Source: Capitulum mitella
Lineage: Eukaryota; Arthropoda; Thecostraca; Pollicipedomorpha; Pollicipedidae
DNA length: 64,000 nt
Assembly (NCBI GenBank): GCA_030062745.1
Contig: CP099839.1
Coordinates: 3,291,001-3,355,000 of the forward strand
Direction of reading: 5' to 3'
This document shows, piece after piece, positions 1 to 64,000 of the stretch (within the stretch, counting starts at the first letter, position 1; each line of letters opens with the position of its first letter). The translations under genes and the position numbers were made by a program. The notes below the pieces were generated by a model, which worked only from the letters and a program-made list of their open reading frames with translations, searched no databases and was not told the origin of the DNA.

Positions 1-145
1 GGAGTTGCTCCAGGCCGGCATACCGACCGCCGTCGGCAAGGTGCGGCCGCCGGCCAGACGAGGGCGATGTGAAGTTGACGAATGTCGCCGATGAGCCTCG
101 GGCCGAGGCGGCGGAAACTGCAGGATCGCCGGGCAGGAGTCGCAA
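1..145 (+). pseudogene. 3' end of a penultimate exon of a second MUTYH copy, truncated by the window edge
   Basis: Bases 1-40 match the end of MUTYH exon 6 (58804-58843) and are followed at 41 by the same GTGCGG donor. A C-to-G change turns the Arg-Lys before the donor into Gly-Lys. The match continues into the intron to about 145 and then stops. No equivalent of the terminal exon (PCNA-box exon, 59405-59548) is found in 150-675, so this copy either ends differently or is broken. The rest of the copy lies left of the window, so whether it is functional cannot be judged here. Confidence 0.65.
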
Positions 146-149
146 TAGT

Positions 150-680
150 TTGAGATATTTCGGTTCAATCCAGTTTATTTTCGAATCATTCCAACGTGTG
201 GATAACTGTTTGATTCGAATCACTTAAGAACAAAACATGCGCGATAGTCATACAGATAAAACTAGGCAGTCAGACGTCACGGTATAGAAGACAGTTCGTC
301 AAGTTTGCGTACAAGCTCTCCACGGGTTCGAGAGGCGGTGATGTCCGGCGGCAGGCGGTTTCAGGAGACCGCGCGATACGAAAAAGCTCTGCGGGCCACA
401 GACCGACGGAAAGTCGGCCCCAAGGCGCCGGCCGCCGACGCCCGGGTGGCACGCTGGAACACAGCGGTACGTGGAATGAACAGGGACCGGAACGCCACCG
501 GAGCACGCGAGTCGTGCAGGGTGCGGAAGACACCAATGCTGTCTCGTCTCGCATCTTAGCCACGTACGGCGCGCCAGCCCAGCGCCCTCAAGGTCGCCGA
601 CACCGAATCCCGCTTACGAGCCCCGGAGACGATCCTGGCCCGAACGTACACGACCCTCTGAACTCTGCTGAGGTGGCATG
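150..680. other. Segment absent from the other duplication copy; no assignable gene
   Basis: GC-rich 300-545 is open on both strands, with an 84-aa plus-strand frame at 305-559. A TTTCAG acceptor-like site lies near 360. I recognise no homologue of the peptide, and it does not resemble the MUTYH terminal exon expected at this position. It may be inserted or replaced sequence. Confidence 0.4.
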
Positions 681-868
681 ACGGGCTGGGCCGTCCTGTC
701 CCGCTGTCAGGGTCTGACGGGGCCGTCCTGTCCTGCTGTCAGCGTCTGATGGGGCCGTCCTGTCCCGCTGTCAGGCTCTGGTGGGGCCGTCCTGTCCTGC
801 TGTCAGCGTCTGATGGGGCCGTCCTGTCCCGCTGTCAGGCCCTGGCTGGAACGTCTTGTCCAGCTGTG
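681..868. repeat. 32-bp minisatellite, about 6 units
   Basis: Tandem units of the form GGGGCCGTCCTGTCCYGCTG followed by TCAGGGTCTGAC. This is the short allele of the array that has about 17 units at 59589-60150 in the second duplication copy. Confidence 0.9.
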
Positions 869-1358
869 AGACTCGGCGGGCTTTGTGTCGCGGCGCGCGG
901 AGCCGTGTCGTGAGGAGGCCACGTGCGATGTCTCACAGGTACAAATTTGAAAAAGCAAACACCAAGGAATACAATACTATGCTATATGGTCGTGGTTGCG
1001 ACAGGCTGGATTTTCAGATAGCTCAAGTGGCCCAAGTCTTGTAAACGGCATTTCTTCCAGGTTATCGAATAAACTGCGCGTGCGCGTTTGGTAGGTGTGT
1101 TTTGTGAATGAGACGAACGCTTCTGTGGACCTTTTAATGAATCATTCTGCGCCATATTCGTCACGAATGCCGTTTCAGAATGGCTTCCACCCCACTCGGT
1201 GGCCGTCGCTGTTCAGGAGGCGAGCTGTACGGCGGTTAGGCCAGAAGGCTGGCGCAGCTGCTCGTCTTCTGTGGCCCTTATCTCGGTGTCTTTCCTGTGA
1301 GAGGCTCGAACGGTGTCCGCGCGCCGTGCGCTGTCTGCACGGGCAGGCGCCGTCTAAT
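869..1358. other. Duplicated non-genic sequence
   Basis: Matches 60150-60636 of the second copy almost colinearly. No convincing exon was seen; the short open frames on both strands are not supported by splice sites or homology. Confidence 0.6.
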
Positions 1359-1628
1359 CAGGGACGTTGCCAAGGGGGCCATGGAGGTCATGCCCCCCTT
1401 CCTTGAGCCAAGCGATGAACACCAGATAATCGGGATTTCGCGTGAATACGTAATAGTGGTCATATATATGTTGCAAAAGCAAACATTTTGTGTTTTCCTG
1501 TGCATGAAATATGAGACAAATTGCCTAAAATTGGTGCCTTTTCTTGTACATTTCGTCATATGCCTGTGGCATATGAAAAACGTGGCATTTGCCCCCCCCC
1601 CCCGAGGAAGATCCTGGCAACCTGCTTG
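1359..1628 (+). mobile_element. hAT-type MITE, family A, copy A1
   Basis: 270-bp element starting CAGGGACGTTGCC and ending GGCAACCTGCTTG (imperfect terminal inverted repeats). It is flanked on both sides by the 8-bp target duplication CGTCTAAT (1351-1358 and 1629-1636). The homologous position in the other duplication copy (60637-60644) has a single CGTCTAAT and no insert, so this is a filled site with its empty site in the same window. The interior shares the AAAGCAAACATTTTGTGTT segment and the CATATGCCTGTGGCATATG palindrome-like segment with the other A copies. No coding capacity. Confidence 0.93.
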
Positions 1629-2750
1629 CGTCTAATCGCCATCTCACAGAAACTGGAACATCTGGTGCGATGTGCGAAGCGAGGCTCTCAAAATACACGG
1701 CATGGTGACGGACAATAAGCGCATTGGTGTGTTTATTGGGTAACGTGCTACATCAAGTGCCGATGAACGGGGAGAACTGCTTTCGCGTCCGACACGGCAG
1801 CGGTCCTTTGCGATGGGTGAGGGGGTCTGTCGCCGATTCTGGCGTCTAACGCTGGAAAGGGGAAAATGTGAGCTCTCATCGCGTACTGGTACACATGCAC
1901 CGTCTTGGAAACTGAAAAACCACTGTATTTTGATTGACTATAGACGTACTTTTCGAGTGCACGACATGATGGTCATAGGCAAGCTCGGTTCGTAAGCGTC
2001 TTGTTTTGAAAGTGCCTGAAGGTGAATCAAGGCTGGAGTTAATCTCATGTTCCTGTTCACAGTCTGTTCCGCAGCCACTGAGTGTAGGATCGGACCGACG
2101 GATGAGCGTCATGCGGCCCATCTCTGGTGAGCCGCATGACTCAGCAGCAGTCGCGTCACCGTTGCTTCCGTGGAGTCCTTACGCCAGAACCTTTAGAGTT
2201 GGATTCCCCGAGCAGGGGCGCAGACTGCAGTTAAATCGTTTGAAATCAGAAGAATGCTGTTGAAGAAAAGTCTCCTGCCTTGCCGAGGTAATCGACGGCT
2301 CTCACTCGGTAGGCACCTCTGACAGCAGCACTCTGTCCTGAAATAGGTCAAAGAGGTGATGTCGTCAAAGGCAAAGATGAAAAAGCCCTGACAAAAGCAT
2401 GCCAACTTCACACATATATTTACTGGAAGGCCGAAAATCCCAAGGCACTCCCAAGGCAATTGAGGCAATCGAGACAATCACTCCCAAGGCAACTGAGCAC
2501 TGTTCAGCGCTGTTGAAGTCGTTGTGCCAGAAAAAGATGCCCATGGTAGCCCCTCCCCCGCCGTCCGGACGGCTGCTAGTCAGCAGACGTTCTTTTATCT
2601 GGTAACCACACGATACAATGGTGTGCCGGAGGTGGCGGCGAGCCTCGGTCATGATAGATTCGGGTCAGCGGTAAAGGCTGGTATTGTTGAGTGACAGTGT
2701 TGCTTGTCTCCCGCCATATGCCGTGGCCCTGTCTTTCAATTGGTTGAAAA
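1629..2750. other. Duplicated non-genic sequence
   Basis: Colinear with 60645-61740. No exon with both splice sites and plausible peptide was found on either strand. Confidence 0.6.
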
Positions 2751-3208
2751 CAAGGGTGTCGATTTGTGTTCCTTTGAGAGGGCCCTAGCCCACCCAATGT
2801 TGACTTGGGCCCACCCAATGCTGGTATGGGCTAATCGAATATTTTCTGCCGGTTTTAAAGGGAAATGAATTATGAATAGCGAAAAGATCGGCGGAAGTAG
2901 ATAAGGGATAAGCAGAAAGTAAGGAATAAAGTCTGAAGCGATATATCTATTATACTATCTTGTATTTATCTATTTACATATATATATACACATACATGTA
3001 TATATATATATATGTATATATTGACATCTGTATACATGGGGACAAAAACAATTTTGTTTTGATAAACAGTAGCAAAAAAAACATAAATTTCCGGTGGTCA
3101 GAATAAAGTGGGCTAAATCAATTAAGAAAGCCACATTTAGTGGGAGGTTAGTTTGTCGGGCTCTCGATTCGCCTCTGCCCCAATCATTTACAGAAATCGA
3201 CACCCCTG
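2751..3208 (+). mobile_element. hAT-type MITE, family B, copy B1
   Basis: 458-bp element with ends CAAGGGTGTCGATTTGTG and ACAGAAATCGACACCCCTG, flanked by the 8-bp target duplication GTTGAAAA (2743-2750 and 3209-3216). Near the left end is the family's signature: two tandem copies of a CCCACCCAATGTTGRYTTGGG-type motif (2788-2830). An AT-rich (TA)n tract lies at about 2978-3012. The left half is also present in the second duplication copy (61741-61935); the right half is not. Confidence 0.93.
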
Positions 3209-3220
3209 GTTGAAAACCAC

Positions 3221-3592
3221 AGAGAACGGCCCCTGTCTTGCTGAGCTGCAGCAACATACGCGAGCTGATCGTCCATGATCGCAGAGAACGACCCCTGTCT
3301 TGTTGAGCTGCAGCAATATACGCTAGCTGATCGTCCATGATCGCAGAGAACGACCCCTCTCTTGTTGAGCTGCAGCAATATACGCGAACTGATCGTCCAT
3401 GATCGCAAAGAACGGCCCCTGTCTTGTTGAGCTGCAGCAATATACGCCAGCTGATCGTCCATGATCGCAGAGAACGGCCCCTGTCTTGTTGAGCTGCAGC
3501 AATATACGCCAGCTGATCGTCCATGATTGCAGAGAACGGCCCCTGTTTGGTTGAGCTGCAGCAATAGACGCCAGCTGATCGTCCATGATCGG
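3221..3592. repeat. 62-bp minisatellite, six units
   Basis: Units begin at 3221, 3283, 3345, 3407, 3469 and 3531, each carrying AGAGAACGRCCCCTGTCTTG and later CTGATCGTCCATGATCGC. Because 62 is not a multiple of 3, minus-strand frames pass through the units without stops and yield repetitive peptides. There is no other coding evidence. Confidence 0.95.
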
Positions 3593-3820
3593 CACGGTAA
3601 CGCCCATTACCCATGCTAAGCAATGTAAACACCCACTTCCATATTTTGCCCACTTATCCCTGTGTCTGTGACCGATCCTAGCTCGCTGGTGTCAAGGGCC
3701 ACTTCAGAGGAGATCTTCTCTGGAGCTCGTTTAACCTGCTCCCCGGAGGAATGAGGCGCGACGCGAGGCTCCCGGATTTTTTTTCAACGACGCCGACCTG
3801 ACTCCAGTCGCCCGACTTAC

Positions 3821-3924
3821 CCGGCGACCACTGGAACAAGTTGAAGACGCTGTCGGTCTGGCTGATGCGCCGAAACGTCCCAGCTCCTTCGGGGCGGAAC
3901 TGCACCTCATACGTCGGGACGCAC
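3821..3924 (-). CDS. IDUA: IDUA exon 11
   Basis: The acceptor ACCCGCAG continues phase 2 of exon 10 across a 4.4-kb intron. It encodes [20 protein letters not shown] and VFNLFQWSP, aligning with the C-terminal domain including its conserved Cys and YE-x-QF. A perfect GTAAGT donor follows CCGG at 3821. If that donor is unused, the frame runs to a stop at 3678 with no obvious homology after FNLFQWSP. A further terminal exon was not recognised to the left. Confidence 0.88.
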
Positions 3925-4850
3925 CTGCGGGTGTAACGAGCAGAAGGTCAGGGCACGAGGATTCGAAGCACGGCACGGTTCGCGGGACACGGCTCGGGAA
4001 TACGGGTCTGGTCTGGTCTGGTCTGGTCTGGGACAGATGACATGGTTCAGGAATATGGTTTTGGGGCGCACGGCTGGTCCGGGAACAGGACTGGCGCTAA
4101 TTTTGCAGCCCAGCAAGTCTCAGCTGGCCTGTCAGTGAAGTCTGTCCCATGAACAGCGATTTTGCGTCGTATTTTTCGTAACATTGCCGAATGGAAAAAC
4201 GGCAGAGCATAAATTATTCAGTTGGATAATAGGAGAACCGTCTGCTGGCGCAAAGCATGATTGTGTGTGGATTGAACAGATGTCACATGTTTCCTGTGCG
4301 GCGAATTTGTCCTTTATCCTTATACCTTTTTTGTATAGCTACATTCGGCCATATGTGGTGCTTCCTTGTGTCCCGTGCGCAGCGCCCGATTTGTTACGCC
4401 GTTTGCGTAATTCGCGTGTCATCTAATCCAGCTGCCCTCCAATGGCCCGGAGTGGGACTCGACGTCAGCTGGCTGTCCGGTGAGTGGGCGCCGCCGTGGA
4501 CACGCACTCTGCGCTGCTACCGCCGCTCGAGCGCCGCCTGCCGGCTGGTCCGACGCCGGGCGCTGGCAGGCCGTCGGGTGCAGCGGCGGTGACGTGCCGT
4601 GCTGTGCCTCCGGCAGACGGACGACCGTCAGCGAGCGGCCGTGTGCGTTTGTCGGTCCAGTCGCTGGGCCAGCTCGAGGAGGGCTGACCGGCGGAGACCG
4701 GCAGAGAGCTCAGGCCGGTGGAGACCTGCTGCTGCAACAGATGGCCTGCAGATGCAGTTTCATTGTGCTGGATCCACCTTCTGTCGAGTCCGTTGTGGCT
4801 TTTTGTTTGCTTTGTCGTCTTTGTGTCTGATTTGGACTTATTTTCCGCTT

Positions 4851-4899
<49 letters not shown>

Positions 4900-4900
4900 C

Positions 4901-4977
<77 letters not shown>

Positions 4978-7900
4978 ATAGTAGTAGTAGTAGTTTATTA
5001 AAGAGCCACCCACAGTACATATGGCTATTATGGCCCTCACGTCAACAAAATGCGGATATGAACATGGAGGATAAAAACAGACATTTTCAGTATACAGAAA
5101 ATACAAATATAAAAGCGAGCATGATATCACCGCTGATACAAGGGTTTACCGATGATCGAGGACAGCGCGCAGATGTGCATTTATTTTCCACCTGAAGCGC
5201 GCGCCACTCAGACCACGAATGTGTGGTGGAAGTGCATTCATCTGACGTGGGCCCTGTGAACAAAAAACGATGCTGCCCCGCCTCAGTGCGGATACTGGGC
5301 ACGTGTAACAGACAGTCCTGTCTCGTGGGACGGGCGTGGCCAGAGTAGTCTCGTTTTGCGCAGATCTGACGGACGATGCACTCGGGTTGACCAGCGATTA
5401 GGATTTTGTCAAGAAGGCAGAAGGGCTGGTACTGGAAGAGTTGAGATGAGTCAAGCCACCCCAGGGTGTCTCGCACACCCGACACGTGGTCGGATTTGCG
5501 CTTGCCGGAGATGACTCGGGCCGCAAAATTCAAAATCTTTTGGATGGTGTCAAGATTTTTGGTAGTGCCGTTGCCGTACACCACCAGACAGTAACGGATG
5601 TGCGAGACCACCAGGGCGGTGACTATCTCGGGTAGGATGTCGTGGGGAAGGTAGTGACGGAGATGGGATAGGGCTGTGAGGGTGCTGCAGCACTTGCGCG
5701 AGATGCCCGAACATGTGCATCTTCATTTTATCTAATTTTCTTTCTTCCATTTGTCTCGTGACGTGTGGTGGGGGTGCCTCCCACCGGGAAGATTGCCTGG
5801 TAGGCTGGCCACCCACTGGATGCCTCCTCGGGGGCTATCCTCATCTTTGCTGGTTCGCTTTAAGTTCGCGTTTGACATGCTTTCCTTTTTTCATCCGTTC
5901 CTTCCCAGGGGCGCGGGAACTCCTCCACAGTTTTTTTTTTATTTTTGGCGGGGTGGGGCCGCAAAGAATTATTTTAAGTTAGCACTTTCCGATCAACTCT
6001 CAAAGGATCACTGGCAAATTAAAAAGAGCTGGGGCTGCTGCCCCCCAGCCCCCCCTTCCCACCAGCTTCCCGCGTCCTTGTTATCCCCTCTTCCCTTGAC
6101 TTTTTTGTAAGGTGTCGATGAATCCCTGTTGTACGTCGCTCAATAAATACGCACGAATGGAATCAGCGACTCGGGAACACTGCCCCAGAACCAGAGGTAG
6201 GCATTGTTGATTGGTCACGTGGGGTCGGGAGCCGTCCTGATAATGCCAAGATGTTGTGGATGTGTTTTTTATAAGGCGCGGACAGCCGGGCCAGTCAGGG
6301 TATTGTCAGAGGCGTAGCCAGGATTCCGCCCAGGAGCGGCCAGATCGGATCAAGGGGCCATCGTAATCAATGGGGGCCCTCGCCAAGGGCGGATCCAGGA
6401 TTTCGCCAAGGTGGGGGATAGGGGGATAGAAGCGAATGGTCAGCGCAGGCCCCCATTTTTTGATATGGTATGATATATAGATATGAAAAATGATGCAATT
6501 TTGCTTTTAACCATGTAAATTAACGGGAAAATTCGAACGTGTCACCTTATCTGAGAAAATTCTGCGCTTTGTTCCCTCACAAAATGGCCAAAATATGACA
6601 AAAAACGGCGAGATTTTAGGCGATTCCGTCCCTCCCTCAATTTGAAATATCGTGTCCATATCTGGTCCAGAAGCCCATTCGTCCCTCCCCCCCCTTCCCG
6701 TAGCTTCTGTTTTTTTTTCTGTTAGTTTGGTTTAAGTTCCTTTTTGCTGTTACAGGGGCACTTTTGATGGTCTCGGGCCGCCTGCTGTGCCAGGATCCTC
6801 TTGTGGTCTCAGGTTCCTTTTACAATTTCACTTGTCCAGCGGGACGTCTCAGTTGGCAGTCTCAGGGGCACGTCGGGCAATTTCAGGGACCCATCTGGCA
6901 GTTTCAGAGACACTTTAGGCATTTCAGGTTTCCTCCTGTCGTCCCTGGGACGCTTTTGCCGTCTAAGGAGCCCCTCATTCATTAAACAAGCCTTCTTTAA
7001 GTCTCTCTCTGCCGTGACAGAGGCACGTCTGGCAATCCTCTAGGTCCTTTGGCCGTTTCAGCAGCTGTCTGGACGTGACAAGGTCTAGTAGTTTCAGGGG
7101 CCTCTCTGATCGTCTCAGGGGCACCTACTGTTAGATACTTCCAGTTAGCAGTCTCAAAGGTCCCTCTCTAACAGTCTCAGTGGACACCCTGTGGTCCTGG
7201 ATACCCCTGTTATCGTCTATGCGCGCCTGGCCCGCGCCAGACGCCGTCAATAAAGACGGCAATAGGGTCTTCCGCGGCGCCTCATCGCCGCGCGTCACTC
7301 CCGTGCTGCTGCCTGACATCGACCTGACGTCAAGCTGAAACTTGGTACACAAGTGGAGGACACCCTTCCACTTCATACACATTTCGGGTTTGGTATTTGA
7401 AAAAATAGCGCCGAAATTATTACTATAGACCAAATTTTAAATTTTGACCTTGAACTGACCTTGTTAAGTGACCTCAGATGAACAAAATTGTATCTGCACG
7501 TTGCTCAGCTACTTAGCTATACATCCATATAAGGTTTTAACTTCTACCTTAAAAGCACTATTTTTGGCAGTCATTTTCCTTTTACCCTCAACAGAGCTAA
7601 AAATGGCCTAAGGCGCCTCCCAAAAACGATGCCTGGCTCCTCCTCTGAACAAAACAGAATTCCGAAATATTGTCACAGTACGTAGAACGAATAGCTGGGA
7701 AAATTCAAATTTAGCGAAGCTGCGTCAAAAAGTCTGGAATTAGCAAGCAACAAACCCGAGGAGGGCCGGATTCAGCCCCCCCCCCCCCTGCCGGGATTAG
7801 GGTTAAGGACATCACGCAAACACGAGCCCCTCACCGCTGGGGACTGTCCGTCCAAAACCGTTTGCGGAAGGCCCCGCGCTATGGCTGGGGGCCCCGAACA

Positions 7901-10900
7901 GTTATCGGCCGTCCCAGGAACCCCCTCTCAGACCGCCTGTCTACACGCTCTCTTCTGAGCCGAGCCACGAACTCCGTCACAGTCCCCTGCCACTCATGCT
8001 GATCGCGACTTCCGGCAACGATCCTTTGCTGAATGGATGAGGCTCCCGTGCACGCTTCGCCTTGGAAATAGTTTCCTGAGGAAGCTCGTTCTGCGGCGTC
8101 CTGTGCCAACAAAAAAGGTGCGCAGTAGAACTGAGGAGCAAGAGAATCCTAAAACATAAAAAACATCCCGTCCATGGTGACACACATGTCCCGTGAAGAC
8201 TCCCCCGAGGATATTCACGTCTCTTCACACAGAAATACCCAGTCAAAACCGGACGCTCTGTCACCACGGCCGACCCTCCGCCAGCGACGGTCCTCAGCCA
8301 GTCGTGGACGGACAGGTGGCAGACGCCGCCGGCTCCCACCTGGTCCGCAGTCGGGCGTCGTTCCAGACCACCAGCACGGCTCCGACCGTGACGCCGATCA
8401 CGCGCAGACCGGCGACGCGGCCCGGCCGCCGCCGGCTGACGGCGCAGGCGTGCACCAGCGCCACGCCGGGCTGCCGCAGCGCCAGCTTCAGGTGCAGCCC
8501 GGCCGCCGGCACCGGCCGCGGCGGCCGGAGACGCCTCACACCCTGCCGCAGGGAGGGTGCAGTGAGGCCGGCGGCGTCGCCCGCACCGGTACTGGGCAGG
8601 TATTGCACTTTTGGGCGGAGTCGAGGAGTCGCTGATCTAATCGACAAGAATGGCGCCACGTAGCTTTACTTTTGTAGGCTGCATGCCGACAGAGATGGAC
8701 GGTAGCGTAGATCGAGTTTGGGGATTACATGACAGTAGACTAATGCCACATCTGAGCCGATAACGAAGTAAAGCAATGACCTTGTTTTGGCATCTCTACC
8801 TGCGCCAGACGCATGACACCCATTTGGCTCCTGGTGGGGTACACTGGCTGTCCCTGCATCAGCCAGACCCGGTGCGGGTTCGTCAAGAGGTTGTCCATCA
8901 CGTACACGGTGTACATCCACTTATGCCCTGGACAGCACGAAGTCGGGATGACGCAGCGGCTGCGACAGTCACATGGCTGAGCCGTTCTCACTTCCGGTGA
9001 AAGATTACGAAAACGCGGTGCAACGACAGGAAAACACATGCTGTCGTCACTGGGACGTTTTGAGTTAGCGTCGCTACTTCTGTGCCGGAAAATGCATGAC
9101 ATCACGAAGTAAGCGCCAAGCAGGACTGTAGACCTGATGTCACTGAGGACGCCTGCCGACAGTTTAGACAGCTGGCAACGGCAGGCAGCCTTTGTACGCA
9201 AGAATAATGTTCAATTAATCTGCGAATCTGTGGACCGACTGAAGCCGACTCCACCTCTCACCGTTGTTACGTACCTTGCAACTTTGTGACGTTGTAGATA
9301 TGCACCTGGACGGATGCCACCTGGCTGGCGGCGGCCGCAGAGTCACCGAAACTAACGAGCGTGGTCACTGACCTCCCGCGGTCACCAACAGATGGCAGCA
9401 CGTGTAGCGAGCTGGACAGACGCAGTAGTCATTTTTCGCACAGTGAAAAATAACCCAAAAATGTGTAGATAAATGACCGCATGTTCTGGACTCTGGAAAC
9501 GACATAACTCCAAAAATGATCTTCAGACATGTCTGAGGATAACCAGATGCATCACGGATAAGCATAGGCATAAGGTGCGTATCGGACTTCACATAGCTAT
9601 TTAAACAGGAGAACCCTATGTCAGACGCCGGAGAAAATCGACTGTTTACACTATTCTGGTTCTCCTGAAGGTGCCACTGAATTTTTGCTACCTTTGTTTT
9701 GGCCAAAAACTTTTCAGATCGCAAGGTTTCGTTTGAGTTCCGATTCATCAAAACCAGTCCAGTAGATGTAAAGATTTCAGGGAAACATAGTCAGATTGGG
9801 ATTGAAACGAATTCAGCTGCCTAAAAGTAGGGTTAATGTGGGTCACATAAAGGGTGTATTTACCAGAAAGCATGCAGAAGACGGGTGAAAACGACGATTT
9901 GCAACGTAGAAATCCATTCAGAAAAGCACCTAAAATGTGTAGCCTCCCCGGCGTGCGAACCTTGGCATCTGTTTGGTAAACATCCGAAGCTGCTGGTCGC
10001 CAATCATGGAGAGCAGGGCCATCACAGAGAAGGCCGGCTTCAGGACAAACTCCGAGTGCCGATCGGCAGTGTTGTTCATCTGAAACCTGTCCCGGCATAC
10101 AGTACACGTAACGTCACGGCCTTTTTCAGCGTGCACAAAAATCAGTGAAATTTCGAACTAACCGAGTGCAACATCACATGGTGCCAGTCGAATCCGATGG
10201 TCCCTGCTGGGCATGGGAGTTCCCAGCGCCAGCCCCAGTGGCCCCCGGTCAACCCCAGCGACCCCCAGTCGAAGCCGGCGTGTACCTGGCAAACAGCGTG
10301 CGCTGCTGGAAGTAGTGCGGGTGGTAGTTGAGGAAGGCGTTGTCGTTGCTGAGCAGGCGGTAGTTGGCCCCGTCGCTGCCGGCCGCCCGCCACTGCTGGT
10401 GGATGATGACGTTGGAAGCGATCATGGCGGCGTAGGTGACGTCGGCGCGCCAGCGTCGCGCCTTCCACCAGCCCTTCTCCGGGTCGGCCTCGCTGGCGGG
10501 TAATCAGCGCGTCGTCGTCAGCTGATCGGGGTGTGCGTTACCATGGACGCGGCGTCAGTGGACAGAGCACGGCTTGACCTGGACTTGTGTTTGCTTTGGA
10601 AGGTTAATGTTTCAGGGGGCCACTTAGACATATCGCGGTGTTGACCTGAATATTATAAAACAAAAAGGCAAGTGGGTTGAGGGCCGTCTGATGGCCATAA
10701 TACAGTTGATTCTAGAAGAAAAAATGGTACGTTTTCCAGACCCCAGTTCCGCCAGAGCGCACGTTCGTCTCGTGCTCCCCACCAGAACCAACAGTCGCCC
10801 CGCACGACAGCCCAGCTCTGCGCCGCTCCGCGGGCTGCAGGCGGCGCCGCTCACTCGTTGAAGACGGGCAGCCGGCGGAGGCGCGGGAACCGCCGGCGAA

Positions 10901-13900
10901 TCGTCGCCATCGTGGCCCGCTCGGCCGGCAGGATGGACGCCACCTCCTGGCGGCCCTTGCGGTGGAACGAGACGAAGTCGAGCCGGGCGCCGCGCTGGCC
11001 GTGGCCGAGCAGCGCCCAGCAGAGGTCGACGAAGCGTGGCGGCCGGCACGAGCCGCCCGGCCCGCCCAGCCGCAGGCCGCGCCCGGCCGCGCTCAGGCCG
11101 GCCCGACTGGCGTCGAAGTAGCGCAGGAATCCTGCCGGCGGCGCCCGCCGTCAGACGGCAGCACGCACGCGGCAATCGTGGCGCACCTGCGAGAACGTAT
11201 TCGGTTTGCGTGTCCAACGCGGCTGAATGGTGGAAACCTGGTTTAGTAAGAATAGTAGCAAGCACGGATCTAATAATGCTTTTAGAGTGCGCGTTGAGCA
11301 GCTTGCAGCTCGCATTTTTCACAAGCATCCATGGGTGCACACTGGCGGATCCAAGTGGCTATCTCAGCCATGGCCCCCCAACCACGACTAGGGGGGAGAC
11401 AAATAGCCATTTGGCCCCTAAAGACATGCTCATTTCTACACAAGCAGAGTTCGAAGTCGGTAGACACTCCGAACCCAGCCCACTGCCAGCGTGTCTTCCG
11501 TTCCCCTCCCCGCGCGGTCGTTGACTCGCTGACCCATTCATACCCAGTCCTTGAAGTCCATTCCCCGAACTCACGGCCAGCGTTTGGAAACTCTGGTTTG
11601 GCTACCCCCAAACGGAGTCGCTGGTTTCGCCCCTTGGGCGCAACAGCTCATACGGCAAATTAGACGGTGCGCCTACCAGCTGTAGAGAATATTAACATCA
11701 ACAAAATGATGTTGCGCAGAAAACATTCCTTAAAATTCCCTTTTATCCCACCAGTTTTCAAAACCAGTCCGTTTTGATGCGGGCATTCACAACAACGGGC
11801 AAACCGCCCGCGGAGAAAAACGTCACGCATCGCAGACAAACGTCCATCGGCTCGCAGCCCGGCTGCCAACGGCCAGGCGCCACGCCAGCCCGTCTGAGCC
11901 GCCGAAGCCACCCGCTCCGTCCCGGAGGAGACCGTCACCGCGCAGAGACGACTGCGCCGCGGAGACGCTGCACGGCGCGCGGTCGGCTCCGGACGACGAA
12001 CCTGGCGCCGTCATGTTGAGGCCGTCGAAGTCGTGGTGGTCCGGCTCGTTCCAGGATTCGAAATTCCACGTGCTGACCTCCTCCGGACCGTACCTGGCTG
12101 GAAAGTTCGGCAGGGGCAGGGGCGCAAAGCGGAGCAATCGCTGAGATGGAGTATCAGCGGTGGCGCAGGAATGTGACTGTTACGGACGTGGCTTCCTGAT
12201 GGTGCTGATCTTGACGCCATTATCCGCCCGAACACCGCATATTCGCTTACGACAGCCCCACGAAACCAGCAGCTTTGTTTTCATCTGAACGTCGCGGAAA
12301 TCGTTCCCATACGATGATCCGCAACAGCCCTTATTGCAAGGGTGTCGCCACAGCAAAAGCAAAAGAAATGAGGATATTTTGAGTACTTTATGCAGCGCCC
12401 GTGCTCTAACTTCAAATCGGAGCAAAAGCTCGGAAACACGCTATCCACCGGTCGCGCTTTGGCAGCGTCTACCCTGGCAGCACCATGGAGACTAACAATA
12501 GGCTCGTGCAAAATGCTCACCTATATATCTCCTAGCCACTGCGTGAACAAGATTAGTCCACTTTGTTGTCTGACTGTCGTCAAGGAAGTCAGTGAACTGA
12601 TTTCCAGGATTTCCCATCAGTTCAAAGCCTGGTCGCAGACCGTTTTCAATCAAGGAGTCCAGGAAGGCGTCCAAAAACGTGAAGTTGTAAGGCTCAGCGA
12701 TGCCACCATTTCTGAAAACCGGGATCACATCATTACAGCTTGGTCATATCACATCATTGTCCGGCAAGTCGCAGTCCATCTATTCAGATGAGCCGTCTTA
12801 AAACTCTTGTCGGAGTGTTACGACCACTGAATTTTCTAGCCAGCTTTGAGAAGCAGAACAACTCTTGACTATGAGAACACGTATGTGATAGCGTTTGTCA
12901 TTCTTTTCGTCCTATGTCAGTACCGGTAGCTGTAACAGATTTTCGCAGTCGGCTTATGTGTTGTCAGCGTACAGGGAATGAACGAAAACATTCGCCACAG
13001 GGCTTCTATTGAGCACCATGTTTCATGAGGTCACTTGAATTCGTAAGACTGCTGTGATATCATGGGCTGTGTTTCCGCTTTTCTGTTCGCGTTTGCAACA
13101 GAATGATAGCGCAACAGGCGTTATGAATGACACATTTTGCCAAGGTCTGCCAAGTCGCAGATACGGGAAAAAGATCGGACGGCGGACAGTCAGCTGACAT
13201 TGTGTGACCTGTAGGCAACAGGTCCACTTCGGGGCACGTTGACCCATTTTAGCATTGATGCAGTGGTGGAGATGCTGATGCGCCATGAGCAGGGGTGTAA
13301 CTTTGTATACCTATGGTATGAAGTTTTCCATACCAAAGGAAATTACTGGTATGGAATTCCATGCCAGTATCTTGACGGGTTCGCGTGTTTTCTTGCTTCA
13401 CAAAATAAAGTATTGTAAATACGTTATCGATGGTACATTTTAGGGTTACACGAATTTATTTTGCAATACCAATATTTTTTCCAAGTCCTACAACCATGGC
13501 AATGAGAGGTTTCCAAACATAAGACGTCCAGATACGTAACATATCAACTATTAATATAATTCAAGAGATTATTCGTAAAACAGCCAAGCGCAACGCCATG
13601 TACCCAACGCCATGTAGATCACATGTCAGGTGACAGCCTCCATAGCCATCAAAACGGAGCCATGACAGCGAATTTTGTCGAGCGTCTCCAAAACAGGTTA
13701 CTAACTCCCTTGATCGCTAGATACCAGAAATAACACAACCACCGGCATGACCCGTACGGCTGAAGGGATGTAGAAGCTATCATGAAGCTTTCCCCCTCAA
13801 CTTACAGGCATTTACATCACGGTGAATTCCAGGAAAGCGGGGAGAATCCGCTCCACCGGACGGACCCAACGGCGAACAGAAGGCCAGTCTCACCCGAGCT

Positions 13901-15084
13901 TGACCAGGTCGAGTAGCCAGTGCACACGGACCTGCTCCAGCCCCCTCCAGGGCAGCCCACCAATCAAGGCCAGGCTGGTGGTGACGTCATGGTTCACCAG
14001 CTGACTCGGGTCTTGGTGAGGGTCCGGAGGGCTGCACGCAGGAAACGTCTCGATAAGCTTCTCAGCGACAGGCACTGAAACGGCCCCAGCTCATGAAAAT
14101 CCAAGAGGTTCGCCTATGCCCGAACGCTGGTTTTCCACCGGATTTCAGCCTCTTCGTGACGTCCTTTCAGAAATTTACGCATGTTTTTAAAAGAAATGTT
14201 TGGAAAACAAAATATATGCACTTTTCAATCCGAAAAGGGGCAAAAAGACATGTTAGCCCCTTTTTTCCAACGAAAGGGGGTCATGGCCCAGACGCCTCCA
14301 ACGTCTCCTGGATCCGCCAGTGGCGGTGCAATAGCACACACCATTACACATTAATATTCGGCCGCCTGCCGAATTGTCCTCGTACTCGGTGTCTGACCAT
14401 TTATCCAATATCAGGCAACCAAGAGTGCCCCCCCCCTCAGCCCAGCGATGCACAGAATCATACGTTAACGCCAAGAATATAGAAAGCAAGTCGTCGTACT
14501 TCCTGCTAAGAAAAGGAAACAAATGCAGAGAAACGTGAAAAACAGAGCAGTGTTATTCTTAGGTGCAAAGATAACTGGAAGAAGTCATAGTCATAGCCAG
14601 CTCATGACTACCCGCTTTATCGATGCATTATAAAACTACATATCAGTGAATAGAGGAGACGATAAGGAACGTGACTGCGTTTGTTTTATCGCCCTAGTTA
14701 AACTAAAAACTGAAAAAAACAGCGCATCGAAAGCACGCATTTCTCCAGGAACAATGGCAAACCGGCGAACTGGAAACTCATTTGAGGCGTTAAATTCATC
14801 CACCGCTCGGAGAACAAAACCACCGACGGGAAGTCACAAAAAATAGAGAAGTATGAGCGATTTTCATCACATAACGGCAATAGCCTGGGGCGCAGGTACC
14901 CGGAAAGCTTTCGTTAAAAGCTGAACATCCTTAAGCCAGCCTCGTCTCACTCACTATAAAAGGACTGTTATGCCAAATGCCATTCTTTATCAGTAATGTG
15001 ACTTGATACCAGTACTTCGCGTGAAAAGTCAGTATCAGCGACAAACCACGCAGATCAACACCCTGTAATTCTTGGAATCGCAAG

Positions 15085-15146
<62 letters not shown>

Positions 15147-15891
15147 CTCTTGAAATTATATATTTTCTTGGCAGAAAATATTGGGTGGACCCAAGCCAAC
15201 ATTGGGTGGGCCCAAATACCTCCAGTTCTGATTGGTCCATCCGACGGTTTACGTCCTTGGTCCGATCATGTAACCGTTTCCTGTTGGTCGTTATCACGTC
15301 ATTTCTGTACATCTTGGCCCGGATCGTTTCCGTTTGTGGGGAATGCAAAAAGCGGGCCGTTCGTTGTCGCGTAAGCTTCTGTTCTCTTGAACTCGTAGCT
15401 GAAGTGTCTCTGCGTAAGGTGCGTGTTGGAGCAGGTGATTGATTGTGTGACTGTGTCGTGAACGGGGGCAGGAACTCTTCATTAGTTGGGGTGGCGGGGA
15501 CAACGATGCATTTTGGGTGAATTTTTTTTCCAGTCAACGCCAAGGATCAATGAAGAAATAAAAAAAAGTTGGGGAGGACAGCCACTCCCCGTGCCGTACC
15601 CCCCGCTTCCTCCGTCCCTGGTGTCGTGAGTAGAAGTTTTGGACTTGAAGATTTCTCTTCGGTTGAACCGCGATAAGGACTGCTGGTACGAGCGAGGTCG
15701 TCACTAGTATAACTGTCACATAAGGCAGGGGCGTCGATTTCTGTAAGTGATTGGGGGCCGAGCCGACAACCTAACCTCCCCCAAATGTAGGTTTCTCAGC
15801 GGCTTTAGCCCACTTTATTTTGACCAACGGAAATTTATGAGTTTTTTTGTTACTATTTATCAAATAAAAAATCGTACTTATCCCCATTCAT

Positions 15892-15959
<68 letters not shown>

Positions 15960-17249
15960 ACATATATATACGTATGAATGGGGATAAGTACAATTTTTTT
16001 ATCTGATAAATAGTAACAAAAAAACTCATAAGTTCCTGTTGTATATATATATATAAGATAGACAGATGCATCGCTTTAGGCTTTGTTGTTTATTTCCTGC
16101 CTATCTCTTATACACTGCGGCCGATTTTTCGCTACTATTACTCATTTCCCTCCAAAACGGGCGGAAGATATTGGGTGGGCCCAAACCAACATTGGGTGGG
16201 CCCAAATCAACATTGGGCGGGCCAGGGCCATCTCAGAAGAATATGAATCGACACCCCTGACATAAGGAGCCAGAAATCTGCTACACTCTCCCCTTCTTGT
16301 GTACTTTTGTTTGCATTTGCCCCGTTTGCTGCTGTTTTTTGTTTGAGATCCCTATCTCAGCCAGCTATCCCAAATAGGACCCATGTGGGCTAAATGTAGG
16401 GCAAGTGGGCTTATGTGGGCATGGGCTGCAGGTGGGCTGGTATCTGGGCTCCATATGGGACCCAGATGGACTGTCCATATTTTATCATGTTCTTTTGATA
16501 CGCCTGGAATATTTGCGTTTTCTGCTTCCTCGTTGCGTACTACGCGAATAATCTTCACAGACACGGAGAATGGAATGAATACTAATGTGGGCTACATATG
16601 GGCTACATGTGGGCCAGCTGAGCTCATGTCAACAAGGGATGCAGGCAGGCCTGTATTTGGGCCCCATATAGGACCCAGGTGAGCTGCCCATATGTTATCA
16701 TTCTTTTGATACGTCTGGGATATTTCCGATTTGTGCTCCCTCGTTGCGTAATACCCGCTTATTCTTTACAAATGCCAGAAAGGAATGAGTGTAAATGTGG
16801 GCTCCATATTGGAGGTAGCGTCATACCCGAGTGTTCAGTTCAGAATGTCATCCGAAACATGGTGAAACGTTGAAATACCTGAAGGACAGTAATAGAAAGC
16901 TTTATCATTCAATTCATAGAGCAAAAAAAAATGAAATGAGAAAAATGCATCATTATTAAACGAAGCATGGTATAAGGGAGAGTTGTTCTCAAATTACATA
17001 TTCTGTAACAGGCCTCCACAACTCATAGAGCACTTCCGGCCTTCGTTTTACCCCGATATTTGCTTTGCACCAGGACACAGTGAAGCGTCATTACCAGAAG
17101 CCGGTGGACGTCCAGAAGTGCGGCAATTCCGCCACCGTAGCCCCGGCATCGACGGCTATCCTCACTGGCGGCGGGGCGGCGGAGGACGCGACAGCCAGCG
17201 CCACCAGCGGCCAAACTGCGCACCATCGAGGTGGCGCCACGATCGCCAT
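3821..17249 (-). CDS. IDUA: Alpha-L-iduronidase, 11 exons
   Basis: Lysosomal glycoside hydrolase of family GH39 that removes terminal iduronic acid from dermatan and heparan sulfate. Exons (minus strand): 17249-17095, 14031-13894, 12711-12521, 12097-12002, 11131-10855, 10492-10286, 10086-9961, 9372-9275, 8927-8800, 8542-8340, 3924-3821. All junctions are GT-AG and keep phase. About 574 aa are encoded to the last donor, or 621 aa if exon 11 is read to the stop at 3678; the human enzyme has 653. The acid/base Glu is about residue 179 (SWNEPDHH) and the nucleophile Glu about residue 287 (FNDEADP). A short hydrophobic leader fits a signal peptide. The loop before [10 protein letters not shown] is roughly ten residues shorter than in vertebrates. 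A final exon after 3821 may exist but was not found. Confidence 0.93.
3925..4850. other. IDUA intron 10, proximal part
   Basis: Contains a short GGTCT tandem (about 4008-4030) and a GC-rich patch at 4430-4760. The patch has weak plus-strand exon signals (see 4617-4687). Nothing else is supported. Confidence 0.4.
4617..4687 (+). CDS. Possible terminal exon of an unknown plus-strand gene
   Basis: The acceptor CTCCGGCAG is followed by a 23-codon frame ([20 protein letters not shown], then EG) ending in TGA. A donor CCG/GTGAGT at 4479, preceded by VGLDVSWLS, is in compatible phase. No homologue is recognised, and no further upstream exon was found. It may be chance in GC-rich DNA. Confidence 0.18.
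4851..4994. repeat. (AGC)n(AGT)n microsatellite
   Basis: About 13 AGC units followed by about 34 AGT units with a few interruptions. It forms the 3' tail of the minus-strand LINE fragment. In the other duplication copy only a degenerate remnant is left (about 61948-61982). Confidence 0.95.
4851..5715 (-). mobile_element. Non-LTR retrotransposon 3' fragment (RT C-terminus plus microsatellite tail)
   Basis: Minus-strand open frame from about 5705 to 5087. It encodes the region after the RT palm of a CR1/Jockey-like element: [52 protein letters not shown], then [18 protein letters not shown], the usual C-terminal signature. No YADD motif or endonuclease is present, so it is 5' truncated. The 3' end on this strand reads CTTTAATAAA and passes directly into (CTA)n(CTG)n at 4994-4851, as in LINEs with microsatellite tails. 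A shorter copy lies at 61945-62520. Confidence 0.85.
5716..6305. repeat. Duplicated block with a dispersed repeat (family D)
   Basis: Shared with 62521-63085. Within it, 5905-6100 (GCGCGGGAACTCCTCC through CAACTCTCAAAGG to a C-rich end) resembles 15470-15625, 18880-19025, 37785-37940 and 62712-62890. These share the order 'GGGAACTCCTCC, CAGTCAACGC, AAAAAAGT, C-rich'. No coding content was seen. Confidence 0.6.
6306..6735. other. IDUA intron 10: degraded repeat sequence
   Basis: Begins with AGGCGTAGCCAGGATTCCGC and contains GGGCGGATCCAGGATTTCGC. Both look like MITE termini (families A and C), but complete boundaries were not found. Poly-C and poly-T runs are at 6685-6718. Confidence 0.45.
6740..7215. 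repeat. Degenerate short tandem repeat
   Basis: Irregular repetition of a 20-27 bp unit around GGCAGTCTCAGGGGCACSTC. Clear copies are near 6855, 6880, 7095 and 7115. Units are strongly diverged. Confidence 0.6.
7216..8339. other. IDUA intron 10, distal part
   Basis: No exon, element boundary or clear repeat was recognised apart from a C-run at 7778-7790. Confidence 0.5.
8340..8542 (-). CDS. IDUA: IDUA exon 10
   Basis: 203 nt, GC-rich. It encodes [20 protein letters not shown], then [17 protein letters not shown], the start of the C-terminal fibronectin-like domain. The acceptor is CCTGCGGCAG and the donor GTGGGA. The open frames on the plus strand here are shadows. Confidence 0.92.
8800..8927 (-). 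CDS. IDUA: IDUA exon 9
   Basis: 128 nt. It encodes [20 protein letters not shown] and [20 protein letters not shown], aligning with the conserved Y-x-x-x-Y-V-x-D-N and PV(F/Y)PT motifs. The acceptor is GTGCTGTCCAG and the donor GTAGAG, phase 0. Confidence 0.93.
9275..9372 (-). CDS. IDUA: IDUA exon 8
   Basis: 98 nt. It encodes [20 protein letters not shown] and [12 protein letters not shown], a beta-strand segment aligning with the 'VLIY' strand of the family. The acceptor was taken after GCGGGAG; the following CAG three bases downstream would put a stop in frame. The donor is GTACGT. This is the least conserved internal exon. Confidence 0.8.
9961..10086 (-). CDS. IDUA: IDUA exon 7
   Basis: 126 nt. 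It encodes [20 protein letters not shown] and [17 protein letters not shown], matching the segment after the catalytic barrel. The acceptor is CCGGGACAG and the donor GTTCGC. Confidence 0.93.
10286..10492 (-). CDS. IDUA: IDUA exon 6 (nucleophile)
   Basis: 207 nt. It begins by completing Asp and then Glu of the nucleophile motif (DEADPEKGW), followed by [17 protein letters not shown] and [20 protein letters not shown]. It ends at the donor GTACAC in phase 2. Confidence 0.96.
10855..11131 (-). CDS. IDUA: IDUA exon 5
   Basis: 277 nt, very GC-rich. It encodes [20 protein letters not shown], then [29 protein letters not shown] and PVFND, all aligned with IDUA. The donor GTGAGC splits the Asp codon immediately before the nucleophile Glu. 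The long open frame on the same strand in another register (11340-10624) is a shadow of this exon. Confidence 0.96.
11339..11640. repeat. Dispersed repeat family C, copy C1 (IDUA intron 4)
   Basis: Starts CACTGGCGGATCCAAGTGG and ends GTCGCTGGTTTCGCCCCTTG, an imperfect inverted terminal pair. The interior GCCATTTGGCCCCTAAAGAC and AGCAGAGTTCGAAGT recur at 24298-24533 (reverse) and 50830-51085. It is non-coding and probably another MITE family; the target duplication is not clear. Confidence 0.65.
12002..12097 (-). CDS. IDUA: IDUA exon 4 (catalytic acid/base)
   Basis: 96 nt. It encodes [20 protein letters not shown] followed by DFDGLNMT. The Glu of WNEP corresponds to the family's acid/base residue. 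The acceptor is AACTTTCCAG and the donor CCAG/GTTCGT. Confidence 0.96.
12521..12711 (-). CDS. IDUA: IDUA exon 3
   Basis: 191 nt between a GGTTTTCAG acceptor and a GTGAGC donor. It encodes [20 protein letters not shown] and [16 protein letters not shown], strongly conserved in the family, ending in ARRYI just before the catalytic-acid exon. Confidence 0.95.
12712..13893. other. IDUA intron 2
   Basis: No further exon is needed for phase. At 13290-13460 the sequence CAGGGGTGTAACTTTGTATA and repeated GGTATGGAATTCCAT-like palindromic text suggests a degenerate hAT-type MITE, but I could not define its right end. Confidence 0.4.
13894..14031 (-). CDS. IDUA: IDUA exon 2
   Basis: 138 nt, phase 2 in and 2 out. 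The acceptor TTTCCTGCGTGCAG completes a TGC codon, giving GFC-PPDP as in the family. The exon then encodes [20 protein letters not shown] and LLDLVK, the first beta/alpha elements of the barrel. The donor is GTGAGA. A second possible acceptor upstream at 14075 is out of phase with exon 1. Confidence 0.93.
14032..15084. other. IDUA intron 1, proximal part
   Basis: A family C-like piece at about 14265-14345 ends CCTGGATCCGCCAGTGG. The remainder to 15084 shows no recognisable element or exon. Confidence 0.45.
15085..15225 (-). mobile_element. Family B MITE fragment
   Basis: An (AT)n tract (15087-15144) is followed by GGCAGAAAATATTGGGTGG and two tandem TTGGGTGGGCCCAA-type motifs. This is the signature end of family B in reverse orientation. 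Terminal repeats and target duplication are missing. Confidence 0.7.
15226..15717. other. IDUA intron 1: unassigned DNA with a family D fragment
   Basis: 15470-15625 resembles family D (GGAACTCTTCATTAG, GCATTTTGGGTGAATT, CAGTCAACGCCAAGGATCAA). No exon was seen. Confidence 0.4.
15726..16259 (-). mobile_element. hAT-type MITE, family B, copy B3
   Basis: 534-bp element with ends CAGGGGCGTCGATTTCTGT and ATGAATCGACACCCCTG and the perfect 8-bp target duplication ACATAAGG (15718-15725 and 16260-16267). The signature tandem TTGGGTGGGCCCAAACCAAC lies at 16173-16220, so it is in the opposite orientation to B1. Internally, an inverted repeat of about 58 bp (15836-15893 against 15970-16031) flanks (AT)n(GT)n. 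Confidence 0.95.
16376..16830. repeat. About 205-bp tandem duplication, 2.2 units
   Basis: Unit 1 starts near 16376 and unit 2 near 16578. Both carry a CCATATGGGACCCAGRTGGA-like segment, TATTTTATCATTCTTTTGATACG, CTTCCTCGTTGCGTAMTACS and GGAATGAATACTAATGTGGG. A third partial unit ends near 16812. It is non-coding within IDUA intron 1. Confidence 0.8.
17095..17249 (-). CDS. IDUA: IDUA exon 1
   Basis: ATG at 17249; 51 codons plus 2 bases, ending at a GTAATG donor. It encodes a hydrophobic leader ([13 protein letters not shown]) and the start of the mature enzyme ([20 protein letters not shown]), which aligns with the conserved FWRSTGF region. No more upstream in-frame start was chosen, because the leader already has signal-peptide character. 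Confidence 0.85.
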
Positions 17250-17349
17250 CGCCGGCTTCGACCAGGCTGAGGATCAGGGACAGACGGACGCCGGGACCGA
17301 ACGGACGCATCAGCAGTGACGTCGCAGCAATCAGGTACAACACAGTGGC

Positions 17350-18652
17350 AGCCATCGGACAGAGGTCAGTTTTTATGACCAGGTTTTTTGCTTTCTGTCG
17401 ATTAGACTTTACGTCGAAATCCTCCAGAAGGCATCACTGCCTAACTCAGACGTTTTATTGCAATTGTCACAAGCTCTTGAGGCCTCATGGGAGGGCCCAA
17501 ACTTTGTGTGATAAGGTGCATCCCACACTTCACGAAGAGTCAGCGTTATGCCTATGGCGTTGCATGGAAAGAATTGCACTCGAAGTGATATCCCCATAAT
17601 TCTCGAGCATCCTCAGTAATTTTGGGAACGTCCCGCTTTTGGTGGTTTCCGCGTGTCATAATGTAGTGAGTGCAACTCGGATTAGCTCCAGCACCGATTA
17701 TCGACCAGTTTCCTTTCAGAGTTTTGTACAGTCTTCTCAGACGTTTCACTTCGGAATGACCGAAACTGGCGAGTGACATGTCCATTGTCCAGTACATTGG
17801 TTTATACTTCAGAAGCTATAAAAGCTGACATACGAGATTTACAGGAGTTTTCAAACCAAACGTGACAATGTTCGTCGTGACGCTCGTAACGACTGCCCAG
17901 CAGTGTGACTCGAAACACACTGAGGCTCGTTGAAACTGGTGTTGGCTGCTGAACAGTAATCGACAATCAGCCACCTTGCGTGCAGCATTTGTCTATCCTG
18001 CTATCCTCACCTCAGTGGTCCAAAGCAGCGAGGCCACCACACGGCCAGCCAGCGGGCAGAAACCAGCGCGGACAGGCCGCCCACCGCCCGTCCGGTCGCA
18101 CACTTGGCGCCTCGGTGTGTATACGAGCGCAGACAGACAATCAAACGCGGGCAGGGTCAGCGCCATCACTGCAGATGTAAACACGGCCAGTCCAGTCTCT
18201 TGATCGGTCGGCCGGGAAGTGCAGGTCTCGTCTGGTCCGCACACGTCGAAACAGAGCATGCGCGTGGGAAAAGAATCTCGTGTGACTAACAGTATGACAT
18301 TGCTGAGACAATACATCTTTTCATGCGTTGCTACAGAGGTATTTTCGGGTTTTAGCGATGAGCCGGACTGTTGCAAGGAAACATCGCCGCCTGTGACGCG
18401 GGCTGCCATGGGGAGCGGACTAGAGTACGAAACCAACAAGGCATCCGAAGGAAAAGACAGCGCCGTCTGCCCAACAGAGACCTGCCTCCAGAGCGGAATA
18501 CTGGACCGTTTGACATCAGGGACTGCCTCCGGAGCGGAATACTGGACCGTCTGACACCAGAGACCTGCGGCGGCATGGTTGATGGTCGTACGACCAACCT
18601 GTCGATCGGAACTTCGAGGGATGCGGATTTTTTCACCAATGGCGGGGTGTGC
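17350..18652. other. Region upstream of IDUA
   Basis: Contains a candidate minus-strand exon (18011-18166). At 18480-18575 there are two to three copies of a roughly 44-bp repeat built on GCGGAATACTGGACCGT. No promoter motif for IDUA could be singled out. Confidence 0.4.
18011..18166 (-). CDS. Candidate first exon of an unknown gene
   Basis: ATG at 18166 opens 52 codons (MALTLPAFDCLSALVYTPRR and GRVVASLLWTTE at the end), terminating exactly at a consensus CTGAG/GTGAGG donor. I recognise no family, and no matching downstream exon was found before IDUA exon 1, which has its own start. It could be a shadow or an unrelated upstream exon. Confidence 0.2.
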
Positions 18653-18653
18653 A

Positions 18654-18697
<44 letters not shown>

Positions 18698-18739
18698 GTA
18701 TATGCATATATATCATATATATATGATATATATATATGC

Positions 18740-18801
<62 letters not shown>

Positions 18802-18828
18802 ATATGTATGTACATAAACATGCGTCAT
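18653..18828. repeat. (CA)n(TA)n compound microsatellite
   Basis: Starts with about 13 CA units, then long TA/TG tracts with internal ATATCATATATATATGATAT symmetry. The long open frames over it are low-complexity artefacts. Confidence 0.95.
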
Positions 18829-18879
18829 ATATACAAAAAAGTTCGTGGCATCCCTTTTCTTGCTTGCGTTCAGCAGCAA

Positions 18880-19025
18880 CCGCCCGGAACTCCTCCACAG
18901 TTGAGGGGGCCAGGAAGCATTTGGGGTCAGTTCTTTCCAGTCAGCGCCCATAGGATCAATGTTAAGTTTCAAAAAAGTCAGGGCGGGCTGCCTCCCCCTT
19001 GACGCCCTCCCCCTTCCCTCGTTCT
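18880..19025. repeat. Dispersed repeat family D copy
   Basis: CGGAACTCCTCCACAGTTGA, CCAGTCAGCGCCCATAGGA and TCAATGTTAAGTTTCAAAAA are shared with the copy at 37785-37940. Confidence 0.65.
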
Positions 19026-19925
19026 TGTTCAGTAGGAATATCTCGCCTGGCGCGTTACCACACTTAAAGTTTGCTTTACAGGAATCGTGTTGTCTTATTC
19101 TTGTACTCAGCCTTTTGGACAACGCCTAGATATGTGTGCTATTTCCTCAATATTTAATGATGCGCATTCATTTCACTTCCATCGCGTGGATTTTTCTTCG
19201 ACATGGAAAACAGACTCGTAACAGCATGAATCATGTACGTAGTTAATAAGTGTAAATAAAGCGAAATGCCGGGAACCTCAGCAATTCAATGCCTCGTCAA
19301 ACGTACAGGCCATGAGGAGAACGTGCGGTGTCTGGCTGTCTTTAACAATGGCTTTGTAAAGCAAATTTTAGGCATTCGCAAGTTCAGCATTGCAATATAT
19401 GCTAAGAGAAACCAACCTTTGTACTTCTCCAAGTGTCCAAAGACGTATTGTTTGGTGTTGCGCGTTTCATTCCGTATTGCAGTAATTCTAGGTTTAAGGT
19501 AATGCTCGGAGTGTCTAGCAGAGTCTGAAGCCTGTTTTACTTGAAACTAAACGTTTTCTAGATACATGAACAGCTCCAGTTGGCTCATGTTCAAGTGCCG
19601 TTTTGAAACAAACTGGCGCACCTTTTCCCGTAATATATTTCCACTTTTCTTATCAACACATCACCTGGATTCTTATAAACCAAACAAACATCAATCGAAG
19701 TATTCCAAACCGACAACACGAATGAAAACACGGCACAGTTGGTTAACCTTTTGTGTGCGTACAAGTAGTCCGCAAGGTCGCCAGAAAAAAGACGATGTAA
19801 CATGGAGGCAAGCATTCTCCTTGAACGATGTGTTTCGTTCAGCGGGGCTGGCCTTCTCCAGACCAGGACTATCAGAATGCCATAGAAAGCTGTTGCACTA
19901 CACCGCCGGCGGAGATCACGTGCAT
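19026..19925. other. Intergenic, nothing recognised
   Basis: No exon, repeat boundary or polyadenylation signal could be tied to the minus-strand gene ending at 19926. The long plus-strand open frame starting at 19566 continues into antisense of that gene and is judged a shadow. Confidence 0.5.
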
Positions 19926-20446
19926 CTAATCGCGGTGCGGCCTGCGTCGCGCACGCGGCATACCCCGCATTCCCCGCATACCCGGCATGCCCCGCATACC
20001 CGGCATACCCTGCATGCCCGGCATGCCGCCGGCGGTCACGGCCGGCAGCTGGGGTTGCCCGGCGCCGACGAACACGGCTCCTCCGGGGCCCGCCTTGCCG
20101 GGCCGCAGCAGCGGGCCCGCGTGCCGGGACGTCGCCGCCACGACGTTGTCGCCGCCGAAGGTGCCCGTGCCGCGCACGGCGCCCTGCACGCCGACGTTGG
20201 CCGTGGCGCCCAGGCCCAGGTTGGTAGCGACGTGGCCGACGGGCCCGGCGGGGCCGACCAGGTGCCCGGCCTGGGCCAACCGCTGGCCGGCCGCCGCCGA
20301 GCCGGACGCCGCGTTGGTGAGCGCCGCGTTGCGGGCGACGCCGCGGCTGGAGGCGGCGCCCCGCGCGGAGACCTGGCCCAGCCGGCCGCGGGTCTGCGTC
20401 ACCACCGAGCCCGTCTGGCGGAAGTCGCCGTGACCGGCCGAAGCAC
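19926..20446 (-). CDS. Ala/Gly-rich secreted protein, exon 2
   Basis: 521 nt from the acceptor at 20447 to a TAG stop. It encodes GDFRQTGSVVTQTRGRLGQ onward, the Ala/Gly core and the MPGM tandem repeats. Confidence 0.68.
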
Positions 20447-21025
20447 CTGCCGCAGAGAACGCGAATGAATAGGGGGACGGGGTTCGCAGTATTTCCGCAG
20501 AAGGGGCACTGCATGGAGGTTAGGCGGGAAATGGCAATCCAAAGCAAGCGTTGATGAGAAAACGGCCTGATATACCACGCATCTTAAAACTCCATTAAGC
20601 AATGAAGTCCCAATGGACGGCAAAACACACGGCGACGGCTGTGATGCTGTCAGAACCGCGGCGCTTCAGCCGCCTTGTCGCCAGCTGACAACCGCAGCGT
20701 GACCCAGGAGGCCGGTGAGCATCGTTACAACCCGTGTGTCGTCAGGTCTCTCAGACACGGCTCCGGCTGCGAACGCCGGGTCGGCCGGCGGGCACTGACC
20801 CTGCAGAGCGACGGCGGCGTTCGTGGCGCGCGTGTCCAGCTGGGTGTGCCCAGGCTGGCGCAGCAGGCGCTGCGAGCCGGCGGCCGCCGCGCCGCGCGCC
20901 GTGCTGAGCACAGAGCCGCCGCCGCTGCTCCAGCCGCGCTGCGTGCCCACCACCGCCGTGTGCACGTTGTTGGGCCGCGCCGCGGCGAGGGCGGCGCAGA
21001 GGCAGATCAGCACGGCGCGACGCAT
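19926..21025 (-). CDS. Ala/Gly-rich secreted low-complexity protein, two exons
   Basis: Not assigned to a known family. Exons 21025-20800 and 20446-19926 join in phase (CAGG/GTCAGT donor, TTCTCTGCGGCAG acceptor) to give 248 aa. Residues 1-18 are a clear signal peptide (MRRAVLICLCAALAAARP). The mature part is Ala, Gly, Thr, Val and Arg rich with few Cys, and has two loosely similar segments (TRATNAAVALQG and ATNLGLGATANVGVQGAV). The C-terminus has tandem GMPGM(Q/R) units (GGMPGMQGMPGMRGMPGMRG) and a basic tail. Composition suggests an extracellular structural protein (cuticle, silk or adhesive type); this is inference. A TATA box lies 58 bp upstream of the ATG. Longer open frames in other registers on both strands are shadows caused by high GC. 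Confidence 0.72.
20800..21025 (-). CDS. Ala/Gly-rich secreted protein, exon 1
   Basis: 75 codons plus 1 base from the ATG at 21025, containing the signal peptide. The donor at 20799 was chosen because it is the only good consensus donor leaving phase 1, as exon 2 requires. A weaker phase-1 alternative lies at 20703. Confidence 0.68.
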
Positions 21026-21082
21026 CTTGGCGCGACGGGTGGAGGCTGGGGAGAAGAGGTGGAGGAGGGGCGCCGCCAGGGG

Positions 21083-21089
21083 TTTTATA
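21083..21089 (-). promoter_or_regulatory. TATA box of the Ala/Gly-rich gene
   Basis: Minus-strand CATATAAAACCCC, 58 bp upstream of the ATG at 21025, would place transcription start near 21055 and a 5' UTR of about 30 nt. The position is right for a strongly expressed secreted-protein gene. Confidence 0.65.
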
Positions 21090-21304
21090 TGGCCGCTCGC
21101 GAAATGTCAGCGGGACGTCAAACGCTTGAGTGCGTACAAGGGGAGTGCGTGACACCCCTGACAGCAGAAATATTTGAGCGCCGAAAGGCAGGTAGTTTTA
21201 CACACGTGTGAGGCAGGCGAAACATTCGCTTGAAAAATAACATTAAATACGTCATACGGCACAAGACACATTTCTTCTAATGTTTTACTTCAGGTCATAT
21301 CCTT

Positions 21305-21503
21305 TTAGGTGGAACTGCATTGTCTCTTTTTCACCATTTCTCTATGAGTCCATTCAAAACAGCATCCGTACGTACGACAGCAGGAAATGTCATCGACCTC
21401 TGCCCCATCGTCAGCGCGCTGGCGCCTGAATGACAGCCGCAGCAGCTGTTCCATCTCTGCCCAGCGACACTCCCAGACGGACCCGTCGTACTTGGACGTC
21501 ATT
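21305..21503 (-). CDS. Small unknown ORF or exon
   Basis: ATG at 21503 opens 65 codons (MTSKYDGSVWECRWAEMEQL, then LRLSFRRQRADDGAEVDDIS) to a stop at 21305, with codon use like neighbouring genes in its first 45 codons. A GTACGT donor falls inside (near 21374), so it could equally be an exon. No homologue is recognised. Confidence 0.3.
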
Positions 21504-21610
21504 GTTGACGGCTCAACTTGGGGAAACATTAGACTTTTCATGCTAAGTTTGCAAATCGAATGGACATTTTGAACACACCCTCCAACAGTTTTCGACCAAA
21601 GCAAGAACAA

Positions 21611-23874
21611 CGGGAAATGTCTCCTTCCAATTTCGTTTCTGTAAATTGTGGACTTTCAACTTTTAATTTTTTTATAGGTCAGTTCTGTTTTTTACATAGG
21701 CTATGACGTTCCCTATTCCCGGCTTTAAGAACGATACGAAATAGCCTAAACTATATTGCGAAGGCACTGTCATGAAGGATTAAAATAAATTGAACCATTA
21801 AAGTTTGTGACGTCTCCTCGTTCACACCACACTGAACAGAATAGCTCAATTTGCAGAAACGAACGCTTCATTGTCGATTTCTAAGCAACGTTAGTAATTC
21901 AAACCACGTAGCCTGTTACCAAAAGTTCAGATTCATGTGAGATATTAAAAGCACCTCGCTTGCAATTTTCTCAGCACTCAAACAAAATGTATGATGTCAC
22001 GCCGCACGGAGTTGGATGGACCGGTCGTCCGGCCGCTGAGCGCAGCCTGCACCCACACCGTCGCGGCTGTCCAAGACCAATAGACAGAGGCGGTTGACAC
22101 GCTTAGGTTATCCATCTATATTCTCATGCAATACTTTTCTATACTTCTGAACATAAGCCCGCTGTAAACCGTCCCGTGTGCAGGGGCGCGGGAATTATGT
22201 CCAAGTTAGGGGGGGGGGGCACATTTCAACCGATGCGTGGCCATTTTCAGAGTTAGATCACGTCAGGATGCACCCGTCCACGTCATTTCTAAGGTTATAC
22301 TGACGCATTATTTGAAACTACAAAACGGCATTTCACGTACCGAAACAGTACGGTTCTACTCAGTGCACAAGCGAACGGTTCGAGCAATATGGCATCATAA
22401 AATTATTGGAAACGCAGCAGGTGTACCAAGCTGGTATGTGGTGTTCATTAATACGCCCTGGCAGGGTGTTTAAGTGAAAATAGTTGCCCGGACGGGACCT
22501 GTCTGTCTTGCGACAGCTTCGTCCGCGATGGCTGCGTGGTGTAGAGAAGTACGGCTGTTTTGGCGCAGCGTCCCGGCCTGCTAAATGGCAGGCTGAAGGT
22601 CCAGTAGAAGGTCCGCACGACTTTTCATTGTTTTTATCACAGTCGATCGTGGCATGACACAATGTTGCACTTTCCTTTTTAGGGCTTTCAAGTCCACATC
22701 CCACGCCTGGATCATGCAAATGCATTGCACAAGCGCCATGTATTGTCCCTGTAAAGCATACATTATCGCATGTATTATCGCATATCATGCATAATCGAAC
22801 GCCAGCTCACGTCTTGCCATATCTGCTGCGGAGAATCGTTCGAGCTCCTGTGCGACACTCTAGTTCTGTTGCTGTGGCACATGCTCAAGAGTGCCAGGCT
22901 GGCCCAGCGCCCGAATCCCTCGGGACCTGCAGCCTTCTTACCGACTGGGATGTCTGCGCACCTGGCCCAACGGCGACGGTCCCACGCGACCGCGCACCGT
23001 CGGCGGAATTCAGCTATAACAAGCTACGATTTTCAAGCGCTTTGGGTCTTTAGGTCGCTTTTGGGTGTGAAAAGTAAGGGGCATTCCTCCCGACGGAATT
23101 GAGAAAGCCTCCGAACGGAGTCTGGACTTCGATTCTGCGCAGACCACCTTGTCCTCCCTGTGAGGCCCCTAGACAAACTGCGTGCTCCCCGGTCCTCCGA
23201 TTGCTTTTGGGCGCAAACGATATGGAACCCTCCCAGGGACGCGAAGTCAAAGTCCTCCAGCAGGAGTCCGGATTTCGGTGCGGTGCAGGCCACCAAGCTC
23301 CACTCTTTGAGGGCCTTTAAAGAACTGTAGGTTCTTTTGGGTGTATCTGTTGGAGGCTCCCCCTCTCGAAAGATAGCTCAGCTCACATTCATTCTTAAAA
23401 GGCACGTTCTTGACGTACCCATTTCCATGTCTATGCTGTACAGTTTTCATTTCATTTCGTTTCTTTCCATTTTTCAAAGCGTTTTTCTGTTTTTTCTTCT
23501 CCTTTGTCTATTTTTTGTTCCTATCTATTTTCCAAAGTGTTCTCTTGATTTTTGACCGGATTTCCCTTCAAATTCTTACGGTGCTTGTGCTTGTGCTTGT
23601 GTACGGCGGAAGGGAGGCAAATACATTAGCTTTGCACCGCACCTATTACGGTTGCAGGGGAAACTCTGCGTCCTCCCTCCTCTTCTCCTGCAATTGCTGC
23701 ACATTGTTATGAAGTAGACATGGGTCGACTACAGTGCGAAAATGATAAACTTCGGTTGCCGTGCTCGAAATGGACGGGTAAATGGTAAGCAGATTTCAGG
23801 AAAATCGGTTCAGCCATTTCTGAGTCCATTGCTATAAAGATGATTTTCTCATTTTAATGCTAGGGTGTTGACCT
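21611..23874. other. Intergenic, no supported gene
   Basis: G-run at 22209-22218. A GC-rich open stretch at 22810-23020 and an imperfect repetition around GGAGTCYGGAYTTCG (23115 and 23265) are noted but not interpretable. T-rich tract at 23450-23560. Confidence 0.4.
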
Positions 23875-24141
23875 CATGCAGCCAAGGGGGGGGGGGGGCA
23901 TGGGGCCATGGCCCCCTGAGCCAAACGGTCGACACTAAATATATAGCGATTTCGCAGTATTACGTAAAAACGATAATATACACTTTGCAAAAGCAAACAT
24001 GATATGTTTTCCTGTCCGTTAGATATGAGATAAGTTACTTAAAATTGCTGCTTTTCTCTACAAATTTCGCTATATACCGGTAGCATATGTCAAAATCTGG
24101 CATTTGGCCCCTCCCTGAGGAAAATCCTGGCTACGTGCCTG
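23875..24141 (+). mobile_element. hAT-type MITE, family A, copy A2
   Basis: 267 bp, ends CATGCAGCC and GGCTACGTGCCTG, with the perfect 8-bp target duplication GTTGACCT (23867-23874 and 24142-24149). The interior matches A1, A3 and A4 (GGTCGACACTAAATATATAG, CAAAAGCAAACATGATATG). Confidence 0.93.
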
Positions 24142-24297
24142 GTTGACCTGAAGGCTTAAGTCACCAGGCGAGGAACGGTGGGAAATTTATTTATTGGGAT
24201 CGTACTGGTGAAGTTTTCACGCAATCTGAGCCAGGGATTGGGTGCCGCTGAAAAGAATGCAACATTATTCTATTGTCTAATACATCCAGGGACTCAC

Positions 24298-24533
24298 AAG
24301 GGCGGACCCAGCGGCCCCGTCTAAGAATTTGCAAACAGAAATAACGGGGGGTGGAAAACGTTGGACGTAAGTTGGGTTCGAAGTGTCCAGCGACCTCAAT
24401 CTCTGGTTGAGTGGTAACAACCATGTCTTTTGGGGATGGGGAGGGAAATGGCCATATTTCGGCCCCCTTACCGCGGTGGTTAGGTATGGCTGAGATGTAC
24501 TCTCCTAGATCCGTCGGTGAGGGCCCAAGTATC
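24298..24533 (-). repeat. Dispersed repeat family C, copy C2
   Basis: In reverse orientation it reads from CACCGACGGATCTAGGAG to GCTGGGTCCGCCCTTG. The interior has AAAAGACATGGTTGTTACCA and CTCAACCAGAGATTGAGGTC, as in C1 and C3. Confidence 0.7.
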
Positions 24534-25049
24534 ATTTGAGCCCCGTTTTTAGTTATAACGTCTACATGAGCCTTGTTCAGCCCTGTCTATATACAAGTGC
24601 ATTATAGCAAATCGCCTGGGTGATGTGAGGCGAGGATTAATGTGCTTCAAAGACAACAGATGAATCAGGCTGCTAACATATAAACTGGTTAAAAGGCGCT
24701 GTTACGCTGTTGAAAATATCCGAAAATGTCCCGGTCATGTATATTAAACGTACATACGGCATCTGTCGTCTATACCTTGATTTGGAAGCACAGGCAAAGC
24801 AAGGGCGTGATACAAATCATAAAGCCAAAACGAGCCAAGGCCCAACACACAAGGTGACAGGCGAGCCGGGCCACCGCCGGCGTCCGACATTTCAGACAAA
24901 TTGAAAGGAAAGAACAAAACAGAAGTAACCGGAGGAGAACGGGGAGGACGGGGGATAGGAGATGAGGCAGTCGGGGAGCTTCAGTTGTCCGATGTCGACA
25001 AAGTCAGTATCGAGCTACAATTGTCGACCTCCACTTTGTCAAGCGCCAG
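24534..25049. other. Intergenic, nothing recognised
   Basis: Purine-rich 24900-24980; otherwise no feature. Confidence 0.4.
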
Positions 25050-25119
25050 GGCAGAGTATAGAAACTAGGAAATAAGTTCTGTGCTTGACTGTTATTATTC
25101 TAATAACTGAGTAAGGCTG

Positions 25120-25158
<39 letters not shown>

Positions 25159-25614
25159 TATATTTATATAATGTGTGTAATATGTAAATGTATGTCCATA
25201 TTACATATATATATATATATTTATATTATTGCATTAGGAACTGAAAATGAGTCAGTCTGTAGCAATGTAGTCACCTGATATTGCCCATAACCTTTCTTAC
25301 TTTAAATATCTTGTTATAAATTGGACTTTCAGTATATTTGAAGGTGGGAGCAAGAAGTCCAAGTAACATTCAGGATTCAGGGTTCTTGACACCCTTAAAA
25401 CTGAACTTGACTCTCAAAATAGTATGGTATGAAACCCTACTGACACTAAATTTAATGTACACTCAAGGAACTTTTGGATGAGTTGCTGAAAATATGGTTT
25501 CCTTCTTTGCTTTTTGGTATAGTTTTATTTGTGCTAGTATTGTTGTTTTCTTGGTGAAATTTTTATACTGTGCTATAGAGTGCCCATCATAAACACATTT
25601 TAGGATTTGCTGTT
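25050..25614. other. CpG-free, AT-rich segment ending at the scaffold gap
   Basis: By eye there is no CpG dinucleotide from about 25050 to 25614, whereas flanking sequence has many. It contains (TA)n at 25123-25155 and a smaller tract at 25206-25220. No ORF or exon is recognised. It resembles the CpG-poor block at 48001-50085 in front of MUTYH. Confidence 0.8.
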
Positions 25615-26114
25615 NNNNNNNNNNNNNNNNNNNNNNNNNNNNNNNNNNNNNNNNNNNNNNNNNNNNNNNNNNNNNNNNNNNNNNNNNNNNNNNNNNNNNN
25701 NNNNNNNNNNNNNNNNNNNNNNNNNNNNNNNNNNNNNNNNNNNNNNNNNNNNNNNNNNNNNNNNNNNNNNNNNNNNNNNNNNNNNNNNNNNNNNNNNNNN
25801 NNNNNNNNNNNNNNNNNNNNNNNNNNNNNNNNNNNNNNNNNNNNNNNNNNNNNNNNNNNNNNNNNNNNNNNNNNNNNNNNNNNNNNNNNNNNNNNNNNNN
25901 NNNNNNNNNNNNNNNNNNNNNNNNNNNNNNNNNNNNNNNNNNNNNNNNNNNNNNNNNNNNNNNNNNNNNNNNNNNNNNNNNNNNNNNNNNNNNNNNNNNN
26001 NNNNNNNNNNNNNNNNNNNNNNNNNNNNNNNNNNNNNNNNNNNNNNNNNNNNNNNNNNNNNNNNNNNNNNNNNNNNNNNNNNNNNNNNNNNNNNNNNNNN
26101 NNNNNNNNNNNNNN
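25615..26114. other. Assembly gap of 500 N
   Basis: Exactly 500 unknown bases, a conventional scaffold-gap size, so the true distance is unknown. The open frames spanning it are meaningless. Confidence 1.
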
Positions 26115-26596
26115 TCAGATAACCTGGCAAAACATTCTCATGAAAAAATCGACCAGTGTGTAGCATTCTCTTTAACCAGCCAATACTGGGCTAATATTTC
26201 CCTGGGGAAGTGTTTCCAGATCGTGCATATGTCATGCGAGATCGATACATAATACTCCCTGGGTCTATCTACACCATCGTATGTCAAATGACATTTTCGA
26301 ATGTGGCGCAGTGTTAATTTGTTGGGATACAACGGAAATACTCATCAGCTGATGAAATCGTATTCACCTACAAGAAAAAAACTAGTCATTATTAACAGCC
26401 TGTTCCTTGAAGTTCGAAGCACAACATTGGCGTCCCAGCGGGCTCAGTACTTGGGCCTTTATTATTCATATTTTGTGTAACGCTATTAATCTAAGTTCCT
26501 CGAATGAGCCAGCCCAGCCTCACAAGCAGATCCAGAGCACGGTCAGATTTGCTTCGGCAACCGAAAATGAACAGCTGCGTAATTAGTAGTTTTTTA
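26115..26596 (+). mobile_element. Short non-LTR reverse-transcriptase fragment
   Basis: 26429-26490 encodes GVPAGSVLGPLLFIFCV, the hallmark RT motif before the catalytic YADD box, in the plus frame. It is followed by a stop and unrelated sequence; no other RT motif is intact. The upstream part to the gap may belong to the same decayed element. Confidence 0.7.
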
Positions 26597-27765
26597 ACCC
26601 GTCCCTGACTGGGGTTGGCCGCCTCCCTGAGGTTTTTGGTTTTTCCGAGATTGCGAGGGAACGAACAAACAGCGCTGCGGTTTTGCTTGACCATTTTGCA
26701 CCTTCTACCAAATTTCTGATCCCAGGTCAAGCAAGGTGTCTGACCTAGGTCAGGTCATCGAAAACCTATGTTCAAAAAAATTTAGCGCCCTGTAACTTTT
26801 CCGCAAAACATGACATCATAATAAAACTTCCAAGGGTTAGAAATTCTGAATACAGACATATGCGCTAACGATTGGTTTTCGAAATGTCCGGGTGACATGA
26901 CCTAAGGCCCAAGCGCGTGTTCAATATACGTCGTCGTTTTTTAAAAAAAAAATAACGAAAATAATTTTGGTGTCGGGATATCCAAACATCCATTCACCGT
27001 CACTGAGCAAAGCTTCAATGACCTCTCGACTACTGACTTGAGGTCAGGTCACGAAAAACCGTTATAAATCAAAATACACTGCCATCAAAATTGGCGATAA
27101 ACGACTCAGATCGGGTAGAAAATGGCAGAACTGGCTCGGACAGTTGGAATAATACCAGAAGTAAATTAAAAATTTCAAAAAATTGCGATTTTTCGAAGCA
27201 AACAGGCTATCGCAAATAAAGCTGCGCCAGTTGGCGTAGATTGAACTACCGAATGTTTTCAACATTTAAGCACGAGAAACCAGTACAAGAACCCCTAGGC
27301 GTAACAAACAACTTTTGGCAACATATTTTGCGAAATAAAAAGAACGTTAAAATTTCTCTTTCCGTTAATTTTATATCGCCCTCGATGGCGGCACCCGCCT
27401 TGCAGCGTTGAGAACATCGCGCTGCGAACATGTCTTTAACTTAACGTTTCCGCGTGTATATTAAACAAATCAGAGCAGTTCGACGTGTATCGGCAACTGT
27501 GGACTTTTACCTGTCTGCTGGTACCTTTATCCAGACTTTATTAGTCACAGCCTTTGAGATCCAGGCCATTTCTCGGTGTCATGAAGGCGGCTATGACAAA
27601 ACATACATAGGACGAAAATGGCTTACATATAATCCAAAACTAAAAATGAGATACGTTTCGAGCTCTACTCGTCTTGAGCTTTCCAACGGTGTGCTTATTT
27701 GTATCGTGCGACCAACCGTTCATGGCCGGGGGAGGTCAACCGCCCCCCTAGTCGGGCGTGCATGG
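26597..27765 (+). mobile_element. 1.2-kb inverted-terminal-repeat element (family E), copy E1
   Basis: Left end CCCTGACTGGGGTTGGCCGC. The right end, reverse complemented, reads GCCCGACTAGGGGGGCGGTT, so the two ends are similar. The whole unit reappears reverse complemented at about 39020-40235 (shared text includes CGTGTATCGGCA, GGACTTTTACCTGT and TTTAGCGCCCTGTA). No transposase frame was found; it is non-autonomous or decayed. Confidence 0.7.
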
Positions 27766-28271
27766 CGCCGACCGACGGTCGGGCGCGGGTTATTCAAGAC
27801 GTTTTTTGCGTTCCATTTCCGAACGACGAAATCCAGTACCGGATCGGCGAGAGGACCAAAGCATCGACCAGCACGGAGATGAAGGTGGGTGACTGATAGC
27901 TCCCCAGATGACACAGATCACTGAGGACTCCAAAGCAGATTGGTAACGGCTAAGATGTGTTAGTGCCAGCTGAGGGAGTGGTTAAATATCAGGCCAAGAT
28001 TTTCGGCTTCCAAAATGGGGAGTGGATCAAGACTGCGAAATTTCACTGTAGAAGCTTGAGTGTTGCGTACATTTCGTGGAATGTGCGCAGGTGACTCAAG
28101 TGGGAGCATCACTTGAGCCTTGCGGCAACTAAAGGGGGTAGATGTCCCCACTAACTCCAAGGTTGACCGTTCATACAACGTTCGTTAATCCCGCCGCCAG
28201 CCTCGCTAATCCGACCAGCCCCCACATTGCCCGTCCCCGACGACGCCCTTCCAAGCACCTGGACATACTCG
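27766..28271. other. Downstream of the mucin-like gene, nothing recognised
   Basis: No polyadenylation signal or exon could be assigned. Confidence 0.4.
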
Positions 28272-28467
28272 TTAGTCTGTGGTTTCATCACAGCTACGCA
28301 GGTTATCGCACAGGCGGAACGGCCCCATCAGCGTGTCGGCAATCGCAGGAACGCTGTCTGCTGGCCACTCGAACTCGTCCAGGAAGAACAGGTCGCCGGC
28401 AAAGACCAGGTAGCCGATGGTGCCGCTGCGGTCGTCGTTCCAGAGAGCCGACATTCCAGTCGCTGGG
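28272..28467 (-). CDS. Mucin-like protein, probable terminal exon
   Basis: The acceptor GGTCTTTCCCACAG supplies the one base needed by the preceding donor. It encodes MSALWNDDRSGTIGYLVFAG, DLFFLDEFEWPADSVPAIAD and a Cys-containing tail to TAA at 28272. The pattern vaguely recalls a hemopexin-like strand repeat, which I cannot confirm. A possible donor at 28297 would allow continuation. Confidence 0.55.
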
Positions 28468-31400
28468 CTGTGGGAAAGACCGACCCATAACCGTTACCAT
28501 GGAAACGAATATTTTCGTCTGCTGCTGTGTCCTCTATACTGGCACTGCGGATAAACTCAAATGGATGGGTTCCAGAGCACAAAATTTACAGGACGAAGTT
28601 GTGCACTGGCGACACTCGGGCTAGTTCATAAAGATGTGACTTATGTCAGACATACCATTACTTCTAATCCCTCTGTCGCGATATTTGAAAGCGCCGAAGC
28701 AACAAGAGTTGTTTCATAGGTTTTAACTACCGAGATAGGGCCTTAGATCCTTCGTGGAACTGTAAGAACTTGACACAGTTTCTATGCTCATGTCATGCAG
28801 TGAGCTTCAGTGAGTTGGATAAGAGCAGTAACAAAACTGAATAATTGCATGCGTTGAGACAGCTGTGGAATGTGTCAGTGTGTCAATTTATCAAGGACAT
28901 TTTGTTCACGATTTTTCTTTTTTTTGCTTCGTGGCTTTCGTTAACTTGTCTTCAGATGAATGGGAGGCAAGCCCTTTTATATTTGTTGGATTTTAACATA
29001 TGGGAGTAACATTAGCTGCAGTCTTGCCACTAAAAACGCTGCATTAAGGCAGCATCGTATCATATCATATCACCACAGCAGATCTCCGTTAAGTTTGGGG
29101 GTAAGACCGAGCCTTTCATAATTTTCGGAATTTATTCTGGGAAAACGTTGAAAAGCACAAGCACAAATCGTTGGGGAGTAGCCAAGTATATTTTCGAAAC
29201 GTTCACCAAGGTGGAAGATTCGCTCTAAATGTGGAGCATTTTTGTTAATCCCATACGGGTACGAATGTATGTTAAGTTAATGTGGCAACGATCTTTTTGA
29301 GATGGCTTCTTTCCATGATACACCACTGGCAAATGTAAAGAGTGTCCAAAGCTGGTGAAGCCGCTACCTTACCAGTGCGGGTTACCTCACCCTTCCGAAC
29401 CTAATATAACGTGAGCAATGATCGGGAGAAATATTTTAGAGCATGAATTATTGTTATCAAAGTATGTGTGTATATGTGTGTGTGTGTCCGAGTTAGTTGG
29501 TAGAATATTGGTTTAAAGAACACCACAGTTTCAAAGCCAGAGAGGAGAAAAGGGACATGGGATATGACATGGCTACAACGACCGTGAGGGGGAGAATCAG
29601 GGTAACGAGATTGGTCCAATGATCAGAAGCATAGGCACCGGAACGGGGAGAGAGGACTGGGGAACCGTGCACCCCTCAACCTGCGGAATTTAAAATTAAC
29701 CCTCTGGCATTGCATGGAATGCATGGAAAGAAATGGAAAGAAATGCCTCGAATAGTAGCCGGCACCCCCACCCCCTTGCCGGAACACGTGCCGGAATACG
29801 TCCTTAGTGATCAGCAGTTACGTGGCACCTACCGCCGTCATAGAAAATGATGATACGAGATATACGAGGCACGAGAAAAAGATGATACGAGGCAATAATA
29901 CGAGATGCCGCCGTGATAGAAAACGATAACACGGAAAGGAAAGACGATCGATGTAGCGTAAGACGCCATAAACCCAACCCACCGTCTTTCATCGCTTGTA
30001 AAGACAAACAGGAGAGAAACAACAACAAAAAAACTTAAACAACGGAATACAGGCCAGCTCTGGTAGTTCCCATGTGTAGTTTCCCTGCTGTTATGTTACG
30101 TCCACCTACCCGACTTCGCTTCAGCCACGGGCCGCCCGACTCCCGGAGGCGAGCGTTAAAGTGTGTGCAGTTATTGGCGCACAGTCATCAAAGACTACCG
30201 AAATCAGTCACACTGGAGGTGGAAATCACCACGCTGTCGAACGGATTCCGCGTGTCCTGACTCACCTGTGATAAGACTGGGCTTGCTCCAATAATTCACC
30301 CAAATGGGCCCGAAGTTTCGCGTCTACATTGACCTCACCGTGTTTCCGCCGAAACACAAAACTCCCCTCGACATGGCCACCCCTCGCCTCTCTTCCGTTT
30401 TCAAGCACAGTGAAAGAGATCTGGCAGCCCTGACCATTTCGTTCGTGGCAGACAGTGCATCGTGGATGAAAGGGAGGCGACTGCGACTTATTGACGTCGA
30501 AGCATTTGCACCATGACGCCGTGCTGGATGAAAGACGAATCACGTTCTTGGTCGCCGAGTAGCTCATGCAGGTCGGACGTTGGCAGGCCCTCTCGGCGTC
30601 CGTCTGCGCCAGGAACACCTGGCTGGCCGGCACGGAGCTGAGCAGGCAGATCCCGGTCTCCTGCACTCGCCCCGACAGCACTGAGCCGTTGGCGGCCACC
30701 ATCAGCAGCTGGTTCTCCCCGTCCAATACGATCTCCTCCACGGCGTCGATGCTGATAGGCGGAGACTCGGACGGACACGCCGGTGCAGTGGCGTTCTCCT
30801 TCCACAGGCGCGGATTGGCGGTGCTCGCTGTTGCCTCGGCAGCCGAGGTGGTTGTCGAGGTAGTGGATGTAGTGGATGTCGTGGTAGCGACAGCGGTGGT
30901 GGGGGAGGCTGAAGGTTCGCCTGTAGTTGCGGAATTTTCGGCGTGGGATTGTGTGGGAGAAGTCGCTGCCTCCGTGTTTGATATGTTGGAGGTGTCGGTG
31001 CTCTCGGCGGCAGACTGCGTGGACGTAGCTGATACAGCTGAGGTGGAAACTCCACCATTTAGATTGGCCGATTCAGTCGTGCACTGAGTGGAGGCGACAT
31101 CAGCCGAGTTGGTGGTGGTAGCGGGGTCTCCCTGTGTAGTATATATTGCGCTAGCCCTGGTTGTCAGCGTAGTGGATGCAGACTGAGTGGAGACGACATC
31201 AGCCGAGTTGGTGGTGGTAGCGGGGTCTCCCTGTGTAGTATACATTGCGTTAGCCCTGGTTGTAAGCGGTGTCAGCATAGTGGATGCAGCCGGCTCTGAG
31301 GTGATAGCAGAGATCGTTGGAGAAGTGCCGATTGATGTAGTATCGGTGGTCTTCGTGGTTACCGAGGTCGCTTGGACTGTGGTGGACACTGCAGGGGGCA

Positions 31401-31649
31401 TGGTGGTACTCCCAGCCGGCCTGACCCTCTTCCACAGTGTCCTGCCAGTCGGCAGGCTGTCCCAGTACTGGCATCGCTCGGAGTTGACCGCGGAGGGAGT
31501 GAGCCGGGCTTCGGGCTTCAGGCTGAAGCCCCGACAGGTGTCGTTCCGAGCGCAGCCGGCGGCACATCGCAGGTCACTGGGCTCGCCGTCGCCGCCGACG
31601 AATAGGTCTTCTGATAGTGCCACCGTGCATGGGAACGCCAGGAGAAGTC
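28272..31649 (-). CDS. Secreted mucin-like protein, at least two exons, unidentified
   Basis: Not assigned to a known family. The long exon (31649-30266, acceptor TGTTTCAG, donor CACAG/GTGAGT) starts within a hydrophobic segment (LLLAFPCTVA), so the signal-peptide start is in an unseen upstream exon. It then encodes a Cys-rich module (CAAGCARNDTCRGFSLKPE to ERCQYWDSL), PAN/apple-like in look. About 190 residues follow, dominated by Thr, Ser and Ala with repeated segments (near-identical repeats at 31100-31155 and 31190-31245), typical of O-glycosylated mucin. A second Cys-containing module comes next (ACQRPTCMSYSATKNVIRLS, WCKCFDV, CTVCHERNGQGC). The second exon (28467-28272) joins in phase. 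Open frames on the opposite strand are shadows of the repeats. Confidence 0.72.
28468..30265. other. Intron of the mucin-like gene
   Basis: Short GT-rich tract at 29464-29490. Repeated GATACGAG words occur around 29850-29910. No additional in-phase exon was recognised, although one could be hidden here. Confidence 0.4.
30266..31649 (-). CDS. Mucin-like protein, long exon
   Basis: 1384 nt, phase 1 in and phase 2 out, with consensus splice sites on both sides. Only one frame stays open. The Thr/Ser-rich centre contains an internal tandem duplication, including ATTTNSADVVSTQSASTT and its partner ATTTNSADVASTQC. Confidence 0.75.
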
Positions 31650-34540
31650 CTGAAACATTCCTCGTAAGATCAGCTATGTCAGCCTGTCGGTGAGTTATGC
31701 GTCACAGTGCTGGAAAACCACTCTAAACGAGCGCTCCTTAGGCTGAAATTCGTAGCTCGTTACGGTTGCAGCCTGAATAATTAATCTGAGATTGAACGTT
31801 AATACGCCCGCTGGTGACAATCAAGAACATAACATCCGTGGCTGTGGACCACACTTCCCTTCAGCCTCTTTCATGCCCTGATCTTATCTGCCGAACGTGA
31901 CCGCATTTGGAGCAGTGCGTCCGGAGAATGGTCTCACGTGTCCCAAATCGAGGAAACCTAGGTCGGCTCGATCGAAGCCAACTGAGTTTCAGAGTTGAAT
32001 ATGAAACACTGCTTTATTTCCAGATTTGTTCAGTCGCACCCCGATTTCAAGGACGTTTATTCTTATGCTTTCGTGTAGCAAGTACCATAACTGACCTACG
32101 TGAGGTCTGACGAGGTAACCCAGATTCAGAAAATGTCGCATTTTGTCAGGATGGAGCGAAACAGAATCTGACGGGTTGTTAGTCGGTGGGGCAAAATCTA
32201 AGCTTTGTATCGTACGCAGTACACAAAATGTTAGTTTCGTAAGAATATCCGAAATGCATGTGATTAGTGTAGTCAGCTGTAACCATTCAGGGTCAGCTGA
32301 ATTCAGCAAACAAAATTCACACGGTATTTTATTGATTTTTTTTCTGGTTAGATGTGCAGAAAAGAGAGGACGTCTTATCTTCACCACTTCACCTTGTTAT
32401 GTTGCTGACAGGCGTATGATGCTATATATGCTATAATGCTCACGATGTTAACCTCCTGGTCGTGTTGCATATAAGGTTGTAGATGAAGGGACATCGAACC
32501 ATTATTACCCAGACATTAACGGATCCAGATCACGCGCTTGGGGGAGGGGGGATCTTCATCCGTGCAACGAAACCTACCCCCCAATGCTTACTTCTCCTCG
32601 GATTTCGGCCGCTTAGTCTCGCCGGTTACGAAAATTAACAAGTCTATAAAGAAATCTTGCTTTGGAGAAAATCACCTGCAATTTATGCGGAAAGGGAAAA
32701 GCCAGACGACGAGCTGGTCCCGGGCTTTTCCACGAAAAGGGTCACGGTCCCAAAGCCCCCTGGATCTGCCAGTGTATCCAGATACTGCCCAGAATACACT
32801 TGTACTCGTCATGGTTATCAAGTTGCGCACTTTCCTCACTTGAACATCTACTGCTGATGTTTTCGTTTAAGTCCATGGCGTACACCGATCTATATTACAT
32901 TTTTTGTTCCGGCACGAAATGTTATCTTGATTTCGATGCGTCGCTGGCGATTTCGACCATCTGCAGGAAGAAAATATGAGGACAGCTTCGATTCAATTTC
33001 TAATTTCGTCGCACCCTGCAAATCTGCAAAGCCGACGTTTTCAAGATGAGGATTTAAAAGCCATTGACAAGAAGACTGAAAATTAGCACATTTTTCATCG
33101 CTGCTCTCTGCGAATTGTATAACAAAATGAACGTTCACACGAACAGTTACCACGAAAACTTCAGCTTCTTCGCAGCCGTAAGTAAAAATGCTAGGAATTG
33201 CCCAAACTTTACCTACATGTTTGCTTTAGAGGCATTTATTACTTAACAGAGTGTATTTTTATCGCGCTATTTATGCAGATTAGCTTAAACCCATAATCGC
33301 TTGCTGGAACCCCTTATCACCACTTGGAAATATTTGTCTCGTAAGGCACCGAACCGAAAATGGAATTGTGGTCATTGCTCGGAAGTACGTAAAAAGAGTC
33401 CTTTGCGTAAAAAACGTTAAGGGCACTTCACGTAACGTACACGTAGCACTTATTTCTTTGAACATGTAAATAAAAATGCCTCATTTTAAATGGAACAGTA
33501 AATGTCAAAAATATAGCGACGAGAACACAAATGAAAAATCAACAACGGTTTTCTTCAGTCGAACAGTGTAGGCGCTAAATGTCCTCACCCTCATTGCGGC
33601 TGCATAAATCAGAGAGTTCAGTTTGCTGATCGGTGTCGAGCCGCCCCAGCAAACCAGCAACAACGGACCTTAAAAGCATGTATTTTCTAAGCTGTCTGCA
33701 CTCTGCTGTGTGCATCTGGGTTGTCGACACTCTGCAGTCAGAAATGTCAAACACAGACATGTTTCCTCCAGATCACATTTAAACCCTTCAGAAACTACGG
33801 CGAACCATAGCGTTAGTGAAATGACTGTAAAGACTAATATCGATTGCAAAAACCACTATCACGTGAAGTAAGCGAAACATCAAAAACGGCAATGAAAAGG
33901 CCACTCTTATAGAACGGGAGAAAACCACTGGAGCTTCAGGAAAAGAAGTGCAGGGGTAGATCCATCCCACTATGCTTGCCAGGATCATGCCACTTTGGGG
34001 TAAAACGCTAGAACAAGTTGTGTTATCTGCTCTTAAAAAGACCTGAAATGGCAGTAATGACGAACTATTTCCTTCTTAGCATCAAAAGAAAACAGCCTTT
34101 AAATGTGAGTATTTTTCCCTGAAAAATTAGTCGTTCCCCGCCCAGTACTCGAAATCGCAGGAGGGCTTCTTTGTGCCCTTCGTCTTAGATCCGTCCCTGG
34201 GAATGGCACGAGAGATTTGCGCTGTCCATTTGAAGCCACAAGAGGAACAAAAGCAACATAAAAGTGGGTGTCGCAAATGAGTCGGAAGCTAAAGACAAGA
34301 ACATCGCGTACACGTTTGACCCTGGTTCGTCCAAAGCATGGGTGGAGCTTTTGGAAGTTTGCTTTTGGAAGGCCCGCTCCCCTCCCCCAATATTTGGGAT
34401 TTTTAACGTTACGTCTGTGGTGACGCATGGAAGGAATGACCTCAAAAACATGAGAATTAATCAAAATTAGCACGCCTCCCTTCCTCCGTCCCTCCCTAAT
34501 CATTTTTGCCGAGCTCCGCCCCTGGTCCGAAGTGTGCAGT
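31650..34540. other. Upstream of the mucin-like gene; no supported gene
   Basis: No exon carrying a signal-peptide start in suitable phase was found. Fragments of family C-like text occur near 32515-32600 and 32690-32780 (CCCCTGGATCTGCCAGTG) and around 34150-34520. Confidence 0.4.
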
Positions 34541-34794
34541 GTTCCGTGCCGCCGTTCAGCCAGGCTCGTGGTTGGATGACGCCGCCCGGGGCCGGCGGTT
34601 CTCGGAGGCAGTGCTCCAATCGTCGCCCAGAACACGAAACCCTGCCCAGGCTGGCAGCCTTTCGCGGTGAGCTTACGCGCGAATACTTACCCAGAAGCAA
34701 TACAGCCATCGCGTCAGAGCCGAAAATCAAAACTACGGTGTTAGCAATGTCCCGTCTTCCGGTCGACTGCAGCGCTGTAAAACCGAGGCTTTGG

Positions 34795-35013
34795 CACTGC
34801 CGGTGTTATCGGCTTAGCCCCGGGGCAATCACTTTGCTGACCAATCGGACAGATACGACCACTTTGGACTTGCGTCGCAGTAACGTCGCATACGTTCATG
34901 GGGTGCCATTAGGTTTCTATGTCAGCAATGGGCAATGTCCCAAGCGCTGCCAAACGGTGCAATTAGACGACGCATTTGAATACAAAATGGCATCACATGT
35001 CGCTAATGACTGA
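34795..35013 (+). CDS. Candidate fibronectin-III-like exon
   Basis: An open frame gives SPGAITLLTNRTDTTTLDLR and VHGVPLGFYVSNGQCPKRCQ. The spacing of Pro, 'TTLDL', 'GVPLGFYV' resembles A to C strands of an FN3 domain, but the usual Trp is absent. The 3' boundary is unclear: an in-frame stop at 35011 precedes a GTGAGG donor-like site. It may be a decayed copy. Low confidence. Confidence 0.25.
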   Translation, partial: HCRCYRLSPGAITLLTNRTDTTTLDLRRSNVAYVHGVPLGFYVSNGQCPKRCQTVQLDDAFEYKMASHVAND

Positions 35014-35374
35014 AAGACCGGGACTGAAAGGTGAGGTTTCTGCCAAACGGGCTATAGGCCGTGGGCTCACTCTTAATAATTCAATGTTAAAAACTCAGAA
35101 AACACAGACACTGTCTCTTGTTGCTAAAAAGGAGTAACACATAGATTCAGCGGATGAAATGGGATAATAACAATATTCACTTTGTTTACCAACAAAGTTT
35201 ATCATCGTATTCTTTTGTCACGCTCACGAGCGTAGTCATCCAAAGAGAAAACAGGGCCACTGTCCTACCTACTCTAAAGTTCGTATGGCAGGGCTCTGTC
35301 ATGATTGAAACGATCGTCGGCAGGCCTCCATGACAGTGTTAAATCCAACTTCCGGGCCTTCATTTTAGAGCTCA

Positions 35375-35689
35375 GCTTTGCTGGGGGAGGCAGCTTACAC
35401 GAGCCCGTGTCATATACATTCCGCAGCTTCTCGGGAACTAACTTACCAGTTTTACTGCGCGGTAGCTCAAACGATTCCTCACTACTTGTCTATAGTTCCA
35501 CATGCTTGGAAAATCGGCGGTGTCTCAAACCAAACCAATGCCAGCTGGGATATCCCAGAACAAATCGACAAGGAGGTGGCACCCTCAAATCTCACATCGG
35601 GACAAACATTGGTGTACAGGGTTCACTCATGCCTTGAATCCATCTGCGCAAATTTTAGTTCGATCAGATCAACAGTTCAGGACTTGTAG
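35375..35689 (+). CDS. Candidate fibronectin-III-like exon, second piece
   Basis: An open frame after a TTAGAGCTCAG acceptor-like site encodes ELTYQFYCAVAQTIPHYLSI, NQTNASWDIPEQIDKEVAPS and NLTSGQTLVYRVHSCLESIC, ending at TAG 35689. 'NLTSGQTLVYRV.SC' looks like the E-F strands of an FN3 domain. Two other frames are also open over much of the same DNA, which lowers confidence. Confidence 0.25.
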   Translation, partial: ALLGEAAYTSPCHIHSAASRELTYQFYCAVAQTIPHYLSIVPHAWKIGGVSNQTNASWDIPEQIDKEVAPSNLTSGQTLVYRVHSCLESICANFSSIRSTVQDL

Positions 35690-35867
35690 CCTCCGGCATT
35701 TCTACGTGACTACGCTGCAAGGGTTTGTTCGGTGGTCGATGACTGAGATATTATTTGGAATCTGGATTTTCGGGCATTTTTGAAGTTGTAAAGGTTCATG
35801 GAAACTGTTACCGGTCAGACTTTTTATATAATGAATAGCAAAAAAAAACTTACAGTATGATCTCAGC

Positions 35868-37492
35868 TCACGTTACCTCCGGTGAATTCGATGCCCGCGT
35901 GAATGTCAAATGTTGTTTATCCAGAATGAAAGACCCATATTTTTGCTTCATAGATAGCAAATAAAAACGGCTTCTTTGGTATGAATGCTCATTTTGAGAG
36001 CGCATATTTTACCATGCTTGAAGGCTTTCGAGACCCCGCCTCAGGATCTCGAGGACTAAGAGAGCTACGGAGATGAACTTAAAACGAATCGAAAGTTCGT
36101 CAAATTTTATGGGGAATGCAGTTATATCTATGGACTCTGAATTGATATTGTAGGGTCAGGAGGTCAAACAAGCTCACGTCATGACGTCCAAAATCTGTGG
36201 GCAATAAAAGCAAATGTGACGGTCCTACAAATTCATCTTGGGTACTGAACAATCCAGAAAGGCCAGCAACGTTTTTTCATAGTCAAAAAGATATTTTCTT
36301 CTCCTCAGGTCATATCAGGTTAGGTCAACAGCCATTGGAACACAACACTGATTTATGTCGAAACTGACACTCAAATAAAGTTACTTCAAGCATACGCTTT
36401 GAAATCACCATTCTGAATGTTTGGCCACACGTGAAAAAATACTCAGAAAAGTATTAATATATGCCATCTAAGGTCATATCAGGTTACATCAGGTTAAATA
36501 AGGTCAGATATAACAAAATTCGTATCTCAACATTGGGTAAAGCTGTGAATGTCAAGCAAAGGCCATTTGCTCACTATAACCATGTTGACGTGTTCTTGAA
36601 TGACATGGAAGTCAGGGGCAGGTCAAGTCAGGGAAGGTCAAGAACGATAGCAGGAAAAATGTGTCTGACTCGTTTGAAAAATCACAGTGCCTCGGTGCTC
36701 CGTTTCGAACGAGACAGCCACATTTTGCATGCTATCGTCCTTGGCCTGACCTGACCTCACCTGTCACTTGCGACCTCCATGTCATCCAAGAAGACATTGG
36801 CATGATTATAGCGATCAAATGACTTTGTTTGATATTCGCACCTTTACCCAATCTCGAGATACGAATGTTTTAATATTTTATCTTAGCTGACGTGATATGG
36901 TTTTAGTTGACTTAGATGAACATTTTTCTGAAGATTTTTCTCCGCAATGGCGAATCCAAAACATATACTTGAAGTAACTTTACCTGAGTGCCAGTTTCGA
37001 CAGAAATCAATGCTGAGTTCCATCGGCCGTTGACCTGACCTAAAATGACGTGAGGAGTAGAAAATACCTCCTTACAATGAAAAAAACGTTTCTGGCTCTT
37101 TTGGACTGTTCAGTACTCAAGATGAATTTATAGGACTGTCATATTTATTTCCATCGCCCACAGATTTTCAAACGTCATGGCGTGACCTTGCTTAACCTCA
37201 TAACCCTACAACATTCAAAGTAAATAAATGTAAGTTCATTCTTCATAAGATTTGGCGTCCTGTCCATTGGTGTCACTCTCATCTTCGTATCTCTTTTAGT
37301 TCTCGAGATCCTGGTGAGGGGTCTCGAAAACCTACAGAAATGATAAATTTTGCATTCTCAAAATGGTCACTCATAACAGAAATGCTATTTTTCATACCAT
37401 ACATAAAGCCAAAATATGGGACTTCTATTCTGGCTAACAAAATTTGACCTTTTCACGTGCATCGAGGTCACCAGAGGTCACGTGACCTGAGA
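35868..37492. repeat. 1.6-kb imperfect palindrome (long-arm inverted repeat)
   Basis: The left arm (from CTCACGTTACCTCCGGTGAA at 35868) pairs with the right arm ending GGTCACCAGAGGTCACGTGA near 37492. Paired landmarks are GGCTTTCGAGACCCCGCCTC (36023) with GGTGAGGGGTCTCG (37313), and AACGATAGCAGGAAAAATGT (36641) with ACATTTTGCATGCTATCGT (36720). The centre is at about 36690. Arms of about 800 bp are clearly diverged. Many AGGTCA/TGACCT words occur. No transposase was seen; probably a foldback/MITE-type element. Confidence 0.85.
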
Positions 37493-37784
37493 CCATTCCA
37501 TGCCTTTTTTGTTTTTTATTATACATAAAAGGCCTGCCCAATAACAGTTTTCTGGAACCTTTGCGAGTTCAGAAATATTGGGATATTTAAATTTCAAACA
37601 ATATTTCACAGTTAGCTGCCACCGAACAAACACTTGCAGCGAGGTCTCGCAGAAATGCCGGCGGCAATAACTCCTGAAACTTGATCAAATCAAAATTTGT
37701 GCGAGTGGATTCAGGGCCCTATAAACCACAGAACCATACAACCCTATAAACCAATTTTGATCAAAATCTGAGACATGAGGGTGG
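37493..37784. other. Unassigned
   Basis: No feature recognised. Confidence 0.4.
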
Positions 37785-37940
37785 ACAGCAGGGGCACGAA
37801 AACCCCTTTTCAGTTGGGGGTGGGGGCCGAGACGCATTTTGGGTCAATTTTCCGAGTCAGCGCCCGTAGGGTCAATGTTAAGTTTCAAAAAAGTTGGGGG
37901 GCTGAAGCCCCCCGGCCCCAAGGCTCCCGGGCCCATGGTG
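37785..37940. repeat. Dispersed repeat family D copy
   Basis: CAGGGGCACGAAAACCCC, GCATTTTGGGTCAATTTTCC, CAGCGCCCGTAGGGTCAATG and a C-rich end; best match at 18880-19025. Confidence 0.65.
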
Positions 37941-37956
37941 GACAGTCACCCCTTTG

Positions 37957-38219
37957 TAGGGACGTAGCCCAGGGGGCCATGGGGGCCATGGCCCCCCTGA
38001 GGCAAACGGTCTACACTAGATATATAGCGATTTCGCACGAATACGGAATAGTGATCATATATATGTCGCAAAAACAAACATTATATGCATTCCTGTGGGT
38101 TAAAAATAAGGTCAGTTACGTAAAATTCCTGTTTTTCCTATAAGCCTCGTCATATTCCAGTGGTATATGACAAGATTTGACTTTTGGCCCCCCTGAGGAA
38201 AATTCCGGCTACGTGCCTG
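37957..38219 (+). mobile_element. hAT-type MITE, family A, copy A3
   Basis: 263 bp, ends TAGGGACGTAGCCC and GGCTACGTGCCTG, flanked by CCCCTTTG (37949-37956) and CCACTTTG (38220-38227), an 8-bp target duplication with one mismatch. Confidence 0.9.
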
Positions 38220-39019
38220 CCACTTTGCCATGTCAATTTATCGTGGAGTGTGCAGCTGTCAAATCCAGCGAGTGTACTTGCTACTCTTAACCACCGCCAG
38301 TGGCCAAAGCCTTGTGTTTAGATGCCCAATCGGCCTTTAAAGAAATACTGTGTTAATCCAAGAGGATTTGAGCTTTTCGCTTCATTTGTTTTTTACGTTA
38401 TTTCATTATTCAAACGCACCCATTCCCCATAAAAACATGGCGGATCTTCTTTCTCCAAGTTAGAATCAGCTTCAGGCTGGGCCGCACGTTCCCTCTTTTG
38501 CAATCCTGGCACTCGATTTCAGCCACTGGTGTCATCAGCTGACTGCCAACAGCAATGCTTTCTTTGCTTACTTTCTTTGCAATGCTTTTTCGGACGGGTT
38601 GCGCGGTTGCCAGTTGGGCAGCCTGGAAAGTCCTCCAGATTTTTGCCAGATTTGCAGGTAAAAGTATTCATGTCTAGGTAACCAATGGTCAAAACGAAGA
38701 AGTATTAACGTTTCTGGGATATTTTTGATGCTAACAAGGGGGTTCAAGAGTTCTGCCTTAATAAGAGTTCTACCTTAGTTCTGCCTCGACAAGTGTCCTC
38801 AAACACCTATCGACGCCATTCAGGCATGTTCTTCCTCATTTCACAAGGTCACAGCATGCGACCTAAGCACTTCTCCGGTTGCTGCACTGATGCTCGGTTG
38901 AGGGCTCTCAAAGGGGAATAGAAATGATATTCAAAAGCCTAAAATGTACGTATATTAATCCGCGCCCGACTGGTGGTCGGGCCGAATGACCCTGCAGTCG
39001 GTGCGCCCCTAAGCCCCGG
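38220..39019. other. Unassigned
   Basis: No exon or repeat boundary recognised apart from a short local repetition of TTTCTTTGCTTACTTTCTTT near 38560. Confidence 0.4.
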
Positions 39020-40235
39020 CTGGTGGTCGGTGTCGATCATGCCCGACTGGGGGAGGGGGCTTGACCGCCCCTCTCTAAGCCACGAACGGCTGGTCACACG
39101 ATAAAAATAAGCACACGGTTAGAAGGCTCGTGACAGGAAGGGCTTGCAACTTGTCTCATTTTTTGTTTTGAATATGTAAGGCATTTACGCCCTATATATG
39201 TTTTCTCGCATGAAAAAAATGGATTTTTGATACCGACTGCATTACACCGAGAAGCGGCCTGGATCTCAAGGGCTGTGATTAATAACGTCTAGGTAGACAC
39301 CAATGAACAGGTAAAAGTCCGCAGATGCCGATACACGCCTAATTTCTCTTATTTGTTTAATAAATACGCCGAAACGTTGAAATAAAGACACGACGATTTT
39401 CGCGCCGACTGTCGGCGGGCGCGGAGCCGAATGCAGCATGAAATTAACAGAAACCAATTTTAGCGTTTCTTTATTTTCGCGACATAGGCCTTTCCATGTA
39501 ATATCTCTTTACCTTAGTAGTTCCTGTAATGGTTTCTCATGCTGAAATTTGGAGAAATTCTTTAGTTATCAGTTTACACAATTGGTGGAACTTTATTCCC
39601 GAGAGTCTGTTTATATCCGAAATATGCAATTTTTGAAACTTTTTGAACTTCTTTGTATTACTTCCAGCTGTGCGAGCCGGTTCTGTCATTTTCAACCCGT
39701 TGTTAGCAATTTATGGGCGATTTTGACGGCGGTGCATTTCGGCTCTTAACAGTTATTCGTGACCTGATATCAGGTCTGTGACTGGAAGCCATTGGTACTT
39801 TGTCCACTGGCGGTAAATGGATGTCTGCATCATCACACGCTACAACTGTTATGACAAACCGTCAGATTCCGAATCATTGACATCTCTTAAAAATAGCGCT
39901 GGCCTTAGGTCAACGACCTAGGAGATTCCGAAAAATCTGAGATAAGAAATTTGTTGTATCTATCAAGATTGCTAATCCCTGAAAGCTTTGTTGTGATATA
40001 ACGTTTCCGAAAAAGCTACAGGGCGCTAAACGTTTTTGGGCATAGGTTCTTTTGACCTGACCTTAGTTAAAGATCTGACTTGACCTGAGGTCAGAAATTC
40101 GACGAAAGGTGTAAAAATGATCAAGCGAAAATGAAACAGTTTCGTGGCGCTGCGTTGGTTCATTCTCTAGCAATCTTGGAAAAATCTCGAGGGGGAGGGG
40201 TGGTCAACCCGCCCAGTCGGGGACCGGTTAAACCC
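39020..40235 (-). mobile_element. 1.2-kb inverted-terminal-repeat element (family E), copy E2
   Basis: Reverse-complement counterpart of 26597-27765. The CGACTGGGGGAGGGGGCTTG terminus is near 39043, and GGTCAACCCGCCCAGTCGGG is at the other end (40201). No intact transposase frame. Confidence 0.7.
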
Positions 40236-40491
40236 GCGAGCTACTGGGTTCATTCCCCGTCCTTGATTTGCTCGGGATAACATCGGAACGACAAACACCA
40301 ACGGGCCAAATTTTCCGTGCTCTTACCTGAACAAGCAGCCACATGTTGACAAAATAATTCGACCAGGTCACGATAGATCAGACACAAGTTGATTCTAAAA
40401 CATTGTTTTTAGGTACTGTTGTGTCAGAATCCCATTTGGGACTCCGGCCATTGTTTTTTTTTGTCATGCCATGCAGGAAGATCATCAGGAA

Positions 40492-40755
40492 CAGGCACGG
40501 AGCCAGGTTGGGGGCCAGGGGGGTCATACCCCCCATCCCCCAGCCAAGCGGTCTACACAAGATATTTAACGATTTCGAGGGAATACGGAAGCGAATCATA
40601 TATATGCTACAAAAGCAAACATTTTATGTTCTTCCTGTACGTTAAATATGGCGCTAATTACGCAAATTGTTGCTTTCCTATAAATTTCGTCATATAGCAG
40701 TGGCATATGACAAAATTTGACCCTTCCTCCGAGAAAAATTCTGGCTACGTGCATG
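40492..40755 (+). mobile_element. hAT-type MITE, family A, copy A4
   Basis: 264 bp, ends CAGGCACGGAGCCAGG and CTGGCTACGTGCATG, with the perfect 8-bp target duplication ATCAGGAA (40484-40491 and 40756-40763). Confidence 0.94.
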
Positions 40756-40763
40756 ATCAGGAA

Positions 40764-42076
40764 TGACACAAGAACCAGGCATGGAATTAAGCGAATCATA
40801 AGTGACATCAGGTGAGGTCAATATCGTCAGTGGCTTCCTATGCAAAGAGCCGATTTAGCTCTTTTTTCCACACAAAACTGGTTCTAGCAAGTTAAGTATT
40901 TCAGCTATGTAGAGGAACAAACGCCATTTGTGAGCTCTTGGAGAAATTATCCATCAGTGACAATCAGAAACATGTAAAAGGTCAGGCTATGAAGTAATCT
41001 GACCTCGTGACTTGAGATGACCTTGGTCCTCTTTCGGCACGAATATTGTTTGCAATGTAAAATCAGTTCATTTGACACCGCATATAACCGATTCCGGCCA
41101 TTCTTGTCGTGGTGGTGCCCTTCTGAAGCTGTCGGCAAATAACTGTCACCTTTGGGGCTTTGATCTCACCTGTAACTTTGAGGCCTTACGGAGGACGACC
41201 TTACCTCATCCGTTACCTTGAGGTCGACGAAAAGGATGATGTCCGAGGCCTCAGAGTGGCGTGCTATCGATTGTTGTTTGAATCGCCGTACCAGTGTTTC
41301 AATGGGAGCATGACTACGCATCGCGCCCATAGATATTTCTTCAGGCACGCTGCATCGGTGAATTAGCATGTCGAAGGATCTCTTCGTATCAGGAGCGCGG
41401 TGTTTGACTCAACAGTTTGGTCCCAAACGTGTCTGTATTATGAACTTATTTGTCTTCAGCTAGTCCCGTCCTTGCGCCAACTTCCTTCTTTAGTTGTTGC
41501 TGATGGACAAATGATTGACGCTGCGGATCTTTCAAGCCACGAATGCGGTCTCGAGGGCGTGGGTTTTTGGAACGCCCTGCTGCAAAATATTATCCCTGTC
41601 AACAATCGAGGGCTCCCTCTCTGCATTGCTCGCAATAAATCAGCCACCAGGTAACGGGTGAGCGCTATGAAATTGGGAAAAGTTTGAACGAACTTACCGA
41701 AAAACTAATCGAAGCGTTTTCAAGATTTTTTTGGGCGAGACATACAACAATTGTCCCTGACACTCTGACAAAAGGATGTGGTACAAAACTGGGCAATTTG
41801 ACCTACCATTATTCTGTTGTGATCATGACCTTGGTGAGTAAACGAGTGTTTCGGGACCTGATCGCCGACCTTGTCAAAGGTACCCCTACCTCACACAAGC
41901 TAACATCGCAAAATATTTTGAACCACACGGTCTGCCTACATCTACAGGACCTACACTGCACCATCAATACGTTACGAACTTGAGAACGAGTCAGCAGAGC
42001 GGGAAAAGAAGAAAACCTAGAAAGTGACCCGTGCCGTACGACCTCGGCTGGCCCCAGCTGCCACGGGCAAAGTGGG
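40764..42076. other. Unassigned
   Basis: Several short open frames on both strands but no consistent exon. AGGTCA/TGACCT words are frequent. Confidence 0.4.
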
Positions 42077-42084
42077 CGTGTCAC

Positions 42085-42330
42085 CTGGCACGTAGCCAGT
42101 TTGCCTCGGAGGGAGGATGGAATGTCATTTTTTCATACGCCACTGGCATGTGACGAAATTTAAAGGCAAAAGGAGCAATTTCATGTAAATGGCCCCATGT
42201 TTAACGCAAAGGAAAAACATGTAATGTTGTTTTTTGCAGCGTACATTTGATTACTTTTCCGTATTCACGCGAGAAATAATCTAATGTGGACCGCTTGGCT
42301 CCCATGCCCAACCCCTTGACTACGTCCCTG
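42085..42330 (-). mobile_element. hAT-type MITE, family A, copy A5 (reverse)
   Basis: Reverse-oriented copy from TGGCACGTAGCCAG to GACTACGTCCCTG. The interior GTCCACATTAG, ACATTTGATTACTTTTCCGT and CATTACATGTTTTTCC words correspond in complement to A4. The flanks TGTCAC on both sides suggest a decayed target duplication. Confidence 0.8.
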
Positions 42331-44759
42331 TGTCACAGCGCCTTCTTACCCGAAAATTCAGAATTTTTCAAACGTATGTGAAGAGAATCCTACGAGAAGG
42401 AATGACATACCGCAAGGCTCCCGGACATGGATGGAGAATGCAGTGGGGCGAGTGTGGCCTCCGCCGCACCTACTTTTAACATGAAGCGTTTCCAGAATTG
42501 GGTGCGGCATGGAACCATCCACACCCTAAATTTGACTTTTTCCGCAAAATTATGAAGTGCAAGATAAAAAAAATTGCTCGGCAGAAATATTATGGAACAG
42601 TGTCATCATTGGGCACTCCAGTCCAGTACGTTTCATAGTTATTCTGCCCCAAAAGCCCAGTGAGGCCCCGAAATAGCTGGACACCTGTCGAGCTAACTTT
42701 GACTTGAGGGTGCACTTCTCAGCTAAAAACAATGGTATATGTATAACGGAGTCAAAAACGATCTACCTCAGTCAGCTCCCAATCAAGTTTCAGTTAAAGA
42801 AGCACCCTGATCTTAATTTTCCCGCAAATAATAAATAAGATCAATCTGACTTCCCGCAAAGTATTTTCAACATCGGAGCTGGCCTATAGCATACAACATA
42901 CGTATACTAGCCCCATGGTGTAACTTAATGTTTAAAGGGGGTTGTAGGTGCAACTCCAGGCTTCCAAAGTGCAACACCATTGGGTCCAAGTGCAACTCCA
43001 TCAGAGAAAATGCCGAACTGGTGCCTGGACCTGGACATAACTTACTGATGGTACTTTTGACAGCTAGTGAGTTTTGTACGCAAGGGATGTGGCGAAAGCT
43101 TGAGTTCCAGCAGCAGTGTTCAGCGTTTACGGATGTTTCGTACAGCGATTTCTTTCTTCGTGCGCCTAGAGCATGTTCTCATTTATCTGTATATCTGCAG
43201 GATGATGTGTACTACGGCGATGTTGTTTGGTCGGGGACTAAAAACTGCATCTGAAAGGGAACGTTTCTATATAAACACATGTTTTGATCTGAACTGACGA
43301 AGTTATGGCTTGCAGTCTCAGACGTCACTTTTCAAATGTATTATGTCTCAAAGCCCTAAACCTACGAAGTTTCAGGACGTTTTCCAACGAATTTTCCCGT
43401 TGTCCAATTAAATTGTATCATTTTGTCAGCTGTTGTGTAGCTTTTTAAGCGGGCTCAGGGCAATGAACGTTAGCAGAAGTCCTGTATTTTGCCTCATCAG
43501 TGAATCATTTCAGAAGCAGCATTTCGTCACATAACTGTAGTATTTTAAGCCCTTGATAAATCCAAAACTGTCTGTACTGTCAACTTGACAATCAAGAGAA
43601 AAGTGGCAGCAAAACAAGCCACACAGAAGTCCAGTCACGAGGTACGGCACGCGGTGCGTCTGACCGCGTCACCGGCTCGAGGATAAAACCGACGACCCTA
43701 CGCGGTCAACTCCAACGAAAACACTACCCGTCGTGGACTTCTGGCGTGTCACCGCCACTGGGGTCGAGGCTGCGATATTACAGCAACTTTAGGTGCTTCT
43801 AGCCATGTATCTGAAAGTAAGTGCTGAGAACGTTATCAGCAACACGTTGTGTGTTTGTGATCGTGCACCTTACGACTTCCTGGCTAGTGACACCGCTTTT
43901 TCTTTGTTCATGCTTATGACCTCCATGGCCCCAGCCAGCGTGAACCGTATCCATTGATTCACTTCATTCATGTGCAGTGTACATACAAAGCGTCCGCTTG
44001 GAGCGCGGATGCGTTGAGCTTGATTCCAGGCTCTCGTCCCGCTGCACGGCCTGTCGTTACATCAGGGTCGAGGGCGGAGGTTTTTGTTGGGTGCGAAATA
44101 AAGTGGGCCAAATACACGAAGGTCGAAGGCCGATGTTTTTGGTAGGGTGCAGAATAAGGGAGGTCAGATCCGAGGAGGGAATATTGGGGTAGGTTAGGTT
44201 ATCACGGGATGTCATAAATGCAACCCCATGCAACTGAATATAGTAACAGTACTGTACCAGCCTCGCCGGACGTTCTTTGTATCGGCAGGAAAGTTGCCGA
44301 AAATGTGAGAACTCTTCATTGCCGGTTTACCCATTGTTGCGGTATAAACCTGTACCTGGCGAAAAACAGAAGTCTTTTCTATGTCATTTCCATCAGGATC
44401 AGAAAAGGAATGCTTGAGATCCGGTGAAAAAATTATGGGGGAGGGCAAAAAATGAGTATGTGGGACTGATCGGGCTGGCCTTTGCCACAACCAGGAACGC
44501 AGGAGCATCCAGAAAAGTGGGAGTCAGAGACGTTTTTACCCATAGGGCTCATGTTAAATTCCCCCAAAAGGTGTGGGAGGCCATGGTCTCACGGCCCCCC
44601 TTGTCTTCGTCTATGGGCAGACCAACTCTCAAAATAAGTCTCCACTCGTGGTACCGGGGCCAAAAAACTCAGCAAGAGACCCAGAAGACCCAGCTTCGCA
44701 AGCTCTCACCAATGGGAGGTGGACCAATGAGGAGTGCCAGAGGCGTGGAGGTGGTCATG
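42331..44759. other. Unassigned, no supported gene
   Basis: A 108-codon plus-strand frame at 42928-43254 ends DDVYYGDVVWSGTKNCI but has no recognised homologue and overlaps an equally open frame. A TATA-like GATAAAACC at 43682, followed by MYLK and a GTAAGT donor at about 43816, could be a promoter and mini first exon; not supported further. Confidence 0.35.
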
Positions 44760-44975
44760 GACGAGTCCTATTTCATGCTGCACTCTGTACTTTCCGCCTA
44801 TCTGTTATCTATTGCGGTCACTATTCCCATCTTTATTAGCTATTTCCCCGTTAGAACTTGCAGAAAATATTGGAATTGGGGTCTAAATCGGCTTTGGAGG
44901 GCTCAGATTTACATTTGCGGGGCCACGGCCCCAGCAAAAGAATACAAACCGAAACCCCTACCTACTTCAATGAAT
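44760..44975 (-). mobile_element. Degenerate family B MITE
   Basis: TTTCCGCCTATCTGTTATCT, ATTGCGGTCACTATTCC, TTAGCTATTTCCCCGTTAGA and TTGCAGAAAATATTGG match family B in reverse orientation, with a weak end AACCGAAACCCCTAC. No clear target duplication. Confidence 0.6.
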
Positions 44976-45024
44976 ATGACTCAGACGACGCGACGCAGGC
45001 CACTACAACGCACAAGGAGGTAGC

Positions 45025-45100
45025 AAAGGAGGGGTCATAGGGGCCATGTCCCCTCCTGAGCCAAGCGGTCTACACTGCAAAAGCAAACATTAGAAATGGG
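45025..45100 (+). mobile_element. Family A MITE, internally deleted fragment
   Basis: GGTCATAGGGGCCATGTCCC and GAGCCAAGCGGTCTACACTG joined directly to GCAAAAGCAAACATTA: the left part of family A with an internal deletion. Confidence 0.65.
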
Positions 45101-45984
45101 TAATATCGGACGCTTACCTAAAACCGGTTGCAGTTACTTTCCAGACCGGCACAAGTCAACCAAAGGACATTCAAATCGAAGACCACTTCCAAATCTAAGA
45201 GGTGACCGTTTTAATTGCTGCTGTGCGCATTCATTCAGCTGCAATTATTTTCAAAAACAAATTTTGAATCTGGGCGATTTCGGACACCCTTCGGTTATTG
45301 CAGACGGCCATCCAAATTTATCCGATTCATGTCTGATGCAAGCGGTGCTAGGTGACACTACGCTGGAATTTCTTTGGCCAGTCACAAGCTAGGTATCTAC
45401 CCCCGTGTCAGCCTCCCGCCGCCTTTGCTATTGCTGTCAGCTTGCCGCGTCACCGCTGCTGTTGCTGCCGTCGGGCACCAGAAGTTGCCTGGTCGATTCG
45501 TTGTGGTACTTCTGCCAGCCGGCCAGTTCTTACGTGGTACCGCGCATCTGTGATAAAAAGTGGTTTTAATGATTATGTATTTCGTTGCACATATTAAAGC
45601 ACACGTTTCGGGTATTCGGGCGGTGTCCAATATTACCAAATGGGCGGTGCCTTTAAAGTTGCGGCATGATGGTGAGGCAGACGGTTTCGGCCATCTGTAG
45701 CCACTTCTAAAATGAGGTAAATGTACGAATATTGAGTGCAATATAATAACTGCGCACACTCGCTTTCGTGGACTGTTCAGCGTCAGGTGACGGAAAATCG
45801 GAAATTTTAGAAACAGAAACAGTAAATTTAAAGAAAAAATACATACCTGAGACCTCCAACTCCCTGTATGCGGAACACAACAAACAAGGACATTGGATCC
45901 TTGGCAGTTTCAAAGAAATATTTTGGACGTGAGTATAACCGTGGTGAAGAATGAGGATGTCCGGAATTACCTTCCGTCCGATAG
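45101..45984. other. Unassigned
   Basis: No feature recognised. Confidence 0.4.
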
Positions 45985-46143
45985 TACCCAAATCACCCTT
46001 ATATCTTTTCTTGTGGGTTAAGTACGGGGCTAGTTACATAAAATTGTTGCTTTTTCCTTTAAATGTTGTTGTATGTCAGTGGCATATGACAAAATTTGAC
46101 ATATGGTGCCCCGCCCCCGAAGAAAATCCCGGTTACGTGCTTG
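45985..46143 (+). mobile_element. Family A MITE, right-half fragment
   Basis: TTGTGGGTTAAGTACGGGGC through GTCAGTGGCATATGACAAAA to CCCGGTTACGTGCTTG, the right half and right terminus of family A. Confidence 0.75.
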
Positions 46144-46725
46144 ACAGTGCGTCGCGATCGCTTCCTGTTATTTCATGGGAATTAAACTTCATGAGCATAA
46201 AAATGGTAATTTGGTAGCGCAAGGAGACGCATGCCTGCATGGCGCGGGAAAAACGTTTTTGGCGCCAACGAGACCTACATATGTGGCGCCACATACAAAG
46301 AGCAAGAGAGGTTGCCGCATCATGGGTTTATGGATGGCAGTGTTAGGGCAGTCAGAATAGCAAATATGTATGTATATATACATATATATCTCCAAAAGAG
46401 AGGTGTATGTGGTCCAAGGCACGGTCAAAGCATTACAGATGAACTACGGAAGAAGTTGACTCGAGAGAGGTGACTCGGACTGTCCCGCAGGCGTCGGCTT
46501 GCCGTAATAATTGGTCGTCTGCGACAGTGGCGCCGCGGACGGTGGTCGTATGGGATATGTAGAGTCGCCTTCCGCATTAACAATTCGGGAGTATTCCGCC
46601 GCCTTTCACTGACTGCGAATAACGGGCGTTCATCGCGCATAATGTTGCGCCGTAGGTGTACTGCCGCTCCGAAGGCGCGGTATAGGATGAGATACTAGAG
46701 ACCGCAGATCGTTCAAAGGGTGCAA
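46144..46725. other. Unassigned
   Basis: Short ATATGTATGTATATATACAT tract at 46364-46390; nothing else. Confidence 0.4.
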
Positions 46726-46733
46726 TAGATCTT

Positions 46734-46943
46734 CAGGTGTATCGATTTGTATTCTTTCGAGGGGCCCTGGCCGACCCAGTGTTTGTTTGGGCCCCTCCAA
46801 TGTTGGTTTGAGCCCCTCCATTATTTTCTGCCAGTTTTGAAGAAAACTGAGCAAAAATAACGAAAGAAACGGCCGCAATAGATAAAAGATTGGCAGAAAA
46901 TATGGAATAGCGCATAAAGTGATGTCTTTCCTTCTGTCAGCTA

Positions 46944-46996
<53 letters not shown>

Positions 46997-47164
46997 GGAA
47001 TATACGCGATTTTTTATTTGAAAGATAGTTGCCAAAACTCAAATATTTCCATTGATCAAACTAAAGTCGCCTAAATCCATTTAGAAATCCACATTTGGGG
47101 GGAGGTTAGGTTGTCGAGCCCACGGCTCGGCCCACCCAATCATTTACAGAAATTGATGCCCCTG
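46734..47164 (+). mobile_element. hAT-type MITE, family B, copy B4
   Basis: 431 bp, ends CAGGTGTATCGATTTGTATT and ACAGAAATTGATGCCCCTG. Tandem signature motifs are at about 46770-46822 and (AT)n at 46947-46992. Flanks TAGATCTT and TAGGCCTT agree at 6 of 8 positions, consistent with an old target duplication. Confidence 0.88.
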
Positions 47165-47214
47165 TAGGCCTTAGTTCTGTCCAACAAAGAGGTTGGGTCG
47201 CCCGAAGCGCGGTA

Positions 47215-47640
47215 TTAGGTTTTATCTTAGTAGAGACCGTGTGTTGGGTTCGTTCTGCAAAAGGTTCGCACGGGAATGGTTCGTGTGAGAAAAGATTCGT
47301 AAGGAAAAAGCTCTTGACCACAGGCTCGTTAACTTAAGGTTCATATCGAAAAACATTTGTATCGGGAAAGGAATGGGCCTAAACTAATAACCTAACCTAA
47401 CCTCTTTTTTGACGAAATCAAGTCCAATCGCACCCTCAATAAGCCTGCGACTTCTAGTAGCGCCTATACCGCGCCTCTGGCTTAAACCGGGAGCCAACCT
47501 TTCCTGATGCAAATCTTGTCTGACACGACCTTTTCCGATGCGAACCTTATGTTTTCAGACCTTCACACTAACCTACCCGTACGAAGCCTTGACTTACGAA
47601 CCCTGGTCCGGTTACCCTTACTGGGTCGCTGGAGATAACG
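47215..47640. repeat. Foldback-type repeat G1 with AACCT core
   Basis: The left side has repeated AAAAGGTTCG / AAAAGATTCGTAAGG words. The centre has AACCTAACCTAACCTC (47386-47404). The right side has the complementary-type words CGACCTTTTCCGATGCGAAC and ends CTGGTCCGGTTACCC. The same layout is seen at 53510-54475. Confidence 0.65.
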
Positions 47641-48000
47641 CGTGGTCGGCCTATTCCCTCCTTTACCCACAAATGGTGAGTCCCATTTACTAGCGGGCGG
47701 ACCGTTTCGTGTTTTCAGCAGTCGCCGTCTGAGCCGTTACTGTCGTTCGTGACGGGTGATTAGGGTGAGTTGACGCTTGCCCGTAAGAGCGGTGAGTCCG
47801 CTTCCAGGATTTTTGGGTCATTTAGGACGTAGATGAGGGAATTCAGGACTTTCATGAGTTGGGGTTTCATTCACAGAGTTGATAAGGCTGTAAGTAGCTC
47901 ATCCGACTGCATTGACTGCATTTGCTGGACTGCAGACTGGGGTAGGTTGCAACAAGAATGATCGTGCATCGTTAATTGCAGGTACATATCTTGGTGCACG
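47641..48000. other. Unassigned, ordinary CpG content
   Basis: Last CpG-containing stretch before the CpG desert; no feature recognised. Confidence 0.4.
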
Positions 48001-48127
48001 ATTGGGCATCTCTGGCATGTACCACAGTTGTTGAATGTACCACCACCAATGCACACCAAAGGAGGGGACAGTCAATGAAAAACAGCAAGCAGCAGGTTCA
48101 GGGCAGTAAGTATTGCATGACCTGTGC

Positions 48128-48302
48128 CAGGGGTTTCAGTTTGTATTCTTTTGAGAGGACCCTGGCCCACCCAATGTTGATATGGGCCCACCCAATGCTG
48201 GTTTGGGTCCCCCACTATTTTCTGCCAGCTTTAAAGGGAAATGAGTAATAGTAATAAAGTAATGCTCAGCCTACCAATCATGTGAAGAAATCAACACCGT
48301 GG
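48128..48302 (+). mobile_element. hAT-type MITE, family B, copy B5 (internally deleted, CpG-eroded)
   Basis: About 175 bp, starts CAGGGGTTTCAGTTTGTATT, carries the tandem signature (48165-48210), lacks the (AT)n centre, and ends GAAGAAATCAACACCGTGG. Flanks ACCTGTGC (48120-48127) and ACCTGGGC (48303-48310) match at 7 of 8. Both terminal TCGA words of the family have become TCAG or TCAA here. Confidence 0.85.
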
Positions 48303-48310
48303 ACCTGGGC

Positions 48311-49858
48311 ACTGTGTCAAGAGGAACACAATCTTTCTGAGATGATGCAGTGAACTACCCAGGCCAACAAGGGGTTGCATACAACACAGGGATAACCTGC
48401 ATTCTGTTGGGCTCCAGGCACATGAGTGGTCACAGTTTGCATTCTGGTGAACTGGTGTAGATGTGACCAGTGTGCCATAATTATTCACCTTTCATGACTG
48501 TCATTGACACCATCCTTGTCACCTCTATTTTCCATGCCAGAGAATATTGCCATTCTGAGGCAGCTGGCACATTGGTGGTGGTTTGTGTGTCTGGATTATG
48601 GTTTAATATTATTTGAGAAATGAGAGTAGTGTCTGGTATGGTGAAAAAGAGCATGCATTATTCTGTTCATTGTTGGTAATTATATAGATCAGTGCACAAA
48701 TTAAATGGAGTATGAAGTTAGCTTAATGCCCTCTTTTTTCTTATGTGTCCCATTATGTTCACTGGTGCATAAGAAGTGTTTTGTCAAAATGTTCCAGTCA
48801 ATTGCTCCTGCATATCACCAGTGTTTTGCTCATTTTATTGCAAGGTCACTTTTCTAAGGATATTCAGTAAAAATGAAATAAAGTCTGGAACTTTTATTTG
48901 TGCAGAAGTTAAGTTCTTTTTCTTACTGCCTGCAGTAGCTCTTCACTGGAGAGGAATAAAGTAATGTGGGCAGGCACTAGTAGTTACTGAGAAAGTTTTT
49001 TATATTCCATTATTGGCAGATTGGAAATATAATTGGAGGAAGGCATATTTTATTCTCAGCAACCATAGGAAATGCAGACTAGGAAATTGCAAGGAGTGTT
49101 CATGCAACAGTGCATGGAACTTTCTGTTTCATAACCACTTTATTTTATAATATTTAGGGAGAAAGTGCATTATCCATGTACTAGGATCAACTCTGGAAAC
49201 AACCATAAAATCAGTAACTACCGTGCAAAGTATTGCCATGGAGTGTTCAGTGGTTCCAGTGCCATTTTTTGTAACAAAATGGTTTAAACTAAGGAATCAA
49301 AAGTGTTTGGCAGTTCTTGCACCAGCATATCTTCAAAAGTATGAAGTGAACCTAAATTGATTGAGCCACTGAAGTGCATTGCATTCTCAGTAGAGTGAAT
49401 GAAGTAAAAACCAGATGGATCAGTTATGACTGTTTTATCTTTTGGATGAATGATGGATATGTTGTATAGTGTTCTGCTCAGTCACATGAAGTTATCAAGT
49501 CCTCATAGGTTGGAGGCAACATCTGTTTAGAACTCATGAGAGGACTCAGCTTTCCCACAAACAGAGTTCATTTTGGACCAGGCTGGTTTGTTTCTTTTGA
49601 CTTTTCATTTGATTTGTCTCTGCATTCTGACATCTTAAGGTAAAAAGTGGTATGTTGTGTTGCAAGAGAGAAAACATACCCTTTTTTGGTCTTAAGACAA
49701 TAGATTGGTCATGTCATGTGCCAAGTGAAAACAACAGTCACATGGTTATGGAGTCTGAGGATTTTTCAGTAAAATGTAGTGTAGATTGTTGAATGTAATT
49801 TTCGATTAATTTCCAGTGGTATCCTGTGAGTTTTCATACATGTAGATTTTGGTGCTGA
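48311..49858. other. Upstream region of MUTYH
   Basis: CpG-poor, AT-rich, no repeat element recognised. A promoter or non-coding first exon is likely here, but no TATA box or clear start could be singled out. Confidence 0.4.
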
Positions 49859-50060
49859 ATGTGTAACTTCTGCACAGAAGGCTGTGTTGGAATGACTGGT
49901 TGCCCTGCCAAACAGATGCCAGGCATTCATGATGCAACAACTTCACATGTGGTGTGGTTTCGACAAACTCTTCTCAAGTGGTATGATCAAAATAAAAGGT
50001 CTCTGCCTTGGAGAGATATTGCTGCAAAAGAAGAAGATGCCAATGTCAAAGCATATGCAG
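49859..50060 (+). CDS. MUTYH: MUTYH exon 1 (first recognised)
   Basis: Encodes [20 protein letters not shown] and AYA, ending GCAG/GTGAGT in phase 1. The first 20 residues are not conserved. An acceptor-like TTCTGCACAG at 49877 leaves open that coding starts in an earlier exon. Only one CpG is present in the exon, unlike all later exons. Confidence 0.85.
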
Positions 50061-53000
50061 GTGAGTTTGTTGATTTAACCCACGCAATGGAAGGGGGTTT
50101 CGCACTAATGCGCACTGGAAGGGGGGCACAAAAGTGCTCCCCTTCCAGTCCGGAAACGGAAGGAGCTAGAAACTGCATTGATATGGACAGGGTAGGGCTA
50201 TAACGATTTACATTTTCTGCAGTGTTCACGACCCTAGGCCAGTATCTCCAAGGTCAAACGGGATCGAAAAGGTCAACTCTGAACACTTTCTCGGCCCGTC
50301 CAGGCCATTTCGTACGACTTTTCGAACGAAAAGGGAAAAGGGTGATTGCTTGGCCGTTAAAACGTGGAATACGGAATTCCCATTCATTTGGCATCTTGAC
50401 TTAGGATTTCGGGTCGACGTCAGGTCAAGTTATTGACCTATAGCGTCATTTTTTCATTTTTTGTTGATCAGATTTCGAGCAACACGGGATAGCTTGAGCG
50501 TAAATATGGGCGCTACACATATTTTTGGGGGTATTTTCAGTGAAGGTAGCTAACATCGGTACACTTGGCCACTTGCAGCGTTTAGATTTATTTACTTCTG
50601 TATATGTATATATGCATATACATGTGAGTATTAATGTGCCAGCGTATTTTTAGTAGGGTCTTTGAATGCATATTTCATACAAATTGACATATTGTTAATC
50701 AAATCTGGTCCAGGTCACAAATAGTTGCCCTTGACCTTTGATGACCTTGACCCTGTGTTGGAAAACTACCATTTTCTGGTGTCAAGGAGCATTAAAAAAT
50801 TTATATTCCAAGAAAAATTTTGTACTCCAAAATGGCCATTTGCCCCTTCCCCAAAAAGACATGGGTATTCCTACTCAACCAGAGTTTGAAGTTGCCCAGC
50901 ATTCCCCCTCCGCCCGGTTGATGGTTTATCATTCATACTCGGCCGCTGAAGTACAACCCGTACCCAGGGCCACCTGCCTTCCACCCCCCTCCCCCCCCCG
51001 GTCAGCGACTGCTGGCCTACCATGTAGACCCAGGAAACTGGTTTGCCCCCTCCCCCCCAAACGGAGCCACTGGATCCGCCCCTGCTGGCCACATATGCTT
51101 GCGAAACACCTAGTTAGTCCATGTTTCTCACATAAACGCAAGGCATTTTAGACTCCAAAAGAGAAGTACTCCGACACCAGGATTTCACCAGGAAGAAAAA
51201 CCAGATTTCCAACACTGCCTTGAACAGAAAATGACCCTAGTACGCATACGCTTATCCATGTGTGCAATCGTGTTTTATTAGGGTCTTTGAATGCATATTT
51301 CGTACAAATCGACATTTCGCGAAGCAAATCTGGGCCACGTCCCAAAATATTCGACTTCGACCTTTGATGACCTTGACCTTAACTGACCCTGATATATGTA
51401 AGTGTATCAATGTGCGCACACATGTTTTCATTAGGGTCGTTGAATGCATATTTCATACAAACCGAAATGTTGCGAAGCAAATGTGGATCAGGTCACAAGG
51501 TGTTTGGCCTTGACCTTTGGTGACCTTGGCTCTTACGGACCCTGACTTTGGTCTTGGTACATCCATCACTTATGCCCAGATGACGTCGCGTGATTGCGTT
51601 TAAATGGTAATCTTAGTTAGAACGCTGGTTCTTTCACAAAGTTTCCATTTGTCAGCGAGAGCCGTCGTCCTCGTTATGTTTGCTTAACTTCAAATGCTTA
51701 AAACTTCAAACATTTCCGGCCGATTTCCGGTTTTTCTGCGTCAGTCGACGAGTTATTCAATTGCCATAAATGTCACCAAATAGCAGCAACTAGCTCCAAC
51801 GGGGGGGGGGGGGACACTTCTTCCAGTGCGCGTGTTGATGGTAATATACGAGTATGTGTGGAACTTTGCAGTCCATTTCTTTGAATCAGCTTGTCGTCAG
51901 AAGAAGATGGCTTCAACACTCGCACGGGTGTTAAAGCCATTTTTTGACAGCCATCTAAAGCCGTCTATCGCACCTTTTGACTACAACGCGCTCGGGTTGG
52001 GGAGGGGCGGTCATTTTGGCATCCCTAAGATCTCGAAAACTAACGGGACTAGATACATGAAATTTGCAGCGTAGATGCAGAAGGAACTCTCTTGTTTAGA
52101 ACTTTGGCCTTTTTAGGGCGTGACCTTCAAGATCACATTAGGTCAGATTTGGTGCGGCTCGCCAGACCTTTTCTTGTACCGCGAAAACCGTTCGTCACAG
52201 TTACAAAATGTTTGGGCGATTTTTTGTAGGCCACACAAAACTACAATAGGTAGTGTATAATTCGAGATGCTTGGGTCAGTACTTACATTTAAAGTAGTGC
52301 TTAAGCACGACATCCAGCCATATGGCTATAATTTCACGAAGTGTCACAAAGTGTCTTATGTCGTGTTTTATGGTATCTTGGGGTAAATTGTATCGCTGAA
52401 TTCGAATTTCGCAACCAAACATACCTCACGAATCAAATTTCTGCCACCAAGTGCACCCAGGGTCATCTTAGGTCAACCTAGTACATTGATCTGTGACCTC
52501 GAAAAAGTGAAAATTGCGAAAATGTGCTCCACGGAATCAGCTACCGTCAATCGGTACAATTTTGCCACTAAAGTATTTCGCACTATTAAGTTTTAGGATA
52601 CTTACACGCAGGCACTCCGAAAACTAAACTATCTGACCCATTTCCTTTTGACACCTATCTGCCTCAGCGTTTACTCTGCCTAGGTAATTTTGGAGGCTGA
52701 ATTCGGAATCAGCGTAAAAAAAAACACCTTTGAAAGTTGTTGCAGGAAAGGGTGTACCCAAGTCAATACAGTTCGTATCAGGGTGATGACCTGAGATGAC
52801 CTCGATGAGACCAAAAGTATCGGAATGTTTGTTCAGTCATCCCTGACATTGTTTGGTACCATTTTGTCCGTGAATTAGGCACCGAACAAGAAATTGGCTG
52901 CGTTTCATCATTTGGCTTTTACAGAAAACGGGTACGCGCGAGCACATTTTTGGTCATCTCTTCGTGACCTTACCTGATATATGAAACTTGGTACAGCGGT

Positions 53001-56000
53001 AGAAGGTGAAGCGACCTTGTACATATGTTGCGATTGTTTTTGGCTGAGGTGATTGGAAAGTTGTATGTTCGGAAATGGTTTTCGACTTTGACCTCGATTT
53101 GACCTCATGATCTGGCCTCAGATTGGCCAAACTATTTTGGTACTTTTTTCAGTTGGTTATCTGTTTACCCATGAAAAGCTTGAAAGTGTCATTTTTGTAG
53201 AAGTATATATTTATGAAAGCAGTTTGAAGTTTACCCTAAAATGGCCATTTCTAAAAGCCATGACCTTACTTTGACCCGTTCTAACTTGGTGATACTGAAA
53301 GACGTTGATATTTTTTTAACACCAAGAGATCCGCTTTTCGGTTTTGCACAGCTGTGCCAGATTTGCTGTGGATGCATCGGACCGTTTAGGACCTATTCCG
53401 GAAAACCTCAGGGAGGTCAAATTGACCCCTCATCCGGGCTGCGTGGTGCTGAAAAATTTCTTCTGGAAATTTGGGATCCGCCACGCCCGTACTCGGGTCT
53501 AGGACCAGGGCTCAGAAATCAGGTGCTCATAAGGGAAAAGGCTCGTAGCCAAAGGCTCGTAAGCGTAAAGTTTGTATCGTTTAAAGGCCTCACATCGGAA
53601 AAGATTCGTAATGGGAAAGCTTCTTACAACAAAAGGTTCTCAAGGAAAAGGTATCAGAACCAAAGGCTCGTAAACAAGGTTCGTGTGGGAAAAGGCTCAT
53701 TTAGGACAAAGTTCACCTCGGAAGGGTATTAGGCAGAAGATCTTAACGCAAAAGTTCGTACGGAAAAGTTCGTACGCAAAAAGGTCTTAAAAAAGATCGT
53801 ATGGGATGAAAGACCGCATGGCAAATAAACCGTTCACAAAAGATGGCATGGCAAGTACAGTCGTAAGGCAATAAACATAATGCGACTTGAATCTAATCCC
53901 ACCTGACCTAGCCTAACTTAACCTAACCAACTAACATAACCTAACCTTGACCTAACCTCCTGCGGCAGATCGGTAAATACGCTTACGGCAAACCGAGTAC
54001 TATGCTTGCGGCCAACCGATTGCTATGCCTACGGCAAACCGATTACTACGCCTTCGGCAAACCGATTACTGTACGTGCGGTAGACCGACTTTTACACCTA
54101 CGGCAAACCGACTGGCTGGTGTGATCTTTTGTCTTTTCAATCTTTATCCCGTATCTTAATCCCATACGATCTTCCCCAATACGATCTTTTGCTTATGATC
54201 TTTTTCCGATACGAACCTTGGCCGATGCGAACCTTTTCCGATACTAAGCTTATATTTACGAACCTGTAGTTACGGACTTTTTTCCTTACGAGCCGTTTTC
54301 GTACGAACGTTTTTCATACGAACCTTTTGCGGTACGAACCTTTTCCTTTGCGGACTTTTTGCAATGCGAACCTTTTCCGATACAAACCTTATACGTGCGA
54401 ACATTTGGTTGCGAACCTTTTCCCGTACTAGCCTTTTGCCTGCGGATCTTAGTCCGGTTACCCCTGCTCATGTGATGGTTAGACCGATGAAGTGTGTTGC
54501 TAGCTATAGCATTGCTCACGCTAGCTCCTTTTGGTGCCGACATGTCAATTACGGCATTTTTGTCTGAAATGGTGATCAGCCACCTCCTGCACAGCACGTG
54601 TGCATTTGATTTTTTTTCATTACCAGTTGAATTTCAGTCTCAGCTTTAGTATTCTTTGCGTTTCAGTGTGGACGTCGGAGATCATGCTGCAACAAACCCA
54701 GGTGGCTACAGTGATTGACTACTTCAATAGATGGCTTCAGCGCTGGCCCACTATTCAAGACCTGGCCGAAGCTGAGCTGGACGAGGTCATTAAGCTGTGG
54801 TCAGGTCTAGGGTACTATTCCCGAGCCAGACGTCTTCATGAGGGCGCCCAGAAGGTAATTGCGTAATGCTCCCATCCAGACGAACATACCATATGCTCAG
54901 CCCGTATGAAATTCTCAGTATGCGATTAGTGTTCGGAAAGTTTTGTTGGTGTGATACCCATATACAGTCATCATTTTCCTCTTGGGTTTCTGTGGTCATC
55001 CACCACTTTACCATTTTCTTTGTGCGTTTTATTTATTCGCTTCCCCCTCGTACGTGCCGACGCTCGTAAATATTGAACCTGAGTTTCAGAACATATCCAT
55101 TTTGACTTGAGACTTCGTTGAAGGATGAAGCCAGCAGCTTATGACTTATCTTGCTTCTCGTTCGTGGGTTGAGTAGTTACTGGCGGATCTCGAAGGGGGG
55201 GGGGGGGAGGCGTAGGGAACCCTAGGACCCATTCGTTGGGAAGTGAGGAGTGAAAACAGCATGTCTTGTTTCCGAAATATTTTTCCCCTTAAATGTACGA
55301 CAGTTTTCAAAGTTGGCGAAACTGAGTGGCCAGAATCTGACAGAGATCACCATTTGGAGATTAGTTCGAGTGACACGGATGGAGATCCCCCCCGCACGTG
55401 GTTGGGATCGGCCCTTAAGCGAAGTTTCTGCAGCCGGTGGTGTTCTCCCGTCGCCGGTGTGTTCGCCGTTCTGTGTGCCGTCCGTTCGCCGTCCTGTCCG
55501 CCATCTTGTCCGCCGTCGTGTGCGCCATTTTGCCGGCCCACGGCCGCTGTGACGCCGCCTCGGCCGCCGTCGGCAGGTGTGCTCCGAGCTGGGCGGTCGG
55601 GTGCCGGACACGGCCGACGCCCTGCTCCGGCTGCCCGGAGTCGGCCGCTACACGGCCGGCGCCGTCTCCTCGATCGCCTTCGGTCGGCCGGCGCCGGTCG
55701 TCGACGGTAACGTGGCGCGCGTGCTGGCGAGGCTGCGTGCCGTCGGTGCCGCTTTGGACTCGAAGGTGGGTCCGCCGGCGCGGCTGTGTGGATATCGCCT
55801 CACGTCGGGCCTGCCTCAGACAGCACTTCTGGAGGCGTGGCTTTGTTGTCGTAAAATTCGCTATGTCTGGTCGTAGTTTGTGCCGGAGCCCAAGACATCG
55901 ACGTGCTTTCTAAGAAAATAGTGTTGTGGTGTCAAGTATGCGGCGGGTTTTCACTTGCCTGGAGCGTACAGTTTGGCTATATAAACTCAGCATAAATTCC

Positions 56001-59000
56001 TCAGTCTCGTGTCTTTGTTTTGCGGTTCTGTCGGGCTGTTTTTGTCGCCGGCTGGGCTGTACGTAGTGGTCCGTCGCGGCTGTATCGCGTCCGCCCCGTC
56101 TCACTGACGACGGTGACTGCGGCCCGACAGCCGGTCACCGAGTGGTTGTGGTCGACGGCGGCCGAGCTGGTGGACCCCGCGCGGCCGGGCGACTTTAACC
56201 AGGCGCTGATGGAGCTGGGCGCCACCGTGTGCACGCCGCGGACGCCGGCCTGCGACGCGTGTCCCGTCCGGCGTCAGTGCGCCGCCCGCCGACTGGCCGA
56301 CCGACGCCAGCGCGGTGCGGCGCGTACCGACCGACCGGGCCAGAGCGGTGCGGATGGTATGTCCTCAGTGATGTGTCACGTACTGGCAGACGGTGGCGGG
56401 GGTGTGTGTGGTATGCCCTCTGCCGATGACTGTGACCAAGTGCTGAGTGTGGTACGTCCTCTACTGATTGATTGTGTCAGAGTGGTGCGAGGGGTACGTC
56501 CCCTACTGACTGATTGTGCCAGAGATGTGGATGTGGTACGTCCCCTACTGACTGATTGTGCCAGAGTGGTACGTAGGCAGTGGGGCAGTGGGGAAGCGGA
56601 TAAGAATTGTGTCATGTTCAAGGAATGATCTGCCCTGTTCATCTCGGCATGTGAGGAGGATTTGGAACGTCTGCGATCAGTAGTTTAGGAGTGGGTGGGT
56701 TGTTTAGGAAAACTGGATGCTTTCCGGAACCTGAACGGGTTCCGAATGTCGGCCGTTTAATTCCCAGCTATGGCCGAACAGTGATTCGTAGATGGAAGTG
56801 AAATGGCTATTATCCCTTTCGTTCGCCGCTCACCACCCAGATGGTGTGATGAAATTCTTTGGGAGCTAGTCACCGCGTTCACCCATTGTAGTCATTGTCA
56901 TGTCACCCGTTGTCAGTCCATCAGATCTGTACTCTGAGTCTATGTTGGTAAGACTCATTTTGTAGTGAACCCGTGACGAACCGCTAGTGACAGTATGAAT
57001 GGTCAAGACCAGGCAACTGAAATGCGAGTTTTCGACATTGTAAGGATGCATATTTGCCTTAAACTTTTGTATAGACCTGCAGCGCGTCTGTTACGTCGAC
57101 GTTTGTATGCTTCTCTTGCCAGGCAACAAACGAAAAGCGCAAGAAAATGAAAGCTTGTTAGCCAGGTCGGCAGATACCGATGAGCTTGGAGAAAACAAGA
57201 TCTGTATTGGGCTAGCTGGCCCCATGCACTCGACCTGTGAGCGTTTTATTACAAAATGGGCCCAACATGGACTCAGAACACAGTTGTGTTACCCAGCAAG
57301 ATATACATGAAATCCGTACACATAAATTTGTACGCGAAACGTTTCTTGAACGACTGCTGAAGGGCAATTGCCGTGCATTGCCAATACAGGCAAAACGGAA
57401 TGTCTGAGCAGTCTGACGACTTGTACCAAAAGTAATGGGTGCCCGTCATTCAATGGTATTACCCTTCCATACAACGTGCCATTGGCTTGAAACTGCGTTT
57501 ATTGCATGAGTATGACTCATTTTCGTTCCTTTATGATGTTAACTGGAATGAAAACTCCTCAGAAATATTCATTCAGCTAACAGCTCATGTTGCCAAAAGT
57601 ACAGCGTGTTTTGTATTTGAATGTTATGCTTTTGTCGTACGAAGGATACTTCGGGCTTAGACCTTGGAGGTTTGCAATTTCTTATGATTCGTACACATGC
57701 ACGATATTTGCCGAAGTTTTGCTATAGCAAAGAGTCAGTTTTGAAACGTACATTTCGTTAATCTGTCGCGACCCCGTCGTGACACAAGGACCGCTTTGTC
57801 ACGTTCGTTTCCCCGTCCGTCCGCAGCCGATGTTTTGTCTGTGTAAGTCCCGTGGGACCTCGTCTGCCCACCCGCTTGTCAGTGACGAGCTCCCCTACCC
57901 CCTGGCAGCGGCGGAGGAAGCGGCAACAGCCGGTGACATTGAAGACTGCGCCGCCGACTGCCGACTTTGCCTACCCGTCGGCCAGTGGGAGAACGGTCTG
58001 GGCGTGCTCAACTTCCCGCGAAAACCGCGCAAGGCGGCGCCGCGCGTCGAGCACGAGGCCGTCTGCGTGCTGCATCGCGGCCGCCAGCGCTTCCTGTTGG
58101 CGCGCCGGCCAGACTCAGGTGTGTCCGTCGGCCGCCAGGCGGCAGTGTGTGTCCCCGGCCGCCCTTGTAGCCATGGCCGCTTCGCTGTGATGCGTAGTGG
58201 ATATGCGTTGTTTGTGGATTTTTTAATGTATCGGCGATCGCCTATGTCAGTGAATGGTCCAGACGCCGTTTTCGACGATATGTTGGAAATTCCTGAAGTG
58301 GGAATGTTTGTCTTTCGAACGGCGTTTGAGCTGCTTTGGTCATGACTGTTCGCTACGAGAAAGAACCACCTTGTTGATAAATGGTCTGCGACATTGTTAC
58401 TCCTTGACTTGTGGATATGTCGTTCATGAAGAAGCCATTTCTGGATCTACGAGCCATCGGTTAAGGACCTTATGTCGGGTCTCCTGCGCATAAACATGAC
58501 GTATTCTCTGACCACGCGAATGCGTTGTTCCCCTTCAGGTCTGCTGGCCTCTCTCTGGGAATTCCCGGGCGTCACCCTGTCGGAAGCGGAGCCCTCGGAC
58601 GCGGCGGTGGACGCCGCCCTGCGCACGCTGCTGCCCGGCCTGCTGGCGCCGCCACCAGGGGCGCTGCAGTCGCTGGGCGACGTCGCCCACGTGTTCTCCC
58701 ACATCCGGCGCACGTACCGAGTGCGGGCGGCGGCCGCGGACGGGGAGCCGGCCGAGCCGCCGCCGCCGGCCGGCTACAGCGCCGCCCGCTGGATGTCACG
58801 GGAGGAGCTGCTCCAGGCCGGCATACCGACCGCCGTCCGCAAGGTGCGGCCGCCGGCCGGACGGGGGCGATGTGAAGTTGACGAATGTCGCCGATGAGCC
58901 TCGGGCCGAGGTGGCGGAAACTGCAGGATCGCCGGGCAGGAGTCGCAATAGTTTGAAATATGCTTATCGGGCCTCATACATGGTGGTGGTGCCGTGAAAA

Positions 59001-59548
59001 CAGAAGGTAAAAAATATCATTAACTACCACAAATGGCAAGCCAGATATTTGTTTACTACGCTTTACTTCAGCAGTGTTATTTGTGTCATGACTCGGTCAT
59101 GAACAATAGCTTTTTGTTATCATATCTAGTTTTCCGCTACGGCCCTGTGCTGCCCGCCTCCTGCCGGTGTAGTGTGGAAGTCCGGTCTGCATCACTGGCG
59201 GAATTCTTTGTTACGTCAGGTCTTGTAGGCGTTCTGGTCCCAGCGCTGTCGCCACATGCCACGTTTGCTGTGTGAGACTGTCGAGGTCTCTAGCCTGCAG
59301 TCCGGGCCGCTTCCTGACGTGAGACGCGGAATGCGCCCCGGCTGACAGTGTGGCGCCGCTGCGGTCCGCGCCGCCGTGCTGACTGCCGTCTGTGCCGGCC
59401 GCAGATTCTGAAGCTGTTCGACTCTGAGGCGCCAAGGCCGGCCAAGCGCGGCCGGACCTCGCGCGCGGCGCCGCCGGACGGCAAGAGGCAGACGTCGCTG
59501 ACGGCGTTCTTCGGGCGGCGTCGCGGTGACGCGCCGCGCGACGGCTGA
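49859..59548 (+). CDS. MUTYH: Adenine DNA glycosylase, seven exons
   Basis: Base-excision repair enzyme that removes adenine opposite 8-oxoguanine. Exons 49859-50060, 54667-54854, 55577-55765, 56131-56356, 57909-58118, 58539-58843 and 59405-59548 join in phase (1464 nt, 487 aa; human about 535-546). Visible elements: catalytic Glu72 (SEIMLQQTQ), helix-hairpin-helix [11 protein letters not shown] (149-159) with catalytic Asp173 ([10 protein letters not shown]), the 4Fe-4S loop Cys227-X6-Cys234-X2-Cys237-X5-Cys243, an interdomain connector with Cys282, 286 and 289, a NUDIX-like domain with NFPRK and the 8-oxoG-reading FSH at 391-393, and a PCNA box QTSLTAFF at 469-476. An in-frame stop immediately before 49859 makes that ATG the first possible one in this exon; an unseen upstream exon spliced after it is possible. 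Confidence 0.95.
50650..51550. repeat. Three diverged units of a 110-bp TGACCT-rich repeat
   Basis: Units at about 50650-50760, 51280-51395 and 51430-51550 each read TAGGGTCKTTGAATGCATAT, then TTTCRTACAAAYYGACAT, and end GACCTTTGATGACCTTGRC. The first is separated from the others by the family C copy. Confidence 0.85.
50830..51085 (+). repeat. Dispersed repeat family C, copy C3
   Basis: GGCCATTTGCCCCTTCCCCA, AAAGACATGGGTATTCCTAC, CAACCAGAGTTTGAAGTTG and the end CCACTGGATCCGCCCCTG, matching C1 and C2. The left terminus is not recognised. Confidence 0.7.
53510..54475. repeat. Foldback-type repeat G2 with AACCT core
   Basis: The left arm (53520-53880) is built from short units around AAAAGGCTCGTAAGG / AAAGGTTCGT. 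The right arm (54140-54450) is built from the reverse-complement type (ATACGAACCTTTTCCG). Between them are degenerate AACCT pentamers (53885-53955) and a tandem of about five 30-bp units around TACGGCAAACCGATTACTA (53975-54115). The right end TTAGTCCGGTTACCCCTG resembles the right end of the element at 47215-47640. Confidence 0.75.
54667..54854 (+). CDS. MUTYH: MUTYH exon 2 (catalytic Glu)
   Basis: 188 nt after TTTCAG. Encodes [40 protein letters not shown] and [19 protein letters not shown], then a GTAATT donor, phase 0. Confidence 0.97.
54855..55576. other. MUTYH intron 2
   Basis: G-run at 55195-55207; GC-rich from 55430. No element recognised. Confidence 0.6.
55577..55765 (+). CDS. MUTYH: MUTYH exon 3 (HhH and catalytic Asp)
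   Basis: 189 nt. Encodes [20 protein letters not shown] and [20 protein letters not shown], ending TCGAAG/GTGGGT. GC-rich and CpG-rich. Confidence 0.97.
55766..56130. other. MUTYH intron 3
   Basis: No element recognised. Confidence 0.6.
56131..56356 (+). CDS. MUTYH: MUTYH exon 4 (Fe-S cluster)
   Basis: 226 nt after GGCCCGACAG. Encodes [20 protein letters not shown] and the four Fe-S cysteines, then a basic connector ([16 protein letters not shown]). The donor GATG/GTATGT leaves phase 1. Confidence 0.94.
56357..57908. other. MUTYH intron 4
   Basis: Contains three to four diverged 45-bp repeats at 56440-56575 built on GTACGTCCCCTACTGACTGA and TTGTGCCAGA. The rest is unassigned. Confidence 0.65.
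57909..58118 (+). CDS. MUTYH: MUTYH exon 5 (connector and start of NUDIX-like domain)
   Basis: 210 nt. The acceptor CCCCTACCCCCTGGCAG was chosen because it restores phase 1. A stronger-looking CCGCAG at 57826 is out of phase with exon 4. Encodes [31 protein letters not shown] and [10 protein letters not shown], with donor GTGTGT. Confidence 0.88.
58119..58538. other. MUTYH intron 5
   Basis: No element recognised. Confidence 0.6.
58539..58843 (+). CDS. MUTYH: MUTYH exon 6 (NUDIX-like domain)
   Basis: 305 nt after CCCCTTCAG. Encodes [40 protein letters not shown] and [20 protein letters not shown], with donor GTGCGG. Its last 40 bp are duplicated at 1-40. Confidence 0.96.
58844..59404. other. 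MUTYH intron 6
   Basis: The first 110 bp are shared with 41-150 of the window; the rest is not. Confidence 0.7.
59405..59548 (+). CDS. MUTYH: MUTYH exon 7 (PCNA-binding tail)
   Basis: 144 nt after GTGCCGGCCGCAG. Encodes [20 protein letters not shown] and the PIP box [12 protein letters not shown] just before the TGA at 59546. A basic RRR directly after the box is typical of strong PCNA binders. No equivalent exon is found in the left duplication copy. Confidence 0.93.
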   Translation: MLKLFDSEAPRPAKRGRTSRAAPPDGKRQTSLTAFFGRRRGDAPRDG

Positions 59549-59588
59549 CGGCACGGCGGCGGGCCGTCCGGCGGCGAGCGGAGCCCGC

Positions 59589-60150
59589 GGGGCCGTCCTG
59601 TCCCGCTGTCAGGGTCTGACGGTACCGTCCTGTCCCGCTGTCAGGGTCTGACGGGGCCGTCCTGTCCTGCTGTCAGGGTCTGACAGGGCCGTCCTGTCCT
59701 GCTGTCAGGGTCTGACAGGGTCGTCCTGTCCTGCTGTCAGGCTCTGACGGAGCCGTCCTGTCCTGCTGTCAGGCTCTGACGGAGCCGTCCTGTCCTGCTG
59801 TCAGGCTCTGACAGAGCCGTCCTGTCCTGCTGTCAGGGTCTGACGGGGTCGTCCTGTCCTGCTGTCAGGCTCTGACGGAGCCGTCCTGTCCTGCTGTCAG
59901 GCTCTGACAGAGCCGTCCTGTCCTGCTGTCAGGGTCTGACGGGGTCGTCCTGTCCTGCTGTCAGGCTCTGACGGAGCCGTCCTGTCCTGCTGTCAGGGTC
60001 TGACGGAGCCGTCCTGTCCCTCTGTCAGGATCTGACGGGACCGTCCTGTCCTGCTGTCAGGCTCTGACGGGTCCGCCCTGTTCCGCTGTCAAGCTCTGAC
60101 GGGTCGTCCTGTCCCGCTGTCAGGCTCTGGCTGGGCCGTCCTGTCCTTGT
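59589..60150. repeat. 32-bp minisatellite, about 17 units, just after the MUTYH stop
   Basis: Tandem GCCGTCCTGTCCTGCTGTCA plus GGSTCTGACGGR units starting 41 bp after the TGA, so probably within the MUTYH 3' UTR or immediately downstream. The other copy has about 6 units (681-868). Confidence 0.93.
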
Positions 60151-61740
60151 GAGACTCGGCGGGCTTTGCGTCGTGGCGCGCGGAGCCGTGTCGTGAGGAG
60201 GCCACGTGCGATGTCTCACAGGTACAAATCTGAAAAAGCAAACACCGGGGAACAAAATACTATGCTATATTGTCGTGGTTGGGACAGGCTGGATTTTCAG
60301 ATTTTCAGCTCAAGTGGCTTAAGTCTTGTAAACGGCATTTCTTCCAGGTCATCGTACAAACTGCGCGTGCGCGTTTTGTAGTTGTGTTTTGTTAATGAGA
60401 CGAACGTTTTTGTAGATCTTTTAATGAACCATTCTGTGCCATATTTGTCATGAATGCGTTTCAGAGTGGCTTCCACCCCACTCGGTGGCCGTCGCTGTTC
60501 AGGAGGCGAGCTGTACGGCGGTTAGGTCAGAAGGCTGGCGCAGCTGCTCGTCTTCTGTAGCCCTTATCTCGGTGCCCTTCCTGTGAGAGGCTCGAACGGC
60601 GTCCGCGCGCCGTGCGCTGTCTGCACGGGCAGGCGCCGTCTAATCGCCATCTCGCAGAAACTGGAGCATCTGGTGCGATGTGCGAAGCGAGGCTATCAAA
60701 ATACACGGCATGGTGACGGCCAGTAGGCGCATTGGCGTGTTCATCGGGTAACGTGCTACATTAAGTGCCGATGAACGAGGAGAACTGCTTTCGCGTCCGA
60801 CACGGCAGCGGTGTGGTGCGATGGGTGAGGGGGTCTGTCGCCGATTTTGGCGTCTAACGCTGGAAAGGGGCATATGTGAGCTCTCATCGAGTACTGGTCC
60901 AAATCCACCCTCCTGGAACTGGAAAACCACTGTATTTTGATTGACGATGGACGTAATATTCAAGTGCACGACATGGCAGTCATAAGTAAGCTTGGCTCGC
61001 AAGTGTCTTGAAAGTGTTCGAAGGTGAACCAAGGCTGGCGTTAATCTCATGTTACTTCTCACATCATCTGTTCTGTAGCCACTGAGTGTAGGATCGGACC
61101 GACGGATGAGCGTCATGCGTCCCATCTCTGGTGAGCCGGATGATGCGTCACCGTTGCTTCCGTGGAGTCCTTACGTCAGAACCTCCACAGAGTTGGACTC
61201 CCCGAGCAGAGGCGCAGATTGCGGTTAAATCGTTTGAAATCAGTAGAATGCTTCTGATGAGAAGCCTCCTGCCTTGCAGACGTAATCCACGGCCATCACT
61301 CGGTAGGTACCTCTGACAGCAGTGCTCGCCTGAAATAGGTCAAAGAGGTAATTTCGTCGAAGGCAAAGAAGAAAAAGCCCGAACAAAAGCATGCCAACGT
61401 AGCACATATATTTACTGGAAGGCCGAAAATCCCAAGGCACTCCCAAGGCAATCGAGGCAATCGAGACAATCACTCCCAGGGCAATTGAGTACTGTTCAGC
61501 GCTACTGAAGTTGTGTCTGAAAAAGGTGCCCGTGGCACCCCTCCCCCCTGCCATCTGGACGGCTGCCAGTCAGCAGGCGTTCTTTTATCTGGCAACCACA
61601 CGATACATTGGTGTTCCGGAGGCGGTAGCGAGCCTCGGTCATGATAGATTCGGGTCAGCGGTAAAGGCTTGTATTGTTGAGTGACAGTGTTGCTTGTCTC
61701 CCGCCATATGCCGTGGTCCTGTCTTTTAATTGGCTGAAAA
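60151..61740. other. Duplicated non-genic sequence
   Basis: Colinear with 870-2750 without MITE A1. No exon was seen. No clear polyadenylation signal for MUTYH could be located before 61900. Confidence 0.6.
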
Positions 61741-61940
61741 GAAGGGTGTCGATTTGTGTCCGTCTGGCCCTGGCTCACCCAATGTTGATTTGGGCCCACC
61801 TAATGTTGGTTTGGGCCCATCCAATATTTTTGCCGGTTTTAAAGGGAAATGAGTAATGCATAGCAAAAGAACGGCCGAAATAGATACGAGACAGGCAGGA
61901 AGTAAAGAATAAAGTCTGAAGAGATATACTGGTAAGTATA
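61741..61940 (+). mobile_element. Family B MITE, left half only (copy B2)
   Basis: Orthologous by duplication to B1: GAAGGGTGTCGATTTGTGTC, tandem signature at 61768-61830, preceded by GCTGAAAA (61733-61740), which equals the B1 target duplication with one change. The right half and second target duplication are missing because the sequence jumps to the LINE tail near 61945. Confidence 0.9.
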
Positions 61941-61944
61941 TCGT

Positions 61945-62520
61945 ATAGTGCTAATAGTATATAGTAATAGCAGAACTAGTACTTTATTAAAAAGCCATCC
62001 ACAGTTCATACGGCTATTGTGGCCCCCACGTCAATAAAATGCGGATAAAAACAGGCACACGCAGTATACAGAAAATATAAATATACAAGCGAGCGTGATG
62101 CCACCGGTGATACAAGGGTTTACTGATGATCGCAGACAGCGCGCAGGTGTGCCTTTACTGCCTTTATAGATCTGACGGGCGATGCACTCGGGTTGACCAG
62201 CGGTTAGACTTTTGTCAAGAAGGCAGAGGGGCTGGTATTGGAAGGGATGAGATGAGTCAAGCCACCCCATGGTATCCTGCACACCCGACACAGATTGGTC
62301 AGATCTGCGCTTGCCGGAGATGACTCGGGCCGCGAAAATCAAAATCTTTTGAATGGTGTCAAGATTTTTGCTAGTGCCGTTGCCGTACACCACCAGACAG
62401 TAACAAATGCGCGAGACCACCAGGGCGGTGACTATCTCGGGTAGGATGTCGCGAGGAAGGTAGTGATGGAGATGGTATAGGGCTGTGAGGGTGCTTCAGC
62501 ACTTGCGCGAGACGCCCCGA
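61945..62520 (-). mobile_element. Non-LTR retrotransposon 3' fragment, second duplication copy
   Basis: Minus-strand frame from 62420 with [40 protein letters not shown] and LDKSLTAGQPECIARQI. An internal deletion relative to 4995-5715 removes most of the C-terminal signature. The microsatellite tail is reduced to degenerate TAGTA text. Confidence 0.82.
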
Positions 62521-63085
62521 ACATGTACATGTTTCTTTTATCTAATTTTCTTTCTTCCATTTGTGTCATGACGTGTGGGGGTGCCCCCCTCCGGGAAGGT
62601 TTCCTGGTAGGCTGACCACCCACTGGATGCCTCCTCGGGGCTACCCTCACGTTTGCTGGTTAGCTTTAGGTTTGTGTTTGACATGCTTTCCTTTTTTCAT
62701 TCATTTCCTCCTAGGGGAGCGGGAACTCCTCCGCAGGTTTTTTTGGGGAGGCTCAAAAAAGCATTTTAAGTTAATTCTTTCCAGCCAACTCTCAAAGGCC
62801 AATGTCAATTAAAAAAGTGGGGCTACTGCCCCCCTGCCCCCCACCCCCAGCTTCCCGCATCCTTGTTATCCCCTCCTCCCTTGACTTTTTTGTAACGTGT
62901 CGATGAATCCCTGTTGTACGTCGCTCAATAAATACGCACGAATGGAATCAACGACTCGGGAACACTGCCCCAGAACCTGAGGTAGGCATTGTTTATTGGT
63001 CACGTGGGGTCAGGGCTGTCCTGATAATACCAAGATGTGGGTGTCGCGTCGTCAATAAGGCGCGGACGGCCGGGCCAGTCAGGGT
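62521..63085. repeat. Duplicated block with family D repeat
   Basis: Counterpart of 5716-6305, with the family D-like part at 62712-62890. AATAAATACGCACGAATGGA at 62928 is shared with 6141. Confidence 0.6.
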
Positions 63086-64000
63086 ACTGTGCGTCCCGCT
63101 GCAAACGAAAGGAAGCATGCATGGCTGACGACTGAGTTACATTACAGCGGAAGAATGCCTCTTGTGTGTAGATATAGACGTTGCATGTTTTATATAGACG
63201 TCCTCAGAATATTTTTCTCAATAAAGTTTTCACAATTCGGAACGAAATGACATTTTTGCAACAGCATGTTTATTGCTTCGTTTATGACGCGGAAGAGTAA
63301 CTTTCTTCGTGGACCCTACTGGATTGCTGTAGATTGCTGTCATTCATACCGGATGGTTGTTGCAGGCCCTCAGATTCGTGGCAAAAAGTTTCAGATGTGG
63401 CTTGCTCTCGACCGGCGCCATGAATGTCTGTGCCGCGCCAGTTTTGGTGTCGGCTCGCGGCCGCTGGTTGCTGAACACGTTTCTTTGCGGGTGTTCGTTG
63501 CTATAGAGCATTGAAATGCTTTAACATCTGGCTCCCTGCGATTGCAGACGCTTTGCATTCTGTTCATGCCCAGTTGTTGTTTGGATTTCAATTTCACGAT
63601 CAAAACTTTCTGTCTGTTCGTTTAGTTTATTTCACGACCTCACCTCAGGCAAAACTATAACCAAAAAAAGCACGATAAACCGTTGCGTATATTGTGACTT
63701 CGCTATTTTATCAAGGCAAAAATATCACTGAGTGGTGCAGCATTATCGGGCATAGCCATGCTTTGAGGCCAACTGCGACCTGGCTTCTGCACACGATTCT
63801 GACCATTGAAAATGGGCAACAAATGCGCCGAAAAGGGGAATGAGCGCGGATCATTTGGCACATTGGCGCATTGCCGTAGTTATTTGGCACATCGTTACTT
63901 TTCCCGTCATGGACGAGTTTGCACCGTTTGGTATGGCTCGGTTTCTTACACGGCATCGCGCGAACTTCCAAGTCTCTCACAAACGGGATTCAGGACGTCT
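63086..64000. other. Unassigned right edge
   Basis: No similarity to copy 1 beyond 63085. AATAAAG at 63219 could be a polyadenylation signal of an unknown transcript. No exon supported. Confidence 0.4.

What the first reader, a model, noticed from the sequence alone, without database searches (positions are those of the whole stretch)
48001..50085. Sharply bounded CpG desert over the 5' end of MUTYH
About 2.1 kb has only four or five CpGs by eye, while the neighbouring intron and later exons are CpG-rich. The first recognised exon has one CpG, exons 3-6 have dozens. The right edge is abrupt, inside intron 1 about 25 bp after the donor. Established knowledge: in many invertebrates germline gene-body methylation concentrates near the 5' part of housekeeping genes and erodes CpG. 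The sequence looks like a fossil of such a methylated domain with a defined border.
Basis: partly seen in the sequence, partly recalled or inferred. Interest (0 to 1): 0.7.

Follow-up and report, generated by a model that had tools for sequence, protein, structure and literature searches.

The report
Methylation scar at housekeeping gene starts
A 2,000-base stretch at the start of a DNA-repair gene has lost nearly all its CG letter pairs, as expected where DNA was chemically tagged for ages in the germline; the same scar sits at the start of several everyday genes in this animal, probably a barnacle.

Summary
The desert is real and extreme: 4 CpGs where about 82 are expected in window 48000-50082 (o/e 0.05; window 0.97). 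TpG and CpA are in excess, and simulated CpG decay of other window DNA reproduces the whole dinucleotide profile: the signature of long germline 5-methylcytosine. The gene is MUTYH; its frame crosses the right border.

The own genome (477 Mb, 16 contigs; probably a thoracican barnacle, inferred) suggests a class. Strong deserts (o/e below 0.1, 1.6-3.6 kb) lie at 6 of 9 TCP1-family 5' ends, 1 of 13 spaced 10-kb samples and 0 of 4 cuticle genes. Most later coding exons checked keep CpGs; deserts whose exons could be read lie around intron 1 to exon 2 or 3. DNMT1 and DNMT2 were found; DNMT3 was not seen, but absence is unproven.

The abrupt right border is the edge of a high-copy repeat about 15 bp after the donor. 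It kept 24 of 31 consensus CpGs; a similarly diverged repeat inside kept 0 of 3.

Best reading: punctate 5' gene-body methylation, a variant of known invertebrate mosaic methylation. Methylation itself was not measured.

The parts
48000..50074 (.). CpG desert, about 2.1 kb (CpG change-points 47971-48040 and 50040-50082)
   Evidence: 4 CpG vs 81.5 expected over 48000-50082
49892..50060 (+). first recognised coding exon of MUTYH (in-frame ATG also at 49859); donor at 50061; 1 CpG
   Evidence: synonymous recoding of the peptide gives means of 10.5, 19.2 and 11.2 CpGs under three usages, with 0 of 5000 draws at 1 or fewer in each
48125..48264 (.). dispersed repeat inside the desert; its 3 consensus CpGs are all TG/CA here
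47784..47999 (.). stretch between the left repeat edge and the desert, no repeat match reported; 7 CpGs; possible transcription start or first-exon zone (inferred)
47167..47783 (.). dispersed repeat of the left flank
   Evidence: query 268-884
50075..50752 (.). high-copy repeat whose end makes the sharp right border; keeps 24 of 31 consensus CpGs over 50075-50617
50753..51217 (.). insertion nested in that repeat: 4 of 6 other copies (L003, L005, L007, L008) run on almost directly from 50752 to 51216-51218; the other two do not show the junction
51218..51545 (.). continuation of the right-hand repeat family with 153-bp internal repeats (matches seen to 51499, where the query ended; tandem array to 51545)
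54667..54854 (+). MUTYH exon 2, phase 1 join to exon 1, 8 CpGs (o/e 0.58)
55577..55765 (+). MUTYH exon 3, 35 CpGs
56131..56355 (+). MUTYH exon 4 (3' end approximate), 42 CpGs
58541..58843 (+). later MUTYH exon, called exon 6 here (C-terminal part, boundaries approximate, read by motif), 47 CpGs

Best explanation
The block is the mutational scar of a discrete domain of germline CpG methylation over the 5' end of the MUTYH transcription unit (probably intron 1 plus the first recognised coding exon). Methylated CpGs deaminated to TpG/CpA until about 95% were gone; unmethylated neighbours (later exons, repeats, intergenic DNA) kept theirs. It belongs to a class of roughly 1.6-3.6 kb domains at the 5' gene body of constitutively used genes in this genome. 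The left border lies in DNA without a reported repeat match; the right border is where an apparently unmethylated repeat inserted. Shown: depletion, decay spectrum, gene identity, recurrence at chaperonin genes, absence at the four cuticle genes sampled, presence of DNMT1. Inferred: that methylation was the cause, that it acted in the germline, that the transcription start lies at or left of the block, and that DNMT1 maintains it.
For: Decay spectrum: simulated CpG to TG/CA loss on other window DNA (1589 of 3000 draws, those starting at 43-50% GC) puts all 16 dinucleotides of the block within |z| 1.8. Mass balance: reverting 34 TG and 63 CA gives 101 CpGs (98 expected) and GC 44.6%; the two 500-bp bins before the block are at 45% and 50%. 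Recurrence: strong deserts in 6 of 9 TCP1 loci, 1 of 13 spaced 10-kb samples, 0 of 4 cuticle loci, 0 of 6 repeat-copy loci (Fisher 6/9 vs 1/13 p = 0.0066, loci of unequal length). The sample desert (L021) covers an early coding exon of an Exo_endo_phos gene. Position: in L041 the ATG exon has an acceptor-like sequence about 20 bp after the desert; in L035 the desert ends within about 30 bp of an acceptor-like site; L039 and L040, and the partial block of L034, hold coding exons inside. DNMT1. The repeat inside the desert lost 3 of 3 consensus CpGs (non-CpG divergence 12.2%), while the border repeat kept 24 of 31 at 11.2%. Native: the reading frame continues into exon 2, and the inside repeat is a family of this genome.
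Against: No methylation data exist here. Two of nine TCP1 genes (L033, L037) show no comparable desert in the 5' stretch fetched, and L034 is only partial (o/e 0.26). The 20 kb around DNMT1 (L013, L014) have no strong desert either, though its 5' end may not be covered. Between the two MUTYH copies, CpG columns differ more inside the block (3 of 11) than outside (12 of 605), but only 1 of those 3 is a transition, so ongoing deamination is not demonstrated. The transcription start was not mapped. The inside repeat has only 3 consensus CpGs, and its 11 other copies kept only 19 of 33, so keeping 0 of 3 is not strong by itself. One CpG-poor block lies deeper in a gene (L035 4259-4742). Controls are few: 4 of the 150 listed cuticle matches and 13 samples.
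Confidence: 0.88

Rival explanations
1. Foreign or chimeric DNA: the block comes from a CpG-poor genome (for instance a vertebrate) through contamination or misassembly.
For: Sharp borders on both sides and a composition unlike the rest of the window.
Against: MUTYH exon 1 in the block joins exon 2 outside in frame and in phase; the block holds a repeat family found elsewhere in the window and genome; a 99% copy of the locus also has the block; like blocks occur at other genes.
Confidence: 0.02
2. It is a promoter domain methylated in silent cells (as reported for promoters of silent genes in Strigamia and Planococcus, PMC7343188 passages), not a 5' gene-body domain.
For: Most of the MUTYH block lies upstream of the ATG, and the transcription start was not mapped.
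Against: Chaperonin deserts end at or near acceptor-like sites or include coding exons in L034, L035, L039, L040 and L041, so those reach into or up to the spliced transcript; chaperonins are constitutive genes (recalled), not silent ones.
Confidence: 0.08
3. The sharpness is only a matter of age: the domain was once wider and younger repeats inserted later on both sides.
For: The right border is at a repeat edge; a repeat also ends near the left border, at 47783.
Against: The border repeat is about as diverged as the one inside that lost its CpGs (11.2% and 12.2%), yet kept 24 of 31; the left border lies about 200 bp inside the repeat edge; exons 3, 4 and 6 are native and CpG-rich. In seven other deserts 12 of 14 ends are placed within 24-138 bp (the other two 207 and 582 bp; some are limited by the locus end), though repeats there were not checked.
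Confidence: 0.15
4. A CpG-avoiding selective or sequence-composition cause unrelated to methylation.
For: None specific found.
Against: TpG and CpA gains match CpG losses in number, and exon 1 lacks CpGs that synonymous codons would give.
Confidence: 0.03

Closest known systems
Mosaic gene-body methylation of Ciona intestinalis (PMC3827831; passages seen)
   Same: Sperm DNA made of almost fully methylated or unmethylated domains, sharp borders, overlap with genes, dip upstream of the transcription start.
   Different: In Ciona the domain lies centrally over the gene; here the scar is confined to about 2-3 kb at the 5' end and most later exons checked keep normal CpG.
5'-biased exon methylation in arthropods, e.g. 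Planococcus citri and Nicrophorus vespilloides (PMC7343188; section 8 and passages seen)
   Different: There it is exon-enriched and seen as metagene averages; here intron or 5' flank is hit too and erosion is about 95%. [quoted passage not shown]
Housekeeping-gene body methylation in marbled crayfish (PMC6172769; abstract and passages seen)
   Same: Housekeeping genes are a main target; repeats relatively hypomethylated.
   Different: Gene-body methylation there, with DNMT1, DNMT3 and TET; here 5'-restricted, DNMT1 found and DNMT3 not detected.
CpG depletion as record of past methylation in the copepod Eurytemora carolleeae (PMC11706791; passages seen)
   Same: Same inference from CpG o/e in a crustacean.
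   Different: Unimodal gene o/e with mean 0.5 there; here the samples are at o/e 1.0 with isolated deserts below 0.1.

Membership tests
Invertebrate mosaic (gene-body) DNA methylation domain | Strong CpG depletion relative to flanks | tested here: met
   o/e 0.05 against 0.97
Invertebrate mosaic (gene-body) DNA methylation domain | TpG/CpA excess that accounts for the lost CpGs | tested here: met
   97 reversions restore expected CpG; all dinucleotides within |z| 1.8 of the decay simulation
Invertebrate mosaic (gene-body) DNA methylation domain | Lies within a transcription unit | tested here: inconclusive
   Contains the first recognised MUTYH coding exon; several chaperonin deserts contain or abut early coding exons; no RNA data
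Invertebrate mosaic (gene-body) DNA methylation domain | Preference for constitutive, conserved genes over tissue-specific genes | tested here: met
   6 of 9 TCP1 loci, 0 of 4 cuticle loci, 1 of 13 spaced samples; small numbers, gene usage recalled and not measured
Invertebrate mosaic (gene-body) DNA methylation domain | Maintenance methyltransferase DNMT1 encoded in the genome | tested here: met
   best PDB match DNMT1, E = 3e-45
Invertebrate mosaic (gene-body) DNA methylation domain | De novo methyltransferase DNMT3 (not required in all lineages) | tested here: inconclusive
   The 4 PF00145 matches lie at two loci read as DNMT1 and DNMT2; the search with PF17980 (recalled as the DNMT3 ADD domain) did not complete
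Invertebrate mosaic (gene-body) DNA methylation domain | 5-methylcytosine present in the germline at the locus | not testable with these tools
   needs bisulfite, EM-seq or nanopore data
Promoter methylation of silent genes | Upstream methylation with unmethylated gene body at silent genes | tested here: inconclusive
   Transcription starts not mapped, expression not measured; several chaperonin deserts reach coding exons
Foreign insertion or assembly chimera | No continuity of gene or repeats with the host genome | tested here: not met

The most novel reading that the evidence does not exclude
A crustacean genome that is otherwise CpG-normal carries many punctate, sharply bounded 2-3 kb domains of near-total, very long-lived germline methylation, confined to intron 1 and the neighbouring first exons of constitutive genes and maintained by DNMT1 without DNMT3; repeats that land inside decay and repeats at the border do not, so the border is positional and heritable over the time of about 11% neutral divergence.
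Probability: 0.35. Interest if true: 0.72.

Novelty: new variant of a known kind. Interest (0 to 1): 0.58.

Why it matters
If right, each desert is a map of where germline methylation starts and stops along a gene, readable without an assay, in a lineage for which my searches listed no methylome (four papers held all the terms, none on barnacle methylation by title; PMC8821070 has no occurrence of barnacle, Cirripedia, Amphibalanus or Thecostraca in its main text). The erosion (o/e 0.05) is below 0.2, the value I recall for vertebrate DNA (P = 0.0003 if o/e were 0.2), and in a toy equilibrium model without AT bias needs CpG hypermutability of roughly 40-80 times, about 20 times at the upper confidence limit. 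[quoted passage not shown] a DNMT1-only genome with such deserts would be a counter-case and a test of how borders are inherited.

Tried and rejected
1) I first thought the desert resumes after the border repeat, at 50643-50910 (o/e 0.10). Rejected: that patch lies inside the repeat and its nested insertion.

2) Duplicate MUTYH copies as a test of present-day methylation: inconclusive (3 of 11 CpG columns differ inside, 12 of 605 outside, but only 1 of the 3 is a transition).

3) Foreign or chimeric origin: rejected (frame continuity, shared repeats, second copy, other loci).

4) Rfam families at gathering score and tRNA/tmRNA genes: none found. Pfam on ten other window ORFs: no families; one of these ten, 57728-58342, contains a MUTYH-like stretch by eye.

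5) DNMT3 ADD domain (PF17980, recalled) and proteasome (PF00227) searches did not complete.

6) Organism: 16 contigs, 477 Mb, C1 45.52 Mb, compared with Capitulum mitella (16 chromosomes, initial assembly 463.09 Mb, longest chromosome 45.43 Mb in PMC8416341, passages seen). I take it as a thoracican barnacle, probably C. mitella; this is inference.
Full report
Observation. In 48000-50082 the window has 4 CpGs where 81.5 are expected, o/e 0.05 (95% CI 0.013-0.126); the window as a whole is at 0.97. No 2083-base stretch that avoids the block and the N gap has fewer than 63 CpGs. CpA (1.72) and TpG (1.44) are raised, GpT and ApC change little. Change-point intervals are 47971-48040 and 50040-50082.

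Decay spectrum. I let CpGs of other window segments decay to TG or CA with probability 0.95. Of 3000 draws, 1589 started at 43-50% GC; the block lies within |z| 1.8 of these on all 16 dinucleotides. Reverting 34 TG and 63 CA restores CpG to 101 (98 expected) and GC to 44.6%, so much of the low GC of the block (40%) is explained by CpG loss. Exon 1 has 1 CpG; recoding the same peptide with synonymous codons gives means of 10.5 (exon 2 usage), 19.2 (exon 3 and 4 usage) and 11.2 (uniform), with no draw of 5000 at 1 or fewer in each case.

Gene. The joined product of exons 1-4 matches PDB adenine DNA glycosylase 3n5n (E = 8.4e-94) over residues 18-244 and Pfam HhH-GPD. Exon 1 (in the block) and exon 2 (outside) join in frame. 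Exons 2, 3, 4 and 6 hold 8, 35, 42 and 47 CpGs.

Borders. The own genome answered: the window is C1:3291001-3355000 of a 477 Mb assembly in 16 contigs. Of the 40 matches scored for 49000-50500 (of 3279 candidates), one is the window, one a 99% copy, and 38 cover only about 50064-50500 at 82-84% identity: a high-copy repeat whose end, at 50074-50076 in most aligned copies, is the right border, about 15 bp after the exon 1 donor. It runs on to 50752 in 5 of 6 copies compared and, after a nested insertion, from about 51218. On the left, repeats cover 46905-47164 and 47167-47783, and another lies at 48125-48264, inside the desert; no repeat match was reported from 47784 to 48124, though the tool says that its DNA search does not show a sequence to be rare. 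So the left border seems to lie in non-repeat DNA about 200 bp beyond a repeat; that 200 bp still has 7 CpGs.

Spatial or temporal border. The repeat inside the desert has lost 3 of 3 consensus CpGs to TG/CA at 12.2% non-CpG divergence from its consensus. The 11 other copies used kept 19 of 33, lost 7 to TG/CA and 7 otherwise, so 0 of 3 kept is not strong by itself. They are 9 genome copies from the list (a short one was left out) and 2 window copies (3 of the 5 other window copies were left out). The border repeat kept 24 of 31 at 11.2% divergence; six copies elsewhere, which made the consensus, kept 19-27 of 31. This suggests, with few sites, that the border repeat was not inside a methylated domain although it has been there for long.

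Recurrence. With one criterion (log-likelihood of 30 or more) deserts occur in 6 of 9 TCP1-family loci (41 kb), 1 of 13 spaced 10-kb samples (130 kb at o/e 1.00), 0 of 4 cuticle loci (13.2 kb; 4 of the 150 matches) and 0 of 6 loci fetched with the border repeat. Fisher's test of 6/9 against 1/13 gives p = 0.0066, with loci of unequal length. The nine TCP1 loci come (eight CCT-like and one HSP60-like, named by recall). Two other places of that list were left out: C2:23572307, in a 1796-residue open frame, and C7:19461942, below the cut-off. In L039 the desert reaches the end of the fetched stretch and in L038 nearly so, so those lengths are minima. Of the other three, L034 has a 2236-bp block at o/e 0.26, L033 only a 731-bp block at the far end of the stretch, and L037 only a 367-bp block without TG or CA excess. 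The desert of the spaced sample (L021:3626-5995) covers an early coding exon of an Exo_endo_phos gene, neutral-sphingomyelinase-like by recall. Outside this tally: the MUTYH duplicate has the block (L018, 3 CpGs vs 74.1), two strong blocks lie in L015 upstream of the DNMT2-like gene, and the other stretches fetched with them (L013, L014, L016, L017, L019) have none. If 1 per 130 kb were typical there would be some thousands in the genome; with one event this is only an order of magnitude.

Position in genes. In L041 (HSP60-like) the ATG exon follows an acceptor-like ttgcag about 20 bp after the desert end; in L035 the desert ends within about 30 bp of the acceptor-like start of the exon that codes ASLNPVQ; L039 and L040, and the partial block of L034, hold early coding exons (exon readings rest partly on recalled chaperonin peptides). 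In L036 and L038 the desert ends about 100 and 800 bp before the first exon I could read. So the deserts seem to cover the 5' gene body, roughly intron 1 to exon 2 or 3. The first TCP1-profile exons are CpG-normal in 7 of 9 loci (not in L038, 4 vs 6.9, nor in L039, 0 vs 4.8, which lies inside its desert).

Machinery. Four PF00145 matches at two loci: DNMT1 (PDB DNMT1, E = 3e-45) and DNMT2/TRDMT1 (4h0n, 2.4e-21). No DNMT3 among them; a dedicated search did not complete, so absence is not claimed.

Strength of erosion. In a toy mutation model with no AT bias, equilibrium o/e is 0.24 at 10-fold, 0.067 at 40-fold and 0.034 at 80-fold CpG hypermutability. The block therefore implies dense and very old germline methylation, or weak repair of the resulting mismatches.

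Known context. Ciona sperm has almost fully methylated or unmethylated domains with sharp borders over genes (PMC3827831, passages). [quoted passage not shown] Crayfish methylates housekeeping gene bodies with repeats relatively hypomethylated (PMC6172769, passages). CpG o/e has been used as a proxy for germline methylation (PMC8821070 and PMC11706791, passages). The mechanism is therefore of a known kind; the 5' confinement, the inclusion of non-coding sequence and the near-total erosion in a CpG-normal crustacean genome are the variant. I saw no paper on barnacle DNA methylation among the titles listed, and PMC11331182 on C. mitella has no occurrence of 'methylation' in its main text; the held library is not the whole literature.

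Verdict. Methylation itself remains untested.

Noticed in passing
window 43036-64000 and C1:3255001-3285000 (L017-L019): The MUTYH region has a second copy about 74 kb upstream, mostly at 95-99% identity: a recent tandem duplication or an unmerged haplotype in the assembly.
   Followed up: partly
L015 (C4:28751001-28761000) 1-2088, 2898-4861, 7578-8574: Three CpG-poor blocks in a row (6 vs 57, 3 vs 81, 4 vs 38 expected) upstream of, and reaching into, the DNMT2/TRDMT1-like gene.
   Followed up: partly
L035 4259-4742: A short CpG-poor block (4 vs 34.7 expected) deeper in the CCT2-like gene, so not every such block is at the 5' end.
   Followed up: no
window 49592-49734: Imperfect 143-nt palindrome inside the desert (fold z -2.58, 2 of 200 shuffles as stable); possibly an old hairpin element.
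   Followed up: partly
window 50643-50910 and 16163-16500: Small CpG-poor patches outside the desert; the first lies in a repeat with a nested insertion, the second overlaps a repeat copy and TGTGGGC-like sequence.
   Followed up: partly
window 49892-56355: MUTYH exons jump in third-position GC from 0.30 (exon 1) and 0.63 (exon 2) to 0.89 and 0.87 (exons 3 and 4).
   Followed up: partly
window 59588-60147: Minisatellite-like tandem repeats just after the end of MUTYH, seen as many offset matches with the duplicate copy.
   Followed up: no
window 30265-31701 (-): 479-residue open frame, Thr/Ser-rich and mucin-like by eye; no Pfam family.
   Followed up: partly
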